Source of the DNA: Butyricimonas sp. Marseille-P3923
GTDB lineage: Bacteria; Bacteroidota; Bacteroidia; Bacteroidales; Marinifilaceae
Reading direction: 5' to 3'
Length of the DNA stretch: 64,000 nt
Assembly: GCF_900184685.1 (NCBI RefSeq)
Contig: NZ_FXXL01000007.1
Span: 2,108,001-2,172,000, forward strand
Shown: in pieces, positions 1 to 64,000 of the stretch
Layout of the letters: every line of letters begins with the position of its first letter
Position numbering within the stretch: the first letter of the stretch is position 1
The notes under the pieces: generated by a model
The model's database searches: none
What the model saw: the letters and a program-made list of their open reading frames with translations, nothing else
Told to the model about the DNA's origin: nothing
Program-made: the position numbers and the translations under genes

Positions 1-30
1 GAAAAGTTTCCCGAATCGGAGAGAGTAACT

Positions 31-188
31 AGCTCTCCCTCTGTTTATAGAGGGAGTACCCCGAAGGGGGGGGAGGGAGTTCGTTGAAGTACTCGTGATA
101 TCCGGATCTTTTCTTGTGAAAAGTAAGTATTGCAACAAACTCCTCCGTCTGCTTCGCAGCCACCTCCTCTATAAACAGAGGAGGAGCT
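31..188. repeat. MITE-like inverted-repeat element, about 158 bp
   Basis: Two 55-bp arms (31-85 and 134-188) are imperfect inverted repeats of each other and both have AGCT at the outer end. Each arm also folds on itself around the shared core CTGTTTATAGAG (right arm CCTCCTCT/AGAGGAGG). The middle 48 bp is unrelated. No transposase or clear target-site duplication is visible. It lies just downstream of the minus-strand metalloprotease operon, so it may also act as that operon's terminator. Confidence 0.65.
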
Positions 189-214
189 GAAATACAAACT
201 TTATGAACTCATTT

Positions 215-2875
215 TTATTTATTCCCCAGCATCTGTTTCACGGCGAACAGCATGGCTTGATAATGCGGTTTGTCGGTTGCATTTGCAGAAGCAACACGAC
301 GTTGCAACAAAGAAGCGATTTTGGTCGCCGTTTCGTAATAATAAACGGCAGATTCGTCAATGGCAGTCGAGCGAACCCAGTTCTGCCACCCGTAACCATA
401 ACCGAAACCGGTTTGTTTCATCAACCCGACCAGATAAGCCTTCCCTTCCCGCTGTTCCACTTCTTTCAAGTCTTGGGCATACTTATCAATCATACCGCTC
501 TCGTCCAACCCGTACAGGCATATCTCATCAATCGTGGGAGCATAAGCTACTTCTGCCGAAATATTGTTGGCACTCACCAATCCGATTTTGTTTCCCCCGA
601 TAGAGGACACGGAACGGGACATCATGTCCAGCATGGCCTTTTGCATGATTTTATCCCCATGCGTGAGTTTCCGGTTACGGATAGCGGCATCCCATGCCCC
701 GGTATAGAAATCGTCAAAGAATTCCCGCAACGTATAAGGGTTTTTCTCCGCCAAATAAGAGGATAAGGTCACGTTCATGTATATTTTAGTCAAAATTCCG
801 GCAACAGAAGCATTGAGTTCGGAAGAGGCTTTCGTGCTGAGTTTGAACTTCGAGCAAACTTCCCGGCTATCCAACCAATCGTTATCCTGCAATTGCCTGG
901 TCACCCATTTCATGGCTGCCTTCTGCCTTTCACGAGGTACAGAACGGAATCGCTTGTCAACGCTGCCGTCTTTGGCTTCCGTCAAGTAGATTCCCCCGAT
1001 ACAATAAACCGCATTTTGCAAATAACGACCGTATTGTTTCACGATCTGGCTGTAAAGTTCCTGCCGATGTTCAGCCGATTCGTCATCCTGTATCCAGTTA
1101 TTCAAATTCTTGAGGATATATTTCAAGTTCTTGATACCATAATCCCCTGCTTTAATCGGGTCATCACCCAAATCTTCTTCCAAGGCACTCGGGTCATAAC
1201 GACTGGACATCTGTTGTTTCCCGTAACGATACAAAGGATCGCCGGCTTTTTCATCTATCCATGATTCCGTAATTTTAGCTTCCTCGAAAATATCTTTAGC
1301 TTCCGGAACGGGAGTGTACAACCATTTGATAGCATACAAATCATACACGCCCAAATCGGGCGGGGTAAGTCTTACCCCTTTATCATTCGGTTGCGCCACG
1401 TAATTGAAACGCGCATAATCCATGATAGAGGGCGTTGTTCCATATTTTTGAGTGAACGCGGCAGAACGCAACGAATCCACGGGATAAGCGGCGGAAGCGG
1501 ACATATTGTGCATCAGTCCGAGGCAGTGCCCCATCTCGTGCGCCAACACGTAGGCCATTGACTCTTCCAACACGTCTTTCGGTAATTTTTTGCCTCGCAC
1601 TCTCGGATCTATCTGTGCTGTTTGCACGAAACGCCAATAATTCAACATCTTCACGATATCGTTGTAAACCAAGATTGAAGCATTCAATATCTCCCCGGTC
1701 ATCGGGTCTACCCAAGAAGGCCCCATGGCATTCTGCGTGCTGGAAGGCACGTAGCGGATACAGGAATATTTCAAATTATCGGGGTCGAAATCGGGATCAT
1801 TAGTCGGAAAGTCCAACACTTGCACCACGTTCTTGAAACCGATTTTCTCGAAAGCCCTGTTCCATCTCAACACCCCCGTGCGGATAGGTTGTTTCCACTC
1901 CTCCGGGAAAAGATTATCCAGATAGAACACGATCGGTTTCACGGGTTCCACCAGTTCTCCCCGCTTGTAAGCTTCCATATCTTTAGGCTCCAAGCGCCAG
2001 CGATGTGCCAGTGAATAACGTTGCAACTGGTCGGCGTCATTAGCGATATATTGCTTGTTTGTCAAGAAGATACCGATACGAGAATCCGAAATACGGGGAC
2101 GCATCCGGTCTTCCGGTAAAAGCAAGAGAGTACGGGTAACTTTGATTGACACGGGACGATTCTCGTAGAGGATCGTGTTCAAGTACTTGGCACTCACGTT
2201 GTAGGAAAGTGCTGATTTGATAGAAACATTGTCCTCGAACGCTTTTATACCATCTATCATCGACAAAGATTTGTTAATCGAATTGCGGAATGCCAGCGGG
2301 AAAGCCTCATCCACCATAGGAGTCACGGCAGCATCACCACCGGTAAATAACGCCGTCATCTCGAAAACCACCGCCGTACTGTCGGCATTGTAAGCCAACA
2401 CCTTGTATCCCTCTATAATCGGGTTGATAAAATTCTGATCAATCACCCGTTGAATACGAGGGTCTTTTTTGTCATAACTCACGTAGGAATTAACTTTTCG
2501 CATATGTACCATACTATCCGCCAGCGTGAAACAGATATGCATGGGCTCCTTGACTTTATACCCGTTCGTGGAAACCGAGTTATCACTGGTTTCCGTGGTC
2601 GTAGAAGCCAGTAACATATCTTTTCCCATCACGGCAAGCGGCATCTCGAAATATAATTTTCCGTCCACTTTATGAAGCGTCATAAAACCACCCTTTGCCA
2701 TCTCGTGCGATTTTCCCTTGAACAACCTCTCGTACTTACTGAGTTTCTTCACGGGAGGCTTCGCAACCGTTTCCTCTTTTTTCGTCGTTTTTTTCTTCCT
2801 TTCCGCAGCCTCTACCGTCAGCAAACAGGCATTCACCATAAACACAGTGATTAACAATACAATCCAATTTTTCAT
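215..2875 (-). CDS. Zinc-dependent metalloprotease (DUF5118/DUF5117/DUF4953 type), operon A position 3
   Basis: Large secreted metalloprotease of the Bacteroidota DUF5118-DUF5117-DUF4953 family, 886 residues from this start. An N-terminal hydrophobic signal is followed by a Lys-rich stretch, the short N-terminal domain (FMTLHKVDGKLYFEMPL), a middle domain, and the catalytic domain. The catalytic motif HEMGHCLGLMH is at about residues 446-456 and a metzincin-like Met-turn SIMDY lies about 29 residues later. I chose the second ATG because it aligns with the MKxW/MRKW starts of the paralogues; an ATG 21 bp upstream (2896) is also possible and would overlap the upstream gene's end. It is the last gene of the operon, nearly abutting the previous protease. 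A VNAC sequence could be a weak lipobox. The physiological substrate is unknown. Confidence 0.9.
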   Translation of the reverse strand: MKNWIVLLITVFMVNACLLTVEAAERKKKTTKKEETVAKPPVKKLSKYERLFKGKSHEMAKGGFMTLHKVDGKLYFEMPLAVMGKDMLLASTTTETSDNSVSTNGYKVKEPMHICFTLADSMVHMRKVNSYVSYDKKDPRIQRVIDQNFINPIIEGYKVLAYNADSTAVVFEMTALFTGGDAAVTPMVDEAFPLAFRNSINKSLSMIDGIKAFEDNVSIKSALSYNVSAKYLNTILYENRPVSIKVTRTLLLLPEDRMRPRISDSRIGIFLTNKQYIANDADQLQRYSLAHRWRLEPKDMEAYKRGELVEPVKPIVFYLDNLFPEEWKQPIRTGVLRWNRAFEKIGFKNVVQVLDFPTNDPDFDPDNLKYSCIRYVPSSTQNAMGPSWVDPMTGEILNASILVYNDIVKMLNYWRFVQTAQIDPRVRGKKLPKDVLEESMAYVLAHEMGHCLGLMHNMSASAAYPVDSLRSAAFTQKYGTTPSIMDYARFNYVAQPNDKGVRLTPPDLGVYDLYAIKWLYTPVPEAKDIFEEAKITESWIDEKAGDPLYRYGKQQMSSRYDPSALEEDLGDDPIKAGDYGIKNLKYILKNLNNWIQDDESAEHRQELYSQIVKQYGRYLQNAVYCIGGIYLTEAKDGSVDKRFRSVPRERQKAAMKWVTRQLQDNDWLDSREVCSKFKLSTKASSELNASVAGILTKIYMNVTLSSYLAEKNPYTLREFFDDFYTGAWDAAIRNRKLTHGDKIMQKAMLDMMSRSVSSIGGNKIGLVSANNISAEVAYAPTIDEICLYGLDESGMIDKYAQDLKEVEQREGKAYLVGLMKQTGFGYGYGWQNWVRSTAIDESAVYYYETATKIASLLQRRVASANATDKPHYQAMLFAVKQMLGNK

Positions 2876-2897
2876 ACCATATTTTATTACATTCATA

Positions 2898-5516
2898 CTA
2901 CTTTCTTTCTATCAATATCTTTTGTGCCATTAAAAGCATTGCCCGATAATGGGGACGATCCTCCTCGGGAGCCGTCAGCACTTTTTTCTCCAGCATATCC
3001 CGGCATTCCCGCACCATTTTATAAAAATAGACATCCTCGTTATTCAGCACTTTGCTATTGACTTCTCCCTGCCAGCCGTAGCCGTGCCCGAAATTTGTCC
3101 ACTCCGCTTCCGGCTGCCGTACATGGGGTATGTTTTCCAGTCCCTGTTCCCACAACCGTTCCATGATTTCCTCTGTCAAATGGCCTTGTTCCAGATTATA
3201 CACCCAACTTTCTTCGGGAGTAACGGCATAAGCCGAGGCTGCCGATTGCAGGCTGAAGCGATTCCCGCCGACATACGACACCGGCATTCTGGATTTGCTC
3301 AACCAAGTTCTCTGCATCAACCGGTCGGTTCTTGTCGATGCCCGACCTTCCAAGGCGCTCGCCCAAATTCCCCGGTAAACATCCTCGGCAAATTCATTCA
3401 TCGTGTAAGGATCATCGGAAAGGTGAGATGACAGCGTGACGCAAGCCGCACGATTAAACAAAGCATTCAACACCGAAGTCCTCACCCGCCATGATGCCGG
3501 AATCCCTAACCCGAAACGGTCTACCAAATCCCGGTTATCCAACCACGCCCCCTCTCTCAATTGCCGAAGCAACCAGTTCACGGAAGCTTTCTGCACCTCT
3601 CTCGGCACAGGTCTGAACTTCTCTCCGGGAGTCCCTTCTTTCACTTGATTCAAGTAAATTCCCCCGATATTATACAACACGTTCATCAAGTAACGCTCGT
3701 ATTGTTTGGTTAGATTCGAGTATAACTGCTTGCGGTGCTCTGCCGAAACATCTTCCTCTATCCAGTCATTTATATTTTCAATAATATATTTCAAATTGGC
3801 AATCCCGTAGTCACCCGCTTTCAAGGCATCATCCCCCAAATCTTCTTCCAATGCAGAGGGATCATAACGATTCCTATCCTGCTCTCTCCCGTAACGATAC
3901 ATGGGGTCTCCGGCTTTCTCGTCCACCCAAGCCTCCAGTATCTTCGCCTCTTCCTGAACGGAAGACACATCCGGAAACGGGGTATACATCCATTTAATCA
4001 CGTACTCGTCATACACGCCCAAATCGGGCGGAGTCAACTTCACACCTTTGTCACCGGGTTGAGCCACGTAATTGAAACGGGCGTAATCCATGATCGAGGG
4101 AGTCGTGCCGTATTTTCGCGTAAATGACACCGAACGCAAGGAATCCACGGGAAACGCACTGGAAGCTGCCATATTGTGCATCAATCCCAAACAATGCCCC
4201 ATCTCGTGCGCAATCACGTATTCCAGCGATTCACTCATAATATCGTCGGGCATTTTCTTTGTCCTCACGGACGGATCGAGTTGCGCCGTCTGAAGAAGAC
4301 GCCAGTTATTCAACGCCCACGTGACATTGTTATAAACAAATATCCCCACATTCAGAATTTCTCCCGTCATGGGATCAACCCGAACAATCGCCTCTGCATT
4401 CTCGTGCGTGTAAGGCACATAGCGCACGCAAGAATATTTCAAGTTATCCGGATCAAAACCGGGGTCATCGGTCGGGAAATCCTCTACCCGAATCGCATTC
4501 TTGAACCCGATTTTCTCGAAAGCCTTGTTCCACCTCAATATTCCTTTCTTGATCGGCTCCTTCCAACTTTCCGGGAAATCCGTATCCACGTACATCACGA
4601 TCGGCTTAACGGGTTCCGTCAATACCCCCTGCCGGTAAGCCTCCACGTCTTTCGGTTCCACCCGCCAGCGATGTATGTAAGAATAGGAACGAATGTCATT
4701 TCCTTCTTCCGGGATATAACGTTTATCCGTGAGGAAAGTACCCACGCGGGAATCCGACAACCGGGGATGCATTTTCTCTTCAGGCAAAAGCATCAATGTC
4801 CGGTTTGCTTCCAAAGTCACCGCCACTTGTCGTAACACGGGTATGATAGAATACCACACGTTCACCGTGTATAACAACGTGGAGCGAATCGAAACATTAT
4901 CATCAAAAGCCTTTATCTCACCGAGCCGGGATTGCGCGGGCTTCATATGTCCCTGCACGTCATAGCGCCCGGTCATCTTGGCAAGGGGCGACAATTGTGC
5001 TATATCCGTGTGAAACAGACTGGTCACGTCGAACACCACGGCAGAGCTGTCAGGTGTATAGGCTAGTACCTTATAGCCGAACAGAATCGGATCACCGTAT
5101 CCTTGTTTCATCACTTGTTTCATTCGCTCGTTCTCCAAGTTCGCGGTCATGGTCGAAGCCACCGTGCGCAATTGCACGGTACTGTCCTCCAACACGAAAC
5201 GAATATGCATAGCGTTCGGAGTCGAGCCACAAACCGCCGCCATATTATTACTGGTCTTTGCGACAGTGGAAGCCAACAACATCTCCCGTCCCAAAACACG
5301 CAACGGCATCTCGAAATAGAGTTTCCCGTCTACCTTATGTAAGGTCATAAAGTCACTCGAAACCGTCGTGCACGTTTTACCTTTAAACAGTTGTTCATAC
5401 TTGCCCGGTCGCTTCTCTTCCTGCTTGTTTTTCTTTGCTTTTCTCTCGCTTCCCAAGGAGCAGAATCCCGACAACAGCAAAATGAAAACCATATTCGGTA
5501 TTATCCATTTTCTCAT
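2898..5516 (-). CDS. Zinc-dependent metalloprotease (DUF4953 type), operon A position 2, catalytic residues intact
   Basis: This 872-residue paralogue starts MRKWIIPN and has a hydrophobic signal followed by a Lys/Arg-rich segment. The zinc motif HEMGHCLGLMH is at residues 437-447, with SIMDYARFNYVAQP downstream as the Met-turn region. Unlike the proteases at positions 1 and 3, it lacks the NAMGPSWVDP stretch before the catalytic domain and reads AIVRVDPMTGEIL there. Its counterpart in the second operon (55770-58280) shares this position-2 character but has lost the active site. It is packed between the other two proteases with 10 bp and near-zero gaps, which implies a single transcript. Confidence 0.9.
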   Translation of the reverse strand: MRKWIIPNMVFILLLSGFCSLGSERKAKKNKQEEKRPGKYEQLFKGKTCTTVSSDFMTLHKVDGKLYFEMPLRVLGREMLLASTVAKTSNNMAAVCGSTPNAMHIRFVLEDSTVQLRTVASTMTANLENERMKQVMKQGYGDPILFGYKVLAYTPDSSAVVFDVTSLFHTDIAQLSPLAKMTGRYDVQGHMKPAQSRLGEIKAFDDNVSIRSTLLYTVNVWYSIIPVLRQVAVTLEANRTLMLLPEEKMHPRLSDSRVGTFLTDKRYIPEEGNDIRSYSYIHRWRVEPKDVEAYRQGVLTEPVKPIVMYVDTDFPESWKEPIKKGILRWNKAFEKIGFKNAIRVEDFPTDDPGFDPDNLKYSCVRYVPYTHENAEAIVRVDPMTGEILNVGIFVYNNVTWALNNWRLLQTAQLDPSVRTKKMPDDIMSESLEYVIAHEMGHCLGLMHNMAASSAFPVDSLRSVSFTRKYGTTPSIMDYARFNYVAQPGDKGVKLTPPDLGVYDEYVIKWMYTPFPDVSSVQEEAKILEAWVDEKAGDPMYRYGREQDRNRYDPSALEEDLGDDALKAGDYGIANLKYIIENINDWIEEDVSAEHRKQLYSNLTKQYERYLMNVLYNIGGIYLNQVKEGTPGEKFRPVPREVQKASVNWLLRQLREGAWLDNRDLVDRFGLGIPASWRVRTSVLNALFNRAACVTLSSHLSDDPYTMNEFAEDVYRGIWASALEGRASTRTDRLMQRTWLSKSRMPVSYVGGNRFSLQSAASAYAVTPEESWVYNLEQGHLTEEIMERLWEQGLENIPHVRQPEAEWTNFGHGYGWQGEVNSKVLNNEDVYFYKMVRECRDMLEKKVLTAPEEDRPHYRAMLLMAQKILIERK

Positions 5517-5526
5517 ATATCTTGTT

Positions 5527-8106
5527 TTATTTGATTTGTGCCTGTTTACCCACCATCTGTTTCATCGCGAAAAGCATTGCCTCGTAATGCGGCAGGTCTT
5601 CGGCGTCAAAACTTTTCATCTTAGACTCCAACAAATCTATAATCCGCAACACCATCTCGAAGTAGTATGTTGCCGACTCATCGATATTTGCCACATCCAA
5701 CGATCTTTGCCAACCGTAGCCGGAACCGAAACTCGTGGTCAGAACGAGTTTATCCACCCCGTAACACTCCGCGTCAAGAACCGAAGGTGCATAAAGTTCA
5801 TCCAGCAACACGTCGGGATCACCGGAAGTAAGTCCGATACGATTTCCCCCGATCTTGCGCATCTGCTCATTCAATTGATCCAGTAACAGACGTTGCAAAA
5901 TCATATCCCCCGTGGTTAATTTCCGGTTCTCGATGGCACTCGACCAAATACCCCGATACAAATCATCGAAATATTCTTCTGTCGTATAAGGCTCATCCGC
6001 CAAGGATGCCGCCAATGCCACCCGCCGGGCCGCCGTCATCAATTGTTTGCCGACGGCCTCGACCACAACCGGGGAAGACATGATACCCAAAGGAAACTTT
6101 TTCAATAATACTTGATTATCCAGCCATTCGCAATCCCGCAACTGATTCATCACCCAAACCACAGAAGCTTTTTGTATTTCCCGTTCCACCGGACGGTAAC
6201 GTTCGCTCACGGTTCCCTCTTTCGCGTCCGAGAGATAAATTCCCCCGATATTATACATCACATTCCGGATATAACGATAATACTGGTTAATCATTTGCAC
6301 GTACAATGCCCGACGGCTCGTGACTTCCGGGTCATCCGTGATCCATTCGTCCAAATGAGACAAGATATATTTCAAGTTCTTAATCCCGTAATCCCCCGCT
6401 TTCATCGCATCGTCACCAAGGTCTTCTTCCAAAGCGGTCGGATCATAGCGTCCGGCAATCTGCTGCCGCCCGTAGCGCAACATCGGGTTTTCACCCGTTT
6501 TCTCGTCAACCCACGTCTCCAATATCTTAGCCTCTTCCCATATCGAGGATACACCGTAAACCGGAGAATATAACCAATGAATCACGAATTCGTCATATAC
6601 CCCCAAATCGGGCGGAGTCAATCGCACACCCCGATCTTCCGGTTGCGCCACGTAATTGAAACGGGCATAATCCATAATCGAGGGGGTTGTCCCGTATTCC
6701 CGCGTAAAACTTGCCGAACGAAGCGAATCCACGGGGTACGCGGCAGAAGCTGACATATTGTGCATCAGTCCAAGACAATGCCCGATCTCGTGGGCAATCA
6801 CGTAAGCCAGCGATTCATTTATCAATGCTTCCGGTAAATCCTTGTTTCTCACCGTCGGATCAATTTGAGCCGTTTGCACGAAACGCCAATTCCTCAACAT
6901 CTGAATCACGTTGTTGTAGACCAACACGCTGGCATTCAAAATCTCTCCCGTTGTCGGGTCTACCCACGAGGGGCCCATCGCATTTGCCACTCCTGTCGGC
7001 ACATAGCGCACGCAGGAATATTTCAAGTTATCGGGGTCAAAAGTCGGATCATCTTTCGGGAAATCACGTACCTGCATTACATTCTTGAAACCAATCTTCT
7101 CGAAAGCCCGGTTCCACCGTAATATTCCTTCCCGAATGGGTTGCTTCCATGATTCGGGAAACAAAGTATCCACGTAAAAGACAATCGGTTTCACGGGTTC
7201 CGTCAATTCCCCCCTACGATGAGCCTCCGCATCATCCGGTTCTACCCACCAACGGTTAGCATACGAATACCTCTCCGTGGGAATACCCTTGTCAGAAATA
7301 TAAGATTTCGAAGTCAAAAATACCCCGATGCGCCTGTCTGAAACACGAGGGGGCATTTTTTTCTCCGGTAACAAAAGTAATGACCGGGTAGCCAGCACGG
7401 TCAACGGCTGATCGGTCACCACTTTCGCTTTGTTGTAAGTAATGCTATATTTATAAACCAATTGAGATTTCACGGACATATTATCCTCAAACGCCTTTAC
7501 CTCCCGGATAGAAGATAAATCTTTCATCAGTGATTTGGTTATATCGGTCAACCCGCCTCCTTTCGGCACGGGCGACAATGCCGCCTCTTCATCCAAGAAT
7601 ATCCCCGTCATGTCAAACACCACGGCAGAACTATCCGGTGAATAAGCCAACACCTTGTATTGCGCCATTATTGGATCTCCGAAATTCTGTTCTATAATCC
7701 GATCTATCCGTTCTCCCGTAGATCTGGTTGCTATCACGACATTCACCCTTCTCATCCGCACGGTGCTATCCTCCAGTGTAAACCGAATATGCATCGGGGT
7801 ATTTTCCTTGTACCCGTTCGTGCAAACGCTATTATCCGTGGATGCCGTCGACGTTGCCGCAAGCAACAACTCCCGCCCCATATACCGCAAAGGATATTCG
7901 AGATACACTTTCCCATCCACCTTATGCACCGTCACGAAACCACCCCTCGCCGTTTCACTCTTTTTCCCTTTAAACAACTTGTCATACCTGCTCAATTCCA
8001 CCTTATCCGCCTCTTTCTTTTTCTTCTTCCTCCCGGAAGCTTCCACGGAAAACACTGTCGGTAGAATCCACAACAAGGTCAGACTACATACAATCCATTT
8101 GTTCAT
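5527..8106 (-). CDS. Zinc-dependent metalloprotease (DUF4953 type), operon A position 1
   Basis: This 859-residue protein begins with a signal peptide ending near SVEASG, followed by a run of lysines (RKKKKKE). The HEIGHCLGLMH zinc site is at residues 439-449 and the Met-turn SIMDY follows. TGVANAMGPSWVDP before the catalytic domain is shared only with the position-1 protease of the second operon (58292-60880). The family is predicted to act outside the cytoplasm on peptides or proteins, and the SusCD genes upstream suggest coupling of import and cleavage. It is separated from the upstream lipoprotein gene by a 125-bp gap with a strong hairpin, so the three proteases may be expressed at a different level from the import genes. 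Confidence 0.9.
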   Translation of the reverse strand: MNKWIVCSLTLLWILPTVFSVEASGRKKKKKEADKVELSRYDKLFKGKKSETARGGFVTVHKVDGKVYLEYPLRYMGRELLLAATSTASTDNSVCTNGYKENTPMHIRFTLEDSTVRMRRVNVVIATRSTGERIDRIIEQNFGDPIMAQYKVLAYSPDSSAVVFDMTGIFLDEEAALSPVPKGGGLTDITKSLMKDLSSIREVKAFEDNMSVKSQLVYKYSITYNKAKVVTDQPLTVLATRSLLLLPEKKMPPRVSDRRIGVFLTSKSYISDKGIPTERYSYANRWWVEPDDAEAHRRGELTEPVKPIVFYVDTLFPESWKQPIREGILRWNRAFEKIGFKNVMQVRDFPKDDPTFDPDNLKYSCVRYVPTGVANAMGPSWVDPTTGEILNASVLVYNNVIQMLRNWRFVQTAQIDPTVRNKDLPEALINESLAYVIAHEIGHCLGLMHNMSASAAYPVDSLRSASFTREYGTTPSIMDYARFNYVAQPEDRGVRLTPPDLGVYDEFVIHWLYSPVYGVSSIWEEAKILETWVDEKTGENPMLRYGRQQIAGRYDPTALEEDLGDDAMKAGDYGIKNLKYILSHLDEWITDDPEVTSRRALYVQMINQYYRYIRNVMYNIGGIYLSDAKEGTVSERYRPVEREIQKASVVWVMNQLRDCEWLDNQVLLKKFPLGIMSSPVVVEAVGKQLMTAARRVALAASLADEPYTTEEYFDDLYRGIWSSAIENRKLTTGDMILQRLLLDQLNEQMRKIGGNRIGLTSGDPDVLLDELYAPSVLDAECYGVDKLVLTTSFGSGYGWQRSLDVANIDESATYYFEMVLRIIDLLESKMKSFDAEDLPHYEAMLFAMKQMVGKQAQIK

Positions 8107-8162
8107 ACATACTATTTTAAATTATACTAAAACCCCTGTTTCCAGACAATACGGCTCCCTGT

Positions 8163-8199
8163 CTTCAGGATGAAGGCTTTAAAAACCTTCATCCTGAAG
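8163..8199 (-). promoter_or_regulatory. Perfect 14-bp hairpin between lipoprotein and protease genes
   Basis: CTTCAGGATGAAGG (8163-8176) is followed after 9 bp by its exact reverse complement (8186-8199). There is no T-tract after the stem on the minus strand, so a simple Rho-independent terminator is unlikely. An mRNA processing or stabilising hairpin, or a partial attenuator, fits better. An equivalent hairpin with different sequence sits at the same place in the second operon (60941-60973). Confidence 0.7.
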
Positions 8200-8231
8200 T
8201 AAGAGCAAACACTAAAACACATTTTATACAG

Positions 8232-9167
8232 CTATTTCAACGTCGCTTTCAAGTTCTCCATTGCAGTCTTCATCAATTCGTATTTCTTCATTACCCATTC
8301 GTAGGTTCCATACTTCACTTCAAAAGCCTCGTCATCATCCATTAGCACCTCGGTTACATAATCCAGAACGTCTGCATATTCATTAACAGTTGTTACTCGT
8401 TTACTCGTTTCATTATACTGAGCACCTTTATTATAGGACAAGAATCCGTATTCTTCTAAATCAGCGACATAAGGCGGTGTCGAAGATGAAGTCAAACTCA
8501 ATCCATACAAATTTGCACTATAAATCTCGGCACGAGATACATTCAGAAAAGCTTCTAATAATGATGATGCACTCTCTGTTAAATAAGTAGTATATTCCTG
8601 AGCGGCTACCTCACATCCCAAACGTTTCAATTCTACCTCTGTCATCCCCTCCATTTCCTCTATACTACCGACACAAGATGTCATCATTCCCCGATAGGAA
8701 TTCGCTGCATACGGGTACGAACTCGTCTTCATTGCATTTAACGTCAAAGACTTCACCAGTAAAAATGAACGGGGATATAGTTTATCAGATATCAATTTTG
8801 GAAAAACCTTATCCCGAATAAATTCAACACCCACGGTTATCGCATCCCGATTATAAGATAATTCATATTTAGCATATTCATCGGAACTCAAGATAGAATA
8901 ATTCGGGTTTAATACCTCATAATAAATAATAGCTTCTCCCGCATTATCCGTTCCTCGTATTTGATGTCCTATCGTGTCATTATAAAAGATCGGTACATTA
9001 TACGTTTCGTAAATCGTATATCGCAAATGATCCAACGCATCATCCGAATCTGTCAATACATACCAATCCCCATCCAAGTCTGAGGGAGAAAGAGTATCAT
9101 CGTCGCTACAAGCAACCAAAGATAAGAATCCCCATAATCCAATAATATATAATAATTTTGTCCTCAT
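8232..9167 (-). CDS. Zincin-like SusCD-associated lipoprotein without HExxH
   Basis: This 311-residue lipoprotein has a clear lipobox (SLVACSDDD near residue 20). Its size, its place right after SusD, and an N-terminal stretch (DALDHLRYTIYETYNVPIFY) resemble the lipoproteins called substrate import-associated zinc metallohydrolases. That assignment is by analogy and not certain. The expected HExxH is absent: in the corresponding region the sequence reads CEVAAQEYTTYL. The C-terminal part (DYVTEVLMDDDEAF) is strongly conserved with the homologue at 61000-61917. It is probably an outer-membrane surface partner of SusCD, either a binding protein or an inactive enzyme relative. Confidence 0.7.
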   Translation of the reverse strand: MRTKLLYIIGLWGFLSLVACSDDDTLSPSDLDGDWYVLTDSDDALDHLRYTIYETYNVPIFYNDTIGHQIRGTDNAGEAIIYYEVLNPNYSILSSDEYAKYELSYNRDAITVGVEFIRDKVFPKLISDKLYPRSFLLVKSLTLNAMKTSSYPYAANSYRGMMTSCVGSIEEMEGMTEVELKRLGCEVAAQEYTTYLTESASSLLEAFLNVSRAEIYSANLYGLSLTSSSTPPYVADLEEYGFLSYNKGAQYNETSKRVTTVNEYADVLDYVTEVLMDDDEAFEVKYGTYEWVMKKYELMKTAMENLKATLK

Positions 9168-9185
9168 ACTATACTTATTATATTG

Positions 9186-10676
9186 TTATTCATTTTCTCT
9201 ATCCGGGCGAACATTGTCTTCCAATTCCCCTTTATTCGATTCCAAAGCATAAGAAGGCATAGGCATTAACCAACCGCCGTCATCAGGGTATTTACCCAAC
9301 ACATACGTTTTCACTAATACCGCAGTATTATTACTCCATTCATAATAAGCATGCTCAATACTTTTTGCCTCCGGAAGAGTTGGATGTACAGCATAACGAC
9401 GCAAGTCAAACCAACGTTGTCCCGCAAAACAGAGCTCTCGACGACGTTCATCCCGAATAAATTTCACCAGATTTTCTCCCGTTTCATTTATGGTTCCGGC
9501 ATCACTCATTCGCTTATCCCTTAATAGTTGGACTGTTGCAATTGCTTCAGATTCACGTCCCAGTAAAGCCAATGCTTCTGCCTTATTTAAATATACTTCA
9601 GAGAATTGCAAACTATTCCCGGTCAATTTAGACGCACTATACAATCGGTACGGTCCATAATACCCGTTACTATGTATAAAAAAATGAGAGTTCTTTCCGG
9701 TTACATATCGCAAATCATTCGCTTCATACAAACTCAATAATTCTTCCGAAGCGGCAAATGACACCGTTGACGTTATCTGACATACTTGACTACTCAAAAA
9801 ACCTCCGGCAAACATGGCCTCACTACTCGTGTGCGAACGAAGTAATGCATTAAATGAACCGACTCCGGAATAAACATTTTGTGTTGTTGTATTAAAATCA
9901 ATCAAAGCAAGTCCCTTTGGAGATGCAAAAATCGAATCACACTGACTCACGACCTCATTCCAATCACACATATATAAAGCCGTTTTAGCCAACAAAGCTC
10001 GCGCCGCATTCTCTCCTGCCCGATAAGTTGTAGTCGGGGTTATCCCTTTCAAATAGTGTATCGCTTGCCGGACATCAGACAAAATTTGTTGATAACACTC
10101 TTCCACGCTATTTCTAGTGAATCCTTTATCCTCCACGTAATCAGTTAATTTAATCGGAACTCCCAATTTCTCTTTAGAAGTTGAGGCTGCATAAGGATGT
10201 CCCCACATATTCACTAAATAAAAGTAACAAAAAGCCCGAATAAAATAAGCCTCACCTTTCACTCTCTCATAGCCGTCTTCTCTCTCGAAACGATCTATAT
10301 CCCCCAAAATTAAATTGGCAACCTCGATAGACTCGTACAATCTGGCCCAAACTCGATTTCCTCCCATACGATTCGGATAATCGTCATCCCAAGGATAATC
10401 CGACCATTTATAAAACAAATTTAAATAATTGAATGAACTAGACGACGAAAGCGTTCCCGTTACTTTTTGTCGGGTATCATCATCCATCACTTCCAACCAT
10501 GCCATCGTATAATATGTACCCGTTGCATTCTGCAAATACCCACTTCCGACTAACAACTCGTCCAAGTCGTCAATACCAGTCACATAAGATAGTGTTTGAG
10601 AATCCTCTTCCAAGAAGTCACTGCAAGAGAAACATCCCAATAACACAATCACAAATAATATTTGTATCTTTCTCAT
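9186..10676 (-). CDS. SusD/RagB-family substrate-binding lipoprotein
   Basis: This 496-residue SusD homologue starts MRKIQILF and has a lipoprotein signal ending FSCSDFLEE. Family hallmarks are the helical TPR-like stretches (YFIRAFCYFYLVNMWGHPYA) and the C-terminal FIRDERRRELCFAGQRWFDL followed by R-YAVHP. It would sit on the outer face of the outer membrane and cap the SusC transporter encoded just upstream (11-bp gap). Its closest relative in the window is the SusD of operon B (61941-63410), with which it shares long identical segments such as ARALLAKT and KAEALALLGR. The substrate cannot be read from sequence; the neighbouring proteases suggest peptides or protein fragments. Confidence 0.95.
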   Translation of the reverse strand: MRKIQILFVIVLLGCFSCSDFLEEDSQTLSYVTGIDDLDELLVGSGYLQNATGTYYTMAWLEVMDDDTRQKVTGTLSSSSSFNYLNLFYKWSDYPWDDDYPNRMGGNRVWARLYESIEVANLILGDIDRFEREDGYERVKGEAYFIRAFCYFYLVNMWGHPYAASTSKEKLGVPIKLTDYVEDKGFTRNSVEECYQQILSDVRQAIHYLKGITPTTTYRAGENAARALLAKTALYMCDWNEVVSQCDSIFASPKGLALIDFNTTTQNVYSGVGSFNALLRSHTSSEAMFAGGFLSSQVCQITSTVSFAASEELLSLYEANDLRYVTGKNSHFFIHSNGYYGPYRLYSASKLTGNSLQFSEVYLNKAEALALLGRESEAIATVQLLRDKRMSDAGTINETGENLVKFIRDERRRELCFAGQRWFDLRRYAVHPTLPEAKSIEHAYYEWSNNTAVLVKTYVLGKYPDDGGWLMPMPSYALESNKGELEDNVRPDRENE

Positions 10677-10687
10677 AATATTCTTCC

Positions 10688-13600
10688 TTAAAAAGTTACA
10701 TTCAAACTAAATGAATACGTCGGACGTATCGACTGTGTAATTGTAGAGGAACTACCTGATTGCGTGGTTGGATCTTGTCCCTTCAATTTCTTACTACTGA
10801 ATGTATACAGATTCGTACCTGTTAAAGAAATATACGCAGATTTCATGTATATTTTTTTACATATCTTATCCGGTACATTATAACGTAAAGCTATATTTTG
10901 AATTTTCAAATAATTACCGCTTACAACACGAGCTGTCGAGTAATCATACATTTGCCATATATTCTCAGCTATCAATTTACGATTTACAGTACCATTATAA
11001 GCGGATTTCTTCCACCATGGATTCGTATCCATAGTTTCTTTAAATATATCATTACCAAGAATACTAGGAATATTTGTATATTTCTCATCCCCGGGACGTT
11101 TCCAACGATTCGAAAATTCCGAACGCATATTCTGCATGGGATTAGGAGCCATTGTTCCATCAGCCGAACTTATATTCGGATACAATTTCAATAAACGGAT
11201 TTTAGAGCCTAGGCTATAAGACATGTTTATGGACAACGTGAAACGATTGTACGAGAAAGTATTGATTAAACTACCTTGTAACGTGGGAACCCGATTACCG
11301 GAATACTTCATCACTGACATATATCGTTCCTCGTTAGTCATTAATTTAAATTGTTCTCCATAGTCGACCTCTTCACCATTTACCATGATTTTTTGCTCCA
11401 GATTCGGAAACATCGGACGCCCGTCTGCCGGATCCAGCCCCAAAAATCTATAAGAATAGAAACCATTCAATGAACGATTTACAGTCTGAACACTTCCATT
11501 CAAATAATCCGAATACGTGAGATCGTCATCATCCCGCAAGCTCTTGTCTGTCGAAGAAGTTGCTTTATCAATCAACTTATTGATTACTTGCCCTAACTGC
11601 GGGTCAAATCTCCAACGAAATCCTTTGCCATCCGCTCCGACTGTATTTATAGGGATAAAATTTAACGTCAATTCATATCCTTGGTTTACCACAGTTCCCT
11701 GATTCACCGTATACCCTGTCACACCATTCACTTCTGATACGGATTTAGACATATAAGCATCAATTGTCTTCCTGTAATAATAACTCACGGAACCGGATAC
11801 CTTTCTCTTGAATAAAGAGAAATCAAGGCTCACGTTAGTATTCGCCGTTTTTTCCCATTTTAAATCAGGATTGGGATATTTGGACACCGTAGAATAAAAT
11901 TCATCGAATAGATTACTGGATATGGTAGACTTTTGAATCACTAATTTCGACGAAACATTAGGTACATTCCCTTGGTACCCGAATGACGCTTTCAATGACA
12001 AATCATTAATCCAACGAACTCCTTTCAAAACATTCTCCGTAAGATTCCAACGTCCGGCAACCGCCCAAATCGGAAAAAACTTCTCATTTGCCCGACTACC
12101 AAATTCATTAGAAAAATCCACCCGGGCATTTAAACTAAAATTATAAATATTCTTGTAACCATAACCAAGGGTCAAGTATGCAGAAACATCATTTGTCAGT
12201 TGCTCGGTATATGTCCCTAAAGCTGCAGAAGTCTGGGTCCACTGAATATACTTTTGATACGTGTAATTCTTCAAATCATCCGTCGGAATAGCCTGTATCG
12301 CATTTCCCCGATCTCGGAAAATTCCGCGAGTGGTCTTGGCGTAAGTATTATATTTATTGGATTTTGCCTCAAACCCCGCACTCCCATTTATAATATGGAA
12401 TTCATCTCTATCTACAGCCTGATTGTAATCCAGTTGAAAACGAACCGTATAAGCGTTACGATCTACATGACTATCCTTCTGTTCTCCTCCCCAAGGTAAT
12501 AATGTATTTGTTTTCCACCAAGCTTCGGTTGTCGCCCCATAAGACTTATTCAAACTGCGACAATAAAAAGAATCTTCTCCATGCCACGTTTCTGATTTTG
12601 AATTTGAAAAACTGTAGGACAATAACACTTGAGCTTTCAATGACGGCAATATCTCATAACCCACATTAGCCTGAAAAGTCAAAGAGTTTTGCCTAATCTG
12701 GGTTGAAGAGTTTGCCATATCTTCCAAAATATTCTTGGGGTAATAGTAAGTTTCCCCATCTATTTCTTTTTCTACTTGATAATACCAATAGCTACCATCA
12801 TCATTCCGTGCAGGTATCGCCCGACTCGTATTGTAAGCAAACTCTGTCACTCCCACGTCATCAGGAATATATTTTTTCTTAGAAACACTGCCCTGTAATC
12901 CGAAACGTACCGTAAATTTGTCAAAATTACCCGTTAAATTGACATTCGTTGAATACACCCGGTTATTCTCTCCTTTTACACTTCCCGAAACGTCATTCAT
13001 ACCAAGAGAAGCATAATATCTCAAAACAGAAGAACCTCCGGCTAGACTTAATGTATGCTTATGCGAAAAAGCATCCTGCATTAAAATATCAAACCAATCG
13101 GTATTCATCGTTTCGTACTTATCCACCAACGATTTATATTCGTTATATCCGGTCTTACCTTCGATATAGTCTTTATAAGCAGCCTCATAACCCACCCAAG
13201 AGGTGATCTCCGGATAAGCTAACCGATTCTCAATCATCTCGCGTGAAAAAGCGATACGCTCTTTAGAATTCATCACGTTTACGCTTCTGTCACTATATCT
13301 CGGACGCTGGGTAAAAGACCCAGCTACCGAATAAGTCACAGAAGGCGGACCTTGTTTACCTGCCTTCGTGGTAATCACGATGACTCCATTCGCGGCTTTT
13401 TTACCATAAATAGCCGTGGCTGCAGCATCTTTCAACACATCGATCTGTTCGATATCCTCCGGATTCAAGCCGGAAATAGCGTTACCGAGCAAATTCACGA
13501 AGTCCAAATCATTAATATTCGCGGGATCTACATTTACAGGGTCTTCCATGACAACACCATCTACCACCCAAAGCGGCTCCTGCGATCCCAACATCGTAGA

Positions 13601-14425
13601 AGTTCCGCGGATACGCAAACGAGGAGCAGCCCCAATCTGTCCCGTGTTCTGCATAAAGATCATTCCCGGTACATGCCCTTCCAACATCTGGTCAATCGTC
13701 TGCAAGCCGGGAGTGATAATATCTTCCGCTTTAATCGTGGTCACTGCGCTCGTGTTTTTGCGAGCATCAATTCTGGCATATCCCGTGTTCACCACGACCT
13801 CCTCCAATTCAGACACTGTTTCCTTCATTACCACATTAATTGTATCTTTCCCCGTGTATTTCACTTCCTCGGTTTCCATTCCGATAAAAGAAAAGAGAAG
13901 TGACAGGTTATCCGTCCGAGGAAGATTTATCGAGTATTGTCCCTTATTATCAGTACTTGTCCCCATCGCCAAGCCTTTGACAATAATAGTTACACCGGGC
14001 AATATCTCCCCTCTTTCATCCCTCACCGTACCGGATATACGAACCGATTTGACCTCTGTATCGGGTCCCACGGCAACTCTGCCATTACGCTCCGTACAAG
14101 CCAATCGGGTTCCTTTGATACATTCCTGCACAGCTTGAAGTACTGTCACGTCCTTCAGGTCAACAGTAATTCTCTTCGTTTCACGAGTCACTTCTTCCCG
14201 CTTGAAAATAACATTATTCTGGCTCAATCGATTGATTTCTTCCAATGCCTGCAACACGGTCACGTTCTCCAATTTCAAAGAAATCATTTTTTTCGCCCTC
14301 TCTTGCCCGAAAGCAGAACTTGTCGTGAGTGAAATAGTTGTTAATAACATACATGACAATGTTAAACAATACCTCCACCAAACACGAAAGTTGGAAAAAA
14401 ACTTTTTGTTTAGTTCTTTTTTCAT
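10688..14425 (-). CDS. SusC/RagA-family TonB-dependent transporter with STN sensor domain
   Basis: This 1245-residue outer-membrane transporter has these domains in order: signal peptide; STN (secretin/TonB short N-terminal) domain at about residues 48-118; carboxypeptidase-regulatory-like domain at about 128-215 (GTVRDERGEILPGVTI); TonB-box/plug region from about 225 (EEVVVNTGY, then LRIRGTSTM and LWVVDGVV); and a long beta-barrel ending in YSFSLNVTF. The STN domain is what lets such transporters signal to a FecR anti-sigma factor, and a FecR gene is directly upstream. It should import the ligand caught by SusD and report its presence. The C-terminal 190 residues are nearly the same as those of the partial SusC at the right window edge. 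Confidence 0.96.
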   Translation of the reverse strand: MKKELNKKFFSNFRVWWRYCLTLSCMLLTTISLTTSSAFGQERAKKMISLKLENVTVLQALEEINRLSQNNVIFKREEVTRETKRITVDLKDVTVLQAVQECIKGTRLACTERNGRVAVGPDTEVKSVRISGTVRDERGEILPGVTIIVKGLAMGTSTDNKGQYSINLPRTDNLSLLFSFIGMETEEVKYTGKDTINVVMKETVSELEEVVVNTGYARIDARKNTSAVTTIKAEDIITPGLQTIDQMLEGHVPGMIFMQNTGQIGAAPRLRIRGTSTMLGSQEPLWVVDGVVMEDPVNVDPANINDLDFVNLLGNAISGLNPEDIEQIDVLKDAAATAIYGKKAANGVIVITTKAGKQGPPSVTYSVAGSFTQRPRYSDRSVNVMNSKERIAFSREMIENRLAYPEITSWVGYEAAYKDYIEGKTGYNEYKSLVDKYETMNTDWFDILMQDAFSHKHTLSLAGGSSVLRYYASLGMNDVSGSVKGENNRVYSTNVNLTGNFDKFTVRFGLQGSVSKKKYIPDDVGVTEFAYNTSRAIPARNDDGSYWYYQVEKEIDGETYYYPKNILEDMANSSTQIRQNSLTFQANVGYEILPSLKAQVLLSYSFSNSKSETWHGEDSFYCRSLNKSYGATTEAWWKTNTLLPWGGEQKDSHVDRNAYTVRFQLDYNQAVDRDEFHIINGSAGFEAKSNKYNTYAKTTRGIFRDRGNAIQAIPTDDLKNYTYQKYIQWTQTSAALGTYTEQLTNDVSAYLTLGYGYKNIYNFSLNARVDFSNEFGSRANEKFFPIWAVAGRWNLTENVLKGVRWINDLSLKASFGYQGNVPNVSSKLVIQKSTISSNLFDEFYSTVSKYPNPDLKWEKTANTNVSLDFSLFKRKVSGSVSYYYRKTIDAYMSKSVSEVNGVTGYTVNQGTVVNQGYELTLNFIPINTVGADGKGFRWRFDPQLGQVINKLIDKATSSTDKSLRDDDDLTYSDYLNGSVQTVNRSLNGFYSYRFLGLDPADGRPMFPNLEQKIMVNGEEVDYGEQFKLMTNEERYMSVMKYSGNRVPTLQGSLINTFSYNRFTLSINMSYSLGSKIRLLKLYPNISSADGTMAPNPMQNMRSEFSNRWKRPGDEKYTNIPSILGNDIFKETMDTNPWWKKSAYNGTVNRKLIAENIWQMYDYSTARVVSGNYLKIQNIALRYNVPDKICKKIYMKSAYISLTGTNLYTFSSKKLKGQDPTTQSGSSSTITQSIRPTYSFSLNVTF

Positions 14426-14476
14426 AGATTTGTAAATTAAAATGAAACACTATCCTTGTTTCCACACAAGGTCTTT

Positions 14477-14512
14477 TAAAATGGAGTGGTCCGCGAAACC
14501 GCTCCATTTTTT
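14477..14512 (-). terminator. Hairpin between fecR and susC
   Basis: AAAATGGAG(T/C)GGT and its complement form a stem of about 13 bp with one mismatch around a 7-nt loop. On the minus strand the stem ends in TTTT. It follows the fecR stop by about 25 bp and precedes the susC start by about 52 bp, so it could end or attenuate the regulatory transcript before the import operon. A second small hairpin (CCTTGT/ACAAGG, 14454-14471) lies closer to the susC start. Confidence 0.6.
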
Positions 14513-14536
14513 GTTTTCAACATCAGTCTTAAATTT

Positions 14537-15757
14537 TTAGTTTTTATCTTTCACGTGTACTACATCTTTTTCTACTTTAAATCGAGGACCACCCGTGTAA
14601 GTCAATGTTTCCAATATAGACTCCAAAGATTCATCTTTACTCAAGCATCCGCTAAAAGTATGCTCGCGAGTGTTCTCCTTATTATAAATAAATTTCACAC
14701 CATACCATCTTTCCAGCACTCTGGTCACGACTCTAATATCTTCGTTATCAAACATAAATGCACCTTGCTTCCATGCTATATAGTTCTCGGCATTTACCCT
14801 TTTCACGCTTAAATCATGTTCTTCTTTTTGCCATTCACATTGCATACCGGGAGTCAGCACCACGGATTCTCCTTTCTCTTCAACAGCAGACACTTCTACT
14901 TTTCCAGTTAATAGCGTCGTGAACACACATTCCTCGTTATCATACGCCTTTATATTGAAAGAAGTACCTAATACACGAGTCCGTACCTCTTTCGTCTCGA
15001 CGACAAAAGGACGTGCGGCATCCGACTTCACCTCAAAATACGCCTCTCCCTTCAATTTCACTACCCGTTCCTTACTAATAAAATCTACCGGAAAATCTAA
15101 CTCCGACTCGGCATTCAGCCACACTTTCGTTCCGTCACTTAGGATGAAAAAATAATCTCCCCCGACTGTCGTGATAATCCGGTTACGCTCTTCTTCAACG
15201 TATCCCCCCAAAGAATCTCGATTCTTTTCGTATGCCAATTGATCATTCTTTTTAATAATCGTGGCCTGTCCAATATATATACTATCGTTCCCCTGTCGGG
15301 TGAGTCCTATCATTTCCCCGTTGGCAAGCATCAACATCACTTTCTCGTTCCCGTGTTGTCCCGGCTGAATCCCTGCCACAGGAATCGGTTCATCTTTCCC
15401 GGAATTCAAGAAAAAGAAACCGGTAAGAATGATACCTGCCAGACAAGCGGCACCAACCATCCCGTACCACCTCCGGAATCGGCGTTGCTTCCGGAACTTA
15501 TTCTTTTGAATCTGTTCCTGTACCCGGGCAGAAATCATCTTCACGTCGATATCAGCCTTTACTGTCGTTTCTTTCTCCAAATATTCGCTAACACTTCTTC
15601 CCGAAACAATCTTCTCGTACAAAAATCGATGTTCCTCTTTTTCCGTCACCCACGCCTCAACCCTACGTTTCTCGTCTTCCGTGGCTGTCCCGAAGCGGAT
15701 TTTCAAGATAAGCTCTGCTAATATTTTTTCTTTATTATAATCCATTCCTTGGTTCAT
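14537..15757 (-). CDS. FecR-family anti-sigma factor
   Basis: Inner-membrane anti-sigma/sigma-regulator of the FecR type, about 406 residues. The N-terminal cytoplasmic part (AELILKIRFGTATEDEKRRV) is followed by one membrane segment (GAACLAGIILTGFFFL), the periplasmic FecR domain (FFILSDGTKVWLNAESEL, GEAYFEV) and a C-terminal DUF4974-type domain. The open frame extends to 15817, but the likely start is the ATG at 15757 or the one at 15745, because the upstream residues look non-coding and overlap the intergenic promoter region. It should hold the divergent ECF sigma factor inactive until the STN domain of the SusC protein signals substrate. Confidence 0.92.
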   Translation of the reverse strand: MNQGMDYNKEKILAELILKIRFGTATEDEKRRVEAWVTEKEEHRFLYEKIVSGRSVSEYLEKETTVKADIDVKMISARVQEQIQKNKFRKQRRFRRWYGMVGAACLAGIILTGFFFLNSGKDEPIPVAGIQPGQHGNEKVMLMLANGEMIGLTRQGNDSIYIGQATIIKKNDQLAYEKNRDSLGGYVEEERNRIITTVGGDYFFILSDGTKVWLNAESELDFPVDFISKERVVKLKGEAYFEVKSDAARPFVVETKEVRTRVLGTSFNIKAYDNEECVFTTLLTGKVEVSAVEEKGESVVLTPGMQCEWQKEEHDLSVKRVNAENYIAWKQGAFMFDNEDIRVVTRVLERWYGVKFIYNKENTREHTFSGCLSKDESLESILETLTYTGGPRFKVEKDVVHVKDKN

Positions 15758-15823
15758 TTTATCTAAAGACACCAAGGGTATCCGATTTGTATGAATGGAA
15801 ACACGATTTTTTTTCAAAATTTA

Positions 15824-15852
15824 TTTGGAATGAAAAAAAATAACTATACTTG
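15824..15852 (+). promoter_or_regulatory. Possible promoter of the ECF sigma gene
   Basis: TTTG at 15824-15827 and TATACTTG at 15845-15852 (one mismatch to the Bacteroidota -7 box TAnnTTTG) are spaced 17 bp apart. They lie 48 bp before the sigma start, in the short region shared with the divergent fecR. Confidence 0.4.
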
Positions 15853-15900
15853 CATAGATTTCCTGTACTTGTAAAATTGATCTTCAACACGAACTAACCG

Positions 15901-16413
15901 ATGAGCAATTCTATTGAATTAGAACAATTTATACAAAGACATTATACAACGATTTGTACAATTGCCTTGAAATTTGTCGGCTCCTCCGACATTGCCCGAG
16001 ACATTGCGCAAGATGTTATTGTGAAATTTTGGGAGAATCGTAAACAATATAAAACACTTGATTCCGTCGAAAATTTCTTGTTTATCATGACAAGAAACGA
16101 ATCCCTCAACTACATCCGAAGTGTAAAAAGAGAAAATGACCGCTACAAACAAATATACACGGGCGAACAAGATGATTCCGATATACTGGATAAAATCATA
16201 GAGGAAGAGGCCAACCAAATATTAATTCATGCAATCCGGCAATTGCCCCCGCAAAGCGAACGTATTATCCATCTGACCCTCGCCGGAAATAATGTCAAGG
16301 AAATTGCCGAACTCATCGGTGTTTCCATCAACACCGTACGCACTCTCAAGTACGGAGCTATCCGTAAGCTACGGGAGTATTTCATCGCCCGCAATTACCG
16401 GGCTGAGTTTTAA
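15901..16413 (+). CDS. ECF-family RNA polymerase sigma factor (sigma-70 type)
   Basis: A 170-residue extracytoplasmic-function sigma factor. Region 2 lies at about residues 8-75 (DIARDIAQDVIVKFWENR). Region 4 lies at about 105-160, with a helix-turn-helix (LPPQSERIIHLTLAGNNVKE, then IAELIGVSINTVRTLKYGAI). Length and architecture match the Bacteroidota ECF factors paired with FecR and SusC. It is transcribed divergently from fecR, while in many such loci sigma, fecR and susC run in one direction. It is expected to activate the minus-strand SusCD-protease operon when released by FecR. Confidence 0.95.
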   Translation: MSNSIELEQFIQRHYTTICTIALKFVGSSDIARDIAQDVIVKFWENRKQYKTLDSVENFLFIMTRNESLNYIRSVKRENDRYKQIYTGEQDDSDILDKIIEEEANQILIHAIRQLPPQSERIIHLTLAGNNVKEIAELIGVSINTVRTLKYGAIRKLREYFIARNYRAEF

Positions 16414-16421
16414 TCATAAAA

Positions 16422-16448
16422 GAATGCCCGAAAATATTCCGGACATTC
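16422..16448. terminator. Convergent terminator hairpin
   Basis: GAATGCCCG and CGGACATTC form a 9-bp stem with one wobble position around a loop of about 9 nt, followed by an A-rich run. It lies between the convergent sigma and HAD genes and could serve both. Confidence 0.55.
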
Positions 16449-16490
16449 CAAAAAACAAATTTTCTCTCTGCAACAAATAATACACAAACA

Positions 16491-17141
16491 CTATTTCATT
16501 ATCTCCAATATATCCGAAGGCCGATCCGCGATATGACAAGCCCCGTTTTCCAGTAATTCTTTCCGATCCCGAAATCCCCAAGTTACACCGACGGACGTCA
16601 CGCCGCTATTCACTGCCGTTTGCATATCCACCCCGGAATCACCTACATAAAGTACTTCATCTTTATTTACTCCTGCCGCTTTAATAATATCAAACACTAT
16701 TGTCGGGTCCGGTTTAATGGGAATCCCCTCCCGTTGTCCGAATACAAAATCGAAAACTCCTTTCCCGAAATATTCGGGAATCAACTCAACCGTCGCCGCA
16801 TGATACTTATTGGAAGCCACAGCCAATAACATACCCCGCAGTTTTAACTCCCCCAGCAAATCGACTATCCCGGCATAAGGAGCCGTGAAATCTGCCTTAT
16901 GAATAGAGTAATAAGCCACAAAGTCTTCCCGTATTTTCATCACGTTTTCTACCGTACGAACGGCTTCGGGCAAAGCTCTTTCCAACAATTTATTTATCCC
17001 GTTTCCCACGAAATGACGATAAGCCGGTAACTCATGCTCCGGATATCCATGCTGCCGCAAAGCATAATTCGTACTCGCGGCTAAATCTTCCAATGAATTC
17101 AACAATGTTCCGTCCAGATCAAAAATCACCAATTTTATCAT
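16491..17141 (-). CDS. HAD-family hydrolase, phosphoglycolate phosphatase-like
   Basis: A 216-residue HAD hydrolase starting MIKLVIFDLDGTLLNS. Motif I is DLDGT, motif II lies near AVASNKYHA, and the acidic C-terminal motifs include KPDPTIVFD and YVGDSGVDM. The cap region matches the Gph/phosphoglycolate phosphatase group, which salvages 2-phosphoglycolate, but substrates in this family vary and cannot be fixed from sequence. The start was set at 17141 because the open frame upstream (to 17204) adds unrelated residues and a GGAGAAAAG ribosome-binding site stands just before this ATG. It is a single gene convergent with the sigma gene. Confidence 0.88.
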   Translation of the reverse strand: MIKLVIFDLDGTLLNSLEDLAASTNYALRQHGYPEHELPAYRHFVGNGINKLLERALPEAVRTVENVMKIREDFVAYYSIHKADFTAPYAGIVDLLGELKLRGMLLAVASNKYHAATVELIPEYFGKGVFDFVFGQREGIPIKPDPTIVFDIIKAAGVNKDEVLYVGDSGVDMQTAVNSGVTSVGVTWGFRDRKELLENGACHIADRPSDILEIMK

Positions 17142-17251
17142 ATTCTTTTCTCCATTACTAATGAATGACAAAAGTACACAAAAGGGATCGAGAGATAAAA
17201 ACAAGACAACAAAATAATTTATAAAATATCACAGACAAGAATTTTTACGCG

Positions 17252-17259
17252 TATCTTTG
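17252..17259 (+). promoter_or_regulatory. -7 box (TATCTTTG) of the DUF4160/DUF2442 pair
   Basis: An exact match to the Bacteroidota -7 consensus TAnnTTTG, 26 bp before the ATG of the DUF4160 gene. I see no convincing -33 element. Confidence 0.6.
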
Positions 17260-17285
17260 TAGTATTAACCTATAAAACAGCAAGT

Positions 17286-17543
17286 ATGCCTGAAATTTGC
17301 AGATTCTTCGGTATTATTATATTCCTTTATTGGAAAGATCATAACCCACCCCATATTCATTTTACCTATGGGAATTACGAATGCTCCATTAGTATTTTGG
17401 ATAGAATTGTAGATGGTCAAGCTCCGGCTAAAGTTATCGCCAAAGTAAACGAATGGCTTGATTTGCATGAAACAGAAATACTCACTTTATGGGGAAAAGC
17501 CCAAAGAGGAGAAAAAATTGATAAAATAGAACCTTTAAAATAA
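17286..17543 (+). CDS. DUF4160 protein, probable toxin-antitoxin-like partner
   Basis: An 85-residue protein with the DUF4160 signature (GIIIFLYWKDHNPPHIHFTYG, split as GIIIFLYW and NPPHIHF). It is paired with a DUF2442 gene 8 bp downstream. Such DUF4160-DUF2442 pairs are widespread in bacteria and have been predicted to be toxin-antitoxin modules; their biochemistry is not settled, so the role here is inference. The pair has its own promoter and stands beside tRNA-Trp, a typical spot for mobile or accessory modules. Confidence 0.85.
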   Translation: MPEICRFFGIIIFLYWKDHNPPHIHFTYGNYECSISILDRIVDGQAPAKVIAKVNEWLDLHETEILTLWGKAQRGEKIDKIEPLK

Positions 17544-17551
17544 AGAGCATC

Positions 17552-17785
17552 ATGTTACGAGTTATAGACGTGGATTATATCAAAGATTACGAACTTTTTA
17601 TAACTTTCAATGACGGGAGTAAAAAAATCGTGAATTTAAAGCCTTATCTCACGGGGGAAGTTTTTGGAGAATTATTGGATAAAGATAAATTTGTTCAATA
17701 CGGCTTAACCCGTGTAACGATAGAATGGGCTAATGGGGCAGATCTCGCACCTGAATTTTTATATGAAATCGGCGTAGCCGCATAA
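17552..17785 (+). CDS. DUF2442 protein, partner of DUF4160
   Basis: A 77-residue DUF2442 protein (ITFNDGSKKIVNLKPYL, then VTIEWANGADLAPEFLYE near the end). It follows the DUF4160 gene after 8 bp and so is cotranscribed. In predicted toxin-antitoxin pairs of this type either member has been proposed as antitoxin, and the sequence does not decide which. Confidence 0.85.
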   Translation: MLRVIDVDYIKDYELFITFNDGSKKIVNLKPYLTGEVFGELLDKDKFVQYGLTRVTIEWANGADLAPEFLYEIGVAA

Positions 17786-17803
17786 AAATCATACCATTAA
17801 AAA

Positions 17804-17826
17804 AGGATACCTTCAAAAGGCATCCT
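17804..17826. terminator. Bidirectional terminator between DUF2442 and tRNA-Trp
   Basis: AGGATACCTT and AAGGCATCCT form a 10-bp stem with one mismatch and a 3-nt loop, flanked by A-rich sequence on the left and a short T run on the right. It suits termination of both the plus-strand pair and the minus-strand tRNA. Confidence 0.65.
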
Positions 17827-17831
17827 CTTTG

Positions 17832-17904
17832 CACGGGAGGAGAGGTTCGAACTCCCGACCCTCGGTTTTGGAGACCGATGCTCTACCAACTGAGCCACTC
17901 CCGT
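17832..17904 (-). tRNA. tRNA-Trp (anticodon CCA)
   Basis: A 73-nt cloverleaf on the minus strand. The acceptor stem is ACGGGAG/CTCCCGT, the D-arm contains GCTCAGTTGGTAGAGC, the anticodon loop is CTCCAAA with anticodon CCA, the T-arm carries GTTCGAAC, and the discriminator base is G as expected for tryptophan. CCA is not encoded at the 3' end. Confidence 0.97.
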
Positions 17905-17958
17905 GTTTCGTGCTGCAAAATAAGAGAAATTAATCGAGAAAAACAACAGGAGAATGAT

Positions 17959-17966
17959 TATTTTTG
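17959..17966 (+). promoter_or_regulatory. -7 box (TATTTTTG) of mnmA
   Basis: An exact TAnnTTTG match 19 bp before the mnmA ATG, which implies a very short leader. Confidence 0.5.
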
Positions 17967-17985
17967 TGCAATAAACAAAGAAAGC

Positions 17986-19047
17986 ATGACAAAAATAATC
18001 GTTGGTCTGAGTGGTGGAGTGGATAGCTTCGTGACCGCACTCCTGTTACAACAACAAGGTTTTGAAGTGATTGGTATTCATCTTCGGTTATGGGATGCAC
18101 AGGTACAACCGTCACAAGAGGAGAGTCTAAACGAACTTTGCTCCCGAACCGGAATAAAATTATACCGGATTGACGGTCGGAAACTCTTCCAAGACACGGT
18201 TGTCACACCATTTATCCGCGGATACCTCTCCGGTGTTACCCCGAATCCCTGCGCTATCTGCAACAGTTTTGTCAAATGGGAACTTTTGCGTTCATTCGCG
18301 GATGAACTACAAGTTCACCATATCGCGACAGGGCATTACGTGAAAATTCTTCCTCACGATAAACATTATTACGTGCACAAAGGGGTTGATCCCAACAAAG
18401 ACCAATCCTATTTTTTATGGGGTGTCCGGGAAGACATCCTTTCCCGTGCCCTTACACCATTAGGAGATTACACGAAAGCCGAAGTGAAGGAATACGCCCA
18501 ACAACACGATTTCCGGCAAATGGCAGATAAACGGGAAAGCATGAGCATTTGCTTTCTCGAAGGGAGCGATTACAGGGATTTTATTGCCCGTCAACCCGGT
18601 TCCGCGGCCTGCTTCACCCCCGGCATAATCATGGACAACACGGGGCAAATAGTAGGAGAACATAACGGCATCGGCAACTACACGATTGGGCAAAAGAGAG
18701 GCATCCCGTTGAAAGACGGTCGCCCCCAGTACGTGGCACGAATCAATCCCCTCGAAAACCGGATTATCGCGGGTGATAAATCTTCCCTCGATTGTACGCG
18801 CCTAGTCGTGAAAGACTCTCATTTCATCTGCCCCGAAGAAATCAAGGCGAATGACATTGAGGTAAAAGTACGGGGATTAGGGCTAAACCCACAAGGCTAC
18901 GCTCAAATTTCCTCGCTCCCCGACAACACGCTTCTCGTGCAACTCTCCTCTCCCGCGTGGGCGGTTGCCCCGGGACAACCCGTGGCGTTCTACCGGGACG
19001 ATAGGGTTATCGGGGGCGGAATCCTAAGCGAACAGCAATATCAGTAA
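17986..19047 (+). CDS. mnmA: tRNA-specific 2-thiouridylase MnmA
   Basis: This 353-residue enzyme makes the 2-thio group of U34 in the wobble position of Lys, Glu and Gln tRNAs, using ATP and relayed sulfur. The N-terminal PP-loop is [11 protein letters not shown]. The two functional cysteines lie in [12 protein letters not shown] and SMSICFLEG, and [16 protein letters not shown] and [11 protein letters not shown] are further family signatures. The start was set at the ATG at 17986; the open frame runs farther upstream but would cross tRNA-Trp. The last 24 bp overlap convergently with the transporter gene on the other strand. Confidence 0.95.
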
Positions 19048-20685
19048 TTGTGCCGTCAATACCCGCAAGAACATCGTGAGCGGGTACACGGTAGCATAAC
19101 TCACCGAAGGCGCATCATTCCCCGCCACACCGTTAGAATATGCCAAGGCTGGCGGGTCTGTCATACTTCCGGCAATCAATCCCATTAAAGTGAAATAGTT
19201 GACTTTATACACGGCTCGCGCTATGATTCCGATGATAATCAAAGGAACCAGCGTGATGATAACACCATAACCTATCCAAGCATAACCACCTTGATTGATA
19301 ATCGTTTCCACGAAACCGTTTCCCGCACGCAATCCCACGCTGGCAAGGAATAAAGCGATACCCACTTCACGCAACATCAGGTTCGCACTCATGGTGGTAT
19401 AAGTCACCAACCCGTATTGAGGCCCGAAACGGCTAACCAGAATAGCAATAATCAAAGGACCTCCCGCCAATCCCAGTTTCACGGGTTGCGGGATTCCGGG
19501 GAACGTAAACGGAATACTTCCCAGTACAATACCTAAAAATATACCCAAGAAGATAGGTACCAAATTCGGTTCGCGCAAACGGCGTAGAGAGTTACCCAAC
19601 ACCTTTGCCACGTTATTGACAGCCGCCTCCGGTCCCACCACCGTCAAACGGTCACCAATCTGCAATTGCAGATTCGGTCTTGCCACCAAATCCACTCCCG
19701 CACGATTCACCCGTGTCACGTTCACCCCGAAACAATTCCTCAACTTCATCTCACCCAACATTTTCCCGTTCACCGCGGCTTTCGTGATAGCGATACGTCG
19801 GGATACAAGTTTTTTATCCAATTTCTCCCATTCGACTTCAACTCTTTCGCCCAAGAATGCCGTGATAGCATCAATATCTTGCAAGGCCGCCACCACGAGT
19901 AATTTATCCCCGGCACTCAAACAAGTTTCGGAAGAACCAAGTTCAATACTATCATCTTCGTGATAAACCCGGGAAAATACAAACTTCCGGTTTATCAAAC
20001 GAGTTACTTCCTTCAAATCTTTTCCAAACAAGGCAGGATTGGTCACCCGCACGGAAAACTGTTGCGCATTGCTTCCTTTGTCCGTATCTTCCCGTTCCAA
20101 CGCCTCATTTTCCTTTTCCAGATTCACCCGGAAAAGCACCCTCATCAACATAATCGAACAGATAATTCCGACCACACCCAACGGATAGGCAACGGCATAT
20201 CCCAACGCAATCGTCGGGTCTTCCATCCCGGAAGCATCCATGTAAGCCTGCTGCGCGGCTCCCAGTCCCGGGGTATTCGTCACGGCTCCGGACAGGACTC
20301 CAACCATCGTCGTGATAGGCAGTCCCGTGACAACATGAATAATATAGGTAGTGACAACACCCAGCAACACGATTCCCGTCGCTAACATGTTTAACGTCAT
20401 TCCTCCTTTCCGGAAAGAAGAAAAGAATCCCGGTCCCACTTGCAGCCCGACCGAATACACGAACAGGATTAACCCGAACTCCTGTACGAAATGCAAAATA
20501 TGCCCGTCTACCTGCATTCCAAAATGACTACAGATAATTCCCACGAAAAGAATCCACGTGATACCCAAAGAAATTCCCCAAACCTTCACCTTGCCCAACA
20601 CGATTCCCAAGGCGATAACGATCGCGAACATCAAAACAGAATGTGCAACCCCTTGCCCGAAAAACAAGTCACCTAACCAAGACAT
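19024..20685 (-). CDS. AspT/YidE-type putative transporter with two TrkA-C domains
   Basis: This 553-residue membrane protein has the AspT/YidE/YbjL layout: a first membrane half (about residues 10-185), two cytoplasmic TrkA-C/RCK-C-type domains (about 210-290 and 295-375), and a second membrane half (about 380-553). Internal duplication is visible in [20 protein letters not shown] and [20 protein letters not shown]. Relatives include aspartate-alanine and other carboxylate exchangers, but the substrate cannot be told here. Its leader is occupied by a heptanucleotide tandem repeat that ends about 5 bp before the ATG, which might influence translation. It is the last gene of the lysS-gpsA-centred minus-strand cluster. 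Confidence 0.9.
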
Positions 20686-20689
20686 ATCG

Positions 20690-20743
20690 ATTTATGATTT
20701 ACGATTTATGATTTACGATTTATGATTTATGATTTATGATTTC
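20690..20743. repeat. Heptanucleotide tandem repeat (ATTTATG/ATTTACG)
   Basis: Seven consecutive 7-bp units alternating ATTTATG and ATTTACG, then a partial unit. The array covers almost the whole 48-bp gap between the GNAT stop and the transporter start and includes the GNAT stop codon. A unit of 7 is not a multiple of 3, so copy-number changes would alter leader spacing or the GNAT C-terminus. Confidence 0.9.
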
Positions 20744-21921
20744 ATTTGTTTTTTATCTGCTGACCGATGAAATTCTATATCATCCCTGAACAATTTCCGG
20801 TACGTGATGTACGTTTGGGATTGCTTCGCCCCGATGTAGTGCATCAAATGCATCATTTGGGGATTGAAATCACCGACCCAACTCAAGTCCAACCAATCAT
20901 ATCGTTTTTTATCCTCTATCATTCTTTTACAGAAAGCATAAATCATGGCAGCCTCCACCCCGCGTCCTTGATACTCCGCGGCAACCCCGAATATCAATCC
21001 CAAGGCGACACGTCCCGGTTTTAGATAGCGATAATACAAGAATTTTAAAATACCTAGACCGCTAATTTTCCCGTTCACGTGCTTCACGATATAATTCAAT
21101 TCGGGAATCGTGATAAAAAATCCTATCGGTTCACCTTTGTAATGAGCGAAATAAAGCAAATCCGGATCCAATACAGGCTTCAATGTTTTGAACAACACGT
21201 CCACTTGCTCTTTCTCCATGCCTGCCACACCATGCACGTCCATATTCCATGCCTTGTTATAAATGGTAAGAAAAGAAGATTTCGCTTGTTCCGGTGTCAT
21301 CTCCCGGTAAGATATAATCCGATAATCTCCGTTTTTCAACAACCTTTCGGATTTCCAAATCACCACTTCGGAGAGGCTCTCCATCACCATCGGCGTACGA
21401 TAAATATATTGCTTGAAGTAATCGCGAAACCCGTAATTCTCGAAAAACGGTACATAATACGGGTGCGTGTACGGCATCTGGAATACTGGCGGTTTAAAAC
21501 CATCCACCAACAATCCCCACCATTCATTACGTTCCCCGAAATTCTCCGGTCCCTCCATAGCTTCCATCCCCCGTTCTTCCAACCAAGCACGGCAACGATC
21601 GAACAACATAAAAGCAGCTTCCTGATCGTTAATACATTCGAAAAAACCCATCCCCCCCACGGTATAGGAATCTAACCGGCAAGTATCCTCGTCGATAAAC
21701 GACGCCACACGTCCGACACATTTCCCGCTTTCATCCCGAAGCAACCAACGAGTACATTCGCCGTGTTTAAAGAAAGGATTCTTATCCTTATCAAATACTT
21801 TCGTGATATCACTATCCAAAGGTCGTACCCAATTCTTGTCATCCTTATACAAGGCTACCGGCAAAACCAGAAATTCTTTTGCCTGCTTTTCGTTTAAAAC
21901 CTCTTCTATGGTATATTTCAT
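20734..21921 (-). CDS. GNAT-family N-acetyltransferase-like protein
   Basis: A 395-residue protein of a Bacteroidota family annotated as GNAT-like. It starts MKYTIEEVLNEKQAKEF and has a C-terminal acetyltransferase-like segment (GVAAEYQGRGVEAAMIYAFC) containing the acetyl-CoA-binding Q/RxxGxG/A-type loop. The acceptor is unknown. The start was placed at 21921, 4 bp after the stop of the upstream gene; an in-frame ATG at 21939 would overlap it. Its final codons lie inside the heptanucleotide repeat. Confidence 0.75.
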   Translation of the reverse strand: MKYTIEEVLNEKQAKEFLVLPVALYKDDKNWVRPLDSDITKVFDKDKNPFFKHGECTRWLLRDESGKCVGRVASFIDEDTCRLDSYTVGGMGFFECINDQEAAFMLFDRCRAWLEERGMEAMEGPENFGERNEWWGLLVDGFKPPVFQMPYTHPYYVPFFENYGFRDYFKQYIYRTPMVMESLSEVVIWKSERLLKNGDYRIISYREMTPEQAKSSFLTIYNKAWNMDVHGVAGMEKEQVDVLFKTLKPVLDPDLLYFAHYKGEPIGFFITIPELNYIVKHVNGKISGLGILKFLYYRYLKPGRVALGLIFGVAAEYQGRGVEAAMIYAFCKRMIEDKKRYDWLDLSWVGDFNPQMMHLMHYIGAKQSQTYITYRKLFRDDIEFHRSADKKQMKS

Positions 21922-21925
21922 ATAT

Positions 21926-22867
21926 TTATATACTAACATTTTCTACTTTTACAGCCGGATGCACGTGCGACCGCAAACCATAAATTCCCCGCCTAATCCA
22001 TACCACGATTATCGCCAACACGACACGGGGAAATATCAACCAGCCTATAGGCAACCCCATCACCATAAACAACAAAGGATCTTCCAATTGTGAATGGGAA
22101 ATCGCCAAATGATAATTCAACAAATCCGCTTCCTGATGCGCCAGTTTTCCTTCTTTAGCATATTCCAGCATAATTGCCGAACCGTAAGCCAGACCAACCG
22201 TGTTACCCACGAGCCACAGGAATGCCACATCCGGTTTTAACCCGAACACCCGCATCAACGGCGACAACATCGAGGAAAGAATCTTCAACACCCCAAATTC
22301 CTCCAAAACCCGCTGCAATATCATCAACCCGGTAATCATCAACACGATCTTCACGCACAACATCAAACTACTCTCCAACCAATGGATTAAAGTATCACCC
22401 AAGTTCATCGCAACTGCCATTTCCGCCATCATCTGACCACCCATCTCCGGCAATATCCAATTTAACACGATAGCCGCCACGAAACTTCCCGCTACGCGAA
22501 GGAATATCATTCCCCTTGCCGAAGATCCCGTTTTCTGCAACACCAAGGTTTCCACGATAAAGTTGTGCGAGATCAAGCACATGGTCGCCATAATAAGGCT
22601 TTCCCTCACGGAAAAATCCAACGTGGCAAGCAACGCTATCACCGTGTATATATTCGTGAATATACTGGTCACAAAAACCAAAGCCGCATCTCCCGGCAAT
22701 CCGATCAACGTGAACAGGGGAGCCGCAAAAGAAGATATATAAGGCAGGATGTTAAAATACGAAAGCAATGTCACGAACAAAGAAACCGGCAACATGATTT
22801 TCAAAAACCACATCGATGTCTTCATTGCCACGGGCACGGCCTTTCGTACACACTTCCAAAACCTCAT
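21926..22867 (-). CDS. Nucleoside-recognition (Gate) domain membrane protein, SpmA/SpmB-like
   Basis: A 313-residue polytopic inner-membrane protein with two Gate/nucleoside-recognition regions (for example LPVSLFVTLLSYFNILPYIS and the second half beginning MLCVKIVLMITGLMILQRVL). Relatives include the SpmA/SpmB spore maturation proteins and nucleoside or nucleotide transporter parts, but in non-spore-formers the role is unknown. It sits 11 bp downstream of gpsA and 4 bp upstream of the GNAT gene, so it is clearly cotranscribed with both. Confidence 0.85.
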   Translation of the reverse strand: MRFWKCVRKAVPVAMKTSMWFLKIMLPVSLFVTLLSYFNILPYISSFAAPLFTLIGLPGDAALVFVTSIFTNIYTVIALLATLDFSVRESLIMATMCLISHNFIVETLVLQKTGSSARGMIFLRVAGSFVAAIVLNWILPEMGGQMMAEMAVAMNLGDTLIHWLESSLMLCVKIVLMITGLMILQRVLEEFGVLKILSSMLSPLMRVFGLKPDVAFLWLVGNTVGLAYGSAIMLEYAKEGKLAHQEADLLNYHLAISHSQLEDPLLFMVMGLPIGWLIFPRVVLAIIVVWIRRGIYGLRSHVHPAVKVENVSI

Positions 22868-22878
22868 ACAATTGAAAA

Positions 22879-23883
22879 TTATCTCAGTTCATCTGTCAGC
22901 AAACGGATCTCCATCGTGGGACTGATACGCTCGTAGAGAATGTTATACACGGCATTGGTGATCGGCATATGCACCTTGAATTCTTCGTTTATCTCGTGAA
23001 TACCTTTCACTCCGAAATATCCCTCGGCAATCATTAACATCTCCATTTGAGCCGATTTCACGGAATAGCCCTTCCCGATCATCGTTCCGAACGTCCGGTT
23101 CCGGCTAAACTGCGAATAGGATGTCACGAGTAAATCCCCCAGATAAGCCGAAAACTTAATGTCCCGCTGCATGGGATGTACCGTGTTCACGAAACGTTCC
23201 ATCTCCTGAATAGCATTGGATATCAGCACGGCTTGAAAATTATCCCCGTAACGTAAACCGTGACAAATACCCGCCGCGATAGCAAACACGTTCTTCAACA
23301 CGGCTCCGTACTCCGTCCCGTAAATATCATCGGATATCGTGGTCTTCACGTAAAAGCATTCGAACAATTGCGCCACAGCACGGGCAACTTTCAAATCTTG
23401 ACTGGCAAAAGTGAGATATGACAAACGCTCCAAGGCAATCTCCTCCGAGTGGCAAGGCCCGGATATAATCACAATCTGTTCCAAGGGCACCTCGTATTGT
23501 TGATGCAGAAACTCCCCGATAGTCAGATTCTCTTCCGGGATCAACCCTTTAATAGCCGAAACGACCACCTTATCTTTCAACGGAAGGTGCAATCTGGTAG
23601 TAACGACATTTTTCACGAATGCACTAGGGATGGCAAACACGATCACATCGGAATTCATTACCAATTTATCCAAATCATCCGTGAAGGTAATCTTGTCCAA
23701 GTCGAATTCGGCTTCACACAAATATCTCGGGTTGTGTTTTAATACTTTAAAGGCTTTAATCGATTCAATATTTCGCATGAACCAATTGATATGCCCGTTA
23801 TTTTCTGTCAGCATTTTCGCGATCGCAGTAGCCCAACTACCTCCGCCCACAACACCAATCCGCGGTTTATCCACTATTTCCAT
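22879..23883 (-). CDS. gpsA: Glycerol-3-phosphate dehydrogenase [NAD(P)+]
   Basis: A 334-residue enzyme that reduces dihydroxyacetone phosphate to sn-glycerol 3-phosphate for phospholipid synthesis. The N-terminal Rossmann motif is GVVGGGSWATAIAKML. SAIKGL, ISGPCHSEEI and LKNVFAIAAGICHGL, with the catalytic lysine, are family signatures, and the length is usual. It follows lysS after a 94-bp gap filled by an inverted 9-mer repeat array. Confidence 0.96.
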   Translation of the reverse strand: MEIVDKPRIGVVGGGSWATAIAKMLTENNGHINWFMRNIESIKAFKVLKHNPRYLCEAEFDLDKITFTDDLDKLVMNSDVIVFAIPSAFVKNVVTTRLHLPLKDKVVVSAIKGLIPEENLTIGEFLHQQYEVPLEQIVIISGPCHSEEIALERLSYLTFASQDLKVARAVAQLFECFYVKTTISDDIYGTEYGAVLKNVFAIAAGICHGLRYGDNFQAVLISNAIQEMERFVNTVHPMQRDIKFSAYLGDLLVTSYSQFSRNRTFGTMIGKGYSVKSAQMEMLMIAEGYFGVKGIHEINEEFKVHMPITNAVYNILYERISPTMEIRLLTDELR

Positions 23884-23890
23884 ATCATAT

Positions 23891-23980
23891 AGTTTATAAA
23901 GTTTTTAAAGTTCATAAAGTTCATAAGGTAAAAACAAAAACTTTATAGACCTTATGAACCTTATAAACTTTATGAACTTA
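23891..23980. repeat. Inverted array of 9-bp units at the 3' end of lysS
   Basis: The left arm (23891-23929) consists of variants of AGTTCATAA and AGTTTATAA. After a 10-bp A-rich spacer, the right arm (about 23940-23980) carries the inverted units (TTTATGAAC, CTTATAAAC). The arms can pair into a long AT-rich hairpin. It overlaps the lysS stop and fills the lysS-gpsA gap, so it may act as a terminator or attenuator. A second such array lies upstream of lysS. Confidence 0.8.
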
Positions 23981-25717
23981 TTTGAACCAATCCTTTACTT
24001 CGTCCTGCGACAAAGTCTTCAATCCTAATTTCATCTTCTTGTTCAAGCCGCTCAACTCTTGATGCAACTTGTTCGGATTTTCCACCGTTTTCAAAGCCTC
24101 TACGGTCTGGAATCCGGCCTTGCGCACCACTTGTACCCAGTCGGCAGGAATACCCAACTCGATAAACTTCTCGTCCGGATCGTTCACAACCACCTTTTCC
24201 GGCTTCATCTGCGGGAAAAGCAACACATCTTGGATAGACAGGCTATTGGTCAAGAACATGCACAAACGGTCGATACCGATACCCATGCCGGAAGTCGGCG
24301 GCATCCCGTATTCCAGCGCACGCACGAAATCATAATCGATGAACATCGCCTCGTCGTCCCCTCTCTCTTGAAGAGCCAACTGATCCTTGAACCGATTCAA
24401 CTGGTCGATCGGGTCATTCAACTCGGAATAAGCATTAGCCACCTCTTTCCCGTTCACGAACAACTCGAAACGTTCCGTCAATCCCGGATCATTACGATGC
24501 ATTTTAGTCAACGGGGACATCTCTACCGGATAGTCATAAATAAACGTCGGTTGGATATAATGCCCTTCGCACTTCTCCCCGAATATCTCGTCAATCAATT
24601 TTCCTTTCCCCATGGTTTCGTCTACCTTTAAACCGATAGACAAACAAAACTCACGTATCTCGTCCTCGCTCTTGCCGGTAATATCAAACCCGGTATATTC
24701 CATGATTGCCTCGGACATCTTCACCCGCTTGAAAGGTGGTTTGAAATCCACTTCATTCTCCCCGAAAACGGCTTTTGTAGTTCCGTTCACGGCAATAGCG
24801 GCAGCTTCAATCATGCGCTCCGTGGAATCCATCATCCATAAATAATCCTTATAAGGCACGTACACCTCCATACAAGTAAATTCCGGGTTATGTGTACGGT
24901 CCATACCTTCATTCCGGAAATTCCGCGAAAACTCGAACACGCCGTTAAATCCCCCCACAATCAGACGTTTCAAGTACAACTCGTTGGCGATTCTCAAATA
25001 AAACGGGATATCCAATGCATTATGATGCGTGATAAAAGGACGTGCTGAAGCACCGCCCGGTATCGCTTGCAACACGGGAGTTTCCACCTCCAGACATCCC
25101 ATTTCCGTGTAGAACTGCCGGATAGCGTTGATCATCTTCGTCCGCTTGATAAAAACATCCTTCACCTGCGGGTTCACGATTAAATCCAAATAACGTTGAC
25201 GATAACGCAATTCCGGATCGGTAAAAGCATCAAAAACCTTCCCGTCTTTCTCTTTCACGATCGGAAGCGGACGCAAGGACTTGGACAACATCACCAGCTC
25301 TTTCGCGTGCACGGAAATCTCTCCCATATTCGTGCGGAACGCAAACCCTTTCACTCCAACGATATCCCCGATATCCATCAACTTTTTGAATACCGTGTTA
25401 TACATCGTGCAAGCTTCATCCCGACTCACATCATCCCGACTCACATCATCCCGACTCACGTAGACTTGAATCCTACCCTCGGCGTCTTGTAATTCAAAAA
25501 ATGAAGCCTTACCCATGATGCGTCGACTCATCATTCGCCCGGCAATCACAACTTCCTGCAATTCCTCCGGTGATTTTTCAAATTTATCAAGAATCTCTTT
25601 AGAAAGGTGAGTTACTTTAAATTCCGGTGCCGGATAGGCATTAATTCCCAAATTCTTCAACTCGTTCAAAGAGTTCCGGCGAATAATTTCCTGTTCGCTT
25701 AATTCTGCAAGACTCAT
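23978..25717 (-). CDS. lysS: Lysine--tRNA ligase, class II
   Basis: A 579-residue class II LysRS. The N-terminal OB-fold anticodon-binding domain spans about residues 55-160. Motif 2 is in [18 protein letters not shown] and motif 3 is [13 protein letters not shown]. The C-terminal extension (about 510-579) with a helix-rich tail is typical of Bacteroidota. In the anticodon-binding domain three copies of VSRDD/E are encoded by a perfect 15-bp tandem repeat (25416-25460). The gene is bracketed on both sides by inverted 9-mer arrays and heads the lysS-gpsA cluster. Confidence 0.97.
25416..25460. repeat. 15-bp in-frame tandem repeat inside lysS (three copies)
   Basis: TCATCCCGACTCACA occurs three times in tandem, with only the last base of the final copy changed. 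It encodes [15 protein letters not shown] in the OB-fold of LysRS. The identical copies point to recent slippage, and copy-number changes keep the frame. Confidence 0.9.
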
Positions 25718-25756
25718 TCTTATATACTTTTAAGGGTTATATTTACTTTTGAACTG

Positions 25757-25764
25757 CAAAGATA
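25757..25764 (-). promoter_or_regulatory. -7 box (TATCTTTG) of lysS
   Basis: An exact TAnnTTTG on the minus strand, about 40 bp before the lysS ATG. No clear -33 box is seen, because the region upstream is the 9-mer repeat array. Confidence 0.55.
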
Positions 25765-25770
25765 ATAATT

Positions 25771-25882
25771 AAAGTTTATAAAGTTCATAAGGTTCATAAA
25801 GTTTATAAGGTTTAAGACCCTGTCCGAAGGACGTCCGTTACTTTATGAACTTTATAAACCTTATAAACTTTATGAACTTTTC
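25771..25882. repeat. Inverted array of 9-bp units between lysS and recJ
   Basis: The left arm (25771-25811) has tandem 9-mers AAGTTTATA, AAGTTCATA, AGGTTCATA and so on. The right arm (25840-25882) carries them inverted, and the roughly 28-bp loop holds a small GTCC-GAA-GGAC hairpin. It belongs to the same family as the array at 23891-23980. It fills most of the 296-bp gap between the divergent lysS and recJ; the rest of the gap shows no gene. Confidence 0.8.
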
Positions 25883-26013
25883 AAACTCTACCCGATTGAA
25901 ATACAAACGCATAATCCCCCATCGCCACAACCTGTTAAAAAATATAATCGCTATTCTTTTGAAATCCCGAGGAAATTCCGCTTCTTTGTAAGTTGAATAG
26001 GAGAAAGTAAATA

Positions 26014-27735
26014 ATGAAGAAAAGATGGGTTATCAATACCCCACCCGAGTGGGCAAAAATAGACGCATTATCCAAAGATCTTGACTGCAGTTACGTCATT
26101 GCAAACCTGTTACTTCAACGGGGTGTGAATACTGCAGAAGAGGCTCATGCTTTCTTCAACCCAACCCTTAACATGCTGCACGATCCATTCCTGATGAAGG
26201 ATATGGATAAAGCGGTCACCCGATTGGAGAGAGCCATTGGCAACGAAGAAAAGATCATGATCTATGGCGATTACGACGTGGACGGGACAACAGCTGTAGC
26301 CTTACTTTACAAGTATCTCAAGAACAAATGCGAGAATCCGGAATATTACATCCCGGACCGTTACACGGAAGGATACGGGGTTTCCATTCGTGCCATTGAT
26401 TACGCGGCAGAGAACGGCATATCACTGATGATCGTCACCGACTGCGGGGTTAAGGCTGTTGAAAAGGTACGTTATGCCAAATCAAAAGGCGTGGATGTTA
26501 TCATCTGCGACCACCACACGCCGGGAGATGAACTTCCCGATGCCGTGGCAGTCCTCGATCCGCAACGAAAAGACTGTAATTACCCCTACCGCTGGCTAAG
26601 CGGTTGCGGTGTCAGTTTCAAACTAGCACAGGCATACAGCCTCAGACACAACCTCTCCATGTCCGACTTGTACAAGTTGCTCGATCTGGTTTGTGTCAGC
26701 ATAGCTAGCGATATCGTGCCGATCACGGGAGAGAATCGTATTCTTGCTTATTTCGGACTGTTGCAATTGAACCAGAATCCCAGTCTTGGGCTGAAAACCA
26801 TATTGAAATTCTCCGGTATTGACAAAGACCTAACCGTGAACGACATCGTATTCCGCATAGGACCGAAAATCAACGCGGCAGGTCGGGTAGAATCGGGGAA
26901 CAAATCCGTGGAACTGCTGATTGCCGATGACGAGAAAAAAGCGGCGGAAGTTGCAGGAAGCATCAATAACTTCAACGACCAACGCAAAAAACTCGACCAC
27001 GACATCACCGAAGAAGCCCTCGAATACATCAACCAATCCCACTACGATCAAACCCAAAAAGCTACCGTACTTTACAACCCAAACTGGCACAAAGGTGTCA
27101 TCGGTATCGTGGCTTCCCGGTTGACGGAATACTACTATCGCCCGACAGTCATCCTCACCGAATCAAACGGTCTGGCAACAGGCTCCGCCCGTTCCGTGGA
27201 AGGATTTGACTTGTACTACGCCATCTCGCAATGTAGCGAGTATCTGGAAAATTACGGCGGACACAAATACGCAGCAGGTTTGACGTTGAAACTGGAAAAC
27301 ATAGAGCCTTTCAAAACCAAATTCCAAAAAATCGTGAGCGAAACCATCACCGAAGAGATGTTGACGCCTCAAATCAATATCGACGTGCAAATCAAACTGA
27401 ACGATATCACGGCGGAACTCTACACGATGATTCAAAAATTCGCCCCGTTCGGTCCCAACAACACGATTCCGGTATTCATGACCGACAATGTGACAAACTT
27501 TATCGGCTCGAAACAAGTGGGCAGAAACAATGAACACCTCAAGTTAGTGGTTGTTGACGACACCCGCTTATGCAACGACCGGAGCGGTATCGCCTTCGGC
27601 ATGGGGGAAGATTTCTCCCGCATCAGCAAAGGTGAATACTTCGATATATGCTATACCCTGCAGGAAAATGAATTCATGGGCAGGAGTGACATACAAATGA
27701 TGATCCGTGATATAAAATTCAAAGAAGAGGAGTAA
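26014..27735 (+). CDS. recJ: Single-stranded-DNA-specific exonuclease RecJ
   Basis: A 573-residue 5'-3' single-strand exonuclease used in recombination and mismatch repair. DHH-family motifs are IYGDYDVDGTTAVALLY, IVTDCGVKA and ICDHHTPG in the N-terminal half. The DHHA1 motif YGGHKYAAG is in the C-terminal half, followed by the OB-fold (NNTIPVFMTDNVTNF). AGGAGA stands 12 bp before the ATG, a good ribosome-binding site for this group. The next gene, recR, starts 2 bp after the stop, so the two repair genes form an operon. Confidence 0.97.
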   Translation: MKKRWVINTPPEWAKIDALSKDLDCSYVIANLLLQRGVNTAEEAHAFFNPTLNMLHDPFLMKDMDKAVTRLERAIGNEEKIMIYGDYDVDGTTAVALLYKYLKNKCENPEYYIPDRYTEGYGVSIRAIDYAAENGISLMIVTDCGVKAVEKVRYAKSKGVDVIICDHHTPGDELPDAVAVLDPQRKDCNYPYRWLSGCGVSFKLAQAYSLRHNLSMSDLYKLLDLVCVSIASDIVPITGENRILAYFGLLQLNQNPSLGLKTILKFSGIDKDLTVNDIVFRIGPKINAAGRVESGNKSVELLIADDEKKAAEVAGSINNFNDQRKKLDHDITEEALEYINQSHYDQTQKATVLYNPNWHKGVIGIVASRLTEYYYRPTVILTESNGLATGSARSVEGFDLYYAISQCSEYLENYGGHKYAAGLTLKLENIEPFKTKFQKIVSETITEEMLTPQINIDVQIKLNDITAELYTMIQKFAPFGPNNTIPVFMTDNVTNFIGSKQVGRNNEHLKLVVVDDTRLCNDRSGIAFGMGEDFSRISKGEYFDICYTLQENEFMGRSDIQMMIRDIKFKEEE

Positions 27736-27737
27736 AC

Positions 27738-28355
27738 ATGCAATCTTTATCGTCCAAATTACTGGAAAAAGCGGTAGAACAATTTGCTTCCCTCCCGGGA
27801 ATAGGACGCAAAACCGCCTTACGTTACGTGCTGCACATGCTCCGGCAAAGTCCCGAGGAAGTGAAGCAATTCACGGATAGCATCACAGCCTTGAAAGAAT
27901 CCATCCGGGAATGTCGTCAATGCCACAATATCTCCGACGAAGACATTTGCGAAATCTGCTCCGATCCCAAACGGGATGCACAGACCATCTGTGTCGTGGA
28001 AAACATCAAGGACATCATGTCCCTCGAAGCCACTGGACAATATCGCGGACTCTACCACGTCCTCGGCGGCATCATCTCGCCCATGGACGGTATCGGTCCC
28101 TCCGACCTCAACATCACGAGCCTGCTGGAACGGGTAGCCAACACCCCCGTGAAAGAAATTATCTTTGCCCTCCGTGCCACCATCGAAGGCGACACCACGG
28201 GTTACTACATCTTCAAGAAACTACCCCGTAAAGACGAATTACTCGTCAGCACTCTCGCCAAAGGCATCGCCGTTGGCAATGACCTCGAATACACCGACGA
28301 ACTCACCTTGGGGCGTTCCATCGTGAACCGGGTAAGATTTGAGCTGAACGGGTAA
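27738..28355 (+). CDS. recR: Recombination mediator RecR
   Basis: A 205-residue RecR protein of normal length. It has an N-terminal helix-hairpin-helix (FASLPGIGRKTALRYVLHM), a zinc finger with four cysteines (CRQCHNISDEDICEIC), and a Toprim domain (TICVVENIKDIMSLEATG). With RecF or RecO it loads RecA at single-strand gaps. It is cotranscribed with recJ. Confidence 0.97.
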   Translation: MQSLSSKLLEKAVEQFASLPGIGRKTALRYVLHMLRQSPEEVKQFTDSITALKESIRECRQCHNISDEDICEICSDPKRDAQTICVVENIKDIMSLEATGQYRGLYHVLGGIISPMDGIGPSDLNITSLLERVANTPVKEIIFALRATIEGDTTGYYIFKKLPRKDELLVSTLAKGIAVGNDLEYTDELTLGRSIVNRVRFELNG

Positions 28356-28405
28356 ATATAATCTCATCTATACTCTCCTTCTATCCTCCTCCACGAGAAA
28401 AACAA

Positions 28406-28433
28406 GAGAGGCAGAAATTTTCTCCTGCCTCTC
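28406..28433. terminator. Convergent terminator after recR and lipoprotein cassette 1
   Basis: GAGAGGCAG and CTGCCTCTC form a perfect 9-bp stem with a 10-nt loop, with an A-rich run on the left (T-rich for the minus strand). It stands between recR and the end of the first cassette. Confidence 0.7.
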
Positions 28434-28440
28434 CATTTAT

Positions 28441-29580
28441 TTAATCGCCTACCACTACATCTTCATTCTCTCCCTTCTCCCAATCCTCTTCCGTGCCTCC
28501 CGGTCGGACAGTTTCTCCCGGCTCACCAATCTCGATATCTTCCGAGTTTCCCGTTTCCCAGTCACCGGGGAAGATTTCCAGTTCGACATCATTCTTTTTC
28601 TCTTCGATCTTGTCGTCCGGCAAAATTTCGGTCTTTCCGGTTTCATCCGTCGTTTCCACTTTATTCAAAGTAGACTCCAGTTGCCCGTCACCGGAAGTAC
28701 TCTCGTTGACTTCCATATCCATCACAACTTGCATATCCGGGTTCGTTTCCACGGCAAGACTGAAAAGATGGGATAAAATTATCTCCTCTGAATCATCTTT
28801 CGCGATAATATTACACTCGATATTATTATCTCCCGCGCTACCGCCTTCATTTATCACAGCGATATTCATCGTTGCCGAGTAATTATTATCTCCCTCGGCA
28901 CGACCCAGCCCTCTCGCCAAACCGCTTTTCGCCATCGGCACGAATACCGTTCCCGGATTCTTCCATTCCGTATCCCCGAAACCAAGCGTTGTCCCCACGT
29001 TAGGGACAAGCACTCCCGCTTCGGCAATTCTCCCGGAATTATCCGTCATCTGGACTTTCGTTGCCACGAGCGTCCGTTTCACGGTAAGCTCCGCTTTCGT
29101 GTCCTCGTCACCCACGGTTAACGTATTCTTGGCAAAAAGCACGTCGCCCAGCGGGGTGAAATTGGCTGCATTATTCTTCCTCGTCAACTGAATCTTCATA
29201 TCGGCAAGAGCCGTACCCACGGCATCACCCGCTATATTGGCATCCTCCGGTACATTACCCACGAATGCGAGCGTATAGCTTCCCTTATCCAATTCCACGT
29301 CTTTAATATCCGCCACGGAATTATACTTGTAGCTTTTCTGCAATTTTCCCGCTTGGTCAAACACGTACAAACGCACGTGCGAGATAATCCCTTTCAGACC
29401 GGCATCATCCAAATTGCCGACACCGCTTTTCAAGGTAAATCCGACCTTCACGGTTTCCGTTCCCGGGGTTGGGTCCGGATTCGGCTCTGGATCCGGTTCT
29501 GGCTCTCCACTTCCGCCGCCGCAACTGCAAAAATTAAGCGCCAACGACAATACCATGAATATATAAATAAACTTTTTCAT
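28441..29580 (-). CDS. FimB/Mfa2-like lipoprotein with acidic repeat tail, cassette 1 gene 3
   Basis: A 379-residue lipoprotein. The lipobox is near NFCSCGGGSG and is followed by a Pro/Glu/Asp-rich linker (EPEPDPEPNPDPTPG). The main domain resembles FimB/Mfa2-type fimbrial proteins (HVRLYVFDQAGKLQKSYKY, GSYTLAFVGNVP). The C-terminus has two copies of a 14-residue acidic motif (DWETGNSEDIEIGE and DWEKGENEDVVVGD, residues 340-353 and 366-379), the second ending exactly at the stop. The homologue at 33756-34904 is highly similar. It is probably a surface-anchored subunit of a fimbria-like or adhesin complex with the two upstream lipoproteins. Confidence 0.75.
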   Translation of the reverse strand: MKKFIYIFMVLSLALNFCSCGGGSGEPEPDPEPNPDPTPGTETVKVGFTLKSGVGNLDDAGLKGIISHVRLYVFDQAGKLQKSYKYNSVADIKDVELDKGSYTLAFVGNVPEDANIAGDAVGTALADMKIQLTRKNNAANFTPLGDVLFAKNTLTVGDEDTKAELTVKRTLVATKVQMTDNSGRIAEAGVLVPNVGTTLGFGDTEWKNPGTVFVPMAKSGLARGLGRAEGDNNYSATMNIAVINEGGSAGDNNIECNIIAKDDSEEIILSHLFSLAVETNPDMQVVMDMEVNESTSGDGQLESTLNKVETTDETGKTEILPDDKIEEKKNDVELEIFPGDWETGNSEDIEIGEPGETVRPGGTEEDWEKGENEDVVVGD

Positions 29581-29619
29581 TCAATACATTTTAATGGTTA
29601 TTACTAGAACGCTTTATCA

Positions 29620-32520
29620 TCAATTCCGATACCCGTTCACCGTTATCGTTCTCTCCAAATCGGAATTACGTGAACGCAAACGCACGAGAATCTCACACGA
29701 GGACACACCTTCCGGCATCACCAGTTCCCCTTTCGTCCACGCACCTCCAGTCCCATCTGCCGGTCCCATATCCAAGATACCGTCACCTCCAATACATTCC
29801 GTTTCAATATACCAGTCCGTATTTGAAAGTATTTCAAACGTGAATGAATCGCCTGCCGCCACTTTATACGAGTACCCACTCTCTACTTCAAGTTTCTCTA
29901 CCGTTGCAGATTCTTGATAAATCGGTACATAAACACTACGAGTCCCGGACTGAACGATAATATTCCCGTGTCTGGAATTATGCTCCCCGAATAATCCCGG
30001 TTTTACCCTCACGGTCAAAGAAGCATCACCTTCCCCTTTTAAAACCCCAGCATTATACTTGACACTATCGGCACCATGTGCCAAAGTCACGAAATTATCG
30101 TGATAAATATCCAATTGACAACTCCACGCTCCGTCAGCTTTAATCTCAAGATCAAACATCTGACCTTCACCTGAAGCATAAATATCTCGAGGTGTTACAA
30201 CAAGAATGATCCCGTCCGGGCTAAAATTCGGGGAAGCCTCCGCGTAAACATACAATGTTCTATTAATATATCTTTCCAACAACACGGAAGGCAACTTCCC
30301 TGTCAGATTCGGATTCTTCGACAAGTCAAGATCCTCCAAATTCGTCAGACCGTTAAACGAGTCCGGAATTGTCGTAAGCCCACAATTCGTCAATGTCAAG
30401 TACTCCAACGTACTCATTTGTCCCAACCAATCCGGCAAACCGTTCTGTGCAAAAACAGGAGAATATATAGTCAAATCTTCCAATCTCAAATCCTTTATCG
30501 CTTGAATATTGGTAGGAATAAGATTATCATTCGCCAAGGCCAATTCCCGCAAAGAAGTCCACCGTGTCACGGTAGAAGGAATCTCTATACCACTGAACCC
30601 GGCAAGTCCTAAACCGGTAAGCGATTCTCCCGTCATATTCCATAAAGCATTCGGGAAAGTACAATTGGTTCCCGCCTGAATGAACAAGTATTTCAAATTT
30701 GTCAATTTACTAAATTCAACATCAACCGAAGAAATAGCTGATTTAGAAAGATCGATATCCTCATCCTTGCCATCATCTTCATAAGGTACTTCAAAAATAA
30801 GCACTTGTAGGTTTACTAGATTAGCAATATGAGATGGAATGGTGGTTAAACTCTCGCTGCACACCTCTAACAATTTCAAACTAACAGGCAATTCGGGCAA
30901 AGTCGTGGCATTCGTGTAAACCGAAAACTCTTCCAACTTCCCCATATCTTTGATAAATGCCGGAATTTCAGCCAGACAGCCATAAGAACTTTCGCCAATA
31001 GTAAAACAATTCAATTCGGTCAAGTTCTTTAAAGACTCCGGTAAATTCCAAACCGCCAAAGTTCCATTTCTTGAAATTCCGTTACTTGTTTTCGCAATTT
31101 TTGCCGACTTTGCAACACCCCCGTGGTCGTAATCGTCATCATTACCATAATCTTCCAGTTGAGAATAACCTATTCTCACGACACGTCCGGCTGCATCCGT
31201 TTCCACGTCATACCACAAATTAATATTATCCCCGTTCCAATTCGAAACACTTAATCCTGCCGCTCTCATCGCATCCCGTAATTCCAACATGGCAGCTATA
31301 TCGGTATCTGCCACATCCGGCATCTTCGGCAACACGACCACCACGTTGCCCGTCGTATCGAGTACCACGTTCTTCACCGGGGCAGGCAGTGCATAAAGAT
31401 TATTATCCACTGAATCCCGCAATGAAATATTTTGCAAGGTATAATTCCCGGCAAGCACCCGGTCACGACACTTCACGATAAGCGTATCCTTGCTAACGTA
31501 AAGGGAATTGTACGAGTCATATTTATTGGCATGCAAAGAATACACGTGCTCTCCTTTACCATCCACGATATCAGCCATCAGATGATGAACCCGGTTAAAA
31601 TTCACCGTTGAACCGTTCTCCACCAAGAATTTCACAGTCAAACTATCAAGATATATTTTCTGAATTGCCGTAATATCCTCACTCTCCGAAGCTCCCCACT
31701 CTTCCAAGCTCATTTCAATCGCCACGTCGAAAACACCTCCCACGACATTCACCTTCGCATTGATCGTGTGAATCTTGTTTGCCTCCACCTTATTTTTCAA
31801 TGCAGACACGTAAGTCTTTATTTCGCCATCCTCCACGATCACGAATTTCAAGCGAGCCAGAGAATCAACACAAGTCGGGAAAGCTATCGCCTGACCTTTC
31901 ATCAATTCCCCATCCTTGCTCATCGGCACTTTCAATTGTGCTTTCGTGTCTTTGGGAGTCCCGTTAAAACTCACGGATTTTGGGGAACCCAACAAAGTCA
32001 CGCTTTGCAATTCCACGCCTCCTTTCAACCCGCTCACGTTGATATCCAGACGTCCCACCATACGGCTTAAAGCGACATCGCTCGTCTTATCCTCACCCAC
32101 CGTGATCTTATCCGTACCGGAGAAAATACTACCGGGCAAAATAATATCACCGTTAGCATCCGCTTGCAACGTGACAACAATATCATCCAGTTTAGCACCC
32201 TCTGCCAACCCGCTAATCTGTTGTTTGTCAATATTGGAAAGATAAGCAAAAGTATAAGTACCCAAAGGCAATTTCACGGGAGTCACGTTAGCCAACCCGT
32301 CATATTCCTTTTGTTGCGAGAAAGTACCGTCCTCGTTAAAAATCAATAAATGCAAACCAGTAATTTCCTTGCTTAACGCGTCCGCCGACAAATCAGAAGA
32401 CCTGCTGCTGAACGTCAAGGCAACCTCTTTACCCGGACCTTCACCTTCGAGCTGATCTTCCCGGCATCCCGTGAACAACACGGTCGACAATACAATGAGA
32501 GTATATAATATTCTTTTCAT
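29620..32520 (-). CDS. Large adhesin-like lipoprotein: FimB/Mfa2-like, LRR and BACON-like domains, cassette 1 gene 2
   Basis: A 966-residue lipoprotein (LFTGCREDQ lipobox). In order: a FimB/Mfa2-like N-terminal domain (about 25-290; LHLLIFNEDGTFSQQKEY, GTYTFAYLSNIDK), a beta-rich linker, leucine-rich repeats (about 480-765; IPAFIKDMGKLEEFSV, LTNLEDLDLSKNPNLTGKLP), and two BACON-like modules (about 785-965; WSCQLDIYHDNFVTL, then VPIYQESATVEKLEV). The architecture points to surface binding of a macromolecule. No enzymatic motif is visible. It lies between two smaller FimB/Mfa2-like lipoproteins with gaps of 17-40 bp, and the paralogue at 34941-37901 has the same design with divergent LRRs. Confidence 0.8.
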   Translation of the reverse strand: MKRILYTLIVLSTVLFTGCREDQLEGEGPGKEVALTFSSRSSDLSADALSKEITGLHLLIFNEDGTFSQQKEYDGLANVTPVKLPLGTYTFAYLSNIDKQQISGLAEGAKLDDIVVTLQADANGDIILPGSIFSGTDKITVGEDKTSDVALSRMVGRLDINVSGLKGGVELQSVTLLGSPKSVSFNGTPKDTKAQLKVPMSKDGELMKGQAIAFPTCVDSLARLKFVIVEDGEIKTYVSALKNKVEANKIHTINAKVNVVGGVFDVAIEMSLEEWGASESEDITAIQKIYLDSLTVKFLVENGSTVNFNRVHHLMADIVDGKGEHVYSLHANKYDSYNSLYVSKDTLIVKCRDRVLAGNYTLQNISLRDSVDNNLYALPAPVKNVVLDTTGNVVVVLPKMPDVADTDIAAMLELRDAMRAAGLSVSNWNGDNINLWYDVETDAAGRVVRIGYSQLEDYGNDDDYDHGGVAKSAKIAKTSNGISRNGTLAVWNLPESLKNLTELNCFTIGESSYGCLAEIPAFIKDMGKLEEFSVYTNATTLPELPVSLKLLEVCSESLTTIPSHIANLVNLQVLIFEVPYEDDGKDEDIDLSKSAISSVDVEFSKLTNLKYLFIQAGTNCTFPNALWNMTGESLTGLGLAGFSGIEIPSTVTRWTSLRELALANDNLIPTNIQAIKDLRLEDLTIYSPVFAQNGLPDWLGQMSTLEYLTLTNCGLTTIPDSFNGLTNLEDLDLSKNPNLTGKLPSVLLERYINRTLYVYAEASPNFSPDGIILVVTPRDIYASGEGQMFDLEIKADGAWSCQLDIYHDNFVTLAHGADSVKYNAGVLKGEGDASLTVRVKPGLFGEHNSRHGNIIVQSGTRSVYVPIYQESATVEKLEVESGYSYKVAAGDSFTFEILSNTDWYIETECIGGDGILDMGPADGTGGAWTKGELVMPEGVSSCEILVRLRSRNSDLERTITVNGYRN

Positions 32521-32537
32521 TTCGCTATCATTTTAGA

Positions 32538-33338
32538 TTATAAATCAGATACTTTTTCCTCACAAACCGCCTTATTTCCAGCATCCCCGGAACGAGCTAT
32601 CGAGGAACCGGGCACCAACGTGATATTCAACTCCAGCTTCTTGTTGCGTTCGATGCATTTCTCGGACTTGAAATCAAAATAAGACTCGTTCTTGTACTCA
32701 TCATAAACAACAATCGTCCCGCTCACCACATTTTTTGTCGGGAAACAATAACATTCGTAGCCTCGCTCAAGGTTATAAGAATCCCATTGGGGAATAATAG
32801 TATAATCATTCACCTGAATCTCGTCCAATTCCGGACGATCGAAAAAAATATGCATCGCGTAAAATTCATCCTCATTCACCACGTTCACGACAAGTCCCCC
32901 AACCAGACGGTTCATCACCACCGTTTCGGAAACATTTGTACCGTCCATTCGAACCACACCTCCAAACAATTCGGGAAGAGTATAATAATCAGATTGCAAA
33001 AACAACACATTCTTGTCCTTATCTCTCAAAACAACATAGTTCGATTGTTCCTCTCTATCATTACCCAACACGAAAAACGTATGTTCGCCGGCATCCAAAT
33101 CCTTGAACGCTATTGGTTCTCCCGCGGCAAAATAAACCGGCTCACATACTTCATCGGACTTCAAATAAGTAAGGTCATACACCGAAGCAGACATCCCTTC
33201 CTCCGGAACCACACCTTCACCGGAACGCACAGCCAACTCCAAACCACTTTCCGGAATTTCCGTTTGCTCCATTTCACTCTTCTGGGAACAAGCCCCGAAA
33301 AGAAATAAACAAAAAACTGCAACTAGAACTTTTCTCAT
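32538..33338 (-). CDS. FimB/Mfa2-like small lipoprotein, cassette 1 gene 1
   Basis: A 266-residue lipoprotein (LFLFGACSQKSE lipobox) with features of the FimB/Mfa2 anchor family: ASVYDLTYLKS near the N-terminus, AGEHTFFVLGND, and VVMNRLVGGLVVNVVNEDEF, which matches the conserved R(M/L)VG core of the fold. It is the first gene of the cassette. The upstream sequence shared with cassette 2 (around the start codon and 5' leader) suggests common regulation, but no exact -7 box was found on the minus strand. Confidence 0.7.
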   Translation of the reverse strand: MRKVLVAVFCLFLFGACSQKSEMEQTEIPESGLELAVRSGEGVVPEEGMSASVYDLTYLKSDEVCEPVYFAAGEPIAFKDLDAGEHTFFVLGNDREEQSNYVVLRDKDKNVLFLQSDYYTLPELFGGVVRMDGTNVSETVVMNRLVGGLVVNVVNEDEFYAMHIFFDRPELDEIQVNDYTIIPQWDSYNLERGYECYCFPTKNVVSGTIVVYDEYKNESYFDFKSEKCIERNKKLELNITLVPGSSIARSGDAGNKAVCEEKVSDL

Positions 33339-33702
33339 AATTTCGCAATTAAAATTTACACTTGTAATTCTATCTGTCTCTCAATTATTTAGCAATCAAC
33401 CAATAAACTAATTCATTTTGTTTAATAATGACAAAACAATGTTTCATATATTAAATATCAGATGATTACAGTCTTAAAACATATCAAAAAATGTTCAATT
33501 AATGATAACTTAATAATATCCGAAGACAGCACGCCTAATAGAAATACAACTCCCTGTGTATGAATTTTAAAAATAAATAGATGGATAATCACAAATAATA
33601 AAAAATGTCTTATATTTGTGAATCATTAAACGAAGGTTATTTGATTCTCAACAAATTATCATATAAACTTTTATAGATAATTATAAATATCACAATAAAA
33701 AA
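33339..33702. other. AT-rich intergenic region between the two cassettes
   Basis: Non-coding as far as I can see. The part next to the start codon resembles the region upstream of cassette 2 (ATTACAAGT...AAATT). Around 33590-33622 there is a 9-bp inverted pair TCACAAATA/TATTTGTGA enclosing a plus-strand TATATTTG. The segment 33605-33650 resembles 38945-38990. Confidence 0.6.
33611..33618 (+). promoter_or_regulatory. Plus-strand -7 box (TATATTTG) without an obvious gene
   Basis: An exact TAnnTTTG in a block also conserved upstream of cassette 2. No plus-strand gene follows; a transcript would reach the hairpin at 33703-33737 after about 110 nt. Confidence 0.35.
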
Positions 33703-33737
33703 AAGGCCAACTAATTTGCAATAAACCAGTTGGCCTT
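33703..33737 (-). terminator. Rho-independent terminator of cassette 2
   Basis: AAGGCCAACT and AGTTGGCCTT form a perfect 10-bp stem with a 15-nt loop. On the minus strand it is followed directly by a run of eight T. It lies 18 bp after the stop of the last cassette 2 gene. Confidence 0.9.
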
Positions 33738-33755
33738 CAAAATTTATCTATAAAA

Positions 33756-34904
33756 CTAATCGGTCACAACGACATCTTCTTCCTCTCCTTGCTCCCAATC
33801 CACTTCCGAGCCTCCCGGTCGAATAAAATCTTCCCGCTCACCAATTTCCACGTCCTCCGAATTTCCCGTTTCCCAATCACCGGGGAACACCTCGAGCGTC
33901 ACGTCGGTTTCCTTGACTTTAATCTTTTCGTCCGGCAATTCCTCCGTCTTCCCAGTTTCATCTTTCGTTTCCACCTTGTTCACGGTCGATTCGAGTTGCC
34001 CGTCACCGGAATCACTCTCGTTCACCTCCACGTTCATGGAAACTTCCGTGTCCGGTTTGGTTTCCGCGACAACATTTATCACTTGAGCCAACACCACCTC
34101 TTGTGAAGCATCCTTTGCGATGATATTACACTGGATATTATTATTCTCCCCGGTACTGCCACTACCACTCTCGCTCACCACTGCGATATTCATCGTCGCC
34201 GAGTAGTTCTTATTCTCGTCATCCGCCCGCGAGAAACTTCTTGCCGCTCCGCCTTTCGTCATGGTCACGAACACCGTTCCGGGATTCTTCCACTCCGTGT
34301 CCCCGAAAGCCAGCGTTGTTCCCACATTAGGGATAAGCACTCCCGCCTCCGCAATTTTCCCGGAATTATCCGTCATCTGTACTTTAGTGGTCGAGAGCGT
34401 TCGTTTCACGGTAAGCTCCGCTTTGACCTCCTCCTCGCCTACCATCAACGTATTTTTCGCGAAAAGCACATCTCCAAGCGGGGTGAAATTAGCGGCGTTC
34501 TCCTTCCTCGTCAATTGAATCTTCATATCGGCAAGAGCCGTACCCACCGTTTCCCCGGAAATATTCCCATCCTCCGGCACATTCCCCACAAATGCCACCG
34601 TGTAGCTTCCCTTCTCCAATTCAACGCTCTTGATGTCCGCCACGGAATTATATTTATAATTCTTCAACAACTTTCCCGCCTGATCAAACACGTACAAACG
34701 CACGTGCGAGATAATCCCTTTCAACCCGGCATCATCCAGACTGCCGATACCGCTCTTCAAGACAAATTCAACCTTCACGTTTCCCGTTCCCGGCGTTGGC
34801 TCCGGTTCTGGCTCCGGTTCTGGACTATCCCCTCCGCTACCGCCACAACCACAGAATCCCAGCGACAGCGACAACACCATGAATATATAAATCAATTTTT
34901 TCAT
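33756..34904 (-). CDS. FimB/Mfa2-like lipoprotein with acidic repeat tail, cassette 2 gene 3
   Basis: A 382-residue paralogue of the protein at 28441-29580. The start MKKLIYIFMVLSLSLGFCGC was chosen because it matches that homologue; the frame opens at 34934. The lipobox is followed by an extended PEPEPEPEPTPG linker encoded by a hexameric repeat. The central domain is almost the same (GLKGIISHVRLYVFDQAGKL), while the region around residues 210-300 is more divergent. The C-terminal pair of acidic motifs is kept (DWETGNSEDVEIGE, DWEQGEEEDVVVTD). Long nearly identical stretches suggest a recent duplication or gene conversion with cassette 1. Confidence 0.75.
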   Translation of the reverse strand: MKKLIYIFMVLSLSLGFCGCGGSGGDSPEPEPEPEPTPGTGNVKVEFVLKSGIGSLDDAGLKGIISHVRLYVFDQAGKLLKNYKYNSVADIKSVELEKGSYTVAFVGNVPEDGNISGETVGTALADMKIQLTRKENAANFTPLGDVLFAKNTLMVGEEEVKAELTVKRTLSTTKVQMTDNSGKIAEAGVLIPNVGTTLAFGDTEWKNPGTVFVTMTKGGAARSFSRADDENKNYSATMNIAVVSESGSGSTGENNNIQCNIIAKDASQEVVLAQVINVVAETKPDTEVSMNVEVNESDSGDGQLESTVNKVETKDETGKTEELPDEKIKVKETDVTLEVFPGDWETGNSEDVEIGEREDFIRPGGSEVDWEQGEEEDVVVTD

Positions 34905-34940
34905 ACTATACATTTTAACGGTTACTACTCGCACGCTTCA

Positions 34941-37901
34941 TCACTTCATATTCGTGGAATCCCTCGGAATCTCCCCGGAATGAGAACGTCCTATTACAGT
35001 AATCACTCTCTCCTCTCCACTTCCCCATGACCTCAAAATCACCAGTATCGTGCATGACGCAACACCGTCCGGCATCTCAAGCACGCCCGTTAAAGTTCCA
35101 TTTCCAGTTCCATAACTCGGTTCCATGTTCAACCATCCCTCTCCGTCAATAAGTTCTGAACGAACCTCCCATTCCGTGTTAGAAGACACATCCAGCACAA
35201 ACATATCTCCCGCCATCAAAGAACACGAATCTTTAACACTCGTTTCGAGTCTTTCTTCTTGCGCCATTTCCTGTTCAATAGAGATATAAGCAGAATGCTG
35301 AGTCCCAACACGCACTTGAAGATGCCCGCTATATGACCACCCCGAAAACATAGCTTCCTTCACTATTACTTTCAATGTCGCATTTCCACTCCCCGACAAT
35401 ACCCCTGTTCCGACAATACTATCATTTTGGAAAAATTCTCCCTGCTCCGGTATCACTGTTACAAAATCATTCATACTAGCATTCAACTGACAACTCCACT
35501 CTGAATTAGTCTTAATATCAACCGTGTACACTCCTCCCTCGACCGGAGCGTAAATCCGTTCCGGTGTTACTTCCAACCAAAGTCCATCAGGAGTAAATTC
35601 TTTTGATTCCGGAGCGTAAACAGACAGCATACCATCATTATACCGCCTCAACAATACAGAAGGCAACTTCCCTGTCAAATTAGGGTTACGCGGCATATCA
35701 AGATCATGCAAATTCACTAAACCGTCAAAAGAGTCCGGAATAGACGTGATACCGCAATCATACAACGTCAAATATTCCAACCAACTCATTCCACCCAACC
35801 AAGCCGGAAGTCCACCTTGTCCGAAAACAGGTGAATAAATCATCAAATCGTTCAATTTCAACTCCTTTATAGCCTCTATATCCACGGGTGTCATCTTGGC
35901 ATTCCCAAATGTCAAATCCTCCAACACATTCCATTTACTTACCGAAGCCGGTACTTGAATACGGCTAAAACCATAAAGCCCTAATTCGTGCAGGTCACCG
36001 CCCGGCAAATCCCATATCCCATTCGGAAGCTCACAATTCGTTGCCCCTACAAGGCACAACGCCTTCAACTCCGTCAATTTATCAAAACTCATCTCTACCG
36101 ATGAAACACTCGCCTGCGACAATGCCGGCAAATAATCATAATCATACTCTTCATTCTCCTCGTAATCGGGAACCGTAACAATCAACACTTGCAATCGCGT
36201 CAAATCCCCGATATGAGCCGGAATCCGTGTCAGCGTCTTACTCCTAACTTCCAAATATTTCAACCCGGCAGGCAATTCTGGAAGCGTGGTACTATTTACA
36301 GTAACCGCCAATTCTTCCAAATTAGGAATTTCTTTTATAAAAGCGGGAATTTCCGACAAAACGCCATAATCAGATTCCTCATCCGAGATATTGCAATATC
36401 TTAACGCAGTCAAATTCTTAAACGACGCTGGCATTACCCAAACAGACTGCATGTCCGCCGTTCTTGATACTGCCCTCGACATTGTTGTGGACGCAGTTTT
36501 AGCAAAACGGCTCCGGTCATAATCATAATCGTAATCATCCAAATTGGAATAACCGATCCCGACAACACGTCCCTCGGTGTTCAACTCGACTTCATACCAC
36601 AGATTAATATTATTCCCGACCCAACTCGAGGGTAAATCGACACCAGCCTCTCTCATCGCATCCCGCAACTCCAGCAAAGCCGTTTTGTCATTCTCTGCCA
36701 CCTCAAGCATCGCGGGCAAAGCGACATGCACGAGTCCCATCGTATCGAGCACCACATTTTTCACCGGAGCAGGTAAAGCATACAACCGATTCATCTCCGA
36801 ATCCAATATCTCAATATTCCGAATCGTGAAATTTCCACACTCTTGCCGCCCAAAAGAAGATATGACAAGAGTATCACCAAACACCTCAAGTTTTTGCATT
36901 TCATCATCTTTTCTTCCATTGATTCCAAATATTTTATTTTTTCCATCAATAAAACTGACAGTAACCTCTTGTATTTGCTCCAAATTCTCCAGTACGTTTC
37001 CCGTGGCTAATCTCACCACCCATCCATTGGCATACAATTTCTCATTCGCAATAATATCCTCGCTCATCGTTTCGCCCCATTCCTCTACACTCATCTCGAT
37101 TTCCACGTCGAAAATATCACCCATAACATTCACTTTCACGTTAATAGAGTGAATCTTATTTGCCTCCACTTTATTCTTCAACTCTGCCACATATATTTTA
37201 TCAACACCGTTCTCCACGATCACAAACTCCAAACGAGCTAAAGAATCAACACATGTCGGAAATACTATCGCCCGACCTTTCATTAATTCGCCTTCCTTAT
37301 TCATCGGCACATTCAACCGTGCTTTCGTATCCTTGGGGGTTCCGTTAAAACTCACGGATTTCGGAGACCCCAACAAGGCCACACTCCGCAACTCGACACC
37401 ACCTTTCAACCCGCTCACGTTTATATCCAAACGCCCTACTATACGACTCAATCGGGCTTCGCTAGACTTATCTTCCCCCACCGTGATTTCATCTGTACCA
37501 GAAAAAATACTACCGGGCATAACAACATCTCCGTTTGCATCCGTTTCCAAGGCAACCACCACATCATCCAAACTCGCTCCCTCTTTTAACCCGCTAATCT
37601 GGTTCTCGTCAATATTAGAAAGATAAGCAAACGTGTAAGCCCCCAACGGCAATTTCACGGGCTTCACGTCCGCTAAACCGGCAAACTCTTTTTGTTGATA
37701 AAAGACGCCACTCTCGTCAAAGATTAACAAATGTAACTTTTCAACCTCCTTGGTTAACTCCTCTACAGACAATTCAGAAGACCTGCTACTAAAAGTCAAA
37801 GCAATATCCTTCACCGGAACTTCACCTTCCAATTGCTCTTCCCGGCATCCCGTGAAAAACACAGCTGACAACAATACAAGAGTATATAATATTTTTTTCA
37901 T
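34941..37901 (-). CDS. Large adhesin-like lipoprotein: FimB/Mfa2-like, LRR and BACON-like domains, cassette 2 gene 2
   Basis: A 986-residue paralogue of the protein at 29620-32520, with lipobox FFTGCREEQ. The N-terminal FimB/Mfa2-like domain is nearly identical to the paralogue (SSRSSELSVEELTKEVEKL, GSPKSVSFNGTPKDTKA). The middle part (about 300-400) and the LRR region (LPELPAGLKYLEVRSKTLTR, GLVNLHDLDMPRNPNLTGKL) differ more, as if the ligand-facing part is diversifying. BACON-like modules follow (WSCQLNASMNDFVTV; ISIEQEMAQEERLE). Like its paralogue it should be anchored on the outer membrane and exposed or assembled with the flanking small subunits. Confidence 0.8.
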   Translation of the reverse strand: MKKILYTLVLLSAVFFTGCREEQLEGEVPVKDIALTFSSRSSELSVEELTKEVEKLHLLIFDESGVFYQQKEFAGLADVKPVKLPLGAYTFAYLSNIDENQISGLKEGASLDDVVVALETDANGDVVMPGSIFSGTDEITVGEDKSSEARLSRIVGRLDINVSGLKGGVELRSVALLGSPKSVSFNGTPKDTKARLNVPMNKEGELMKGRAIVFPTCVDSLARLEFVIVENGVDKIYVAELKNKVEANKIHSINVKVNVMGDIFDVEIEMSVEEWGETMSEDIIANEKLYANGWVVRLATGNVLENLEQIQEVTVSFIDGKNKIFGINGRKDDEMQKLEVFGDTLVISSFGRQECGNFTIRNIEILDSEMNRLYALPAPVKNVVLDTMGLVHVALPAMLEVAENDKTALLELRDAMREAGVDLPSSWVGNNINLWYEVELNTEGRVVGIGYSNLDDYDYDYDRSRFAKTASTTMSRAVSRTADMQSVWVMPASFKNLTALRYCNISDEESDYGVLSEIPAFIKEIPNLEELAVTVNSTTLPELPAGLKYLEVRSKTLTRIPAHIGDLTRLQVLIVTVPDYEENEEYDYDYLPALSQASVSSVEMSFDKLTELKALCLVGATNCELPNGIWDLPGGDLHELGLYGFSRIQVPASVSKWNVLEDLTFGNAKMTPVDIEAIKELKLNDLMIYSPVFGQGGLPAWLGGMSWLEYLTLYDCGITSIPDSFDGLVNLHDLDMPRNPNLTGKLPSVLLRRYNDGMLSVYAPESKEFTPDGLWLEVTPERIYAPVEGGVYTVDIKTNSEWSCQLNASMNDFVTVIPEQGEFFQNDSIVGTGVLSGSGNATLKVIVKEAMFSGWSYSGHLQVRVGTQHSAYISIEQEMAQEERLETSVKDSCSLMAGDMFVLDVSSNTEWEVRSELIDGEGWLNMEPSYGTGNGTLTGVLEMPDGVASCTILVILRSWGSGEERVITVIGRSHSGEIPRDSTNMK

Positions 37902-37917
37902 TTCTTCCGCATTTAAA

Positions 37918-38730
37918 TTACAACTCCAAAACCTTTTCCTCGCAAATTACCGAGTTCACAACATCTATCGACCGACCATGCGGCGCCGCCTTAGTCAAGG
38001 TCAAATTCAATTCCAACTTCTTATTCCGTTGTATACTGTTTTTCGCTTCAAAATCGAAACAATACTCATTCCAATATTCGTCATAAACAACGACTTCTCC
38101 GAATACTGCTCCTTTCGAAGGAAAGAGATAAATATCTTCACCAACCTCAAATTCCTCCCATGAATGCGACATTAACGGTATAAAAGTATAGTCACCTAAT
38201 AAAATTTGTTCCGAATCATAGCAAGAAGCATCCAATCTCACACGTATATTGTTAAACTCCGACTGATTGACTACATTCACTTTCAAGCCGCCAACCAAAC
38301 GATTCATTTCTACAAACATCATCTCACTTGCACCGTCTGCCTTAATCACACCTCCCAAAAGCTCGGGAAGCCTACGACCGCTCCACCATCCAAATTCAAA
38401 CACGTTCTGTTCACGATCACGAATAGAAAAATGACTTCCATCATCTTCCCTTCCGTTTCCTAACACGAAAAACGTGTGTTCGCCCGGTTGTAAATCTTGA
38501 TAAACAATCTTTTCTCCTGCCGCAAAATACTTCACTTCAAAATGAACTCCCGCAGGCAATCCCGTAAGTTTATACACAGAAGCAGGCATTCCTGTGATAA
38601 TCATACTATCAACAGATCGCACTCCCAATTCCAAGCGACTCCCGGTAACTTCCGGTTGCCCTTTTTCATTTTCTCGGGAACAAGCCCCTAGAAAAAATAA
38701 ACACAAAATTGCAACTAGAACTTTTCTCAT
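37918..38730 (-). CDS. FimB/Mfa2-like small lipoprotein, cassette 2 gene 1
   Basis: A 270-residue lipoprotein (FFLGACSRENE lipobox), homologous to 32538-33338: PASVYKLTGLPAG, PGEHTFFVLGNGRED, VEMNRLVGGLKVNVVNQSEF, and a shared end CEEKV-x-x-L. It is the first gene of cassette 2, with a 16-bp gap to the large adhesin gene. It may be the anchor or minor subunit of a type V pilus-like structure, but no FimA/Mfa1-type major subunit gene is visible in the window. Confidence 0.7.
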   Translation of the reverse strand: MRKVLVAILCLFFLGACSRENEKGQPEVTGSRLELGVRSVDSMIITGMPASVYKLTGLPAGVHFEVKYFAAGEKIVYQDLQPGEHTFFVLGNGREDDGSHFSIRDREQNVFEFGWWSGRRLPELLGGVIKADGASEMMFVEMNRLVGGLKVNVVNQSEFNNIRVRLDASCYDSEQILLGDYTFIPLMSHSWEEFEVGEDIYLFPSKGAVFGEVVVYDEYWNEYCFDFEAKNSIQRNKKLELNLTLTKAAPHGRSIDVVNSVICEEKVLEL

Positions 38731-38978
38731 AATTTTACGATTAAATTAAAACTTGTAATTTCATTTATTTTTCAATCACTCAATATTACACTCTAACAAT
38801 CAAACGATTACCCCCAAAACACACGCTCAAAAAAGGATCGTTTATTGATAATTCGGCTCGCAACGCACGACGATCATCAACAAATTCACAACTATTTGAT
38901 TGTGAATTTCGAAAATAAAATAGCTATCATTTACTAATAATGAAAAAAGTCTTATATTTGTACATTATTAAACGATCG
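38731..38978. other. Intergenic region upstream of cassette 2
   Basis: An AT-rich, apparently non-coding region. The first ~40 bp and the block around 38945-38978 resemble the corresponding parts of 33339-33702, showing that the duplication unit included flanking DNA. It contains TATATTTG (38953-38960) and a 10-bp palindrome AACGATCGTT (38971-38980). Confidence 0.55.
38953..38960 (+). promoter_or_regulatory. Plus-strand -7 box (TATATTTG), conserved with the one at 33611
   Basis: An exact -7 consensus, followed by the palindrome AACGATCGTT. It is 227 bp from the next plus-strand gene, which has a nearer -7 box, so its target is unclear. Confidence 0.35.
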
Positions 38979-39110
38979 TTATTTGATTTCAATAAATAAC
39001 GCAATAGTAGTATCCGAGTCCATGAAATTTTTCCGGATATACCCGTACATGTCCGTGATAATATCCTTTGCCCCCTCCTCTTCTCGGAAAAAACTTAAGC
39101 ATGCACGCAC
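38979..39110 (-). pseudogene. Possible 3' gene remnant
   Basis: The minus-strand frame ending at 38979 reads like a real protein end (FFREEEGAKDIITDMYGYI, then DTTIALFIEIK). Its 5' part runs into the promoter region of the plus-strand gene at 39187 and looks non-coding. The final codons (AAATAA context) are also visible in the homologous block near 33631. I do not recognise the family. It may be debris from the duplication or a chance open frame. Confidence 0.25.
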
Positions 39111-39154
39111 AAATCCTTGTAATAAGTATTGAACCAATATCCAAACATTTATAT

Positions 39155-39162
39155 TACATTTG
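39155..39162 (+). promoter_or_regulatory. -7 box (TACATTTG) of the DUF3791/DUF3990 pair
   Basis: An exact TAnnTTTG, 24 bp before the ATG at 39187. A TTG at 39129-39131 could serve as a loose -33 element. Confidence 0.55.
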
Positions 39163-39186
39163 TGATATGATATAATACAAATAACC

Positions 39187-39636
39187 ATGGAAATATCTAA
39201 AACTCATCATGAAGACCTAAGCCAATCTATGCTCCCGTTTATCATACGAGAATTGGTTGGTATGGTCATGAAAAAAAAATCATTGCCTTTGGATGATGCA
39301 TTGTACTATATATACACGAGCAATTTATATAAATCTTTATTGGATGAAAATACAAAACTATGGTATTCAAGCACACTATTGCTATATGAAACATTAGAAA
39401 AAGAGAAATCAGAAGAAAAACGCCACCGGAACAATGATGAAAAGACGCTTCTTTTCAAAGTATTCTGTTTAGAGAATTACAAAAATTCAAAAAAACTATC
39501 CCCGGAAGAAACATTATTATTATTTTCCAAATATCATGTGTTTGATTTCTTGGAAGAAACATTTGAAATGCTTCACACGCAGGATAACGAATACATATTA
39601 GATACTATAACAACATATATCCACAAAAAGAAATGA
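39187..39636 (+). CDS. DUF3791-like protein with two related domains, probable antitoxin
   Basis: A 149-residue protein. The C-terminal half (VFCLENYKNSKKLSPEETLL, LFSKYHVFDFLEETFEML) matches DUF3791. The N-terminal half (FIIRELVGMVMKKKSLPLDD, ALYYIYTSNLYKSL) looks like a second divergent copy of the same fold, so it may be a fusion of two such units. DUF3791 genes typically precede DUF3990 genes in predicted toxin-antitoxin modules. Here the stop overlaps the next start by 4 bp (ATGA), which supports translational coupling. Its role as antitoxin is inference. Confidence 0.75.
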   Translation: MEISKTHHEDLSQSMLPFIIRELVGMVMKKKSLPLDDALYYIYTSNLYKSLLDENTKLWYSSTLLLYETLEKEKSEEKRHRNNDEKTLLFKVFCLENYKNSKKLSPEETLLLFSKYHVFDFLEETFEMLHTQDNEYILDTITTYIHKKK

Positions 39637-40112
39637 AATTATATCATGGCTCAACCGTTGTCGTAAAACATCCCAATATACAAAGAGGACGAAAAGCGAC
39701 AGACTTCGGGAAAGGTTTCTATACGACAACCAATTTTGAACAAGCAAAAAAATGGGCTTTACTCAAAAAGAACCGAGAGCAAAGCGATAAAGCAATAGTT
39801 TCTATTTACGAAGTTCCGGATAATATCCTTGATAGTGATTACTCCGTCCTCCGATTCTCGGGAGCCACAAAAGAATGGCTAAAATTTGTTGTAAATAACC
39901 GCAGAGGAAAAAACACCCAAAAATATGATTTGGCCATGGGTCCCGTTGCAAACGACCAACTATACGCGACCATCCGTCTATACGAACAAAGTGTTATTAC
40001 AGCTGATGCGGCAATAGAAATGCTAAAAACACACAAACTATTCAATCAACTTTCATTCCATACAACTGAAGTTGCTTCATTACTAAAATTTGTAGAATCA
40101 ATCGAAGTTTAA
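39633..40112 (+). CDS. DUF3990 protein, putative ADP-ribosyltransferase-like toxin
   Basis: A 159-residue DUF3990 protein. The N-terminal LYHGSTVVVKHPNIQ and DFGKGFYTTTNFEQA resemble the first half of ADP-ribosyltransferase-like folds (H-G-S/T and the GxGFY(T/L)T turn). The remainder (GPVANDQLYATIRLYEQ, then FHTTEVASLLKFV) is typical of the family. It is coupled to the upstream DUF3791-like gene. Toxic activity and target are not known from sequence. Confidence 0.8.
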   Translation: MKLYHGSTVVVKHPNIQRGRKATDFGKGFYTTTNFEQAKKWALLKKNREQSDKAIVSIYEVPDNILDSDYSVLRFSGATKEWLKFVVNNRRGKNTQKYDLAMGPVANDQLYATIRLYEQSVITADAAIEMLKTHKLFNQLSFHTTEVASLLKFVESIEV

Positions 40113-40341
40113 AATCATGAAATAAAGCTACCCCTTTCCTACCCTTTTCCTAAAATTTTGAGCGAGTTTCGGGCGGGATTCAAGTGACTATTAGGCGGCA
40201 TCGCCCACTCTTCGCCTGATGTTCGCCCACACTTAGCCCACGTTTTAACGAAATATAAGGAAATTTAAAACTCACGCGTGGCACGTCCTCCGAATCAATA
40301 ATATCGCTCTCGAAAACCTATCTTAGCCCTATGCGGGAGTA
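40113..40341. other. GC-shifted intergenic region with repeated CGCCCAC-like words
   Basis: A 229-bp gap between convergent genes. It contains TCGCCCAC, TTCGCCTG, TTCGCCCAC and TAGCCCAC in quick succession (about 40199-40241) and a CGGGCGGG tract. No gene is seen. It could be a repeat remnant or a site tied to insertion of the neighbouring toxin-antitoxin-like pair. Confidence 0.4.
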
Positions 40342-40818
40342 TCACGGGCGGGTATCCCCTAATTTGAAGGAGAAAGGCAATAGCTGACTCGCCTTCACCA
40401 GCAAGGTACTCGTGCGCCCGATAAGGATTACATCAAAATCAGCATGATAGCGCCCGACAATCTCGGACATCACCTGCCGGCAAGCCCCGCAAGGCGTGAC
40501 ATACTCGTCGACCTCGACACCCTTGTCCCGTGCCGCAACGGCTATGGCTTTCACCCCAGCTTCCGGGTAAGCGGAACAGGCATAAAACAAGGCGGTGCGC
40601 TCCGCGCAGAGCCCCGAGGGGTAAGCCGCATTCTCCTGATTCGTGCCCCGAACCACCTCCCCGTTATTCATCAAAACGGCTGCCCCGACAGCAAAACCGG
40701 AATACACGCAATAAGCATTTTCCGTGATTTCCAAGGCGGCACGACACAATTCCTCGTACCCTTCCGGGTAAGATTCCCGGCACAAGATGTAATCTATCTT
40801 TAATTCCGCTTTCTCCAT
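40342..40818 (-). CDS. cdd: Cytidine deaminase
   Basis: A 158-residue zinc-dependent cytidine deaminase that converts (deoxy)cytidine to (deoxy)uridine in pyrimidine salvage. The zinc/catalytic motifs are CAERTALFYA (Cys-Ala-Glu, with the catalytic Glu) and PCGACRQVM. FAVGAAVLMNNGEVVRGTN and ENAAYPSGLCAE are also typical. The start was set at 40818 (MEKAELKIDYI) instead of the far upstream end of the frame at 40863, since the added residues are unlike the family and leave no room for a promoter. It is divergent from the glucosaminidase gene. Confidence 0.94.
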   Translation of the reverse strand: MEKAELKIDYILCRESYPEGYEELCRAALEITENAYCVYSGFAVGAAVLMNNGEVVRGTNQENAAYPSGLCAERTALFYACSAYPEAGVKAIAVAARDKGVEVDEYVTPCGACRQVMSEIVGRYHADFDVILIGRTSTLLVKASQLLPFSFKLGDTRP

Positions 40819-40868
40819 TCTAATTTTTTTCGTAATTTTACCGCCAATATAAAACTTTATCACGAATC

Positions 40869-41786
40869 ATGAGCAAGATTTACGCTATTTTATTTCTTAC
40901 TTTTATATGTGTCAACATATGTGGTGCAACGAACGACAGTAGAAAAGCATTCATCAAAAAATACAAATCCATCGCCATTCAGGAAATGGATCGCACGGGA
41001 ATACCTGCCAGTATCAAGCTGGCGCAAGGGATACTGGAGTCCGGTTGCGGCAAATCCCAACTGGCGGTAAACGCGAACAATCATTTCGGTATCAAATGCC
41101 ACAACTGGAACGGGGCAAGTTTTATCATGGACGACGACAGCCGGAACGAGTGTTTCCGCAAATACCGGAATCCCGAGGAATCGTGGGTAGACCATAGCGA
41201 ATTTCTGACCTCCCGCTCCCGGTATGCCCCATTGTTCAAACTTTCCAAGACGGATTACAAGGGTTGGGCGAAAGGACTGAAAAAGGCAGGATACGCCACG
41301 GCTCCCGATTACGCGCAGAAATTAATCAAGATCATAGAAGAAGAAGAGCTGTATCAATTCGACAAACCCGGGAAAAGGCATCGTCAAAGCCCGGGCGAAC
41401 TGAATTATAAACTCGGGGACACGAAGAACTACCAAAGCCGGGTAGTCTACATCAACAATATCCCTTGCATCAAGGTGCAGGAGGGCGACACGTTTGAAGG
41501 CATCTCCCAGTATTTCGGAATTCCCTTGAAACGTCTTCTGGCTTACAACGACAAAAACGAACTCTCCACGCGTAACGGTATGCACATCTTCTTGAAAAAG
41601 AAGAAAAACAAAGCACCCAAAGGTTACACCTTCCACAAGTGCAAACCGGGTGACACGATGTACATGATTTCACAAATATACGGTATTAAACTGGCGAAAT
41701 TATTACAATACAATTACATGGAGAACGGGGACAAGCCGCAACCCGGAGAAATGATCTCCTTGAGAGGGGCAGCACAACTATATTGA
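40869..41786 (+). CDS. Secreted glucosaminidase-domain protein with two LysM repeats
   Basis: A 305-residue secreted peptidoglycan hydrolase. A signal peptide (about 1-20) is followed by the glucosaminidase (FlgJ/Lyz-like) domain at about residues 25-160, with the catalytic Glu in LAQGILESGCGKSQLA and the signature NNHFGIKCHNWNG. Two LysM modules follow (VQEGDTFEGISQYFGIPLKR and CKPGDTMYMISQIYGIKLAK), which bind peptidoglycan. It probably cleaves glycan strands during wall growth or cell separation. It is the first of three closely spaced plus-strand genes. Confidence 0.93.
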   Translation: MSKIYAILFLTFICVNICGATNDSRKAFIKKYKSIAIQEMDRTGIPASIKLAQGILESGCGKSQLAVNANNHFGIKCHNWNGASFIMDDDSRNECFRKYRNPEESWVDHSEFLTSRSRYAPLFKLSKTDYKGWAKGLKKAGYATAPDYAQKLIKIIEEEELYQFDKPGKRHRQSPGELNYKLGDTKNYQSRVVYINNIPCIKVQEGDTFEGISQYFGIPLKRLLAYNDKNELSTRNGMHIFLKKKKNKAPKGYTFHKCKPGDTMYMISQIYGIKLAKLLQYNYMENGDKPQPGEMISLRGAAQLY

Positions 41787-41801
41787 AAGGAGTCGTGAAT
41801 A

Positions 41802-42341
41802 ATGGAAAATACAAACGAATCATTCTTTAAACCAAACACGTTATTCGGCGGACTCATCGGCGGCAGTTTCATCATTGCCTCTTTGCTCTTCGCCTACGCG
41901 GGCAAAGGAGTCGTGGCGAACCCGCAATTCAATAATATTATCATGATGCTGACCATTTTCGGGGTTTTCATCGGGATAAAAAAATACAGGGACGACCACT
42001 TGGCGGGAATCATATCCTACGGGAAAGCCCTTTCCACCGGCATATATATCCTTGCCGTCGCGGCAGTTTGTTACGCCGTTTACACGTTTATTCTTTACTC
42101 TTCGGACACGGAATTGCTGGCTACCTATAAAAAGGTCATGCTCACGATGATGAACGAAGTGTACAAAAACATGAATTTACAGGAATTATTCAACACGAGT
42201 TTGAGCGACCTGTTCTTTTCTCCCGTCGTGATCGCTTTTGGAGAATTATTCAATAGAATACTGGTAGGGGCTGCATTCACTCTCTTTATAGCCGGACTGG
42301 TGAAAAGAAAGACGCCCCCGTTTAACCCTCAACAATTTTAG
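41802..42341 (+). CDS. DUF4199 membrane protein
   Basis: A 179-residue inner-membrane protein with about four hydrophobic segments (LFGGLIGGSFIIASLLFAYA, NIIMMLTIFGVFIGIKKYR, GIYILAVAAVCYAVYTFILY, and one near the C-terminus). It matches the Bacteroidota DUF4199 family, whose function is unknown. In many relatives this gene stands directly before a family 2 glycosyltransferase, as here (2-bp gap), which suggests a joint role in lipid-linked sugar transfer. Confidence 0.85.
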   Translation: MENTNESFFKPNTLFGGLIGGSFIIASLLFAYAGKGVVANPQFNNIIMMLTIFGVFIGIKKYRDDHLAGIISYGKALSTGIYILAVAAVCYAVYTFILYSSDTELLATYKKVMLTMMNEVYKNMNLQELFNTSLSDLFFSPVVIAFGELFNRILVGAAFTLFIAGLVKRKTPPFNPQQF

Positions 42342-42343
42342 TC

Positions 42344-43291
42344 ATGGATATATCTGTTGTTGTCCCGTTATATAATGAAGAAGAATCGCTCCCGGAACTC
42401 GCCGCATGGATCGAACGGGTGATGGAAGCCAACCATTTTACTTACGAAATCATTCTGGTTGATGACGGTAGCAATGACTCTTCTTGGAAAGTGATAGAAG
42501 AGTTATCCGCGAAAGACAATCGCGTACGGGGAATCAAATTCCGCCGCAATTACGGGAAATCCGCCGCCTTACACTGCGGATTCGAGGACGCGCAAGGCGA
42601 AGTAGTGATCACCATGGACGCGGATTTACAGGACAGCCCGGATGAGATACCGGAACTCTACCGGATGATCACGGAAGAGGATTATGACCTCGTGTCCGGC
42701 TGGAAACAGAAAAGACACGATCCAATCACGAAAACAGTCCCCACGAAACTTTTCAACGCCACTGCCCGACGCTTCTCGGGTATCAAACTGCACGACTTCA
42801 ATTGCGGGCTGAAAGCCTATAAATGTGCCGTGGTGAAAAACATTGAAGTGTACGGGGAAATGCATCGCTATATTCCCATACTGGCAAAACAAGCCGGATT
42901 TACCCGCATCGGGGAAAAAGTGGTACACCACCAAGCACGCAAGTACGGCGTTACCAAGTTCGGGTTAAACCGTTTTATAAACGGTTTCCTAGACCTGCTC
43001 ACGGTAACATTTATCACGCGTTTCGCCAAGAAACCCATGCACTTGTTCGGGGCGCTGGGCACACTGCTGTTCATCATCGGTTTCTGTGCCGCCGGATGGA
43101 TCGGTATCGAAAAACTCATGGCGCTTTCAAACGGACTCCGGGCACCGCTGGTCGCGAACAACCCGTATTTCTATATCGCACTGACTTGCATGATTATAGG
43201 TAGCCAGCTCTTCCTAGCCGGGTTTTTGGCAGAACTGGTGTCCCGAAGTGCCAGCGACAGAAATGTGTACAGAATTGAGAAAAAAATTTAA
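42344..43291 (+). CDS. Family 2 glycosyltransferase, polyprenyl-phosphate type
   Basis: A 315-residue GT2 enzyme of the DPM1/GtrB/ArnC-like group. The N-terminal GT-A domain has VVVPLYNEEESLPELA, LVDDGSNDSSW and the metal-binding MDADLQD. RKYGVTKFGLNRFINGF leads into the membrane part. Two C-terminal membrane segments (LFGALGTLLFIIGFCAAGWI; FYIALTCMIIGSQLFLAGF) are typical of enzymes that move a sugar from a nucleotide donor to a polyprenyl phosphate on the cytoplasmic face. The sugar and pathway are not evident. Confidence 0.93.
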   Translation: MDISVVVPLYNEEESLPELAAWIERVMEANHFTYEIILVDDGSNDSSWKVIEELSAKDNRVRGIKFRRNYGKSAALHCGFEDAQGEVVITMDADLQDSPDEIPELYRMITEEDYDLVSGWKQKRHDPITKTVPTKLFNATARRFSGIKLHDFNCGLKAYKCAVVKNIEVYGEMHRYIPILAKQAGFTRIGEKVVHHQARKYGVTKFGLNRFINGFLDLLTVTFITRFAKKPMHLFGALGTLLFIIGFCAAGWIGIEKLMALSNGLRAPLVANNPYFYIALTCMIIGSQLFLAGFLAELVSRSASDRNVYRIEKKI

Positions 43292-43311
43292 AGATTTTCC
43301 ATATTTTATTT

Positions 43312-43319
43312 TACCTTTG
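43312..43319 (+). promoter_or_regulatory. -7 box (TACCTTTG) of the MFS transporter gene
   Basis: An exact TAnnTTTG, 40 bp before the ATG at 43360. Confidence 0.5.
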
Positions 43320-43359
43320 GGCGTTTGTGTGCAAGATCAACTTTTTTAAATAAATAATT

Positions 43360-45018
43360 ATGGTAGAAAAAATTCAACAAACCCTTAGAGATTCAGCAGC
43401 CATGCGCTGGACGGTTCTCTTACTCCTAGCTTTTGCCATGTTCTGTTCTTATATCTTTATGGACATTCTATCGCCCATTAAAGATTTAATGCAATCCACC
43501 CGAGGTTGGGACTCCACTGCATTCGGAACAATGCAAGGATCGGAAACATTTTTGAATGTCTTTATCTTTTTCCTCATTTTCGCGGGAATCATCCTTGACA
43601 AAATGGGAGTTCGCTTCACGGCAATCCTTTCCGGGGTCGTGATGCTGGTCGGTGCCACCATTAACTGGTATGCCGTGACCGAAAGTTTTCAAGGTAGCGG
43701 ATTAGACACTTGGTTTACCAACAACTTGAATTACATCCCCGGTTTTGACGAATTGGGTATCTCTCCTTTCTATAAAGGAATGCCCGCGTCAGCAAAATTC
43801 GCAGCGGTAGGCTTCATGATCTTCGGGTGTGGTGTTGAAATGGCAGGAATCACGGTTTCTCGCGGAATCGTGAAATGGTTTAAAGGTCGCGAGATGGCTT
43901 TGGCCATGGGGTCCGAAATGGCTCTAGCCCGCTTGGGAGTAGCTTCCTGTATGATCTTCTCGCCGGTATTCGCCAAACTGGGCGGCAATATTGACGTTTC
44001 CCGTTCAGTAGCTTTCGGGGTTATCTTGCTGCTCGTGGCGCTTATCATGTTTATTGTCTATTTCTTCATGGACAAGAAACTTGATGCACAAACCGGAGAA
44101 GCGGAAGAGAAAGACGATCCATTCAAGATCAGCGACTTGGGCAAAATTATGTCGAGCATGGGATTCTGGTTGGTAGCCTTGCTTTGCGTACTCTACTACT
44201 CGGCAATCTTCCCCTTCCAGAAATATGCCGTGAATATGTTGCAATGTAACTTATCGTTCACTAGCGTGGATCCCAATTCATTCTGGGCAACGAACACAGT
44301 TACCGTTATCCAATATTGTATCATGCTTGTTGTAGCTGCTGCCGCTTTTGCCAGCAACTTCTCGAAAACGAAAGGCATGAAGTACGGGTTACTGGCGTTG
44401 GCAATCGTGTCATTGATTATATTCTGTTACATGGGTTACATGCGTCAGAGCGCAGAAACCATTTTTGCCGTATTCCCGTTGTTGGCAGTGGGTATCACTC
44501 CTATCTTGGGTAATTACGTGGATCACAAAGGTAAAGCAGCATCCATGCTTGTCATCGGTTCCATCCTGCTTATCATTTGCCACCTCACTTTTGCCTTCAT
44601 TTTACCCATGTTCCAAGGAAATGCCATCGGAGGTGTCGTCGTTGCCTATGTCACGATCCTCGTCCTCGGCGCCAGCTTCTCTTTGGTACCCGCTTCACTG
44701 TGGCCTAGCGTACCGAAATTGGTGGACTCCAAAATTATCGGTAGTGCCTACGCTTTGATTTTCTGGGTTCAGAATATCGGGTTGTGGTTGTTCCCCCTAC
44801 TCATCGGTAAGGTATTGGATAAAACTAACCCTCAACTGGTAGCCGATTTGAAAAGCGGAATCATTACCCCCGAAGAAGCCGCCATTTCTTACAACTACAC
44901 CGCTCCGCTGGTGATGTTGGCTTGCTTGGGTGGAGCCGCCCTGATTTTGGGATTCATACTAAAAGCAGTAGACAAGAAGAAAGGTCTTGGCTTGGAATTA
45001 CCGAATATCCAGAAGTAA
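43360..45018 (+). CDS. MFS transporter
   Basis: A 552-residue major facilitator superfamily protein with about 12 membrane segments. The loop after TM2 reads GIILDKMGVRFTAILSGVVM, which is the MFS motif A region, and there is a charged central loop near residues 240-255 (KLDAQTGEAEEKDDPF). The protein is longer than usual (about 400-450) because of an extra loop around residues 100-150 (SGLDTWFTNNLNYIPGFDEL). The substrate is unknown. It is transcribed from its own promoter and ends in a strong terminator. Confidence 0.92.
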   Translation: MVEKIQQTLRDSAAMRWTVLLLLAFAMFCSYIFMDILSPIKDLMQSTRGWDSTAFGTMQGSETFLNVFIFFLIFAGIILDKMGVRFTAILSGVVMLVGATINWYAVTESFQGSGLDTWFTNNLNYIPGFDELGISPFYKGMPASAKFAAVGFMIFGCGVEMAGITVSRGIVKWFKGREMALAMGSEMALARLGVASCMIFSPVFAKLGGNIDVSRSVAFGVILLLVALIMFIVYFFMDKKLDAQTGEAEEKDDPFKISDLGKIMSSMGFWLVALLCVLYYSAIFPFQKYAVNMLQCNLSFTSVDPNSFWATNTVTVIQYCIMLVVAAAAFASNFSKTKGMKYGLLALAIVSLIIFCYMGYMRQSAETIFAVFPLLAVGITPILGNYVDHKGKAASMLVIGSILLIICHLTFAFILPMFQGNAIGGVVVAYVTILVLGASFSLVPASLWPSVPKLVDSKIIGSAYALIFWVQNIGLWLFPLLIGKVLDKTNPQLVADLKSGIITPEEAAISYNYTAPLVMLACLGGAALILGFILKAVDKKKGLGLELPNIQK

Positions 45019-45040
45019 ACGAATTATTTTTATATACACG

Positions 45041-45069
45041 GGCCTTCGAAGTTTTCGAAGGCTCTTTTT
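45041..45069 (+). terminator. Rho-independent terminator after the MFS gene
   Basis: GCCTTCGAA and TTCGAAGGC form a perfect 9-bp stem around a 3-nt loop, followed by CTCTTTTTA. It lies 23 bp after the stop, so the following GrpB gene starts within 14 bp of the terminator's end. Confidence 0.9.
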
Positions 45070-45082
45070 ATCTATACCTCAC

Positions 45083-45661
45083 ATGGAAATACCTTTAAGA
45101 AGTGACGAAGAGTTGCAAAAATCGACGATTGGCAAACGTATCCCGCACAACGCTCCCATTTTTCTGGCAGAATACACCCCGGAATGGCAAACTCTGTTCG
45201 CCCGAGAAGCCCAAAGAATATATCATATTCTTAGTAACAATGCCTTACAAATTGAACACGTCGGTTCAACCTCAGTCCCGGGATTATGTGCCAAACCGAT
45301 TATCGATATAATACTGGTTGTAGCCGATTCTGCTAACGAGGCTAGTTATGTTCCCTACCTCGAAGCCGCTGGTTACACGCTACGCATCCGGGAACCGGAG
45401 TGGTTCGAACATCGTATGCTAAAAGGTCCCGACACGGATATTAACCTGCACGTGTTCAGTCAAGGCTGTTCTGAAGTCGATCGCATGCTATGTTTTCGTG
45501 ACCGACTCAGAGAAAATAGGGCTGACCGGGAACTGTACGAACAAACCAAACGAAAGCTAGCCCACCGAATTTGGAAGGACGTGCAGCATTACGCTGACGC
45601 AAAATCCACCATCATACAGGATATCATGGAGCGTGCCCTTGCCGCCTCTAATATGCAATAA
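45083..45661 (+). CDS. GrpB family protein (UPF0157), nucleotidyltransferase-like fold
   Basis: A 192-residue GrpB/UPF0157 protein with the family core IEHVGSTSVPGLCAKPIIDI and HVFSQGCSEVDRMLCFRDRL. The fold is related to nucleotidyltransferases and the function is undefined. The start at 45083 (MEIPLRSDEELQ) was chosen because it is in frame right after the MFS terminator; the longer frame from 44987 would overlap the MFS gene and run through the terminator. Confidence 0.9.
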   Translation: MEIPLRSDEELQKSTIGKRIPHNAPIFLAEYTPEWQTLFAREAQRIYHILSNNALQIEHVGSTSVPGLCAKPIIDIILVVADSANEASYVPYLEAAGYTLRIREPEWFEHRMLKGPDTDINLHVFSQGCSEVDRMLCFRDRLRENRADRELYEQTKRKLAHRIWKDVQHYADAKSTIIQDIMERALAASNMQ

Positions 45662-45686
45662 AATCAAATCTTCATATACTATATTA

Positions 45687-45745
45687 AAAATGCTTTCTGC
45701 AGAAAGCATTTTAATGGAAAAATGTTGTCTACAGAAAGCATTTTT
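45687..45745 (+). promoter_or_regulatory. Probable operator: 26-bp perfect palindrome plus a second imperfect copy
   Basis: 45687-45712 is a perfect palindrome with half-site AAAATGCTTTCTG. A related imperfect inverted repeat (AAATGTTGTCT...CAGAAAGCATTT) covers 45718-45745. Both lie directly upstream of the -7 box at 45748, the second over the likely -33 TTG (45725-45727), as expected for a repressor or autoregulator site. Confidence 0.75.
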
Positions 45746-45747
45746 AA

Positions 45748-45755
45748 TATCTTTG
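45748..45755 (+). promoter_or_regulatory. -7 box (TATCTTTG) of the DUF4143 ATPase gene
   Basis: An exact TAnnTTTG, 18 bp before the ATG at 45774, with TTG at 45725-45727 about 20 bp upstream. Confidence 0.75.
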
Positions 45756-45773
45756 CCGTAAAAGATAAAAATC

Positions 45774-46967
45774 ATGGAATCTCTATTTGAACGATTTTAC
45801 CAAAAATTACAATATACAGATACTTCCTTTACCCGTGGAATGATAGAGCAAATTCACTGGGAAGCACGACTTATCGGCATTCGCGGTGCCAGAGGAGTCG
45901 GAAAAACAACACTACTATTACAACACATTAAATTACATCTTCCCCTTGACAATTCCACACTATATGTCAGTTTGGATAATATTTGGTTCTCTAACCACCT
46001 TTTGTACGATCTTGCCGATAGTTTCACGAAAAAAGGGGGAAAATATCTATTCTTGGATGAAGTCCATAAATACCCGAATTGGTCTCAAGAACTTAAAAAT
46101 ATTTATGACGATTTCCCCACTTTATATATCATTTTCACGGGTTCCTCTTTACTGGAAATATTAAATGCAAGGGCAGACTTAAGCAGGCGTGCTATCGTCT
46201 ATGAAATGCAGGGATTATCATTCCGCGAGTATCTGAATTTTTATCAAAAAACAAAATTCCCGATTCTATCGTTGGGGGACATTTTAAATAAACACGTGTC
46301 TCTAGCGGCTGAAATAACCGATAAAATAAAACCTTTACAATATTTCCCCGACTATTTAAAAAACGGATATTACCCGTTTTACCAAGAACTCCCTCCTCTA
46401 TATTATCAACGTATAGAAGAGATTATCAACATGACATTAGAGATAGAACTTCCCCTGTTGCGGGGAGTCGAAATATCGTACGTTCCAAAGATCAAACAAT
46501 TGCTAAAAATTATCGCCGATGCCGTACCCTTCTCCCCGAATATCGCCAAACTAAGCGAAAGAATAGGTATCAGCAGGAATGCCCTGATCACCTATTTAAA
46601 CTATTTACAAGAAGTACATATCACGAACAACTTGACGAGAGCGACAAACGGAATCGGTATTTTACAAAAACCGGAAAAGATATATCTGGACAACACGAAT
46701 CTGATGTTCACTTTATCTTCTACTCAACCCAACATAGGGAATATCAGGGAAACATTTTTCCTGAACCAACTCGCTTACTTGTTTCCAGTGAGTTCATCAC
46801 AAGAAAGTGATTTCTTTGTTGATAATAAATACACGTTTGAAATCGGGGGAAAGAATAAAACGAAAAAACAAATCTCATCATTAACAGAGGCTTATATTGC
46901 TGCTGATGAAATTGAATTCGGACACGATATCAAAATCCCGTTATGGCTATTCGGATTCTTATACTAA
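45774..46967 (+). CDS. AAA ATPase (AAA_14) with DUF4143
   Basis: A 397-residue ATP-binding protein. Walker A is GARGVGKTT (residues 38-46), Walker B is YLFLDEVHKYPNW, and sensor-like FTGSSLLE follows. The middle part (YEMQGLSFREYLNFYQ) and C-terminal winged-helix-like region (LSERIGISRNALITYLNYLQ) belong to the DUF4143 family. These genes are abundant in Bacteroidota and usually stand alone; their function is unknown. The winged helix and the striking palindrome upstream make autoregulation plausible. Confidence 0.92.
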   Translation: MESLFERFYQKLQYTDTSFTRGMIEQIHWEARLIGIRGARGVGKTTLLLQHIKLHLPLDNSTLYVSLDNIWFSNHLLYDLADSFTKKGGKYLFLDEVHKYPNWSQELKNIYDDFPTLYIIFTGSSLLEILNARADLSRRAIVYEMQGLSFREYLNFYQKTKFPILSLGDILNKHVSLAAEITDKIKPLQYFPDYLKNGYYPFYQELPPLYYQRIEEIINMTLEIELPLLRGVEISYVPKIKQLLKIIADAVPFSPNIAKLSERIGISRNALITYLNYLQEVHITNNLTRATNGIGILQKPEKIYLDNTNLMFTLSSTQPNIGNIRETFFLNQLAYLFPVSSSQESDFFVDNKYTFEIGGKNKTKKQISSLTEAYIAADEIEFGHDIKIPLWLFGFLY

Positions 46968-46983
46968 ATACAAAATAAATATC

Positions 46984-47931
46984 ATGGAAAACAGAATAAC
47001 AAAACTTTTCAATATAAAATACCCGATCATTCAAGGGGGTATGGTATGGTGCAGCGGTTGGCGATTGGCTTCAGCTGTAAGTAATCACGGTGGGTTGGGA
47101 CTATTGGGCGCAGGTTCGATGCACCCGGAAACTCTAGTGGAACATATTCACAAAATGAAGCAGGCGACCGATAAGCCGTGGGGGATCAACGTGCCCCTGC
47201 TTTATCCGGAAATCGACCGGCTTATAGAGATCATTATCAACGAAGGGGTAAAAATTGTATTCACCTCTGCCGGAAGCCCGAAAAAATGGACACCCTTGTT
47301 AAAATCACACGGAATCACGGTGGTACACGTGGTCAGTAGCGCCCTGTTCGCCAAAAAATGCGAGGAAGCAGGCGTGGATGCCGTGGTTGCCGAAGGATTC
47401 GAGGCGGGAGGACACAACGGACGGGAAGAAACGACGACACTGACTTTAATCCCGAACGTGGTGGAAGCCACCACCCTTCCCGTGATCGCCGCCGGAGGAA
47501 TTGCCTCGGGTAAATCCATGGCAGCAGTCATGGCACTTGGTGCCGAAGGCGTACAAATCGGGACTCTTTTTGCCGTGGCGACAGAATCATCCGCACACCC
47601 GGCATTCAAACAACGGGTACTGAACACCGATGAGGGCGGAACGATGCTAGCGTTAAAGAAACTTGCCCCTACCCGCTTGATTAAAAACGAGTTTTTCGAG
47701 CAAGTAAAAGCGCTCGAGGATGCCGGTGCAGACGTCGCACAATTAACCCAATTGCTAGGGAAAGGCAGAGCGAAAAAAGGTATATTCGAGGGCGATATGG
47801 TGGAAGGCGAACTAGAAATCGGACAAATCGCATCCATGCTTCATAAAGAACAAAACGTGGCGGAAACGATGCAAAACCTGATAACCGACTTCAACGACAC
47901 GATGAAGAGATTCGAAAATATAAAAATGTAA
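46984..47931 (+). CDS. Nitronate monooxygenase / FabK-like flavoprotein
   Basis: A 315-residue FMN-dependent TIM-barrel enzyme of the 2-nitropropane dioxygenase/enoyl-ACP reductase II family. Signatures are NIKYPIIQGGMVWCSG, KPWGINVPLLYP, AEGFEAGGHNGRE (conserved catalytic His) and AAGGIASGKSMAAVMALGAE. Sequence alone does not separate nitronate oxidation from FabK-type enoyl reduction. The start at 46984 (MENRITKLF) follows the ATPase stop by 16 bp; the longer frame upstream overlaps that gene. It is followed after 2 bp by the M16 peptidase pair. Confidence 0.88.
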   Translation: MENRITKLFNIKYPIIQGGMVWCSGWRLASAVSNHGGLGLLGAGSMHPETLVEHIHKMKQATDKPWGINVPLLYPEIDRLIEIIINEGVKIVFTSAGSPKKWTPLLKSHGITVVHVVSSALFAKKCEEAGVDAVVAEGFEAGGHNGREETTTLTLIPNVVEATTLPVIAAGGIASGKSMAAVMALGAEGVQIGTLFAVATESSAHPAFKQRVLNTDEGGTMLALKKLAPTRLIKNEFFEQVKALEDAGADVAQLTQLLGKGRAKKGIFEGDMVEGELEIGQIASMLHKEQNVAETMQNLITDFNDTMKRFENIKM

Positions 47932-47933
47932 AA

Positions 47934-49175
47934 ATGATAAAATACACCCGACACGTACTGGATAACGGCTTAACCGTTATTTGCAACACGGACACGAGTA
48001 CCCCTTTTGTTTCCGTGAATATTCTTTATAAAGTAGGGGCAAAAAATGAAGATCCCAACCGTACCGGGTTCGCGCACTTGTTCGAACATCTGATGTTCGG
48101 GGGCTCAAAACATATCCCGGACTATGACACTCACGTGCAGAAAGCCGGGGGAGAGAACAACGCGTTCACGAATAACGATTACACGAATTACTATATCACG
48201 ATTCCCGCATCCAATATCGAAACAGCCTTGTGGCTCGAATCCGACCGGATGTTGGCTCTCGACTTCTCGCAGAAATCACTTGACGTGCAAAGAAATGTCG
48301 TGACCGAAGAATTTAAACAACGCTATTTCAACAATCCCTACGGGGATATCTGGTTAAAACTACGCCCGCTGGCATACAAAGTGCACCCGTACCAATGGCC
48401 CACTATCGGGAAGAATATCGACCATATTACCGGAGCCACGTTGGAAGAGGTGAAGGATTTTTTCCATCGTTTCTACGCACCTGACAACGCGATACTCAGT
48501 ATCAGCGGTAATATCACGGACACGAAAGCGTTGGAACTGGTGAAGAAATGGTTCGGGGATATCGCCCCTGCCCGTTACACGAGGCAAGCCATACCCGTTG
48601 AACCGCGACAAACCGAGGAGCGTCGCTTGGTTTGCGAACATAACAAGGTACCCGCTGACGCGATTTACAAGGTTTATCACATGGGAGATCGCCGCTCGGA
48701 CAACTTCTATGCCTGCGATATCATCTCGGATATTTTATCCAACGGACAATCCTCCCGCCTGTATATCAATTTAATCAAAAACGGAAAATTATTCTCGGAA
48801 ATCGACGCTTATATCACCGGGGATATGGACCCCGGGTTATTCGTCTTCTCGGGAAAACTATCCGAAGGCGTGGCAATCGAAGAAGCCGAAGCCGCCATAC
48901 AAAACGAGATTGACCACTTTATCGAAGACCCGATCACCGAACGGGAATTACAAAAAGTAATCAACAAAACGGATGCCCGCATCTCGTACAGCGAAATAAA
49001 CTACCAGAATAAATCGGCAAATCTCGCCTTCTTCGATTATCTGGGAGATATCGAACTTATCAATTCCGAGAGCGAGAGATACGCCCGAGTATCCCTCGAC
49101 ACGCTGAAGCAGACTGCCGGGGAATTATTCTCCCCGAACAATTGCTCCACGTTATGGTATCTCAAAGAAAAATAA
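47934..49175 (+). CDS. M16-family zinc peptidase, active subunit
   Basis: A 413-residue M16B peptidase. The inverted zinc motif HLFEH is at residues 48-52, and the third ligand Glu is around residues 125-126 (NVVTEEFKQRY). Downstream are YKVYHMGDR and the C-terminal half-barrel domain. Members of this size act as heterodimers with a partner that lacks the zinc site, which is exactly what follows 1 bp downstream. It has no clear signal peptide, so it is probably intracellular or periplasmic by another route. Confidence 0.93.
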   Translation: MIKYTRHVLDNGLTVICNTDTSTPFVSVNILYKVGAKNEDPNRTGFAHLFEHLMFGGSKHIPDYDTHVQKAGGENNAFTNNDYTNYYITIPASNIETALWLESDRMLALDFSQKSLDVQRNVVTEEFKQRYFNNPYGDIWLKLRPLAYKVHPYQWPTIGKNIDHITGATLEEVKDFFHRFYAPDNAILSISGNITDTKALELVKKWFGDIAPARYTRQAIPVEPRQTEERRLVCEHNKVPADAIYKVYHMGDRRSDNFYACDIISDILSNGQSSRLYINLIKNGKLFSEIDAYITGDMDPGLFVFSGKLSEGVAIEEAEAAIQNEIDHFIEDPITERELQKVINKTDARISYSEINYQNKSANLAFFDYLGDIELINSESERYARVSLDTLKQTAGELFSPNNCSTLWYLKEK

Positions 49176-49176
49176 T

Positions 49177-50451
49177 ATGATCATGAACAGAAATATAGAA
49201 CCGCCTATTACCGAAATTTCCCGCCCGACCTTGTGGGGACACCAACAAATCACACTTCCCAACGGACTGGAAATCGTGTACCTGCACGACCCGAATCAGG
49301 AAGTGTTCAAACTTGACATGGTAGTACCCGCCGGGAGTTACAATCAACCGCAACCCGTCGTGGCGTCCTCCATGCTCAACATGCTCAACGAGGGCACCCG
49401 AAAGCATACAGCCGACGAAATTGCCGAACTTTTCGATTACCACGGGGCTTACGTGGATTTCAACTGCGGGGTACACAAGTCGGAAATAAGCATGATCTCC
49501 TTGAATAAATACGCCAACGAAACGATCCGAATGGTGGCGGAAATGATACTCGAAAGCGTCTTCCCGCGAAAAGAACTGGAGATTTACATACGCAACAGGA
49601 AGCAGCAACATCTGGTAAATATAGAGAAGACCGCTTATCTGGCACGCATGGAATTTATTTATCGCCTTTACGGGGATACGCATCCTTACGCCAATCGCTT
49701 CACGCTGGAAGACTTTGACCGGGTAACACCGGAGATATTGATGAATTTCTATAAAGAGCGTATGCAAGCCTCCCGGTGCCGGATCATGCTTTGCGGTAAT
49801 ATCAACGAAGCCGTCCTCCGGGAAGTCAGTGAAGCCTTCGCTCCCATGGGTAATTTGCCCTTGCCCGAAATAGAACAATTTGCCATGCATCCTTACACAC
49901 CGGGCAGATACCACGTGTCAAAGCCCGACGCCGTGCAAACGAGTATCCGTATTGGTAAATCGGGCGTGTCCTTGCTTGACGAGGAATACACGGACTTTCA
50001 GATACTCAACATGATACTCGGCGGTTATTTTGGCTCCCGGCTGATGTCTAATATCCGGGAAGAGAAGGGTTATACTTACGGCATCGGTTCCTATAACGTC
50101 AATTTGCCTCTGGCAGCTTACTGGATGATCGCCACGGACGTCAATGCAGACCAAGCCGAGGCGACTATTGACGAATGTATGAAAGAAATCCGACGCCTGC
50201 AAACCGAACCCGTGCCGGAAGAGGAATTACACCTCGTGAAGAGCTATTTTAACGGTGAACTGTTGCGGGAACTCGACGGCGTATTCGCCCAATCGGATGC
50301 CCTGAAACATAAACTCAATTACGGGACAGACAACTCGTTCTATTTCCGGATTATCGACCGCATCCGTACCTGCACGGCAGAAGACATCACGCGTATGGCA
50401 AACAAATACCTCCGACCGGAAGAGATGTATATTATCACGGCGGGGAGATAA
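49177..50451 (+). CDS. M16-family peptidase, inactive partner subunit
   Basis: A 424-residue M16 homologue without HxxEH: the corresponding segment reads VVASSMLNMLNEGTRK. It keeps the C-terminal R/Y region (IREEKGYTYGIGSYNVN) used for substrate binding by the inactive subunits. It should pair with the preceding active subunit to close the chamber around small peptides. Two starts are possible, 49177 and 49183. Confidence 0.92.
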   Translation: MIMNRNIEPPITEISRPTLWGHQQITLPNGLEIVYLHDPNQEVFKLDMVVPAGSYNQPQPVVASSMLNMLNEGTRKHTADEIAELFDYHGAYVDFNCGVHKSEISMISLNKYANETIRMVAEMILESVFPRKELEIYIRNRKQQHLVNIEKTAYLARMEFIYRLYGDTHPYANRFTLEDFDRVTPEILMNFYKERMQASRCRIMLCGNINEAVLREVSEAFAPMGNLPLPEIEQFAMHPYTPGRYHVSKPDAVQTSIRIGKSGVSLLDEEYTDFQILNMILGGYFGSRLMSNIREEKGYTYGIGSYNVNLPLAAYWMIATDVNADQAEATIDECMKEIRRLQTEPVPEEELHLVKSYFNGELLRELDGVFAQSDALKHKLNYGTDNSFYFRIIDRIRTCTAEDITRMANKYLRPEEMYIITAGR

Positions 50452-50457
50452 AGGGAA

Positions 50458-50496
50458 GAGGCTGGTTGAATTGTCTTTGTCATTTTGACCAGCCTC
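50458..50496. terminator. Bidirectional terminator between M16 and BlaR1-like genes
   Basis: GAGGCTGGT and ACCAGCCTC form a perfect 9-bp stem with a 21-nt loop between convergent genes. Confidence 0.7.
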
Positions 50497-50514
50497 CTCT
50501 ACTACTTGTTCATT

Positions 50515-52035
50515 CTAGTTTAATCTGAAATTAATCGGTGCTGTATATGATACTCTCACGGGTTCTCCTCTTTGTGTCCCCGGAACCCATTTGGGCATGT
50601 TTTGCACAACTCTGATCGCTTCCTTATCTAACAAAGGATGGACAGAACGAAGAACAGTCACACCCGTAATTGTTCCATCTTTTTCAATAATAAATTGAAC
50701 CGTCACCCGACCTTGGATCTTTTGTTTTTGAGCTTCCTCCGGATATTTTACATTTCTTCCCAAATATTTATTTAGATCTCCCGGGAATTGAGGCATACTT
50801 TCCACAACTTGAAAAATATCATTGGAATTTCTTATACTGGCTGTAGTCGAATCTACAGAAACCGAACGAAGATCATCTATAGCAAACACGCCATCCTGCA
50901 TTTTTACAACTAATTTTTGTTCATCTTTCACATCACGAAGTTGCCCTTTCTTCCCGACATAGGAGAAAAACAATTCCGCACCGGGTTTTACGGTGATCGT
51001 AAACTCGCCTTTGTCATTTGTAAAAGTTCCGATATTAGTCCCTCGAATGACCACAATAGCATTCTTCAATGGTTTATTATCAGCATCCATCACAATTCCT
51101 TTTGCCACAATAGAATCTTTCCCAACCACGCTTGCGTACTCTCCGTTCTGTTGCACAATTGCCTGAACGTTGCTGGACAAGATCAACAGTCCCACTACCG
51201 GAAACAGCAAGGCATACTTGACCAGTCCCATTTTTGATGTTCTTTTTTTATTCATCATCATAATACGTTTTTTTAAAGGTGTCACGTTGAATTTATTAAC
51301 TATTTGAGCTGCAGCCGAAGTACAAGTAAGGCGAAGAAGATGATACTGGTAGGCTTTCCGATCAAAACCGGAAGTCACAACCTGTTTATCCGCCAAAAAT
51401 TCCAGATTACGTCGAATCTCCCGTTTCAATAACCACATGGCAGGATTAATCCAGAATAATGCACACAACAATTCGGAAATCATCACGTCGACAGAATGAC
51501 ATTGATCGACATGTGTTTTCTCGTGTGTCAGAATCTCCTGTAAATCATGGGATTCATACAGGGAGGGATTAATGAATATCCACTTGAAAAAAGAGAATGG
51601 CGTAACATGAGCCGATAAAGCTATAACGGGAGTGGAATGACAGAGCACGCGTTCCCCTTTACCCATCAACCGGAATATAGAAAATATTTGTAATAAAATA
51701 CGAATCAACAAAACGCTCGCTACCAAGCCATAACACAACCCCACGATACCCGTTACGGTAAATCGCGTTACCGCCTCATCCGGTCTCACCGTTATTTCCG
51801 GTAAGAAAACAGTCGTGTATTGAGAAACAGTTTCTTGAATGACCGCCCTCTGTTCTTCCCCGAAAGTAAAAGGAATCAACGGGTAACACAAGGACAAAAC
51901 AAGAATCGTCAACAAGCAAACCCGACGGCTCGTGAAAAAGGTATCCCGACTAAACAATAGTCTATAAAAAAGATAAAACACGATAAACGCTATATTTATC
52001 TTCATCAGATAGATGAATGTTTCACTCGTGAACAT
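50515..52035 (-). CDS. BlaR1/MecR1-like M56 peptidase fused to a CPD-like and a TonB C-terminal domain
   Basis: A 506-residue membrane protein. The N-terminal M56 peptidase part has several membrane segments and the zinc motif HEKTH (residues 171-175) plus FLADKQVV. It is followed by a carboxypeptidase-regulatory-like domain (about 303-370; GIVMDADNKPLKNAIVVIRG) and a TonB C-terminal domain (about 424-506; YPEEAQKQKIQGRVTVQFII). M56 proteins sense extracellular cues and cleave the cognate BlaI-type repressor. The TonB domain suggests contact with outer-membrane transporters. The repressor gene is 11 bp upstream, and the two are clearly cotranscribed. Confidence 0.93.
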   Translation of the reverse strand: MFTSETFIYLMKINIAFIVFYLFYRLLFSRDTFFTSRRVCLLTILVLSLCYPLIPFTFGEEQRAVIQETVSQYTTVFLPEITVRPDEAVTRFTVTGIVGLCYGLVASVLLIRILLQIFSIFRLMGKGERVLCHSTPVIALSAHVTPFSFFKWIFINPSLYESHDLQEILTHEKTHVDQCHSVDVMISELLCALFWINPAMWLLKREIRRNLEFLADKQVVTSGFDRKAYQYHLLRLTCTSAAAQIVNKFNVTPLKKRIMMMNKKRTSKMGLVKYALLFPVVGLLILSSNVQAIVQQNGEYASVVGKDSIVAKGIVMDADNKPLKNAIVVIRGTNIGTFTNDKGEFTITVKPGAELFFSYVGKKGQLRDVKDEQKLVVKMQDGVFAIDDLRSVSVDSTTASIRNSNDIFQVVESMPQFPGDLNKYLGRNVKYPEEAQKQKIQGRVTVQFIIEKDGTITGVTVLRSVHPLLDKEAIRVVQNMPKWVPGTQRGEPVRVSYTAPINFRLN

Positions 52036-52046
52036 GGTTTTTATTT

Positions 52047-52403
52047 TTATTGTTTCTCGATCAATTTGATAATCTCTTGCAGGTCTTCTGCCGAAATTTT
52101 CTGTTCTTTAGCGAAAAAGGTCACCATCTCTTTGTAAGAATTCTCGAAATAATTTCTCACGACTCCCGACATGAACTTTGTCTTGTACTCGTTTTCATCC
52201 ACGAGCGGCATATACTCGTAAATATTCCCGTGCTTCTTACTTGTCAGAAATCCTTTTTTCTCCAAATTCTTCACGATTGACGCCACCGTCGTGTAAGGCG
52301 GCTTCGGTTCTTCCATCTGATTTAGAAAATCTTTTATGACTCCGTTTTTCACCTGCCAGATGATCAGCATCACTTCTTCTTCCTGATATGTCAATTTTTC
52401 CAT
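52047..52403 (-). CDS. BlaI/MecI-family transcriptional repressor
   Basis: A 118-residue winged-helix repressor (MEKLTYQEEEVMLIIWQVKN; PYTTVASIVKNLEKKGFLTS with the recognition helix). The C-terminal helices dimerise, and the protein is inactivated when cut by its M56 partner. The upstream region holds several TTCGTA/TACGAA half-sites overlapping the promoter, which suggests autorepression. Confidence 0.93.
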   Translation of the reverse strand: MEKLTYQEEEVMLIIWQVKNGVIKDFLNQMEEPKPPYTTVASIVKNLEKKGFLTSKKHGNIYEYMPLVDENEYKTKFMSGVVRNYFENSYKEMVTFFAKEQKISAEDLQEIIKLIEKQ

Positions 52404-52428
52404 ACATCTTTCTTTTACGATTCTTTCG

Positions 52429-52468
52429 CAAATCTACGAATATTTCGTAATACTACAAACTTTTCGTA
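52429..52468 (-). promoter_or_regulatory. Promoter with BlaI-like operator
   Basis: On the minus strand, TTTG (52459-52456) and TAGATTTG (52436-52429) are spaced 19 bp apart, matching -33 and -7 elements. TACGAA-TAT-TTCGTA (52435-52449) overlaps the -7/spacer and another TTCGTA lies at 52463-52468. The regular half-sites are the likely binding sites of the BlaI-like protein. Confidence 0.7.
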
Positions 52469-52511
52469 AAGAAAAATCACATATTATTTTTCATAAAACC
52501 ATTTTTCTCCC

Positions 52512-52537
52512 TTCCCGTATACCTCCTAAAACGGGAA
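52512..52537 (+). promoter_or_regulatory. Small hairpin directly upstream of the DUF4251 start codon
   Basis: TTCCCGT and ACGGGAA form a perfect 7-bp stem with a 12-nt loop ending 2 bp before the ATG. It could shield or expose the translation start. Confidence 0.4.
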
Positions 52538-52539
52538 AC

Positions 52540-53067
52540 ATGAAAAGACTATTATTTATCACCGGACTATTACTCGCTATTATAATTATTCCGGTCAAAG
52601 CGCAAAGCAAAAAAGAAATTCGATTCGAGAAAGAGTTTCAGAAAACACTGGCACTTGTCAACAGTGATAAATTTATCGTGAAATTCTATATTGCCACGCC
52701 CACGGTGGAAACCCTTTTCACTCCTCCCGGAGCTGGGAACAATATTGATATTGAGCCTAAGAACAGTTACTTGTGGGTAAAAGATTCCCTCGTGGGAGTA
52801 AAAATCCCTTATTTCGGTAGCGGAGTCGTGAAATCCGGTTCACAACTAGACTCCATTTCATTCCAAAATATCTTGTTCAGCCGGACGGTGAAAGTCTATT
52901 GGGAAGGCAAGAAAAAAGCGATAGCGTACCAGCTTACCGTTATGTCCGGCGGGAACGTGTACTACTTGAACATGCACGTTCAATACGACGGAACCTGCTA
53001 TCTCTATCTCAGCGACCGAAGACGCTCCCCGATCAGCTATGTCGGTCAGATAGTAAAAAGGGACTGA
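52540..53067 (+). CDS. DUF4251 secreted protein
   Basis: A 175-residue protein with a signal peptide ending near VKAQSKKE. It matches the Bacteroidota DUF4251 family (FIVKFYIATPTVETLF; LWVKDSLVGVKIPYFG; VYYLNMHVQYDGTCYLYLS). The fold is predicted to be beta-rich and the function is unknown; it is probably periplasmic. It is divergent from the BlaI-like gene and convergent with metalloprotease operon B. Confidence 0.88.
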   Translation: MKRLLFITGLLLAIIIIPVKAQSKKEIRFEKEFQKTLALVNSDKFIVKFYIATPTVETLFTPPGAGNNIDIEPKNSYLWVKDSLVGVKIPYFGSGVVKSGSQLDSISFQNILFSRTVKVYWEGKKKAIAYQLTVMSGGNVYYLNMHVQYDGTCYLYLSDRRRSPISYVGQIVKRD

Positions 53068-53095
53068 CGAATACTACCACCTATTCGTACAGTCC
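53061..53095. terminator. Convergent terminator with long stem
   Basis: GGACTGACGAATA pairs with TATTCGTACAGTCC (13 bp with one bulged base, 8-nt loop). The left arm includes the DUF4251 stop codon. It can end both the DUF4251 transcript and the protease operon arriving from the other side. Confidence 0.7.
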
Positions 53096-53107
53096 CCGGC
53101 CACGCTC

Positions 53108-55762
53108 TCAATTCACACCGAGCATCTGATTTATCGTAAACAACATGGCTTGATAATGAGCCTTATCAGCCGGATTTGTCGTTACTATCCCTCGTTCCAG
53201 CAAAGATTTGATCTTCAATGCCGAGTCATAATAATACGTCGTTGATTCATCTATCGCATCACATGTCACGGGACTTTGCCACCCGTACCCGTAGCCAAAG
53301 CCGGACAGTCGCATTTGTTCTGCCATATAAGCCTTTCCTTCCCGTGCTTCCAATTCCGTCAACTCTTTGGAGTAACGTGCGATCGTTCCCGTTTCATCCA
53401 AACCGTAAAGACATATTTCCTGTATCGAGGGAGCATAAGCGACCTCTGCCGAGATTGCGGTCAACCCGATCTTGTTACCCCCGATAAAGGTCAAGGATTT
53501 TCCCATCATATTCACCATCGCTTTCTGCATCACCTTATCGCCGTGCGACAACTTCCGATTTCTGATAGCGGCATCCCATACTCCAACATACAAGTCATTA
53601 AAAAATTCCGCCATCGTGTAAGGATTCTTTTCCTCCAAATAAGAAGACAATGTCACGTTCATATAAATCTTCGTCAACAAATCGGCGACAGCACTATTCA
53701 ACGTTGCCGACGCTTTCGAGTGTAACCCGAACTTGGAGCATACCTCCCGGTTATCCAGCCACTCGTTATTTTGCAGTTGCCCGATCACCCAAGCTACCGC
53801 AGCTTTTTGTTTGGCTTTAGGAACCGGAGTATAACGCTTGGCAGCTGTCCCGTCTTTCGCATCGTTCAAATAAATACCACCGATACAATACGCCGCATTC
53901 TGTAGATAACGGCTATACTGGCTCACGATCTGACCATACAAAGCCTGACGATACTCCGCCGTTTCATCATCTTGAATCCATTTGTTGAGATTCGACAAGA
54001 TATATTTCAGATTCTTGATACCGTATTCTCCGGCTTTTATAGGATCATCCCCCAAGTCTTCCTCCAAGGCACTCGGATCATAGCGACTGGCAAGCTGCTG
54101 TTTACCAAAACGATACATCGGATCGCCCGCTTTGGCATCAATCCACGATTCCAATACCCGAGTTTCCTCCTTCAAGGAAGTGCTTTCCGGAAAATAAGAA
54201 TACAACCATTTGATCACAAATTCATCATAAACACCCAAATCCGGGGGAGTCAAACGCACGTCTTTATCACCGGGTTGAGCCACGTAATTAAACCGGGCAT
54301 AGTCCATGATAGAAGGTGTCGTACCGTATTCGCGGGTAAACTTAGCCGAACGTAGCGAGTCCACGGGGAATGCACTCGACGCCGCCATATTATGCATCAA
54401 ACCGAGGCAATGTCCCATTTCGTGTGAAACCACGTAAGCCAATGCTTCTTTCAACACGTCGTCCGGCAATCTCTTACCTCGCACTCGCGGGTCTACCTGT
54501 GCCGTCTGGATAAAGCGCCAACTCGTCAACATCTTCACGACATCGTTATACACTAGAATAGACGCGTTCAATATTTCTCCCGTGACCGGATCAACCCACG
54601 AGGGCCCCATAGCGTTCTGCACGGCGGAAGGCACGTAGCGTATACAAGAATATTTCAAATTATCCGGGTCGAAATCCGGATTGTCCGTCGGGAAATCCTT
54701 CACTTGCACCACGTTCTTAAAACCAATTTTCTCGAAAGCCTTGTTCCATCTCATCAAACCCATACGTAAAGGTTCTTTCCACAACTCGGGAAAAAGCGGG
54801 TCCATGTAGAACACGATCGGTTTCACGGGTTCCACCGTTTCTCCCCGCTTGAATGCCTCCACATCTTTAGGCTCCAAGCGCCAACGATTGGCTAAAGTAT
54901 AATACTGCAACTGATCGCCCTCGTTGGAAATCTGTTGTTTGAAAGTAAGAAATACCCCCATTCTGGCATCCGAGTAACGGGGACGCATCCGGTCTTCCGG
55001 TAATAATAACAGGGTACGGGTAGCCTTGATCGTCAAAGGACGATTGCTATACAGCATTCTTGTCAACAATTTAGCACTCACGCTATAAGAAAGCGATGAT
55101 TTGATCGACACGTTATCCTCGAAAGCTTTGATATCCTCCAACGAACACAAGGAACGATTCACCGAGGCCGTGTAGGTCAACGGGTAGGAACCCTCGGAAA
55201 CAGAAGAAAGGGCAGCCTCGCCGCCACTAAATAAAGCCGTCACATCAAAAACCACCGCCGAACTATCCGGGGAAAAAGCCAACACTTTGTATGCCTCTAT
55301 AATCGGATTCACGAAATTCTGTGCCACGATCTGTTGCAAACGGACATCCCCGGCATCATAGTTAATCCGGGCATTCACCCGCCTCATGTGCACGGTACTA
55401 TCCGTCAGCGTGAAACAGATATGCATCGGGCTTTGCGGTTTATACCCGTTTATGGCTATCGTGTTATCACTTGTTTCGGTCGTGGCGGAAGCGAGCAGCA
55501 TATCCCGTCCCATCACTTTCAAGGGTATCTCGAAATACAACTTTCCATCCACCTTATGCAAGGTCATAAAACCTCCTTTGGCCATTTCGTGGGCTTTTCC
55601 TTTAAAAAGCTTCTCGTATTTAGAGAGTTTCTTTACCGGGGGACGAGGTGCAGTCTTTTCCTCCTCTTTGGTTGTTTTCTTTTTATCCTCGGATGCACTG
55701 GCGTTCTGGAAACAAGAACCCACGAGCGCCACAGTGACCAACAATATCATCCATCTTTTCAT
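53108..55762 (-). CDS. Zinc-dependent metalloprotease (DUF4953 type), operon B position 3
   Basis: An 884-residue protein most similar to the position-3 protease of operon A (KLSKYEKLFKGKAHEMAKGG; QNAMGPSWVDPVTGEILNAS). The signal region ends near LVGSC, which could be a lipobox. The HEMGHCLGLMH zinc site is at residues 447-457, and the Met-turn SIMDY follows. All catalytic residues are present. It is the last gene of operon B, 7 bp after the position-2 protease. Confidence 0.9.
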   Translation of the reverse strand: MKRWMILLVTVALVGSCFQNASASEDKKKTTKEEEKTAPRPPVKKLSKYEKLFKGKAHEMAKGGFMTLHKVDGKLYFEIPLKVMGRDMLLASATTETSDNTIAINGYKPQSPMHICFTLTDSTVHMRRVNARINYDAGDVRLQQIVAQNFVNPIIEAYKVLAFSPDSSAVVFDVTALFSGGEAALSSVSEGSYPLTYTASVNRSLCSLEDIKAFEDNVSIKSSLSYSVSAKLLTRMLYSNRPLTIKATRTLLLLPEDRMRPRYSDARMGVFLTFKQQISNEGDQLQYYTLANRWRLEPKDVEAFKRGETVEPVKPIVFYMDPLFPELWKEPLRMGLMRWNKAFEKIGFKNVVQVKDFPTDNPDFDPDNLKYSCIRYVPSAVQNAMGPSWVDPVTGEILNASILVYNDVVKMLTSWRFIQTAQVDPRVRGKRLPDDVLKEALAYVVSHEMGHCLGLMHNMAASSAFPVDSLRSAKFTREYGTTPSIMDYARFNYVAQPGDKDVRLTPPDLGVYDEFVIKWLYSYFPESTSLKEETRVLESWIDAKAGDPMYRFGKQQLASRYDPSALEEDLGDDPIKAGEYGIKNLKYILSNLNKWIQDDETAEYRQALYGQIVSQYSRYLQNAAYCIGGIYLNDAKDGTAAKRYTPVPKAKQKAAVAWVIGQLQNNEWLDNREVCSKFGLHSKASATLNSAVADLLTKIYMNVTLSSYLEEKNPYTMAEFFNDLYVGVWDAAIRNRKLSHGDKVMQKAMVNMMGKSLTFIGGNKIGLTAISAEVAYAPSIQEICLYGLDETGTIARYSKELTELEAREGKAYMAEQMRLSGFGYGYGWQSPVTCDAIDESTTYYYDSALKIKSLLERGIVTTNPADKAHYQAMLFTINQMLGVN

Positions 55763-55769
55763 AGTACTA

Positions 55770-58280
55770 TTATTTATATTTTTCTTCTAATATTTTCTCC
55801 GTAACCAAAAGCATCGCCCGGTAGTGCGGACGTTCTTCATCCCGTACTGCGGCAACCTTTTGTTTCAACATCCTGTTGCACTCTTTCACCAGTTTATAGT
55901 AATAAATCGCCTCGTTCTCCAACACCCGGGTTTCAATCATCCGTTGCCAACCGTAGCCATTACCGAATGCCGTCAAATCCACCTCTTCCGAAGCGAGTAA
56001 AGTGGCAGCCGAAAACTGTTTTCCCCCGATAGTAGCCACCCGGGACTGGCAAGCCCCAAGCCATTCCGTTTGCATCAATTTATCGACTAGCGTCAACTCC
56101 TTGTTTTCCATGACCGTTTTCCACACCTCATCATACACGTCCTGCATAAACTCTTCCATCGGGTAAGGATCATCAGACAAATGCGCAGACAATGCCACGT
56201 AAGATTTACGGGCGAGTAAACGGGAAATCACATTGGAACGGGTTCTCCACGAATCGGGCAAACCCAAAGAGAACTTTTCCCATAATTCCCGGTTGTCCAA
56301 CCATTCACTATCTCGCAATTGCCGCATAATCCACAGCACGGCGCACTTCTGCCGCTCTCTAGCCACCGGACAGAAACGCTCTCCGGGGGTTCCCTCCTTT
56401 ACCTCCGTTAAATATATCCCGCCCACGTGAACGAGAGCGCTCATCAGATAGCGCTCGTATTGCGTCACCAACGCCGAGTACAACTGCCGACGATAAGCGG
56501 CATCCGAATCATCTTCTATCCAATCCTTTAAACGTGAAACAATATACCGCAAATTCGCTATCCCATAATCACCCGCCTTCAACACGTCATCCCCCAAATC
56601 ATTTTCCAATGAAGACGGATCGTAAGCACTCATCCATTGCTGTTTCCCAAAACGATAGACCGGATTTCCCGCCTTTTCATCTATCCATGCTTCCAGCACC
56701 CGGGATTCCTCCTCGAAAGAAGCCATATCCCACAAAGGCGTGTACAACCACCGGATAACAAATTCATCATACTCACCCAAATCCGGCGGAGTTAATCGTA
56801 CACCCCGATCTCCCGGTTGAGCCACGTAATTATATTGCAACCGATCCATGATCGAAGGTGTAATACCATATTTCGAGGTAAAAGAAGCCGAACGCAACGA
56901 ATCGACCGGGTAAGCGTAAGAAGCAGCCAGATTATTCATCAGCCCCAGACAGTTCCCCATTTTCTGTGCTGCCATAGCTTCCAACGACTCGCCAATCACC
57001 TCGTCCGGTATCTTCTTTGCCCTCACGTTAGAGTCTATTTGTGCCGTCTGCACGAACCGATCCCGCTGAATCGCTTTTACCACGTCGTTGAATATCAATA
57101 TCCGGGCATTCAATATCTCCCCCGATGACGGGTCTACCCAAAAAGGACCGACACCCTCTTCCAACGTGAAAGGAATATACCTCACACACGAGTATTTCAG
57201 GTTATCGGGAGCAAAATCAGAGTCGTCCGTCGGGAAATCCCTCACTTGAATCACGTTCTTGAAACCGATCTTCTCGAAAGCCTTGTTCCATCTCAATATC
57301 CCCCTCTTGATTGGTTCTTTCCACCCTTCCGGAAAATGATTGTCCACGTACATGACGATCGGCTTCATCGGTTCCGTGAGTTCACCCCGCTTGTAAGCCT
57401 CCGCGTCCCGGGGTTCGACACGCCACCGCCGGGCAAGCGAATAGGAACGTATAGCCTCACCCTCGACCGGAATATGTTCTCGTTCCGTCAGAAACAACCC
57501 AAGACGGGAATCCGACAAACGGGGACGCATCTTATCCTCCGGCAACAACATCAATGTCCGGGTTACCTCCACGGTTACCGGCTCCTGCTTCATCACCGGA
57601 AATATAAAATAGTAAGCACTAATCGAGTAGGACAGCGAAGACCTTACCGACACGTTATCGTCAAATGCCTTGACCTCACCCAAATGAGAATAAGCAGGCG
57701 TCATCTTTCCCGTGATCCGGAATTGCCCGGAAGCCGGAACGATCGGGGTAAGCTCCCGCACGTCCGAAATAAATAAAGATGTCACATCGAAAACAACTGC
57801 CGAACTATCCCGATTATATGCCAAAATCTTATAACCATACAATATCGGATCACTATACCCCTGTGCCATCACTTGCCTCATCCGGGGATTATTCTCGTCT
57901 ACTGTCACGGAAGTTGCCACCAGTCGCAATTGCACCGTGCTGTCCTGTATCATGAAGCGCATGTGCATCCCTCCACCGGGCGCATATCCGCTCACGGCAG
58001 CCAGATTGTCACTCGTCCCGGAAGTAGCCGAGGCAAGCAACATATCCCGTCCCATCCACTTCAACGGCATCTCGAAATAAAGTTTCCCGTCCATCTTATG
58101 CAATGTCATAAAATCACCGGAAACTGTTATATATTTTTTACCTTGAAACAGTTTCTCGTATTTCCCCGGTTGCGCCGTCTCCTCTTTTTTCCGCTTCTTT
58201 CGTTCGGAAGCAGACACGGTAGAAACAGACCAAAAGCCCAGAGCAACCAAAACTACACAAGGTATTATCCACTTTCTCAT
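55770..58280 (-). CDS. Catalytically dead DUF4953-type metalloprotease homologue, operon B position 2
   Basis: 836 residues from MRKWIIPC (an ATG 6 bp upstream is possible). Domain layout and length match the paralogues, and the frame is intact. The zinc motif is destroyed: where the others read HExGHCLGLMH, it reads QKMGNCLGLMN (about residues 439-449, DNA 56934-56966). All three His ligands and the catalytic Glu are therefore replaced, while the structural CLGLM is kept. The Met-turn is also altered (SIMDRLQYNYV for SIMDYARFNYV). Its counterpart in operon A (2898-5516) keeps the active site. It is probably a pseudoenzyme that binds substrate or partners. Confidence 0.9.
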   Translation of the reverse strand: MRKWIIPCVVLVALGFWSVSTVSASERKKRKKEETAQPGKYEKLFQGKKYITVSGDFMTLHKMDGKLYFEMPLKWMGRDMLLASATSGTSDNLAAVSGYAPGGGMHMRFMIQDSTVQLRLVATSVTVDENNPRMRQVMAQGYSDPILYGYKILAYNRDSSAVVFDVTSLFISDVRELTPIVPASGQFRITGKMTPAYSHLGEVKAFDDNVSVRSSLSYSISAYYFIFPVMKQEPVTVEVTRTLMLLPEDKMRPRLSDSRLGLFLTEREHIPVEGEAIRSYSLARRWRVEPRDAEAYKRGELTEPMKPIVMYVDNHFPEGWKEPIKRGILRWNKAFEKIGFKNVIQVRDFPTDDSDFAPDNLKYSCVRYIPFTLEEGVGPFWVDPSSGEILNARILIFNDVVKAIQRDRFVQTAQIDSNVRAKKIPDEVIGESLEAMAAQKMGNCLGLMNNLAASYAYPVDSLRSASFTSKYGITPSIMDRLQYNYVAQPGDRGVRLTPPDLGEYDEFVIRWLYTPLWDMASFEEESRVLEAWIDEKAGNPVYRFGKQQWMSAYDPSSLENDLGDDVLKAGDYGIANLRYIVSRLKDWIEDDSDAAYRRQLYSALVTQYERYLMSALVHVGGIYLTEVKEGTPGERFCPVARERQKCAVLWIMRQLRDSEWLDNRELWEKFSLGLPDSWRTRSNVISRLLARKSYVALSAHLSDDPYPMEEFMQDVYDEVWKTVMENKELTLVDKLMQTEWLGACQSRVATIGGKQFSAATLLASEEVDLTAFGNGYGWQRMIETRVLENEAIYYYKLVKECNRMLKQKVAAVRDEERPHYRAMLLVTEKILEEKYK

Positions 58281-58291
58281 AATCATCTATT

Positions 58292-60880
58292 TTAATTCAT
58301 TCCCGCCTGTTTACCCAAAACCTGCTTTATCATGAACAGCATCGCTTGATAATGCGTTTGATCCTTTCCCGTGAAACTTTCCATCTTTTCCTCCAGCAAA
58401 CGCTTTATTTTAAACATAGCCTCTAAATAATAAGTCGGCATCTCTTCCAACGCCCGGGTATCCACCACTCGTTGCCACCCGTACCCATTCCCGAAACGAG
58501 ACAATTCATGTTGCCGTATCACGCCGATATACCGCTCCGTCATTCCCGTCGGGTCCAATCCATAACACCACGTATCCAACAACGTCGGACAATCTCCATC
58601 TGTCAAGCCAACCCGACTTCCAACCATCGTTTTCATCGGTTCCTCCGACTGTTTCACGAATAGCGATTGCAGGATCATATCTCCCGCCGTCAATTCCCGT
58701 CCCTCGATAGCACTCGCCCATATCCCCGCATACAGATCATTGAAATAATCCCCGACCGGATATCCTCCCGCGAGTGAAGCCGACAAGGTAACCCGGCTAC
58801 ACGAGGCGATCAGTTGCTTGCCGATAATCTCTGTCAAATTCACGGACGAAGCCATTCCCAACGGGAATTTCCGTAACACAAGCGGATCATCCAACCACGC
58901 CATATTCCTCAACTGCTCGAACACCCATTTCACAGAAGCTTTTTGTATTTCAGCGGATACCGGTCGATAGCGTTTATAAAAACTTTCCTCTTTGGCGTCG
59001 GAAAGATATATTCCCCCTATATTATAGGTCACGTTCCGGATATAGCGATAGTATTGATTTACAATATGATCATACAATTGCTGACGATACTCCGCCGCCG
59101 GATCATCTTCAATCCATTCATTCAACCGGGCAAGGATATATTTCAGATTCTGTATACCGTATTCTCCCGCTTTCATGGGATCATCTCCCAAGTCCTCCTC
59201 GATTGCGGACGGATCATAACGCCCCATAAGTTGCTGTCTTCCGAAACGATACATCGGATTATCCGCTTTCTCGTCCACCCAACTTTCCAATACCTTCGCC
59301 TCGTCCCATATCGAAGTCGTCCCGTAAACAGGCGTGTACAACCACCGGATAACAAATTCGTCATACACTCCTAAATCCGGAGGTGTCAGCTTCACTCCCG
59401 CATCACCGGGCTGCGCCACGTAATTAAAGCGGGCATAATCCATAATCGAAGGTGTCGTACCATATTTCCCCGTGAACCCGACCGAACGCAATGAATCCAC
59501 GGGATAAGCACTCGATGCCGCCATATTATGCATCAGTCCCAAACAATGTCCCACCTCGTGTGCCACGACGTAACTCAACGATTCGTGTAATACCGCTTCT
59601 GGCAACACCTTTCCCCGTACCGACGGGTCTACCTGTGCCGTCTGCACGAAGCGCCAGCCCCGAATCATCTCGATCACGTTATTATAAATCAATACACTCG
59701 CGTTCAATATTTCTCCGGTAGACGGGTCTACCCACGAGGGTCCCATGGCATTAGCCACCCCTGTCGGCACGTAGCGAATACAGGAATACGTCAAGTTATC
59801 GGGATCAAACGAACGATCATCCCGGGGAAAATCCCGTACTTGCATCACGTTTTTAAAACCGATCTTCTCAAAGGCACGATTCCATTTCAATACCCCTTCC
59901 CGTATCGGCTTTTTCCAAGCCTCCGGGAAAAGTGTATCCACGTAAAAAACAATAGGCTTCACGGGTTCTACCGGTTTTCCCCGTCGATAAGCCTCTTCGT
60001 CCCGAGGCTCCAAACGCCAACGATTGGCATAAGTACATTTTCTTACCTCTTCACCCCGCTCCGACAGATAACGCTTTTGCGTCAGAAATACCCCTAATCT
60101 CAAATCAGAAATCCGGGGACGCATCCTCTTTTCCGGTAACAACAACAAAGTCCGGGTTACCTCCACGTTCAGCGGTTGATCTTTCACCAACGCCATCCGG
60201 TCATAAGTAACCGAATAATTATACATCAATCGTGATTTCACAGACACATTATCTTCAAACGCCTTTAATTCCAGCACAGAAGACAGATTACCATTATAAG
60301 AAGCCGTCACCTTCATTCCCCCACTCTCGTCGGGTATCGGTGACAACTGAGGTTCTTCGTTCAAAAACATCCCCGTCATCTCGAACACCACCGCCAAACT
60401 ATCCGGCGTATACGCCAATACCTTGTAAGCCGCCGCTACCGGATCACTGTAATTCTGTCGAATAATCTGTTCCATCTTCTCTTTATCCCCATCCGCAGCT
60501 ATCCAAGCATTCACCTTCCTCAACTGTACCATACCGTTCTCCAACGTGAACCGGACATGCAAGGGAGTATTCTCTTTATAACCATTCGTGCATACTGTGT
60601 TATCCGTGGAAACCGTAGTCGTAGAAGCAAGTAACAACTCTCTCCCCATCAGTCGCAAAGGATATTCCAAATAAACCTTTCCGTCCATTTTATGTACCGC
60701 CATAAATTTACTGATAGCGGTTTCATATCTTTTCCCTTTAAATAATTTATCGTACTCGCTCAACTCCACCTTTACCTCCGCCTTGCCTTTCTTCTTCTTT
60801 TTCCAGAATCCGGCATCCGCGGAACAAGGGCAAGCCAACAAATACACGAACCACACACCCCATACTAACCATTTACTCAT
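58292..60880 (-). CDS. Zinc-dependent metalloprotease (DUF4953 type), operon B position 1
   Basis: 862 residues from the ATG at 60880 (MSKWLVWGVW). The frame extends to a TTG at 60907, but the ATG fits the paralogues. A signal peptide and a lysine run (FWKKKKKGK) are followed by the usual domains. The zinc motif HEVGHCLGLMH is at about residues 441-451. TGVANAMGPSWVDPSTGEIL is shared specifically with the position-1 protease of operon A. A 119-bp gap with a 14-bp perfect hairpin separates it from the lipoprotein gene upstream. Confidence 0.9.
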   Translation of the reverse strand: MSKWLVWGVWFVYLLACPCSADAGFWKKKKKGKAEVKVELSEYDKLFKGKRYETAISKFMAVHKMDGKVYLEYPLRLMGRELLLASTTTVSTDNTVCTNGYKENTPLHVRFTLENGMVQLRKVNAWIAADGDKEKMEQIIRQNYSDPVAAAYKVLAYTPDSLAVVFEMTGMFLNEEPQLSPIPDESGGMKVTASYNGNLSSVLELKAFEDNVSVKSRLMYNYSVTYDRMALVKDQPLNVEVTRTLLLLPEKRMRPRISDLRLGVFLTQKRYLSERGEEVRKCTYANRWRLEPRDEEAYRRGKPVEPVKPIVFYVDTLFPEAWKKPIREGVLKWNRAFEKIGFKNVMQVRDFPRDDRSFDPDNLTYSCIRYVPTGVANAMGPSWVDPSTGEILNASVLIYNNVIEMIRGWRFVQTAQVDPSVRGKVLPEAVLHESLSYVVAHEVGHCLGLMHNMAASSAYPVDSLRSVGFTGKYGTTPSIMDYARFNYVAQPGDAGVKLTPPDLGVYDEFVIRWLYTPVYGTTSIWDEAKVLESWVDEKADNPMYRFGRQQLMGRYDPSAIEEDLGDDPMKAGEYGIQNLKYILARLNEWIEDDPAAEYRQQLYDHIVNQYYRYIRNVTYNIGGIYLSDAKEESFYKRYRPVSAEIQKASVKWVFEQLRNMAWLDDPLVLRKFPLGMASSVNLTEIIGKQLIASCSRVTLSASLAGGYPVGDYFNDLYAGIWASAIEGRELTAGDMILQSLFVKQSEEPMKTMVGSRVGLTDGDCPTLLDTWCYGLDPTGMTERYIGVIRQHELSRFGNGYGWQRVVDTRALEEMPTYYLEAMFKIKRLLEEKMESFTGKDQTHYQAMLFMIKQVLGKQAGMN

Positions 60881-60940
60881 ACATCTTTTTTTAATACGTC
60901 GAACCAAACACCCCTCTTTTTAAACACAAAGAGTTTTTAA

Positions 60941-60973
60941 TTCAAGGTGTTATCTTTAGGATAACACCTTGAA
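60941..60973 (-). promoter_or_regulatory. Perfect 14-bp hairpin between lipoprotein and protease genes, operon B
   Basis: TTCAAGGTGTTATC (60941-60954) and its exact complement (60960-60973) enclose a 5-nt loop. On the minus strand the stem is followed by TTAAAAACTC, not a clean T-tract. It holds the same position and stem length as the hairpin of operon A, but with unrelated sequence. Confidence 0.7.
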
Positions 60974-60999
60974 AAACATCATATCAATAAAACTCAACA

Positions 61000-61917
61000 C
61001 TATTTAAATCTAGCTTTCATATCCGCCACGACTTTCTTCATCAAGTCATACTTTTTCAGCACGTAAGGATAATCTTTATATTTCTCCTTGAAAGCCGCGT
61101 CGTCATTCATGTACACCTCGGTCACGTAATCCATCACGTCCCGCTGTTCCGTTACAGTTTGGCAAGTGTTTGCATTATTAGCCTCTTTCCGGTCAAAAGA
61201 CAAGAATCCGAAATTCGCCACGGGAGCCATTTTAGGAGTCGTACCGCCAGTCAATCTAAAAGCATACAATGATCCGTTCGGGTTCACCTCTTTCCTCGAA
61301 ACATTAATGAATGATTCTAATTCAACAATACAGCTATCCGCCAAATACGCCCCGATCTGTTCCCCGACCACTTCCACTGCTAATCGGTTCAATTCGACAT
61401 CACTCATATCCTTCAATTTTTCCACGTGAGATACCAACGTTGTCATCATACCACGGAAACAATTTCCCTCATAAGAAGACAAATTTGACAAGGTTACTTT
61501 TTTAACCAACAAGAAACACCGTGGGTATAATACCGGAGAAATCAATTCCGGTATCACTCGATCTTTTATAAACTTCACACCTTCTATCAAAGCATCTTCC
61601 TGATCGCTCAACTCAAATGTCGTTTTCTTATACATTGTTTCGATCGTGTAATCCGGGTCAATCACCTCGTAATATATCACCGGTTCCCCGAAAGCATCTA
61701 CACCTCGATCTTGAACCCCTATCGTATCTTTATAAAAGATAGGAATCCCATATTCTTTATATACCAGATATCTCTGATGGTCCAACGGATTTTCAGAATC
61801 TTCCAAAATATACCAATTCCGATCCATATATGACGGACTTATATCACTCTCTTTATAACAACTGCCCAAAAGAAACATTCCGCATATATATCCTAAAAAT
61901 AATATTTTCGCTTTCAT
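61000..61917 (-). CDS. Zincin-like SusCD-associated lipoprotein without HExxH, operon B
   Basis: A 305-residue lipoprotein (FLLGSCYKESD lipobox), homologue of 8232-9167. Shared parts are PLDHQRYLVYKEYGIPIFYK, CFRGMMTTLV, DVELNRLAVEVVGEQIGAYL and DYVTEVYMNDDAAF. As in the first copy, the expected metal motif is missing (AVEVVGEQIGAYL). It follows SusD after 23 bp and is likely a surface partner of the SusCD complex; catalytic function is doubtful. Confidence 0.7.
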   Translation of the reverse strand: MKAKILFLGYICGMFLLGSCYKESDISPSYMDRNWYILEDSENPLDHQRYLVYKEYGIPIFYKDTIGVQDRGVDAFGEPVIYYEVIDPDYTIETMYKKTTFELSDQEDALIEGVKFIKDRVIPELISPVLYPRCFLLVKKVTLSNLSSYEGNCFRGMMTTLVSHVEKLKDMSDVELNRLAVEVVGEQIGAYLADSCIVELESFINVSRKEVNPNGSLYAFRLTGGTTPKMAPVANFGFLSFDRKEANNANTCQTVTEQRDVMDYVTEVYMNDDAAFKEKYKDYPYVLKKYDLMKKVVADMKARFK

Positions 61918-61940
61918 ACTCTTATTTTATATTTTCACAT

Positions 61941-63410
61941 TTATCTATCCGGACGTACATTGTTTTTCAAGGCACCCTCATTCGATATAAGCGCACTACT
62001 CGGGAATGGCATCAACCAACCTCCATCACCGGGATATTCCTCCAAGACATACGTTTTCTCAAGTATGGCACTACTTCCCGTCCAAGTATAGTAAGGATGC
62101 TCGATCCTTGTCTTTTGCGGATATTTCGGGTGTACAGCATAACGTTTCAAATCAAACCAGCGTTGTCCCATGAAACAAAGATCACGACGACGCTCTGCCC
62201 TGATGAATTTCACCAGATCTTCTCCCGTCAAATTTATCGTTCCCGCGTCGGTCATTCTATTCTCACGTAATTTCTGCAATGTCTCGATCGCTTCATCTGT
62301 CCTACCCAACATCGCCAGTGCCTCCGCCTTATTCAAATACACTTCCGAGAACACCAAGCTAATACTGTAAGTTTCGCCTGTCCCGGCCTTTACCATACCG
62401 AAATAATTCCCCAAATAATACCTAAAAAAATGAGAATTGCCACCCGAAACAAAACGTAAATCATTGGGGTCATCATAACAATTAATCAAATCGGTAGAAA
62501 CTGCAACCGACTCGTATGTCGTTTGAAACAATAGCGAGCAATAACTATTAGTAAAAATACACTCGTTTGATACCTGTTTCCGGTATGCAGTCTGGAAAGC
62601 AGACGGAGTCATCGCATTCAAGTTATACAACACCAGATCCCCCGGCTTTTCCAAAATAGCATTACATTGTTCCAATGCCAATTCGTACTCGTTCATGTAC
62701 AAATAAGTCTTGGCAAGCAAAGCCCGGGCAGCATTCTGATTTGCCCTGCGCGTCGATGGTTGTGTCACGCCTTCTAAATAAACGACCGCTTCCTTCGCAT
62801 CACTTACGATCTGCTGGTAACACTCCTCCACGCTGTTCCGGCTATACCCTTTGTCTTCAATATACTCTGTCAACTTAATCGGCACCCCCAAATCTGTTGA
62901 CGCCGACACCGTATTGTAAGGATGTCCCCAAAGATTTACTAGATAAAAATAATAAAACGCTCTCAAAAAATAAGCTTCCCCCATGATCCGGTCATGCTCC
63001 TTCTCGTCCTTAAATCGATCTAATTCAGCTAGAATCACGTTCACCATCCCGATACACGAGTAAAGTTTATCCCATCCCGAGGGACCAGCCCACATATTGG
63101 GAGAGTCATCATTAAAAGGATAGGCATCCCACCGATAAAAATAACGCATATGATTAAACATCGCCGCAACAACATCCGACGGTGCTTTTGCCAAAAAATG
63201 CGTCACATCATCATCCATCACATCCAGCCACAAAAAGCGATATGGATCTCCAGTCTTATTCTTTTGCAAATATCCGTTTCCTATCAACAACTCATCCAAA
63301 TCCTGAGTCGAATGAACGTAACTCAAATTCTGTGACTCCTCCTCCAGAAATTCACCGCAGGAAGTCGTTACCAAAAGTAACGCTATCACATATAGATATA
63401 TTCTATTCAT
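61941..63410 (-). CDS. SusD/RagB-family substrate-binding lipoprotein, operon B
   Basis: 489 residues from MNRIYLYVIALLLVTTSCGE (lipobox VTTSC); the frame opens at 63434 but this ATG gives a proper lipoprotein signal. SusD signatures are GEAYFLRAFYYFYLVNLWGH, ARALLAKTYLYMNEYELALE and FIRAERRRDLCFMGQRWFDL. It partners the SusC whose end lies 10 bp upstream. The ligand-facing middle section (about 250-340) differs most from the operon A copy, which suggests a related but different substrate. Confidence 0.95.
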   Translation of the reverse strand: MNRIYLYVIALLLVTTSCGEFLEEESQNLSYVHSTQDLDELLIGNGYLQKNKTGDPYRFLWLDVMDDDVTHFLAKAPSDVVAAMFNHMRYFYRWDAYPFNDDSPNMWAGPSGWDKLYSCIGMVNVILAELDRFKDEKEHDRIMGEAYFLRAFYYFYLVNLWGHPYNTVSASTDLGVPIKLTEYIEDKGYSRNSVEECYQQIVSDAKEAVVYLEGVTQPSTRRANQNAARALLAKTYLYMNEYELALEQCNAILEKPGDLVLYNLNAMTPSAFQTAYRKQVSNECIFTNSYCSLLFQTTYESVAVSTDLINCYDDPNDLRFVSGGNSHFFRYYLGNYFGMVKAGTGETYSISLVFSEVYLNKAEALAMLGRTDEAIETLQKLRENRMTDAGTINLTGEDLVKFIRAERRRDLCFMGQRWFDLKRYAVHPKYPQKTRIEHPYYTWTGSSAILEKTYVLEEYPGDGGWLMPFPSSALISNEGALKNNVRPDR

Positions 63411-63420
63411 ATTCTTTCTA

Positions 63421-64000
63421 TTAAAATGAAACATTCAAACTAAATGAATACGTCGGTCGCAACGACATTGATATCGTGGAGGCATTTCCCGATTGTGTAG
63501 CCGGATCCTGACCTTTCAACTTTTTGTTACAAAACGTGTGCAGATTCGTTCCAGTCAAAGATACATAAGCTGATTTCATGTGTATTTTCTTACAAATAGC
63601 CTCCGGCAAATTATAACGGATTGAAATATTCTGAATCTTCAAATAATTACCGCTTACGACTCTTATATTCGAGTAATCATACATTTGCCAGATATTCTCT
63701 CCAATCTTCTTTCTATCAACAGATCCATTATATGCATCTTTCAGCCACCAAACACCAAGCGAACTGGTAGTCAGCATAAATTCCGAGTTATTCAATATAC
63801 CCGGGATATTTGTACGTTGTTCATCACCAGGCTGCCGCCAACGTTTCAAAAACTCTTTCCGAACATTTTCCATCGGGCTCGGAGCTAAAGTTGAATTCTC
63901 ACCTGAAACACCCGAGTACAACCTCAATAACCGTACTTTGGACCCAAGGCTATACGACAAATTTATCGAAAGTGTAAATCGATTATACGAGATACTATTC
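63421..64000 (-). CDS. SusC/RagA-family TonB-dependent transporter, 3' part only (cut by window edge)
   Basis: The last 192 residues of a SusC barrel, open to the window end (NSISYNRFTLSIN precedes MSYSLGSKVRLL). It matches the C-terminus of the operon A SusC almost position by position, including LKGQDPATQSGNASTISMSL and the final YSFSLNVSF. The N-terminal domains, and hence any STN sensor domain, lie outside the window. Confidence 0.93.
   Translation of the reverse strand, partial: NSISYNRFTLSINLSYSLGSKVRLLRLYSGVSGENSTLAPSPMENVRKEFLKRWRQPGDEQRTNIPGILNNSEFMLTTSSLGVWWLKDAYNGSVDRKKIGENIWQMYDYSNIRVVSGNYLKIQNISIRYNLPEAICKKIHMKSAYVSLTGTNLHTFCNKKLKGQDPATQSGNASTISMSLRPTYSFSLNVSF

Follow-up and report, generated by a model that had tools for sequence, protein, structure and literature searches.

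Tandem cassettes of pilin-type lipoproteins with an inverted-repeat promoter element in Butyricimonas, possibly encoding a phase-variable adhesin complex

Results

Two A-B-C cassettes in tandem

The stretch of DNA that we analyzed (the window) comprises 64,000 nucleotides of a Butyricimonas genome. On its minus strand it carries two cassettes in tandem with the gene order A-B-C, namely A2-B2-C2 (38730-33756) and A1-B1-C1 (33338-28441), whose features are compiled in Table 1. An earlier interpretation made from the letters alone (the sequence-only reading) had proposed a tandem duplication of a three-lipoprotein cassette, and this is borne out by six open reading frames which are all intact and all on the minus strand. 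The gaps measure 16-17 bp between A and B, 36-39 bp between B and C, and 417 bp between the cassettes, and direct repeats spaced 5.3-5.4 kb connect both cassettes. For C2 we used the ATG start; its longest open reading frame begins at a GTG at position 34934. The lipoprotein nature of the products is supported by a lipobox cysteine at position 16-20, which was recognized by reading in all seven A, all seven B and all seven C proteins listed (a motif script missed two of the seven C proteins). Both cassettes end in a probable terminator, and between positions 26000 and 41000 no RNA family reached its gathering score.

Table 1. Features of the two cassettes and their upstream elements (positions in the window)
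Feature	Position	Strand	Basis and remarks
Copy-2 element, distal arm	38964..38986	.	23-nt arms, 83% complementary, 114 nt between; 0/60 shuffles as good
Copy-2 -7 box TATATTTG, directed away from cassette	38953..38960	+	17 nt from core end; predicted OFF
Copy-2 element, cassette-proximal arm	38827..38849	.	Exact pattern match, genome 2146836-2146977
A2, leading gene of copy 2: small lipoprotein of the FimA/Mfa superfamily	37918..38730	-	270 aa; ORF, profile-profile, fold model of paralogue A1
B2, Mfa2-like + DUF4458-like + LRR + C-terminal beta domains	34941..37901	-	986 aa; Pfam Mfa2 5.9e-17, LRR; alignment
C2, Mfa2-family lipoprotein, probable anchor	33756..34904 (from ATG)	-	382 aa; Pfam Mfa2 8e-14; Lys, no Arg, ending strand 1
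Probable intrinsic terminator between cassettes, after C2	33703..33737	-	Hairpin + T-run; inverted repeat; read by eye
Copy-1 element, distal arm, decayed	33622..33645	.	24-nt arms, 79% complementary, 115 nt between; 2/60 shuffles as good
Copy-1 -7 box TATATTTG, directed away from A1	33611..33618	+	Inside copy-1 element
Copy-1 element, cassette-proximal arm, decayed	33483..33506	.	Inverted-repeat search
A1, small FimA/Mfa-superfamily lipoprotein, copy 1	32538..33338	-	266 aa; ORF, profile-profile, AlphaFold/Foldseek/VIA
B1, LRR fusion protein, copy 1	29620..32520	-	966 aa; Pfam Mfa2 7e-19, LRR; AlphaFold, Foldseek, VIA
B1 residues 31-280, Mfa2-like region	31681..32430	-	Pfam, Foldseek; 76% identity between copies, dN/dS 0.10
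B1 residues 281-400, DUF4458-like domain	31321..31680	-	41% identity between copies, dN/dS 0.65
B1 residues 401-762, LRR N-terminal cap + LRR solenoid	30235..31320	-	Pfam, model, VIA; cap by eye
B1 residues 763-966, C-terminal beta domains, BACON not established	29623..30234	-	Model, Pfam
C1, probable anchor lipoprotein, copy 1	28441..29580	-	379 aa; Pfam Mfa2 5.5e-12
Probable terminator after C1	28406..28433	-	Hairpin + T-rich tail; read by eye

Folds and domains of the cassette proteins

Pfam was searched with the products of the six cassette genes and of a few adjacent genes; the remaining window was judged by reading the ORF list. A1 and A2 gave no Pfam match to Mfa2. In profile-profile comparisons the A family profile matches the N-terminal domain of B with a probability of 97.8%, and the C profile matches the same domain across 154 columns with a probability of 98.1%. 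The AlphaFold model of A1 gave 24 Foldseek hits with E<=0.001, each of them to a fimbrial, adhesion or DUF1812 protein from Bacteroidetes; the TM-scores against known pilins are low (0.32-0.45), and the best VIA match is 4k4k_B (Z 11.1, rmsd 5.5, 205 aligned). The model of B1 has moderate confidence (pLDDT 68.5); the Foldseek matches of its N-terminal domain include 3gf8 and Mfa2 itself (5nfi). We conclude that B, by profile and model, and C, by profile only, have the pilin-type FimA/Mfa fold, and that A, as judged from its profile and its model, is predicted to share it. The FimB/Mfa2-like fold that the sequence-only reading had expected is thus predicted for all three proteins.

The LRRs which had been noticed in the approximately 970-residue B protein were confirmed as well: LRR families match B1 and B2 in Pfam, and the solenoid of the B1 model superimposes on 5ixq_A (Z 22.9, rmsd 4.4, 307 aligned). 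In VIA the matches to the B model were taken up by LRR chains (residues 401-774), and therefore the middle and C-terminal domains of B were barely probed by this search. NCBIfam names of type III effectors (XopAC, XopAE, XopL) were discarded as LRR cross-matches far below cut-off. The DUF4458 profile matched neither the B1 nor the B2 piece and was found only in the homologous piece of genome G048 (1.2e-5, 25.8 bits, cut-off 22.4). The "BACON-like" modules of the sequence-only reading could not be established, since the four C-terminal pieces tested yielded a single BACON_2 match below cut-off (E 0.039).

B resembles the DUF4458-LRR proteins of Bacteroidales, which we find as frames of 881-911 aa in G051, G063 and G133, in that an LRR cap and solenoid come after a DUF4458-type domain. 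These proteins match DUF4458 twice and, as judged by reading, lack an Mfa2 part, whereas B has one DUF4458-like domain placed behind Mfa2. An Mfa2-LRR protein of this type was not found in the accessible part of PMC10434189, nor is the cassette described, going by title or beginning of the abstract, in any of the literature matches listed.

Divergence between the copies

Between copy 1 and copy 2 the protein identity amounts to 50.6% for A, 57.4% for B and 75.4% for C. The N-terminal domain of B had been called conserved and the LRR section diverging. The former agrees with our alignment, in which the Mfa2-like region is the best kept part of B (76% identity, dN/dS 0.10). The latter does not hold for the LRR as the main diverging part: it is 55% identical between the copies versus 41% for the DUF4458-like domain and, for the C-terminal domains, 44 and 46%. 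We therefore rejected the LRR as the hypervariable part. Variability within the LRR, counted as distinct residues of 5, is slightly higher at exposed strand positions (2.54) than at hydrophobic strand positions (2.08) or in the remainder (2.13).

Positive selection was also rejected, as the dN/dS of whole domains is 0.65 or less wherever computable (two of the 18 values are saturated). The dS between the copies is 0.86-1.39; a comparison of the window genome with G005 at four flanking genes gives 0.70-1.00. The dS between the copies is about equal to or above that to the B. synergistica genome, and a recent duplication was rejected. With an old duplication and a dN/dS of at most 0.65 the suggestion that the binding part diversifies by duplication is not supported in the form in which it was made.

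Conservation and neighbourhood of the cassette

B was found in six other genomes, that is, in four of the five other congeners and in two other genera, with A preceding and C following in every case. The linkage as one cassette, which had been in question, is therefore retained in 6/6 other B-bearing genomes. The pairing of element and cassette is seen at the recR site (host genome G000 and G005) and at a second site (G003, G004); the far-side gene varies between the sites and the cassette is constant. Neither reading of the ORF list nor Pfam, applied to the cassette proteins and a few adjacent ones, revealed a fimbrillin, DUF3575 or DUF3868 gene beside the cassette, and reading the ORF lists of the window likewise upheld the remark that no major pilin gene is near. 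The same arrangement of A, B and C without a recognized stalk is seen in 7/7 B-bearing genomes. As judged by reading, the immediate neighbours of the two cassettes in the window include no SusC/SusD, glycan-enzyme or transporter gene; the single cassette of G005 has a SusC/SusD-like pair and one more ORF upstream of it.

Three other loci of the host genome read as canonical fimbrial operons in the ORF maps, with DUF3575-like, OmpA/DUF3868-like and fimbrillin-like genes and an Mfa2 anchor. For one of them (G000:C1:2188-2197 kb) Pfam identified DUF3575, OmpA/DUF3868, Mfa2 and a tip with a FimA domain; its presumed fimbrillin was named by position and has no Pfam match. That no cassette protein passes a fimbrillin cut-off in Pfam is to be read together with this lack of a match for the presumed canonical fimbrillin of the host. 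Genome-wide we count 14 matches to PF08842, the cassette included.

The residue ending strand 1 was compared among the proteins. An Arg is found at this place in 5/7 A and 5/7 B proteins listed (copy 1, copy 2, G002, G003, G005) and a Lys in all seven C proteins. In G048 both A and B lack the Arg; in G011 it is absent from A, and B is ambiguous. Three canonical fimbrillins and two accessory or tip proteins of the host genome also have an Arg near the end of strand 1. Because 2/3 canonical anchors listed for this genome carry an Arg within the first strand region too, the contrast between stalk or tip and anchor is weak. In addition, PMC5789003 names a Lys as putative site in some tip proteins. 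The host genome has one C11 (clostripain-family) match.

Inverted-repeat elements upstream of gene A

Upstream of gene A we find an inverted-repeat element of about 140 bp with a Bacteroidetes -7 box; this element was absent from the sequence-only reading. The -33 box has one mismatch in copy 2 and three in copy 1. In both copies and in G005 the repeats are 114-115 nt apart, and the distance is similar in G003 and G004; for copy 2, G005, G003 and G004, 0/60 shuffles each gave a repeat as good. The -7 box is exact in the elements of copy 1, copy 2 and G005, where it is directed away from A, and absent from the elements of G003 and G004, which align collinearly with the other three. A flipped cassette element was not seen, and from their sequence the cassette elements are predicted to be OFF in the assembled orientation. 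No significant repeat precedes A in G002 and G011 (13/60 and 11/60 shuffles as good). In G048 the best repeat has a different sequence, lies about 500 bp upstream of A and contains no -7 box; for an arm-like motif before A in this genome no partner arm was found. The copy-2 box points toward a DUF3791-DUF3990 gene pair.

The repeat core is of the AAACGATC type with a span of about 142 bp in Butyricimonas. Searching six Butyricimonas genomes with the exact pattern gave 24 elements, the reversed-pattern control none. The span is 141-145 bp in 20 of the 24, the search having allowed 128-158, and in 15 of the 24, copy 2 included, the -7 box lies exactly 17 nt from one end; the insides differ. Some elements adjoin UpxY, fimbrial-type or sigma-factor genes, with UpxY in 3/3 candidates scanned. 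At an orthologous UpxY locus (L103 and L106) the elements of G003 and G004 are 99.3% identical only if one of them is reversed, the flanks being 95.5-98.2% identical. An element thus inverted between near-identical flanks indicates that the element family flips. Among 11 element pairs with related flanks three are reversed, five are collinear (both cassette pairs included) and three are ambiguous. PF00239 recombinase matches number two to six in each of the six genomes, none of them linked to an element.

Discussion

Since elements of a type that flips precede the cassettes, the bacterium may switch a surface complex on and off. About evenly balanced in our judgement is the reading that the cassette encodes a phase-variable, minimal adhesin complex resembling a type V pilus, in which C is the anchor, A an adaptor or short stalk and B the tip. 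C would be the uncleaved, lipid-anchored base, and A, a small protein, would act as an adaptor or form a very short stalk. B would be the tip subunit, its Mfa2-like N-terminal domain plugging into the complex and its arm of DUF4458-like, LRR and beta domains binding a ligand. A flip of the approximately 140-bp element would turn the promoter toward A and lead to transcription of the A-B-C operon; in the assembled orientation the promoter is directed away and the operon is predicted to be off. We infer surface exposure, cleavage of A and B at the Arg, the roles of the subunits, ligand binding and the switching of the cassette elements, and the words adhesin and fimbria tip are meant for the cassette proteins in this inferred sense. 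That two of three canonical anchors carry an Arg near strand 1 themselves (see above) lowers our confidence in this reading slightly.

With the type V pili (the Porphyromonas gingivalis FimA and Mfa1 fimbriae, pilins of Bacteroides) the cassette has several traits in common: its products are lipoprotein precursors with the two-domain FimA/Mfa fold, and they include an anchor as well as a tip subunit extended at its C terminus by a further domain. In contrast to these pili it has no recognized stalk fimbrillin, DUF3575 or DUF3868 gene, and its tip arm is DUF4458-like plus LRR; the mfa1 cluster, according to PMC5789003, encodes the shaft protein Mfa1. It is conceivable, if rather improbable, that the cassette proteins form no complex of their own but supply accessory parts, an alternative tip and anchor, to the pili of unlinked canonical fimbrial operons. 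The canonical-looking operons elsewhere in the genome (three by ORF map, one of them with Pfam support), the number of PF08842 matches and the likeness of the Arg in A and B to that of the canonical subunits would fit such a role. However, the cassette possesses its own Mfa2-family protein C, is preceded by an element of its own and followed by a probable terminator, and A, B and C stay together without a recognized stalk wherever B was found. To the same limited degree we consider that the proteins are uncleaved surface lipoproteins of pilin ancestry forming a static binding or nutrient-capture complex similar to SusE/F and no pilus at all. The lack of a stalk gene, the missing Arg in A and B of G048 and the DUF4458-LRR proteins elsewhere in Bacteroidales that by reading have no Mfa2 part are in line with this. 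It is, however, poorly matched by the genes directly adjoining in the window, which by reading include no Sus, glycan-enzyme or transporter gene (G005 differs), and by the pilin-type domain being the best-conserved part of B, which suggests a contact between subunits.

The inverted-repeat element itself might lie upstream by chance, either as a small mobile repeat or as a regulatory site that is fixed, and be no switch of the cassette, which we regard as quite unlikely. All cassette elements seen have a single orientation, the arms of copy 1 are decayed, G002 and G011 have no element, and the copy-2 box could serve the DUF3791-DUF3990 genes which it faces. On the other hand, the span of most elements is kept more strictly than the search demanded, the -7 box lies at one exact position in 15 of the 24, the insides differ, other members of the family have flipped, and it is the far-side gene that changes between sites and not the cassette.

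Going further, one may think of a stalkless type V pilus, an anchor-adaptor-LRR tip complex under a flipping promoter in Butyricimonas and relatives, whose divergent second copy behind a decayed switch would be a silent or differently controlled alternative specificity; taken as a whole we find this doubtful. If true, the Bacteroidetes pilin fold could build short surface complexes without a stalk and Butyricimonas would gain a switchable LRR adhesin. One family of flipping promoters would then govern pilin-type adhesins and capsule operons, and therefore the display of capsule and adhesin could be coordinated. The invertons of gut Bacteroidales, for instance at the capsule loci of B. fragilis, have in common with the elements described here the paired inverted repeats, the embedded Bacteroidetes-type -7 box and, in some cases, UpxY operons downstream, and fimbrillin families are reported near invertons (PMC11892184, PMC12632263, PMC8748976).

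Organization of the duplicated cassette

The window covers G000:C1:2108001-2172000. Its two tandem cassettes (cp1, A1-B1-C1; cp2, A2-B2-C2) are best read as a probably phase-variable, minimal type-V-pilus-like LRR adhesin. The duplication of three lipoprotein genes proposed by the sequence-only reading is confirmed: there are six open reading frames, and direct repeats with a start-to-start distance of 5315-5395 bases join the copies. At the protein level the two copies share 50.6% identity for A, 57.4% for B and 75.4% for C. T-run hairpins can be seen by eye 3′ of both C2 and C1, so that the two copies probably form separate units. The DUF3791-DUF3990 pair is divergent from the cassette, and the promoter box upstream of A2 faces this pair in the assembled orientation.

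Features of the cassettes and of the associated elements (window positions unless a locus is named)
Feature	Position	Strand	Remarks
A2	37918-38730	-	ORF, first in transcription order
B2	34941-37901	-	ORF, second
C2	33756-34904	-	ORF, third
A1	32538-33338	-	ORF, fourth
B1	29620-32520	-	ORF, fifth
C1	28441-29580	-	ORF, last
recR	27738-28355		flanks cassettes on C1 side; named by reading
DUF3791-DUF3990 pair	39187-40112	+	flanks cassettes on A2 side; Pfam
cp2 element arms	38827-38849 / 38964-38986		upstream of A2; 83%, 114 nt between
cp1 element arms	33483-33506 / 33622-33645		upstream of A1; 79%, 115 nt between
UpxY-locus elements	L103:4002-4144, L106:3984-4126		orthologous, opposite orientations

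The window contains another duplicated arrangement, two separate triplets of ~840-890-aa proteins (215-8106 and 53108-60907), each 3′ of SusD-like genes. By eye these proteins share a HExxH...GLMHN motif of zinc-protease type, which looks degenerate in the member at 55770-58286.

Protein families and folds

Pfam Mfa2 matches B1, B2, C1 and C2 (E 5.5e-12 to 7e-19); B1 and B2 are also matched by LRR families. For A1 and A2 there was no Pfam Mfa2 match, and one of five A relatives scanned gave Mfa2 at E 0.00087, below the cut-off. In profile comparisons an alignment of eight A sequences matched the B N-domain (97.8%, residues 1-246) and weakly C (73.8%, 96 columns), while C matched B with 98.1% across 154 columns. 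The AlphaFold model of A1, built from 5 sequences (pLDDT 76.1, pTM 0.73), had 24 Foldseek matches at E<=0.001, all of them Bacteroidetes fimbrial, adhesion or DUF1812 proteins including Mfa2, Mfa3 and FimA, with low TM-scores (query length) of 0.32-0.45; in VIA it matched 4k4k_B (Z 11.1, rmsd 5.5, 205 aligned). In the B1 model, which is of lower confidence (pLDDT 68.5, pTM 0.52), the N-domain matches 3gf8, 3pay, 4qdg and 5nfi and residues 401-767 resemble an LRR ectodomain (5ixq_A, Z 22.9, rmsd 4.4, 307 aligned). The earlier adhesin or fimbria-tip interpretation is partly supported, among other things by the Mfa2/FimA-type folds in A, B and C (for C by profile). The BACON-like modules it had placed in B were not established when the C-terminal pieces were tested with profiles.

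Residues 281-400 of B1 appear DUF4458-like solely via homology to a piece from G048, a cassette-bearing genome of another genus, which scores 25.8 bits (cut-off 22.4); the equivalent cp1 and cp2 pieces gave no profile match. DUF4458 is present in 4/149 genomes of the order and in 2/30 relatives, and three of these proteins are by reading DUF4458-LRR proteins without the Mfa2 part.

A candidate switch element upstream of A

Both copies carry a ~140-bp inverton-type inverted repeat upstream of A. The corresponding element of B. synergistica DSM 23225 (G005) has 92% arms with 114 nt between, and comparable inverted repeats precede A in two further congeners (G003, G004). Dinucleotide shuffles matched the best repeat in 0/60 cases for cp2, G005, G003, G004 and G048, in 2/60 for cp1, in 13/60 for Ca. 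Butyricimonas faecavium (G002) and in 11/60 for G011, which is counted as another genus of the family. The G048 repeat differs in sequence, contains no -7 box and is located about 500 bp before A.

The exact pattern GATCGTTTA-N110-140-TAAACGATC occurs at 24 sites in six Butyricimonas genomes (3, 2, 1, 7, 6, 5) and, read backwards, at none in the same genomes; the cp1 element does not match it. These elements span 141-145 bp in 20 cases and 128-132 bp in four. TAnnTTTG stands exactly 17 nt from one end in 15/24 (four of them near-identical), four further boxes lie elsewhere, and eight elements contain no box at all. Passages of PMC8748976 give the Bacteroidetes promoter consensus as TTTG (-33) and TANNTTTGY (-7). 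The cp2 element has a perfect -7 box and a -33 box with one mismatch, the cp1 element only the perfect -7. In cp1, cp2 and G005 the box points away from A, and the G003 and G004 cassette elements are collinear with these. Flipping of the cp2 element would, by our estimate, place a transcription start about 116 nt before A2. The two cp1 arms no longer have a core in common and this element may therefore be locked. Another element of the window genome (L091, G000:C1:1789120-1789167), situated before other genes, is 96% identical to the cp2 element over 48 nt, which points to recent copying or exchange between elements.

Inversion within this element family is directly evidenced by comparison within Butyricimonas. 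At one UpxY locus the element of L103 (G003) is 99.3% identical to that of L106 (G004) only when reversed (52.8% otherwise), and the flanks, in unchanged order, are 95.5 and 98.0% (200 bp) or 97.0 and 98.2% (400 bp) identical. Eleven element pairs have related flanks: three are reversed (L103-L106; L102-L103, two loci of one genome; L096-L108, 66 v 50%), five collinear (L092-L110, L099-L104, L102-L106, cp2-G005 and the G003-G004 cassettes) and three unclear. NCBIfam confirmed UpxY in 3/3 candidates scanned; the genes close to other elements include one each for DUF3575, Mfa2, DUF6562 and a glycosyltransferase, as well as sigma factors. These neighbours agree with the invertons adjoining UpxY, SusD/TonB and fimbrillin genes in sections of PMC11892184, and the elements agree with the phase-variable pilus-type locus outlined in part of PMC12632263. 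At L097 (G002) and L107 (G004) the flanks are clearly related and the insides unrelated (53% in one orientation, 47% in the other), and element contents may therefore be replaced.

Age and divergence of the copies

Between cp2 and G005 the dS values (A 0.75, B 0.89, C 0.93) are similar to those of four neighbouring genes (0.70-1.00), whereas dN is 0.21, 0.23 and 0.14 versus 0.012-0.025; at similar dS this gap means that the cassette proteins change roughly 5 to 20 times faster than their neighbours. The G005 cassette is closer to cp2 than to cp1 and the cassette adjoins recR in both genomes. The cp1-cp2 dS values (A 1.39, B 1.33, C 0.86) approach saturation. This puts the origin of the copies at roughly the time of the species split or before it, or else one of them may have been acquired. 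Gene conversion may explain why C has the lower value. Conserved N-terminal domains and a diverging LRR section had been proposed. The former holds for B, with a cp1-cp2 dN/dS of 0.10 in the Mfa2-like part, but the LRR (0.24) is not where B diverges most, the DUF4458-like part reaching 0.65; the last two B domains have 0.33 and 0.44.

Proposed subunit roles

The end of strand 1 was listed for seven proteins each; G004, which is near-identical to G003, is not in this list. For cp1, cp2, G002, G003 and G005 both A and B carry Arg there, and C has Lys at this position in 7/7. According to portions of PMC5789003 the first strand is removed in shaft and tip and not in the anchor. A C11 protease has one match in the genome, and in the AlphaFold model the last 10 residues of A are a predicted strand after a loop, possibly a donor strand. 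Taken together this suggests that C would be the anchor, A an adaptor or short stalk and B the tip. Against this scheme, however, Arg is absent from A and B of G048 and from A of G011, it also occurs in the strand-1 region of 2/3 canonical anchors, Lys is named in PMC5789003 as a putative site for certain tip proteins, and a stalk gene was not recognised.

Distribution among genomes

Near-full-length B is found in five of the six Butyricimonas genomes, the window's own included. The sixth (G001) has weak matches only; one of these covers residues 1-80 of a ~945-aa protein whose operon is by reading a fimbrial one. Family-wide, B occurs at E<=1e-20 in 7/56 genomes and 3/17 genera (G011 counted as another genus). 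Linkage beyond the window is borne out, as A precedes and C follows B in all six other genomes; among the seven, two full copies at this threshold are present in the window genome only. The C profile matched one of 393 genomes of the order, the window's own, and none of the six other cassette genomes, in a sample with few family genomes. When contigs were scanned with B, 79 candidate stretches yielded 3 loci, each in a genome already known.

In G048 (L047:9230-10359) the acidic tail of the C homologue is encoded in another frame that overlaps the first, which reflects either a true frameshift or an error of assembly. In G002 (L037 7043-8786) a single arm-like sequence is left before A and the cassette adjoins glycosyltransferase-like genes, which resemble element flanks in G000 (L092) and G005 (L110).
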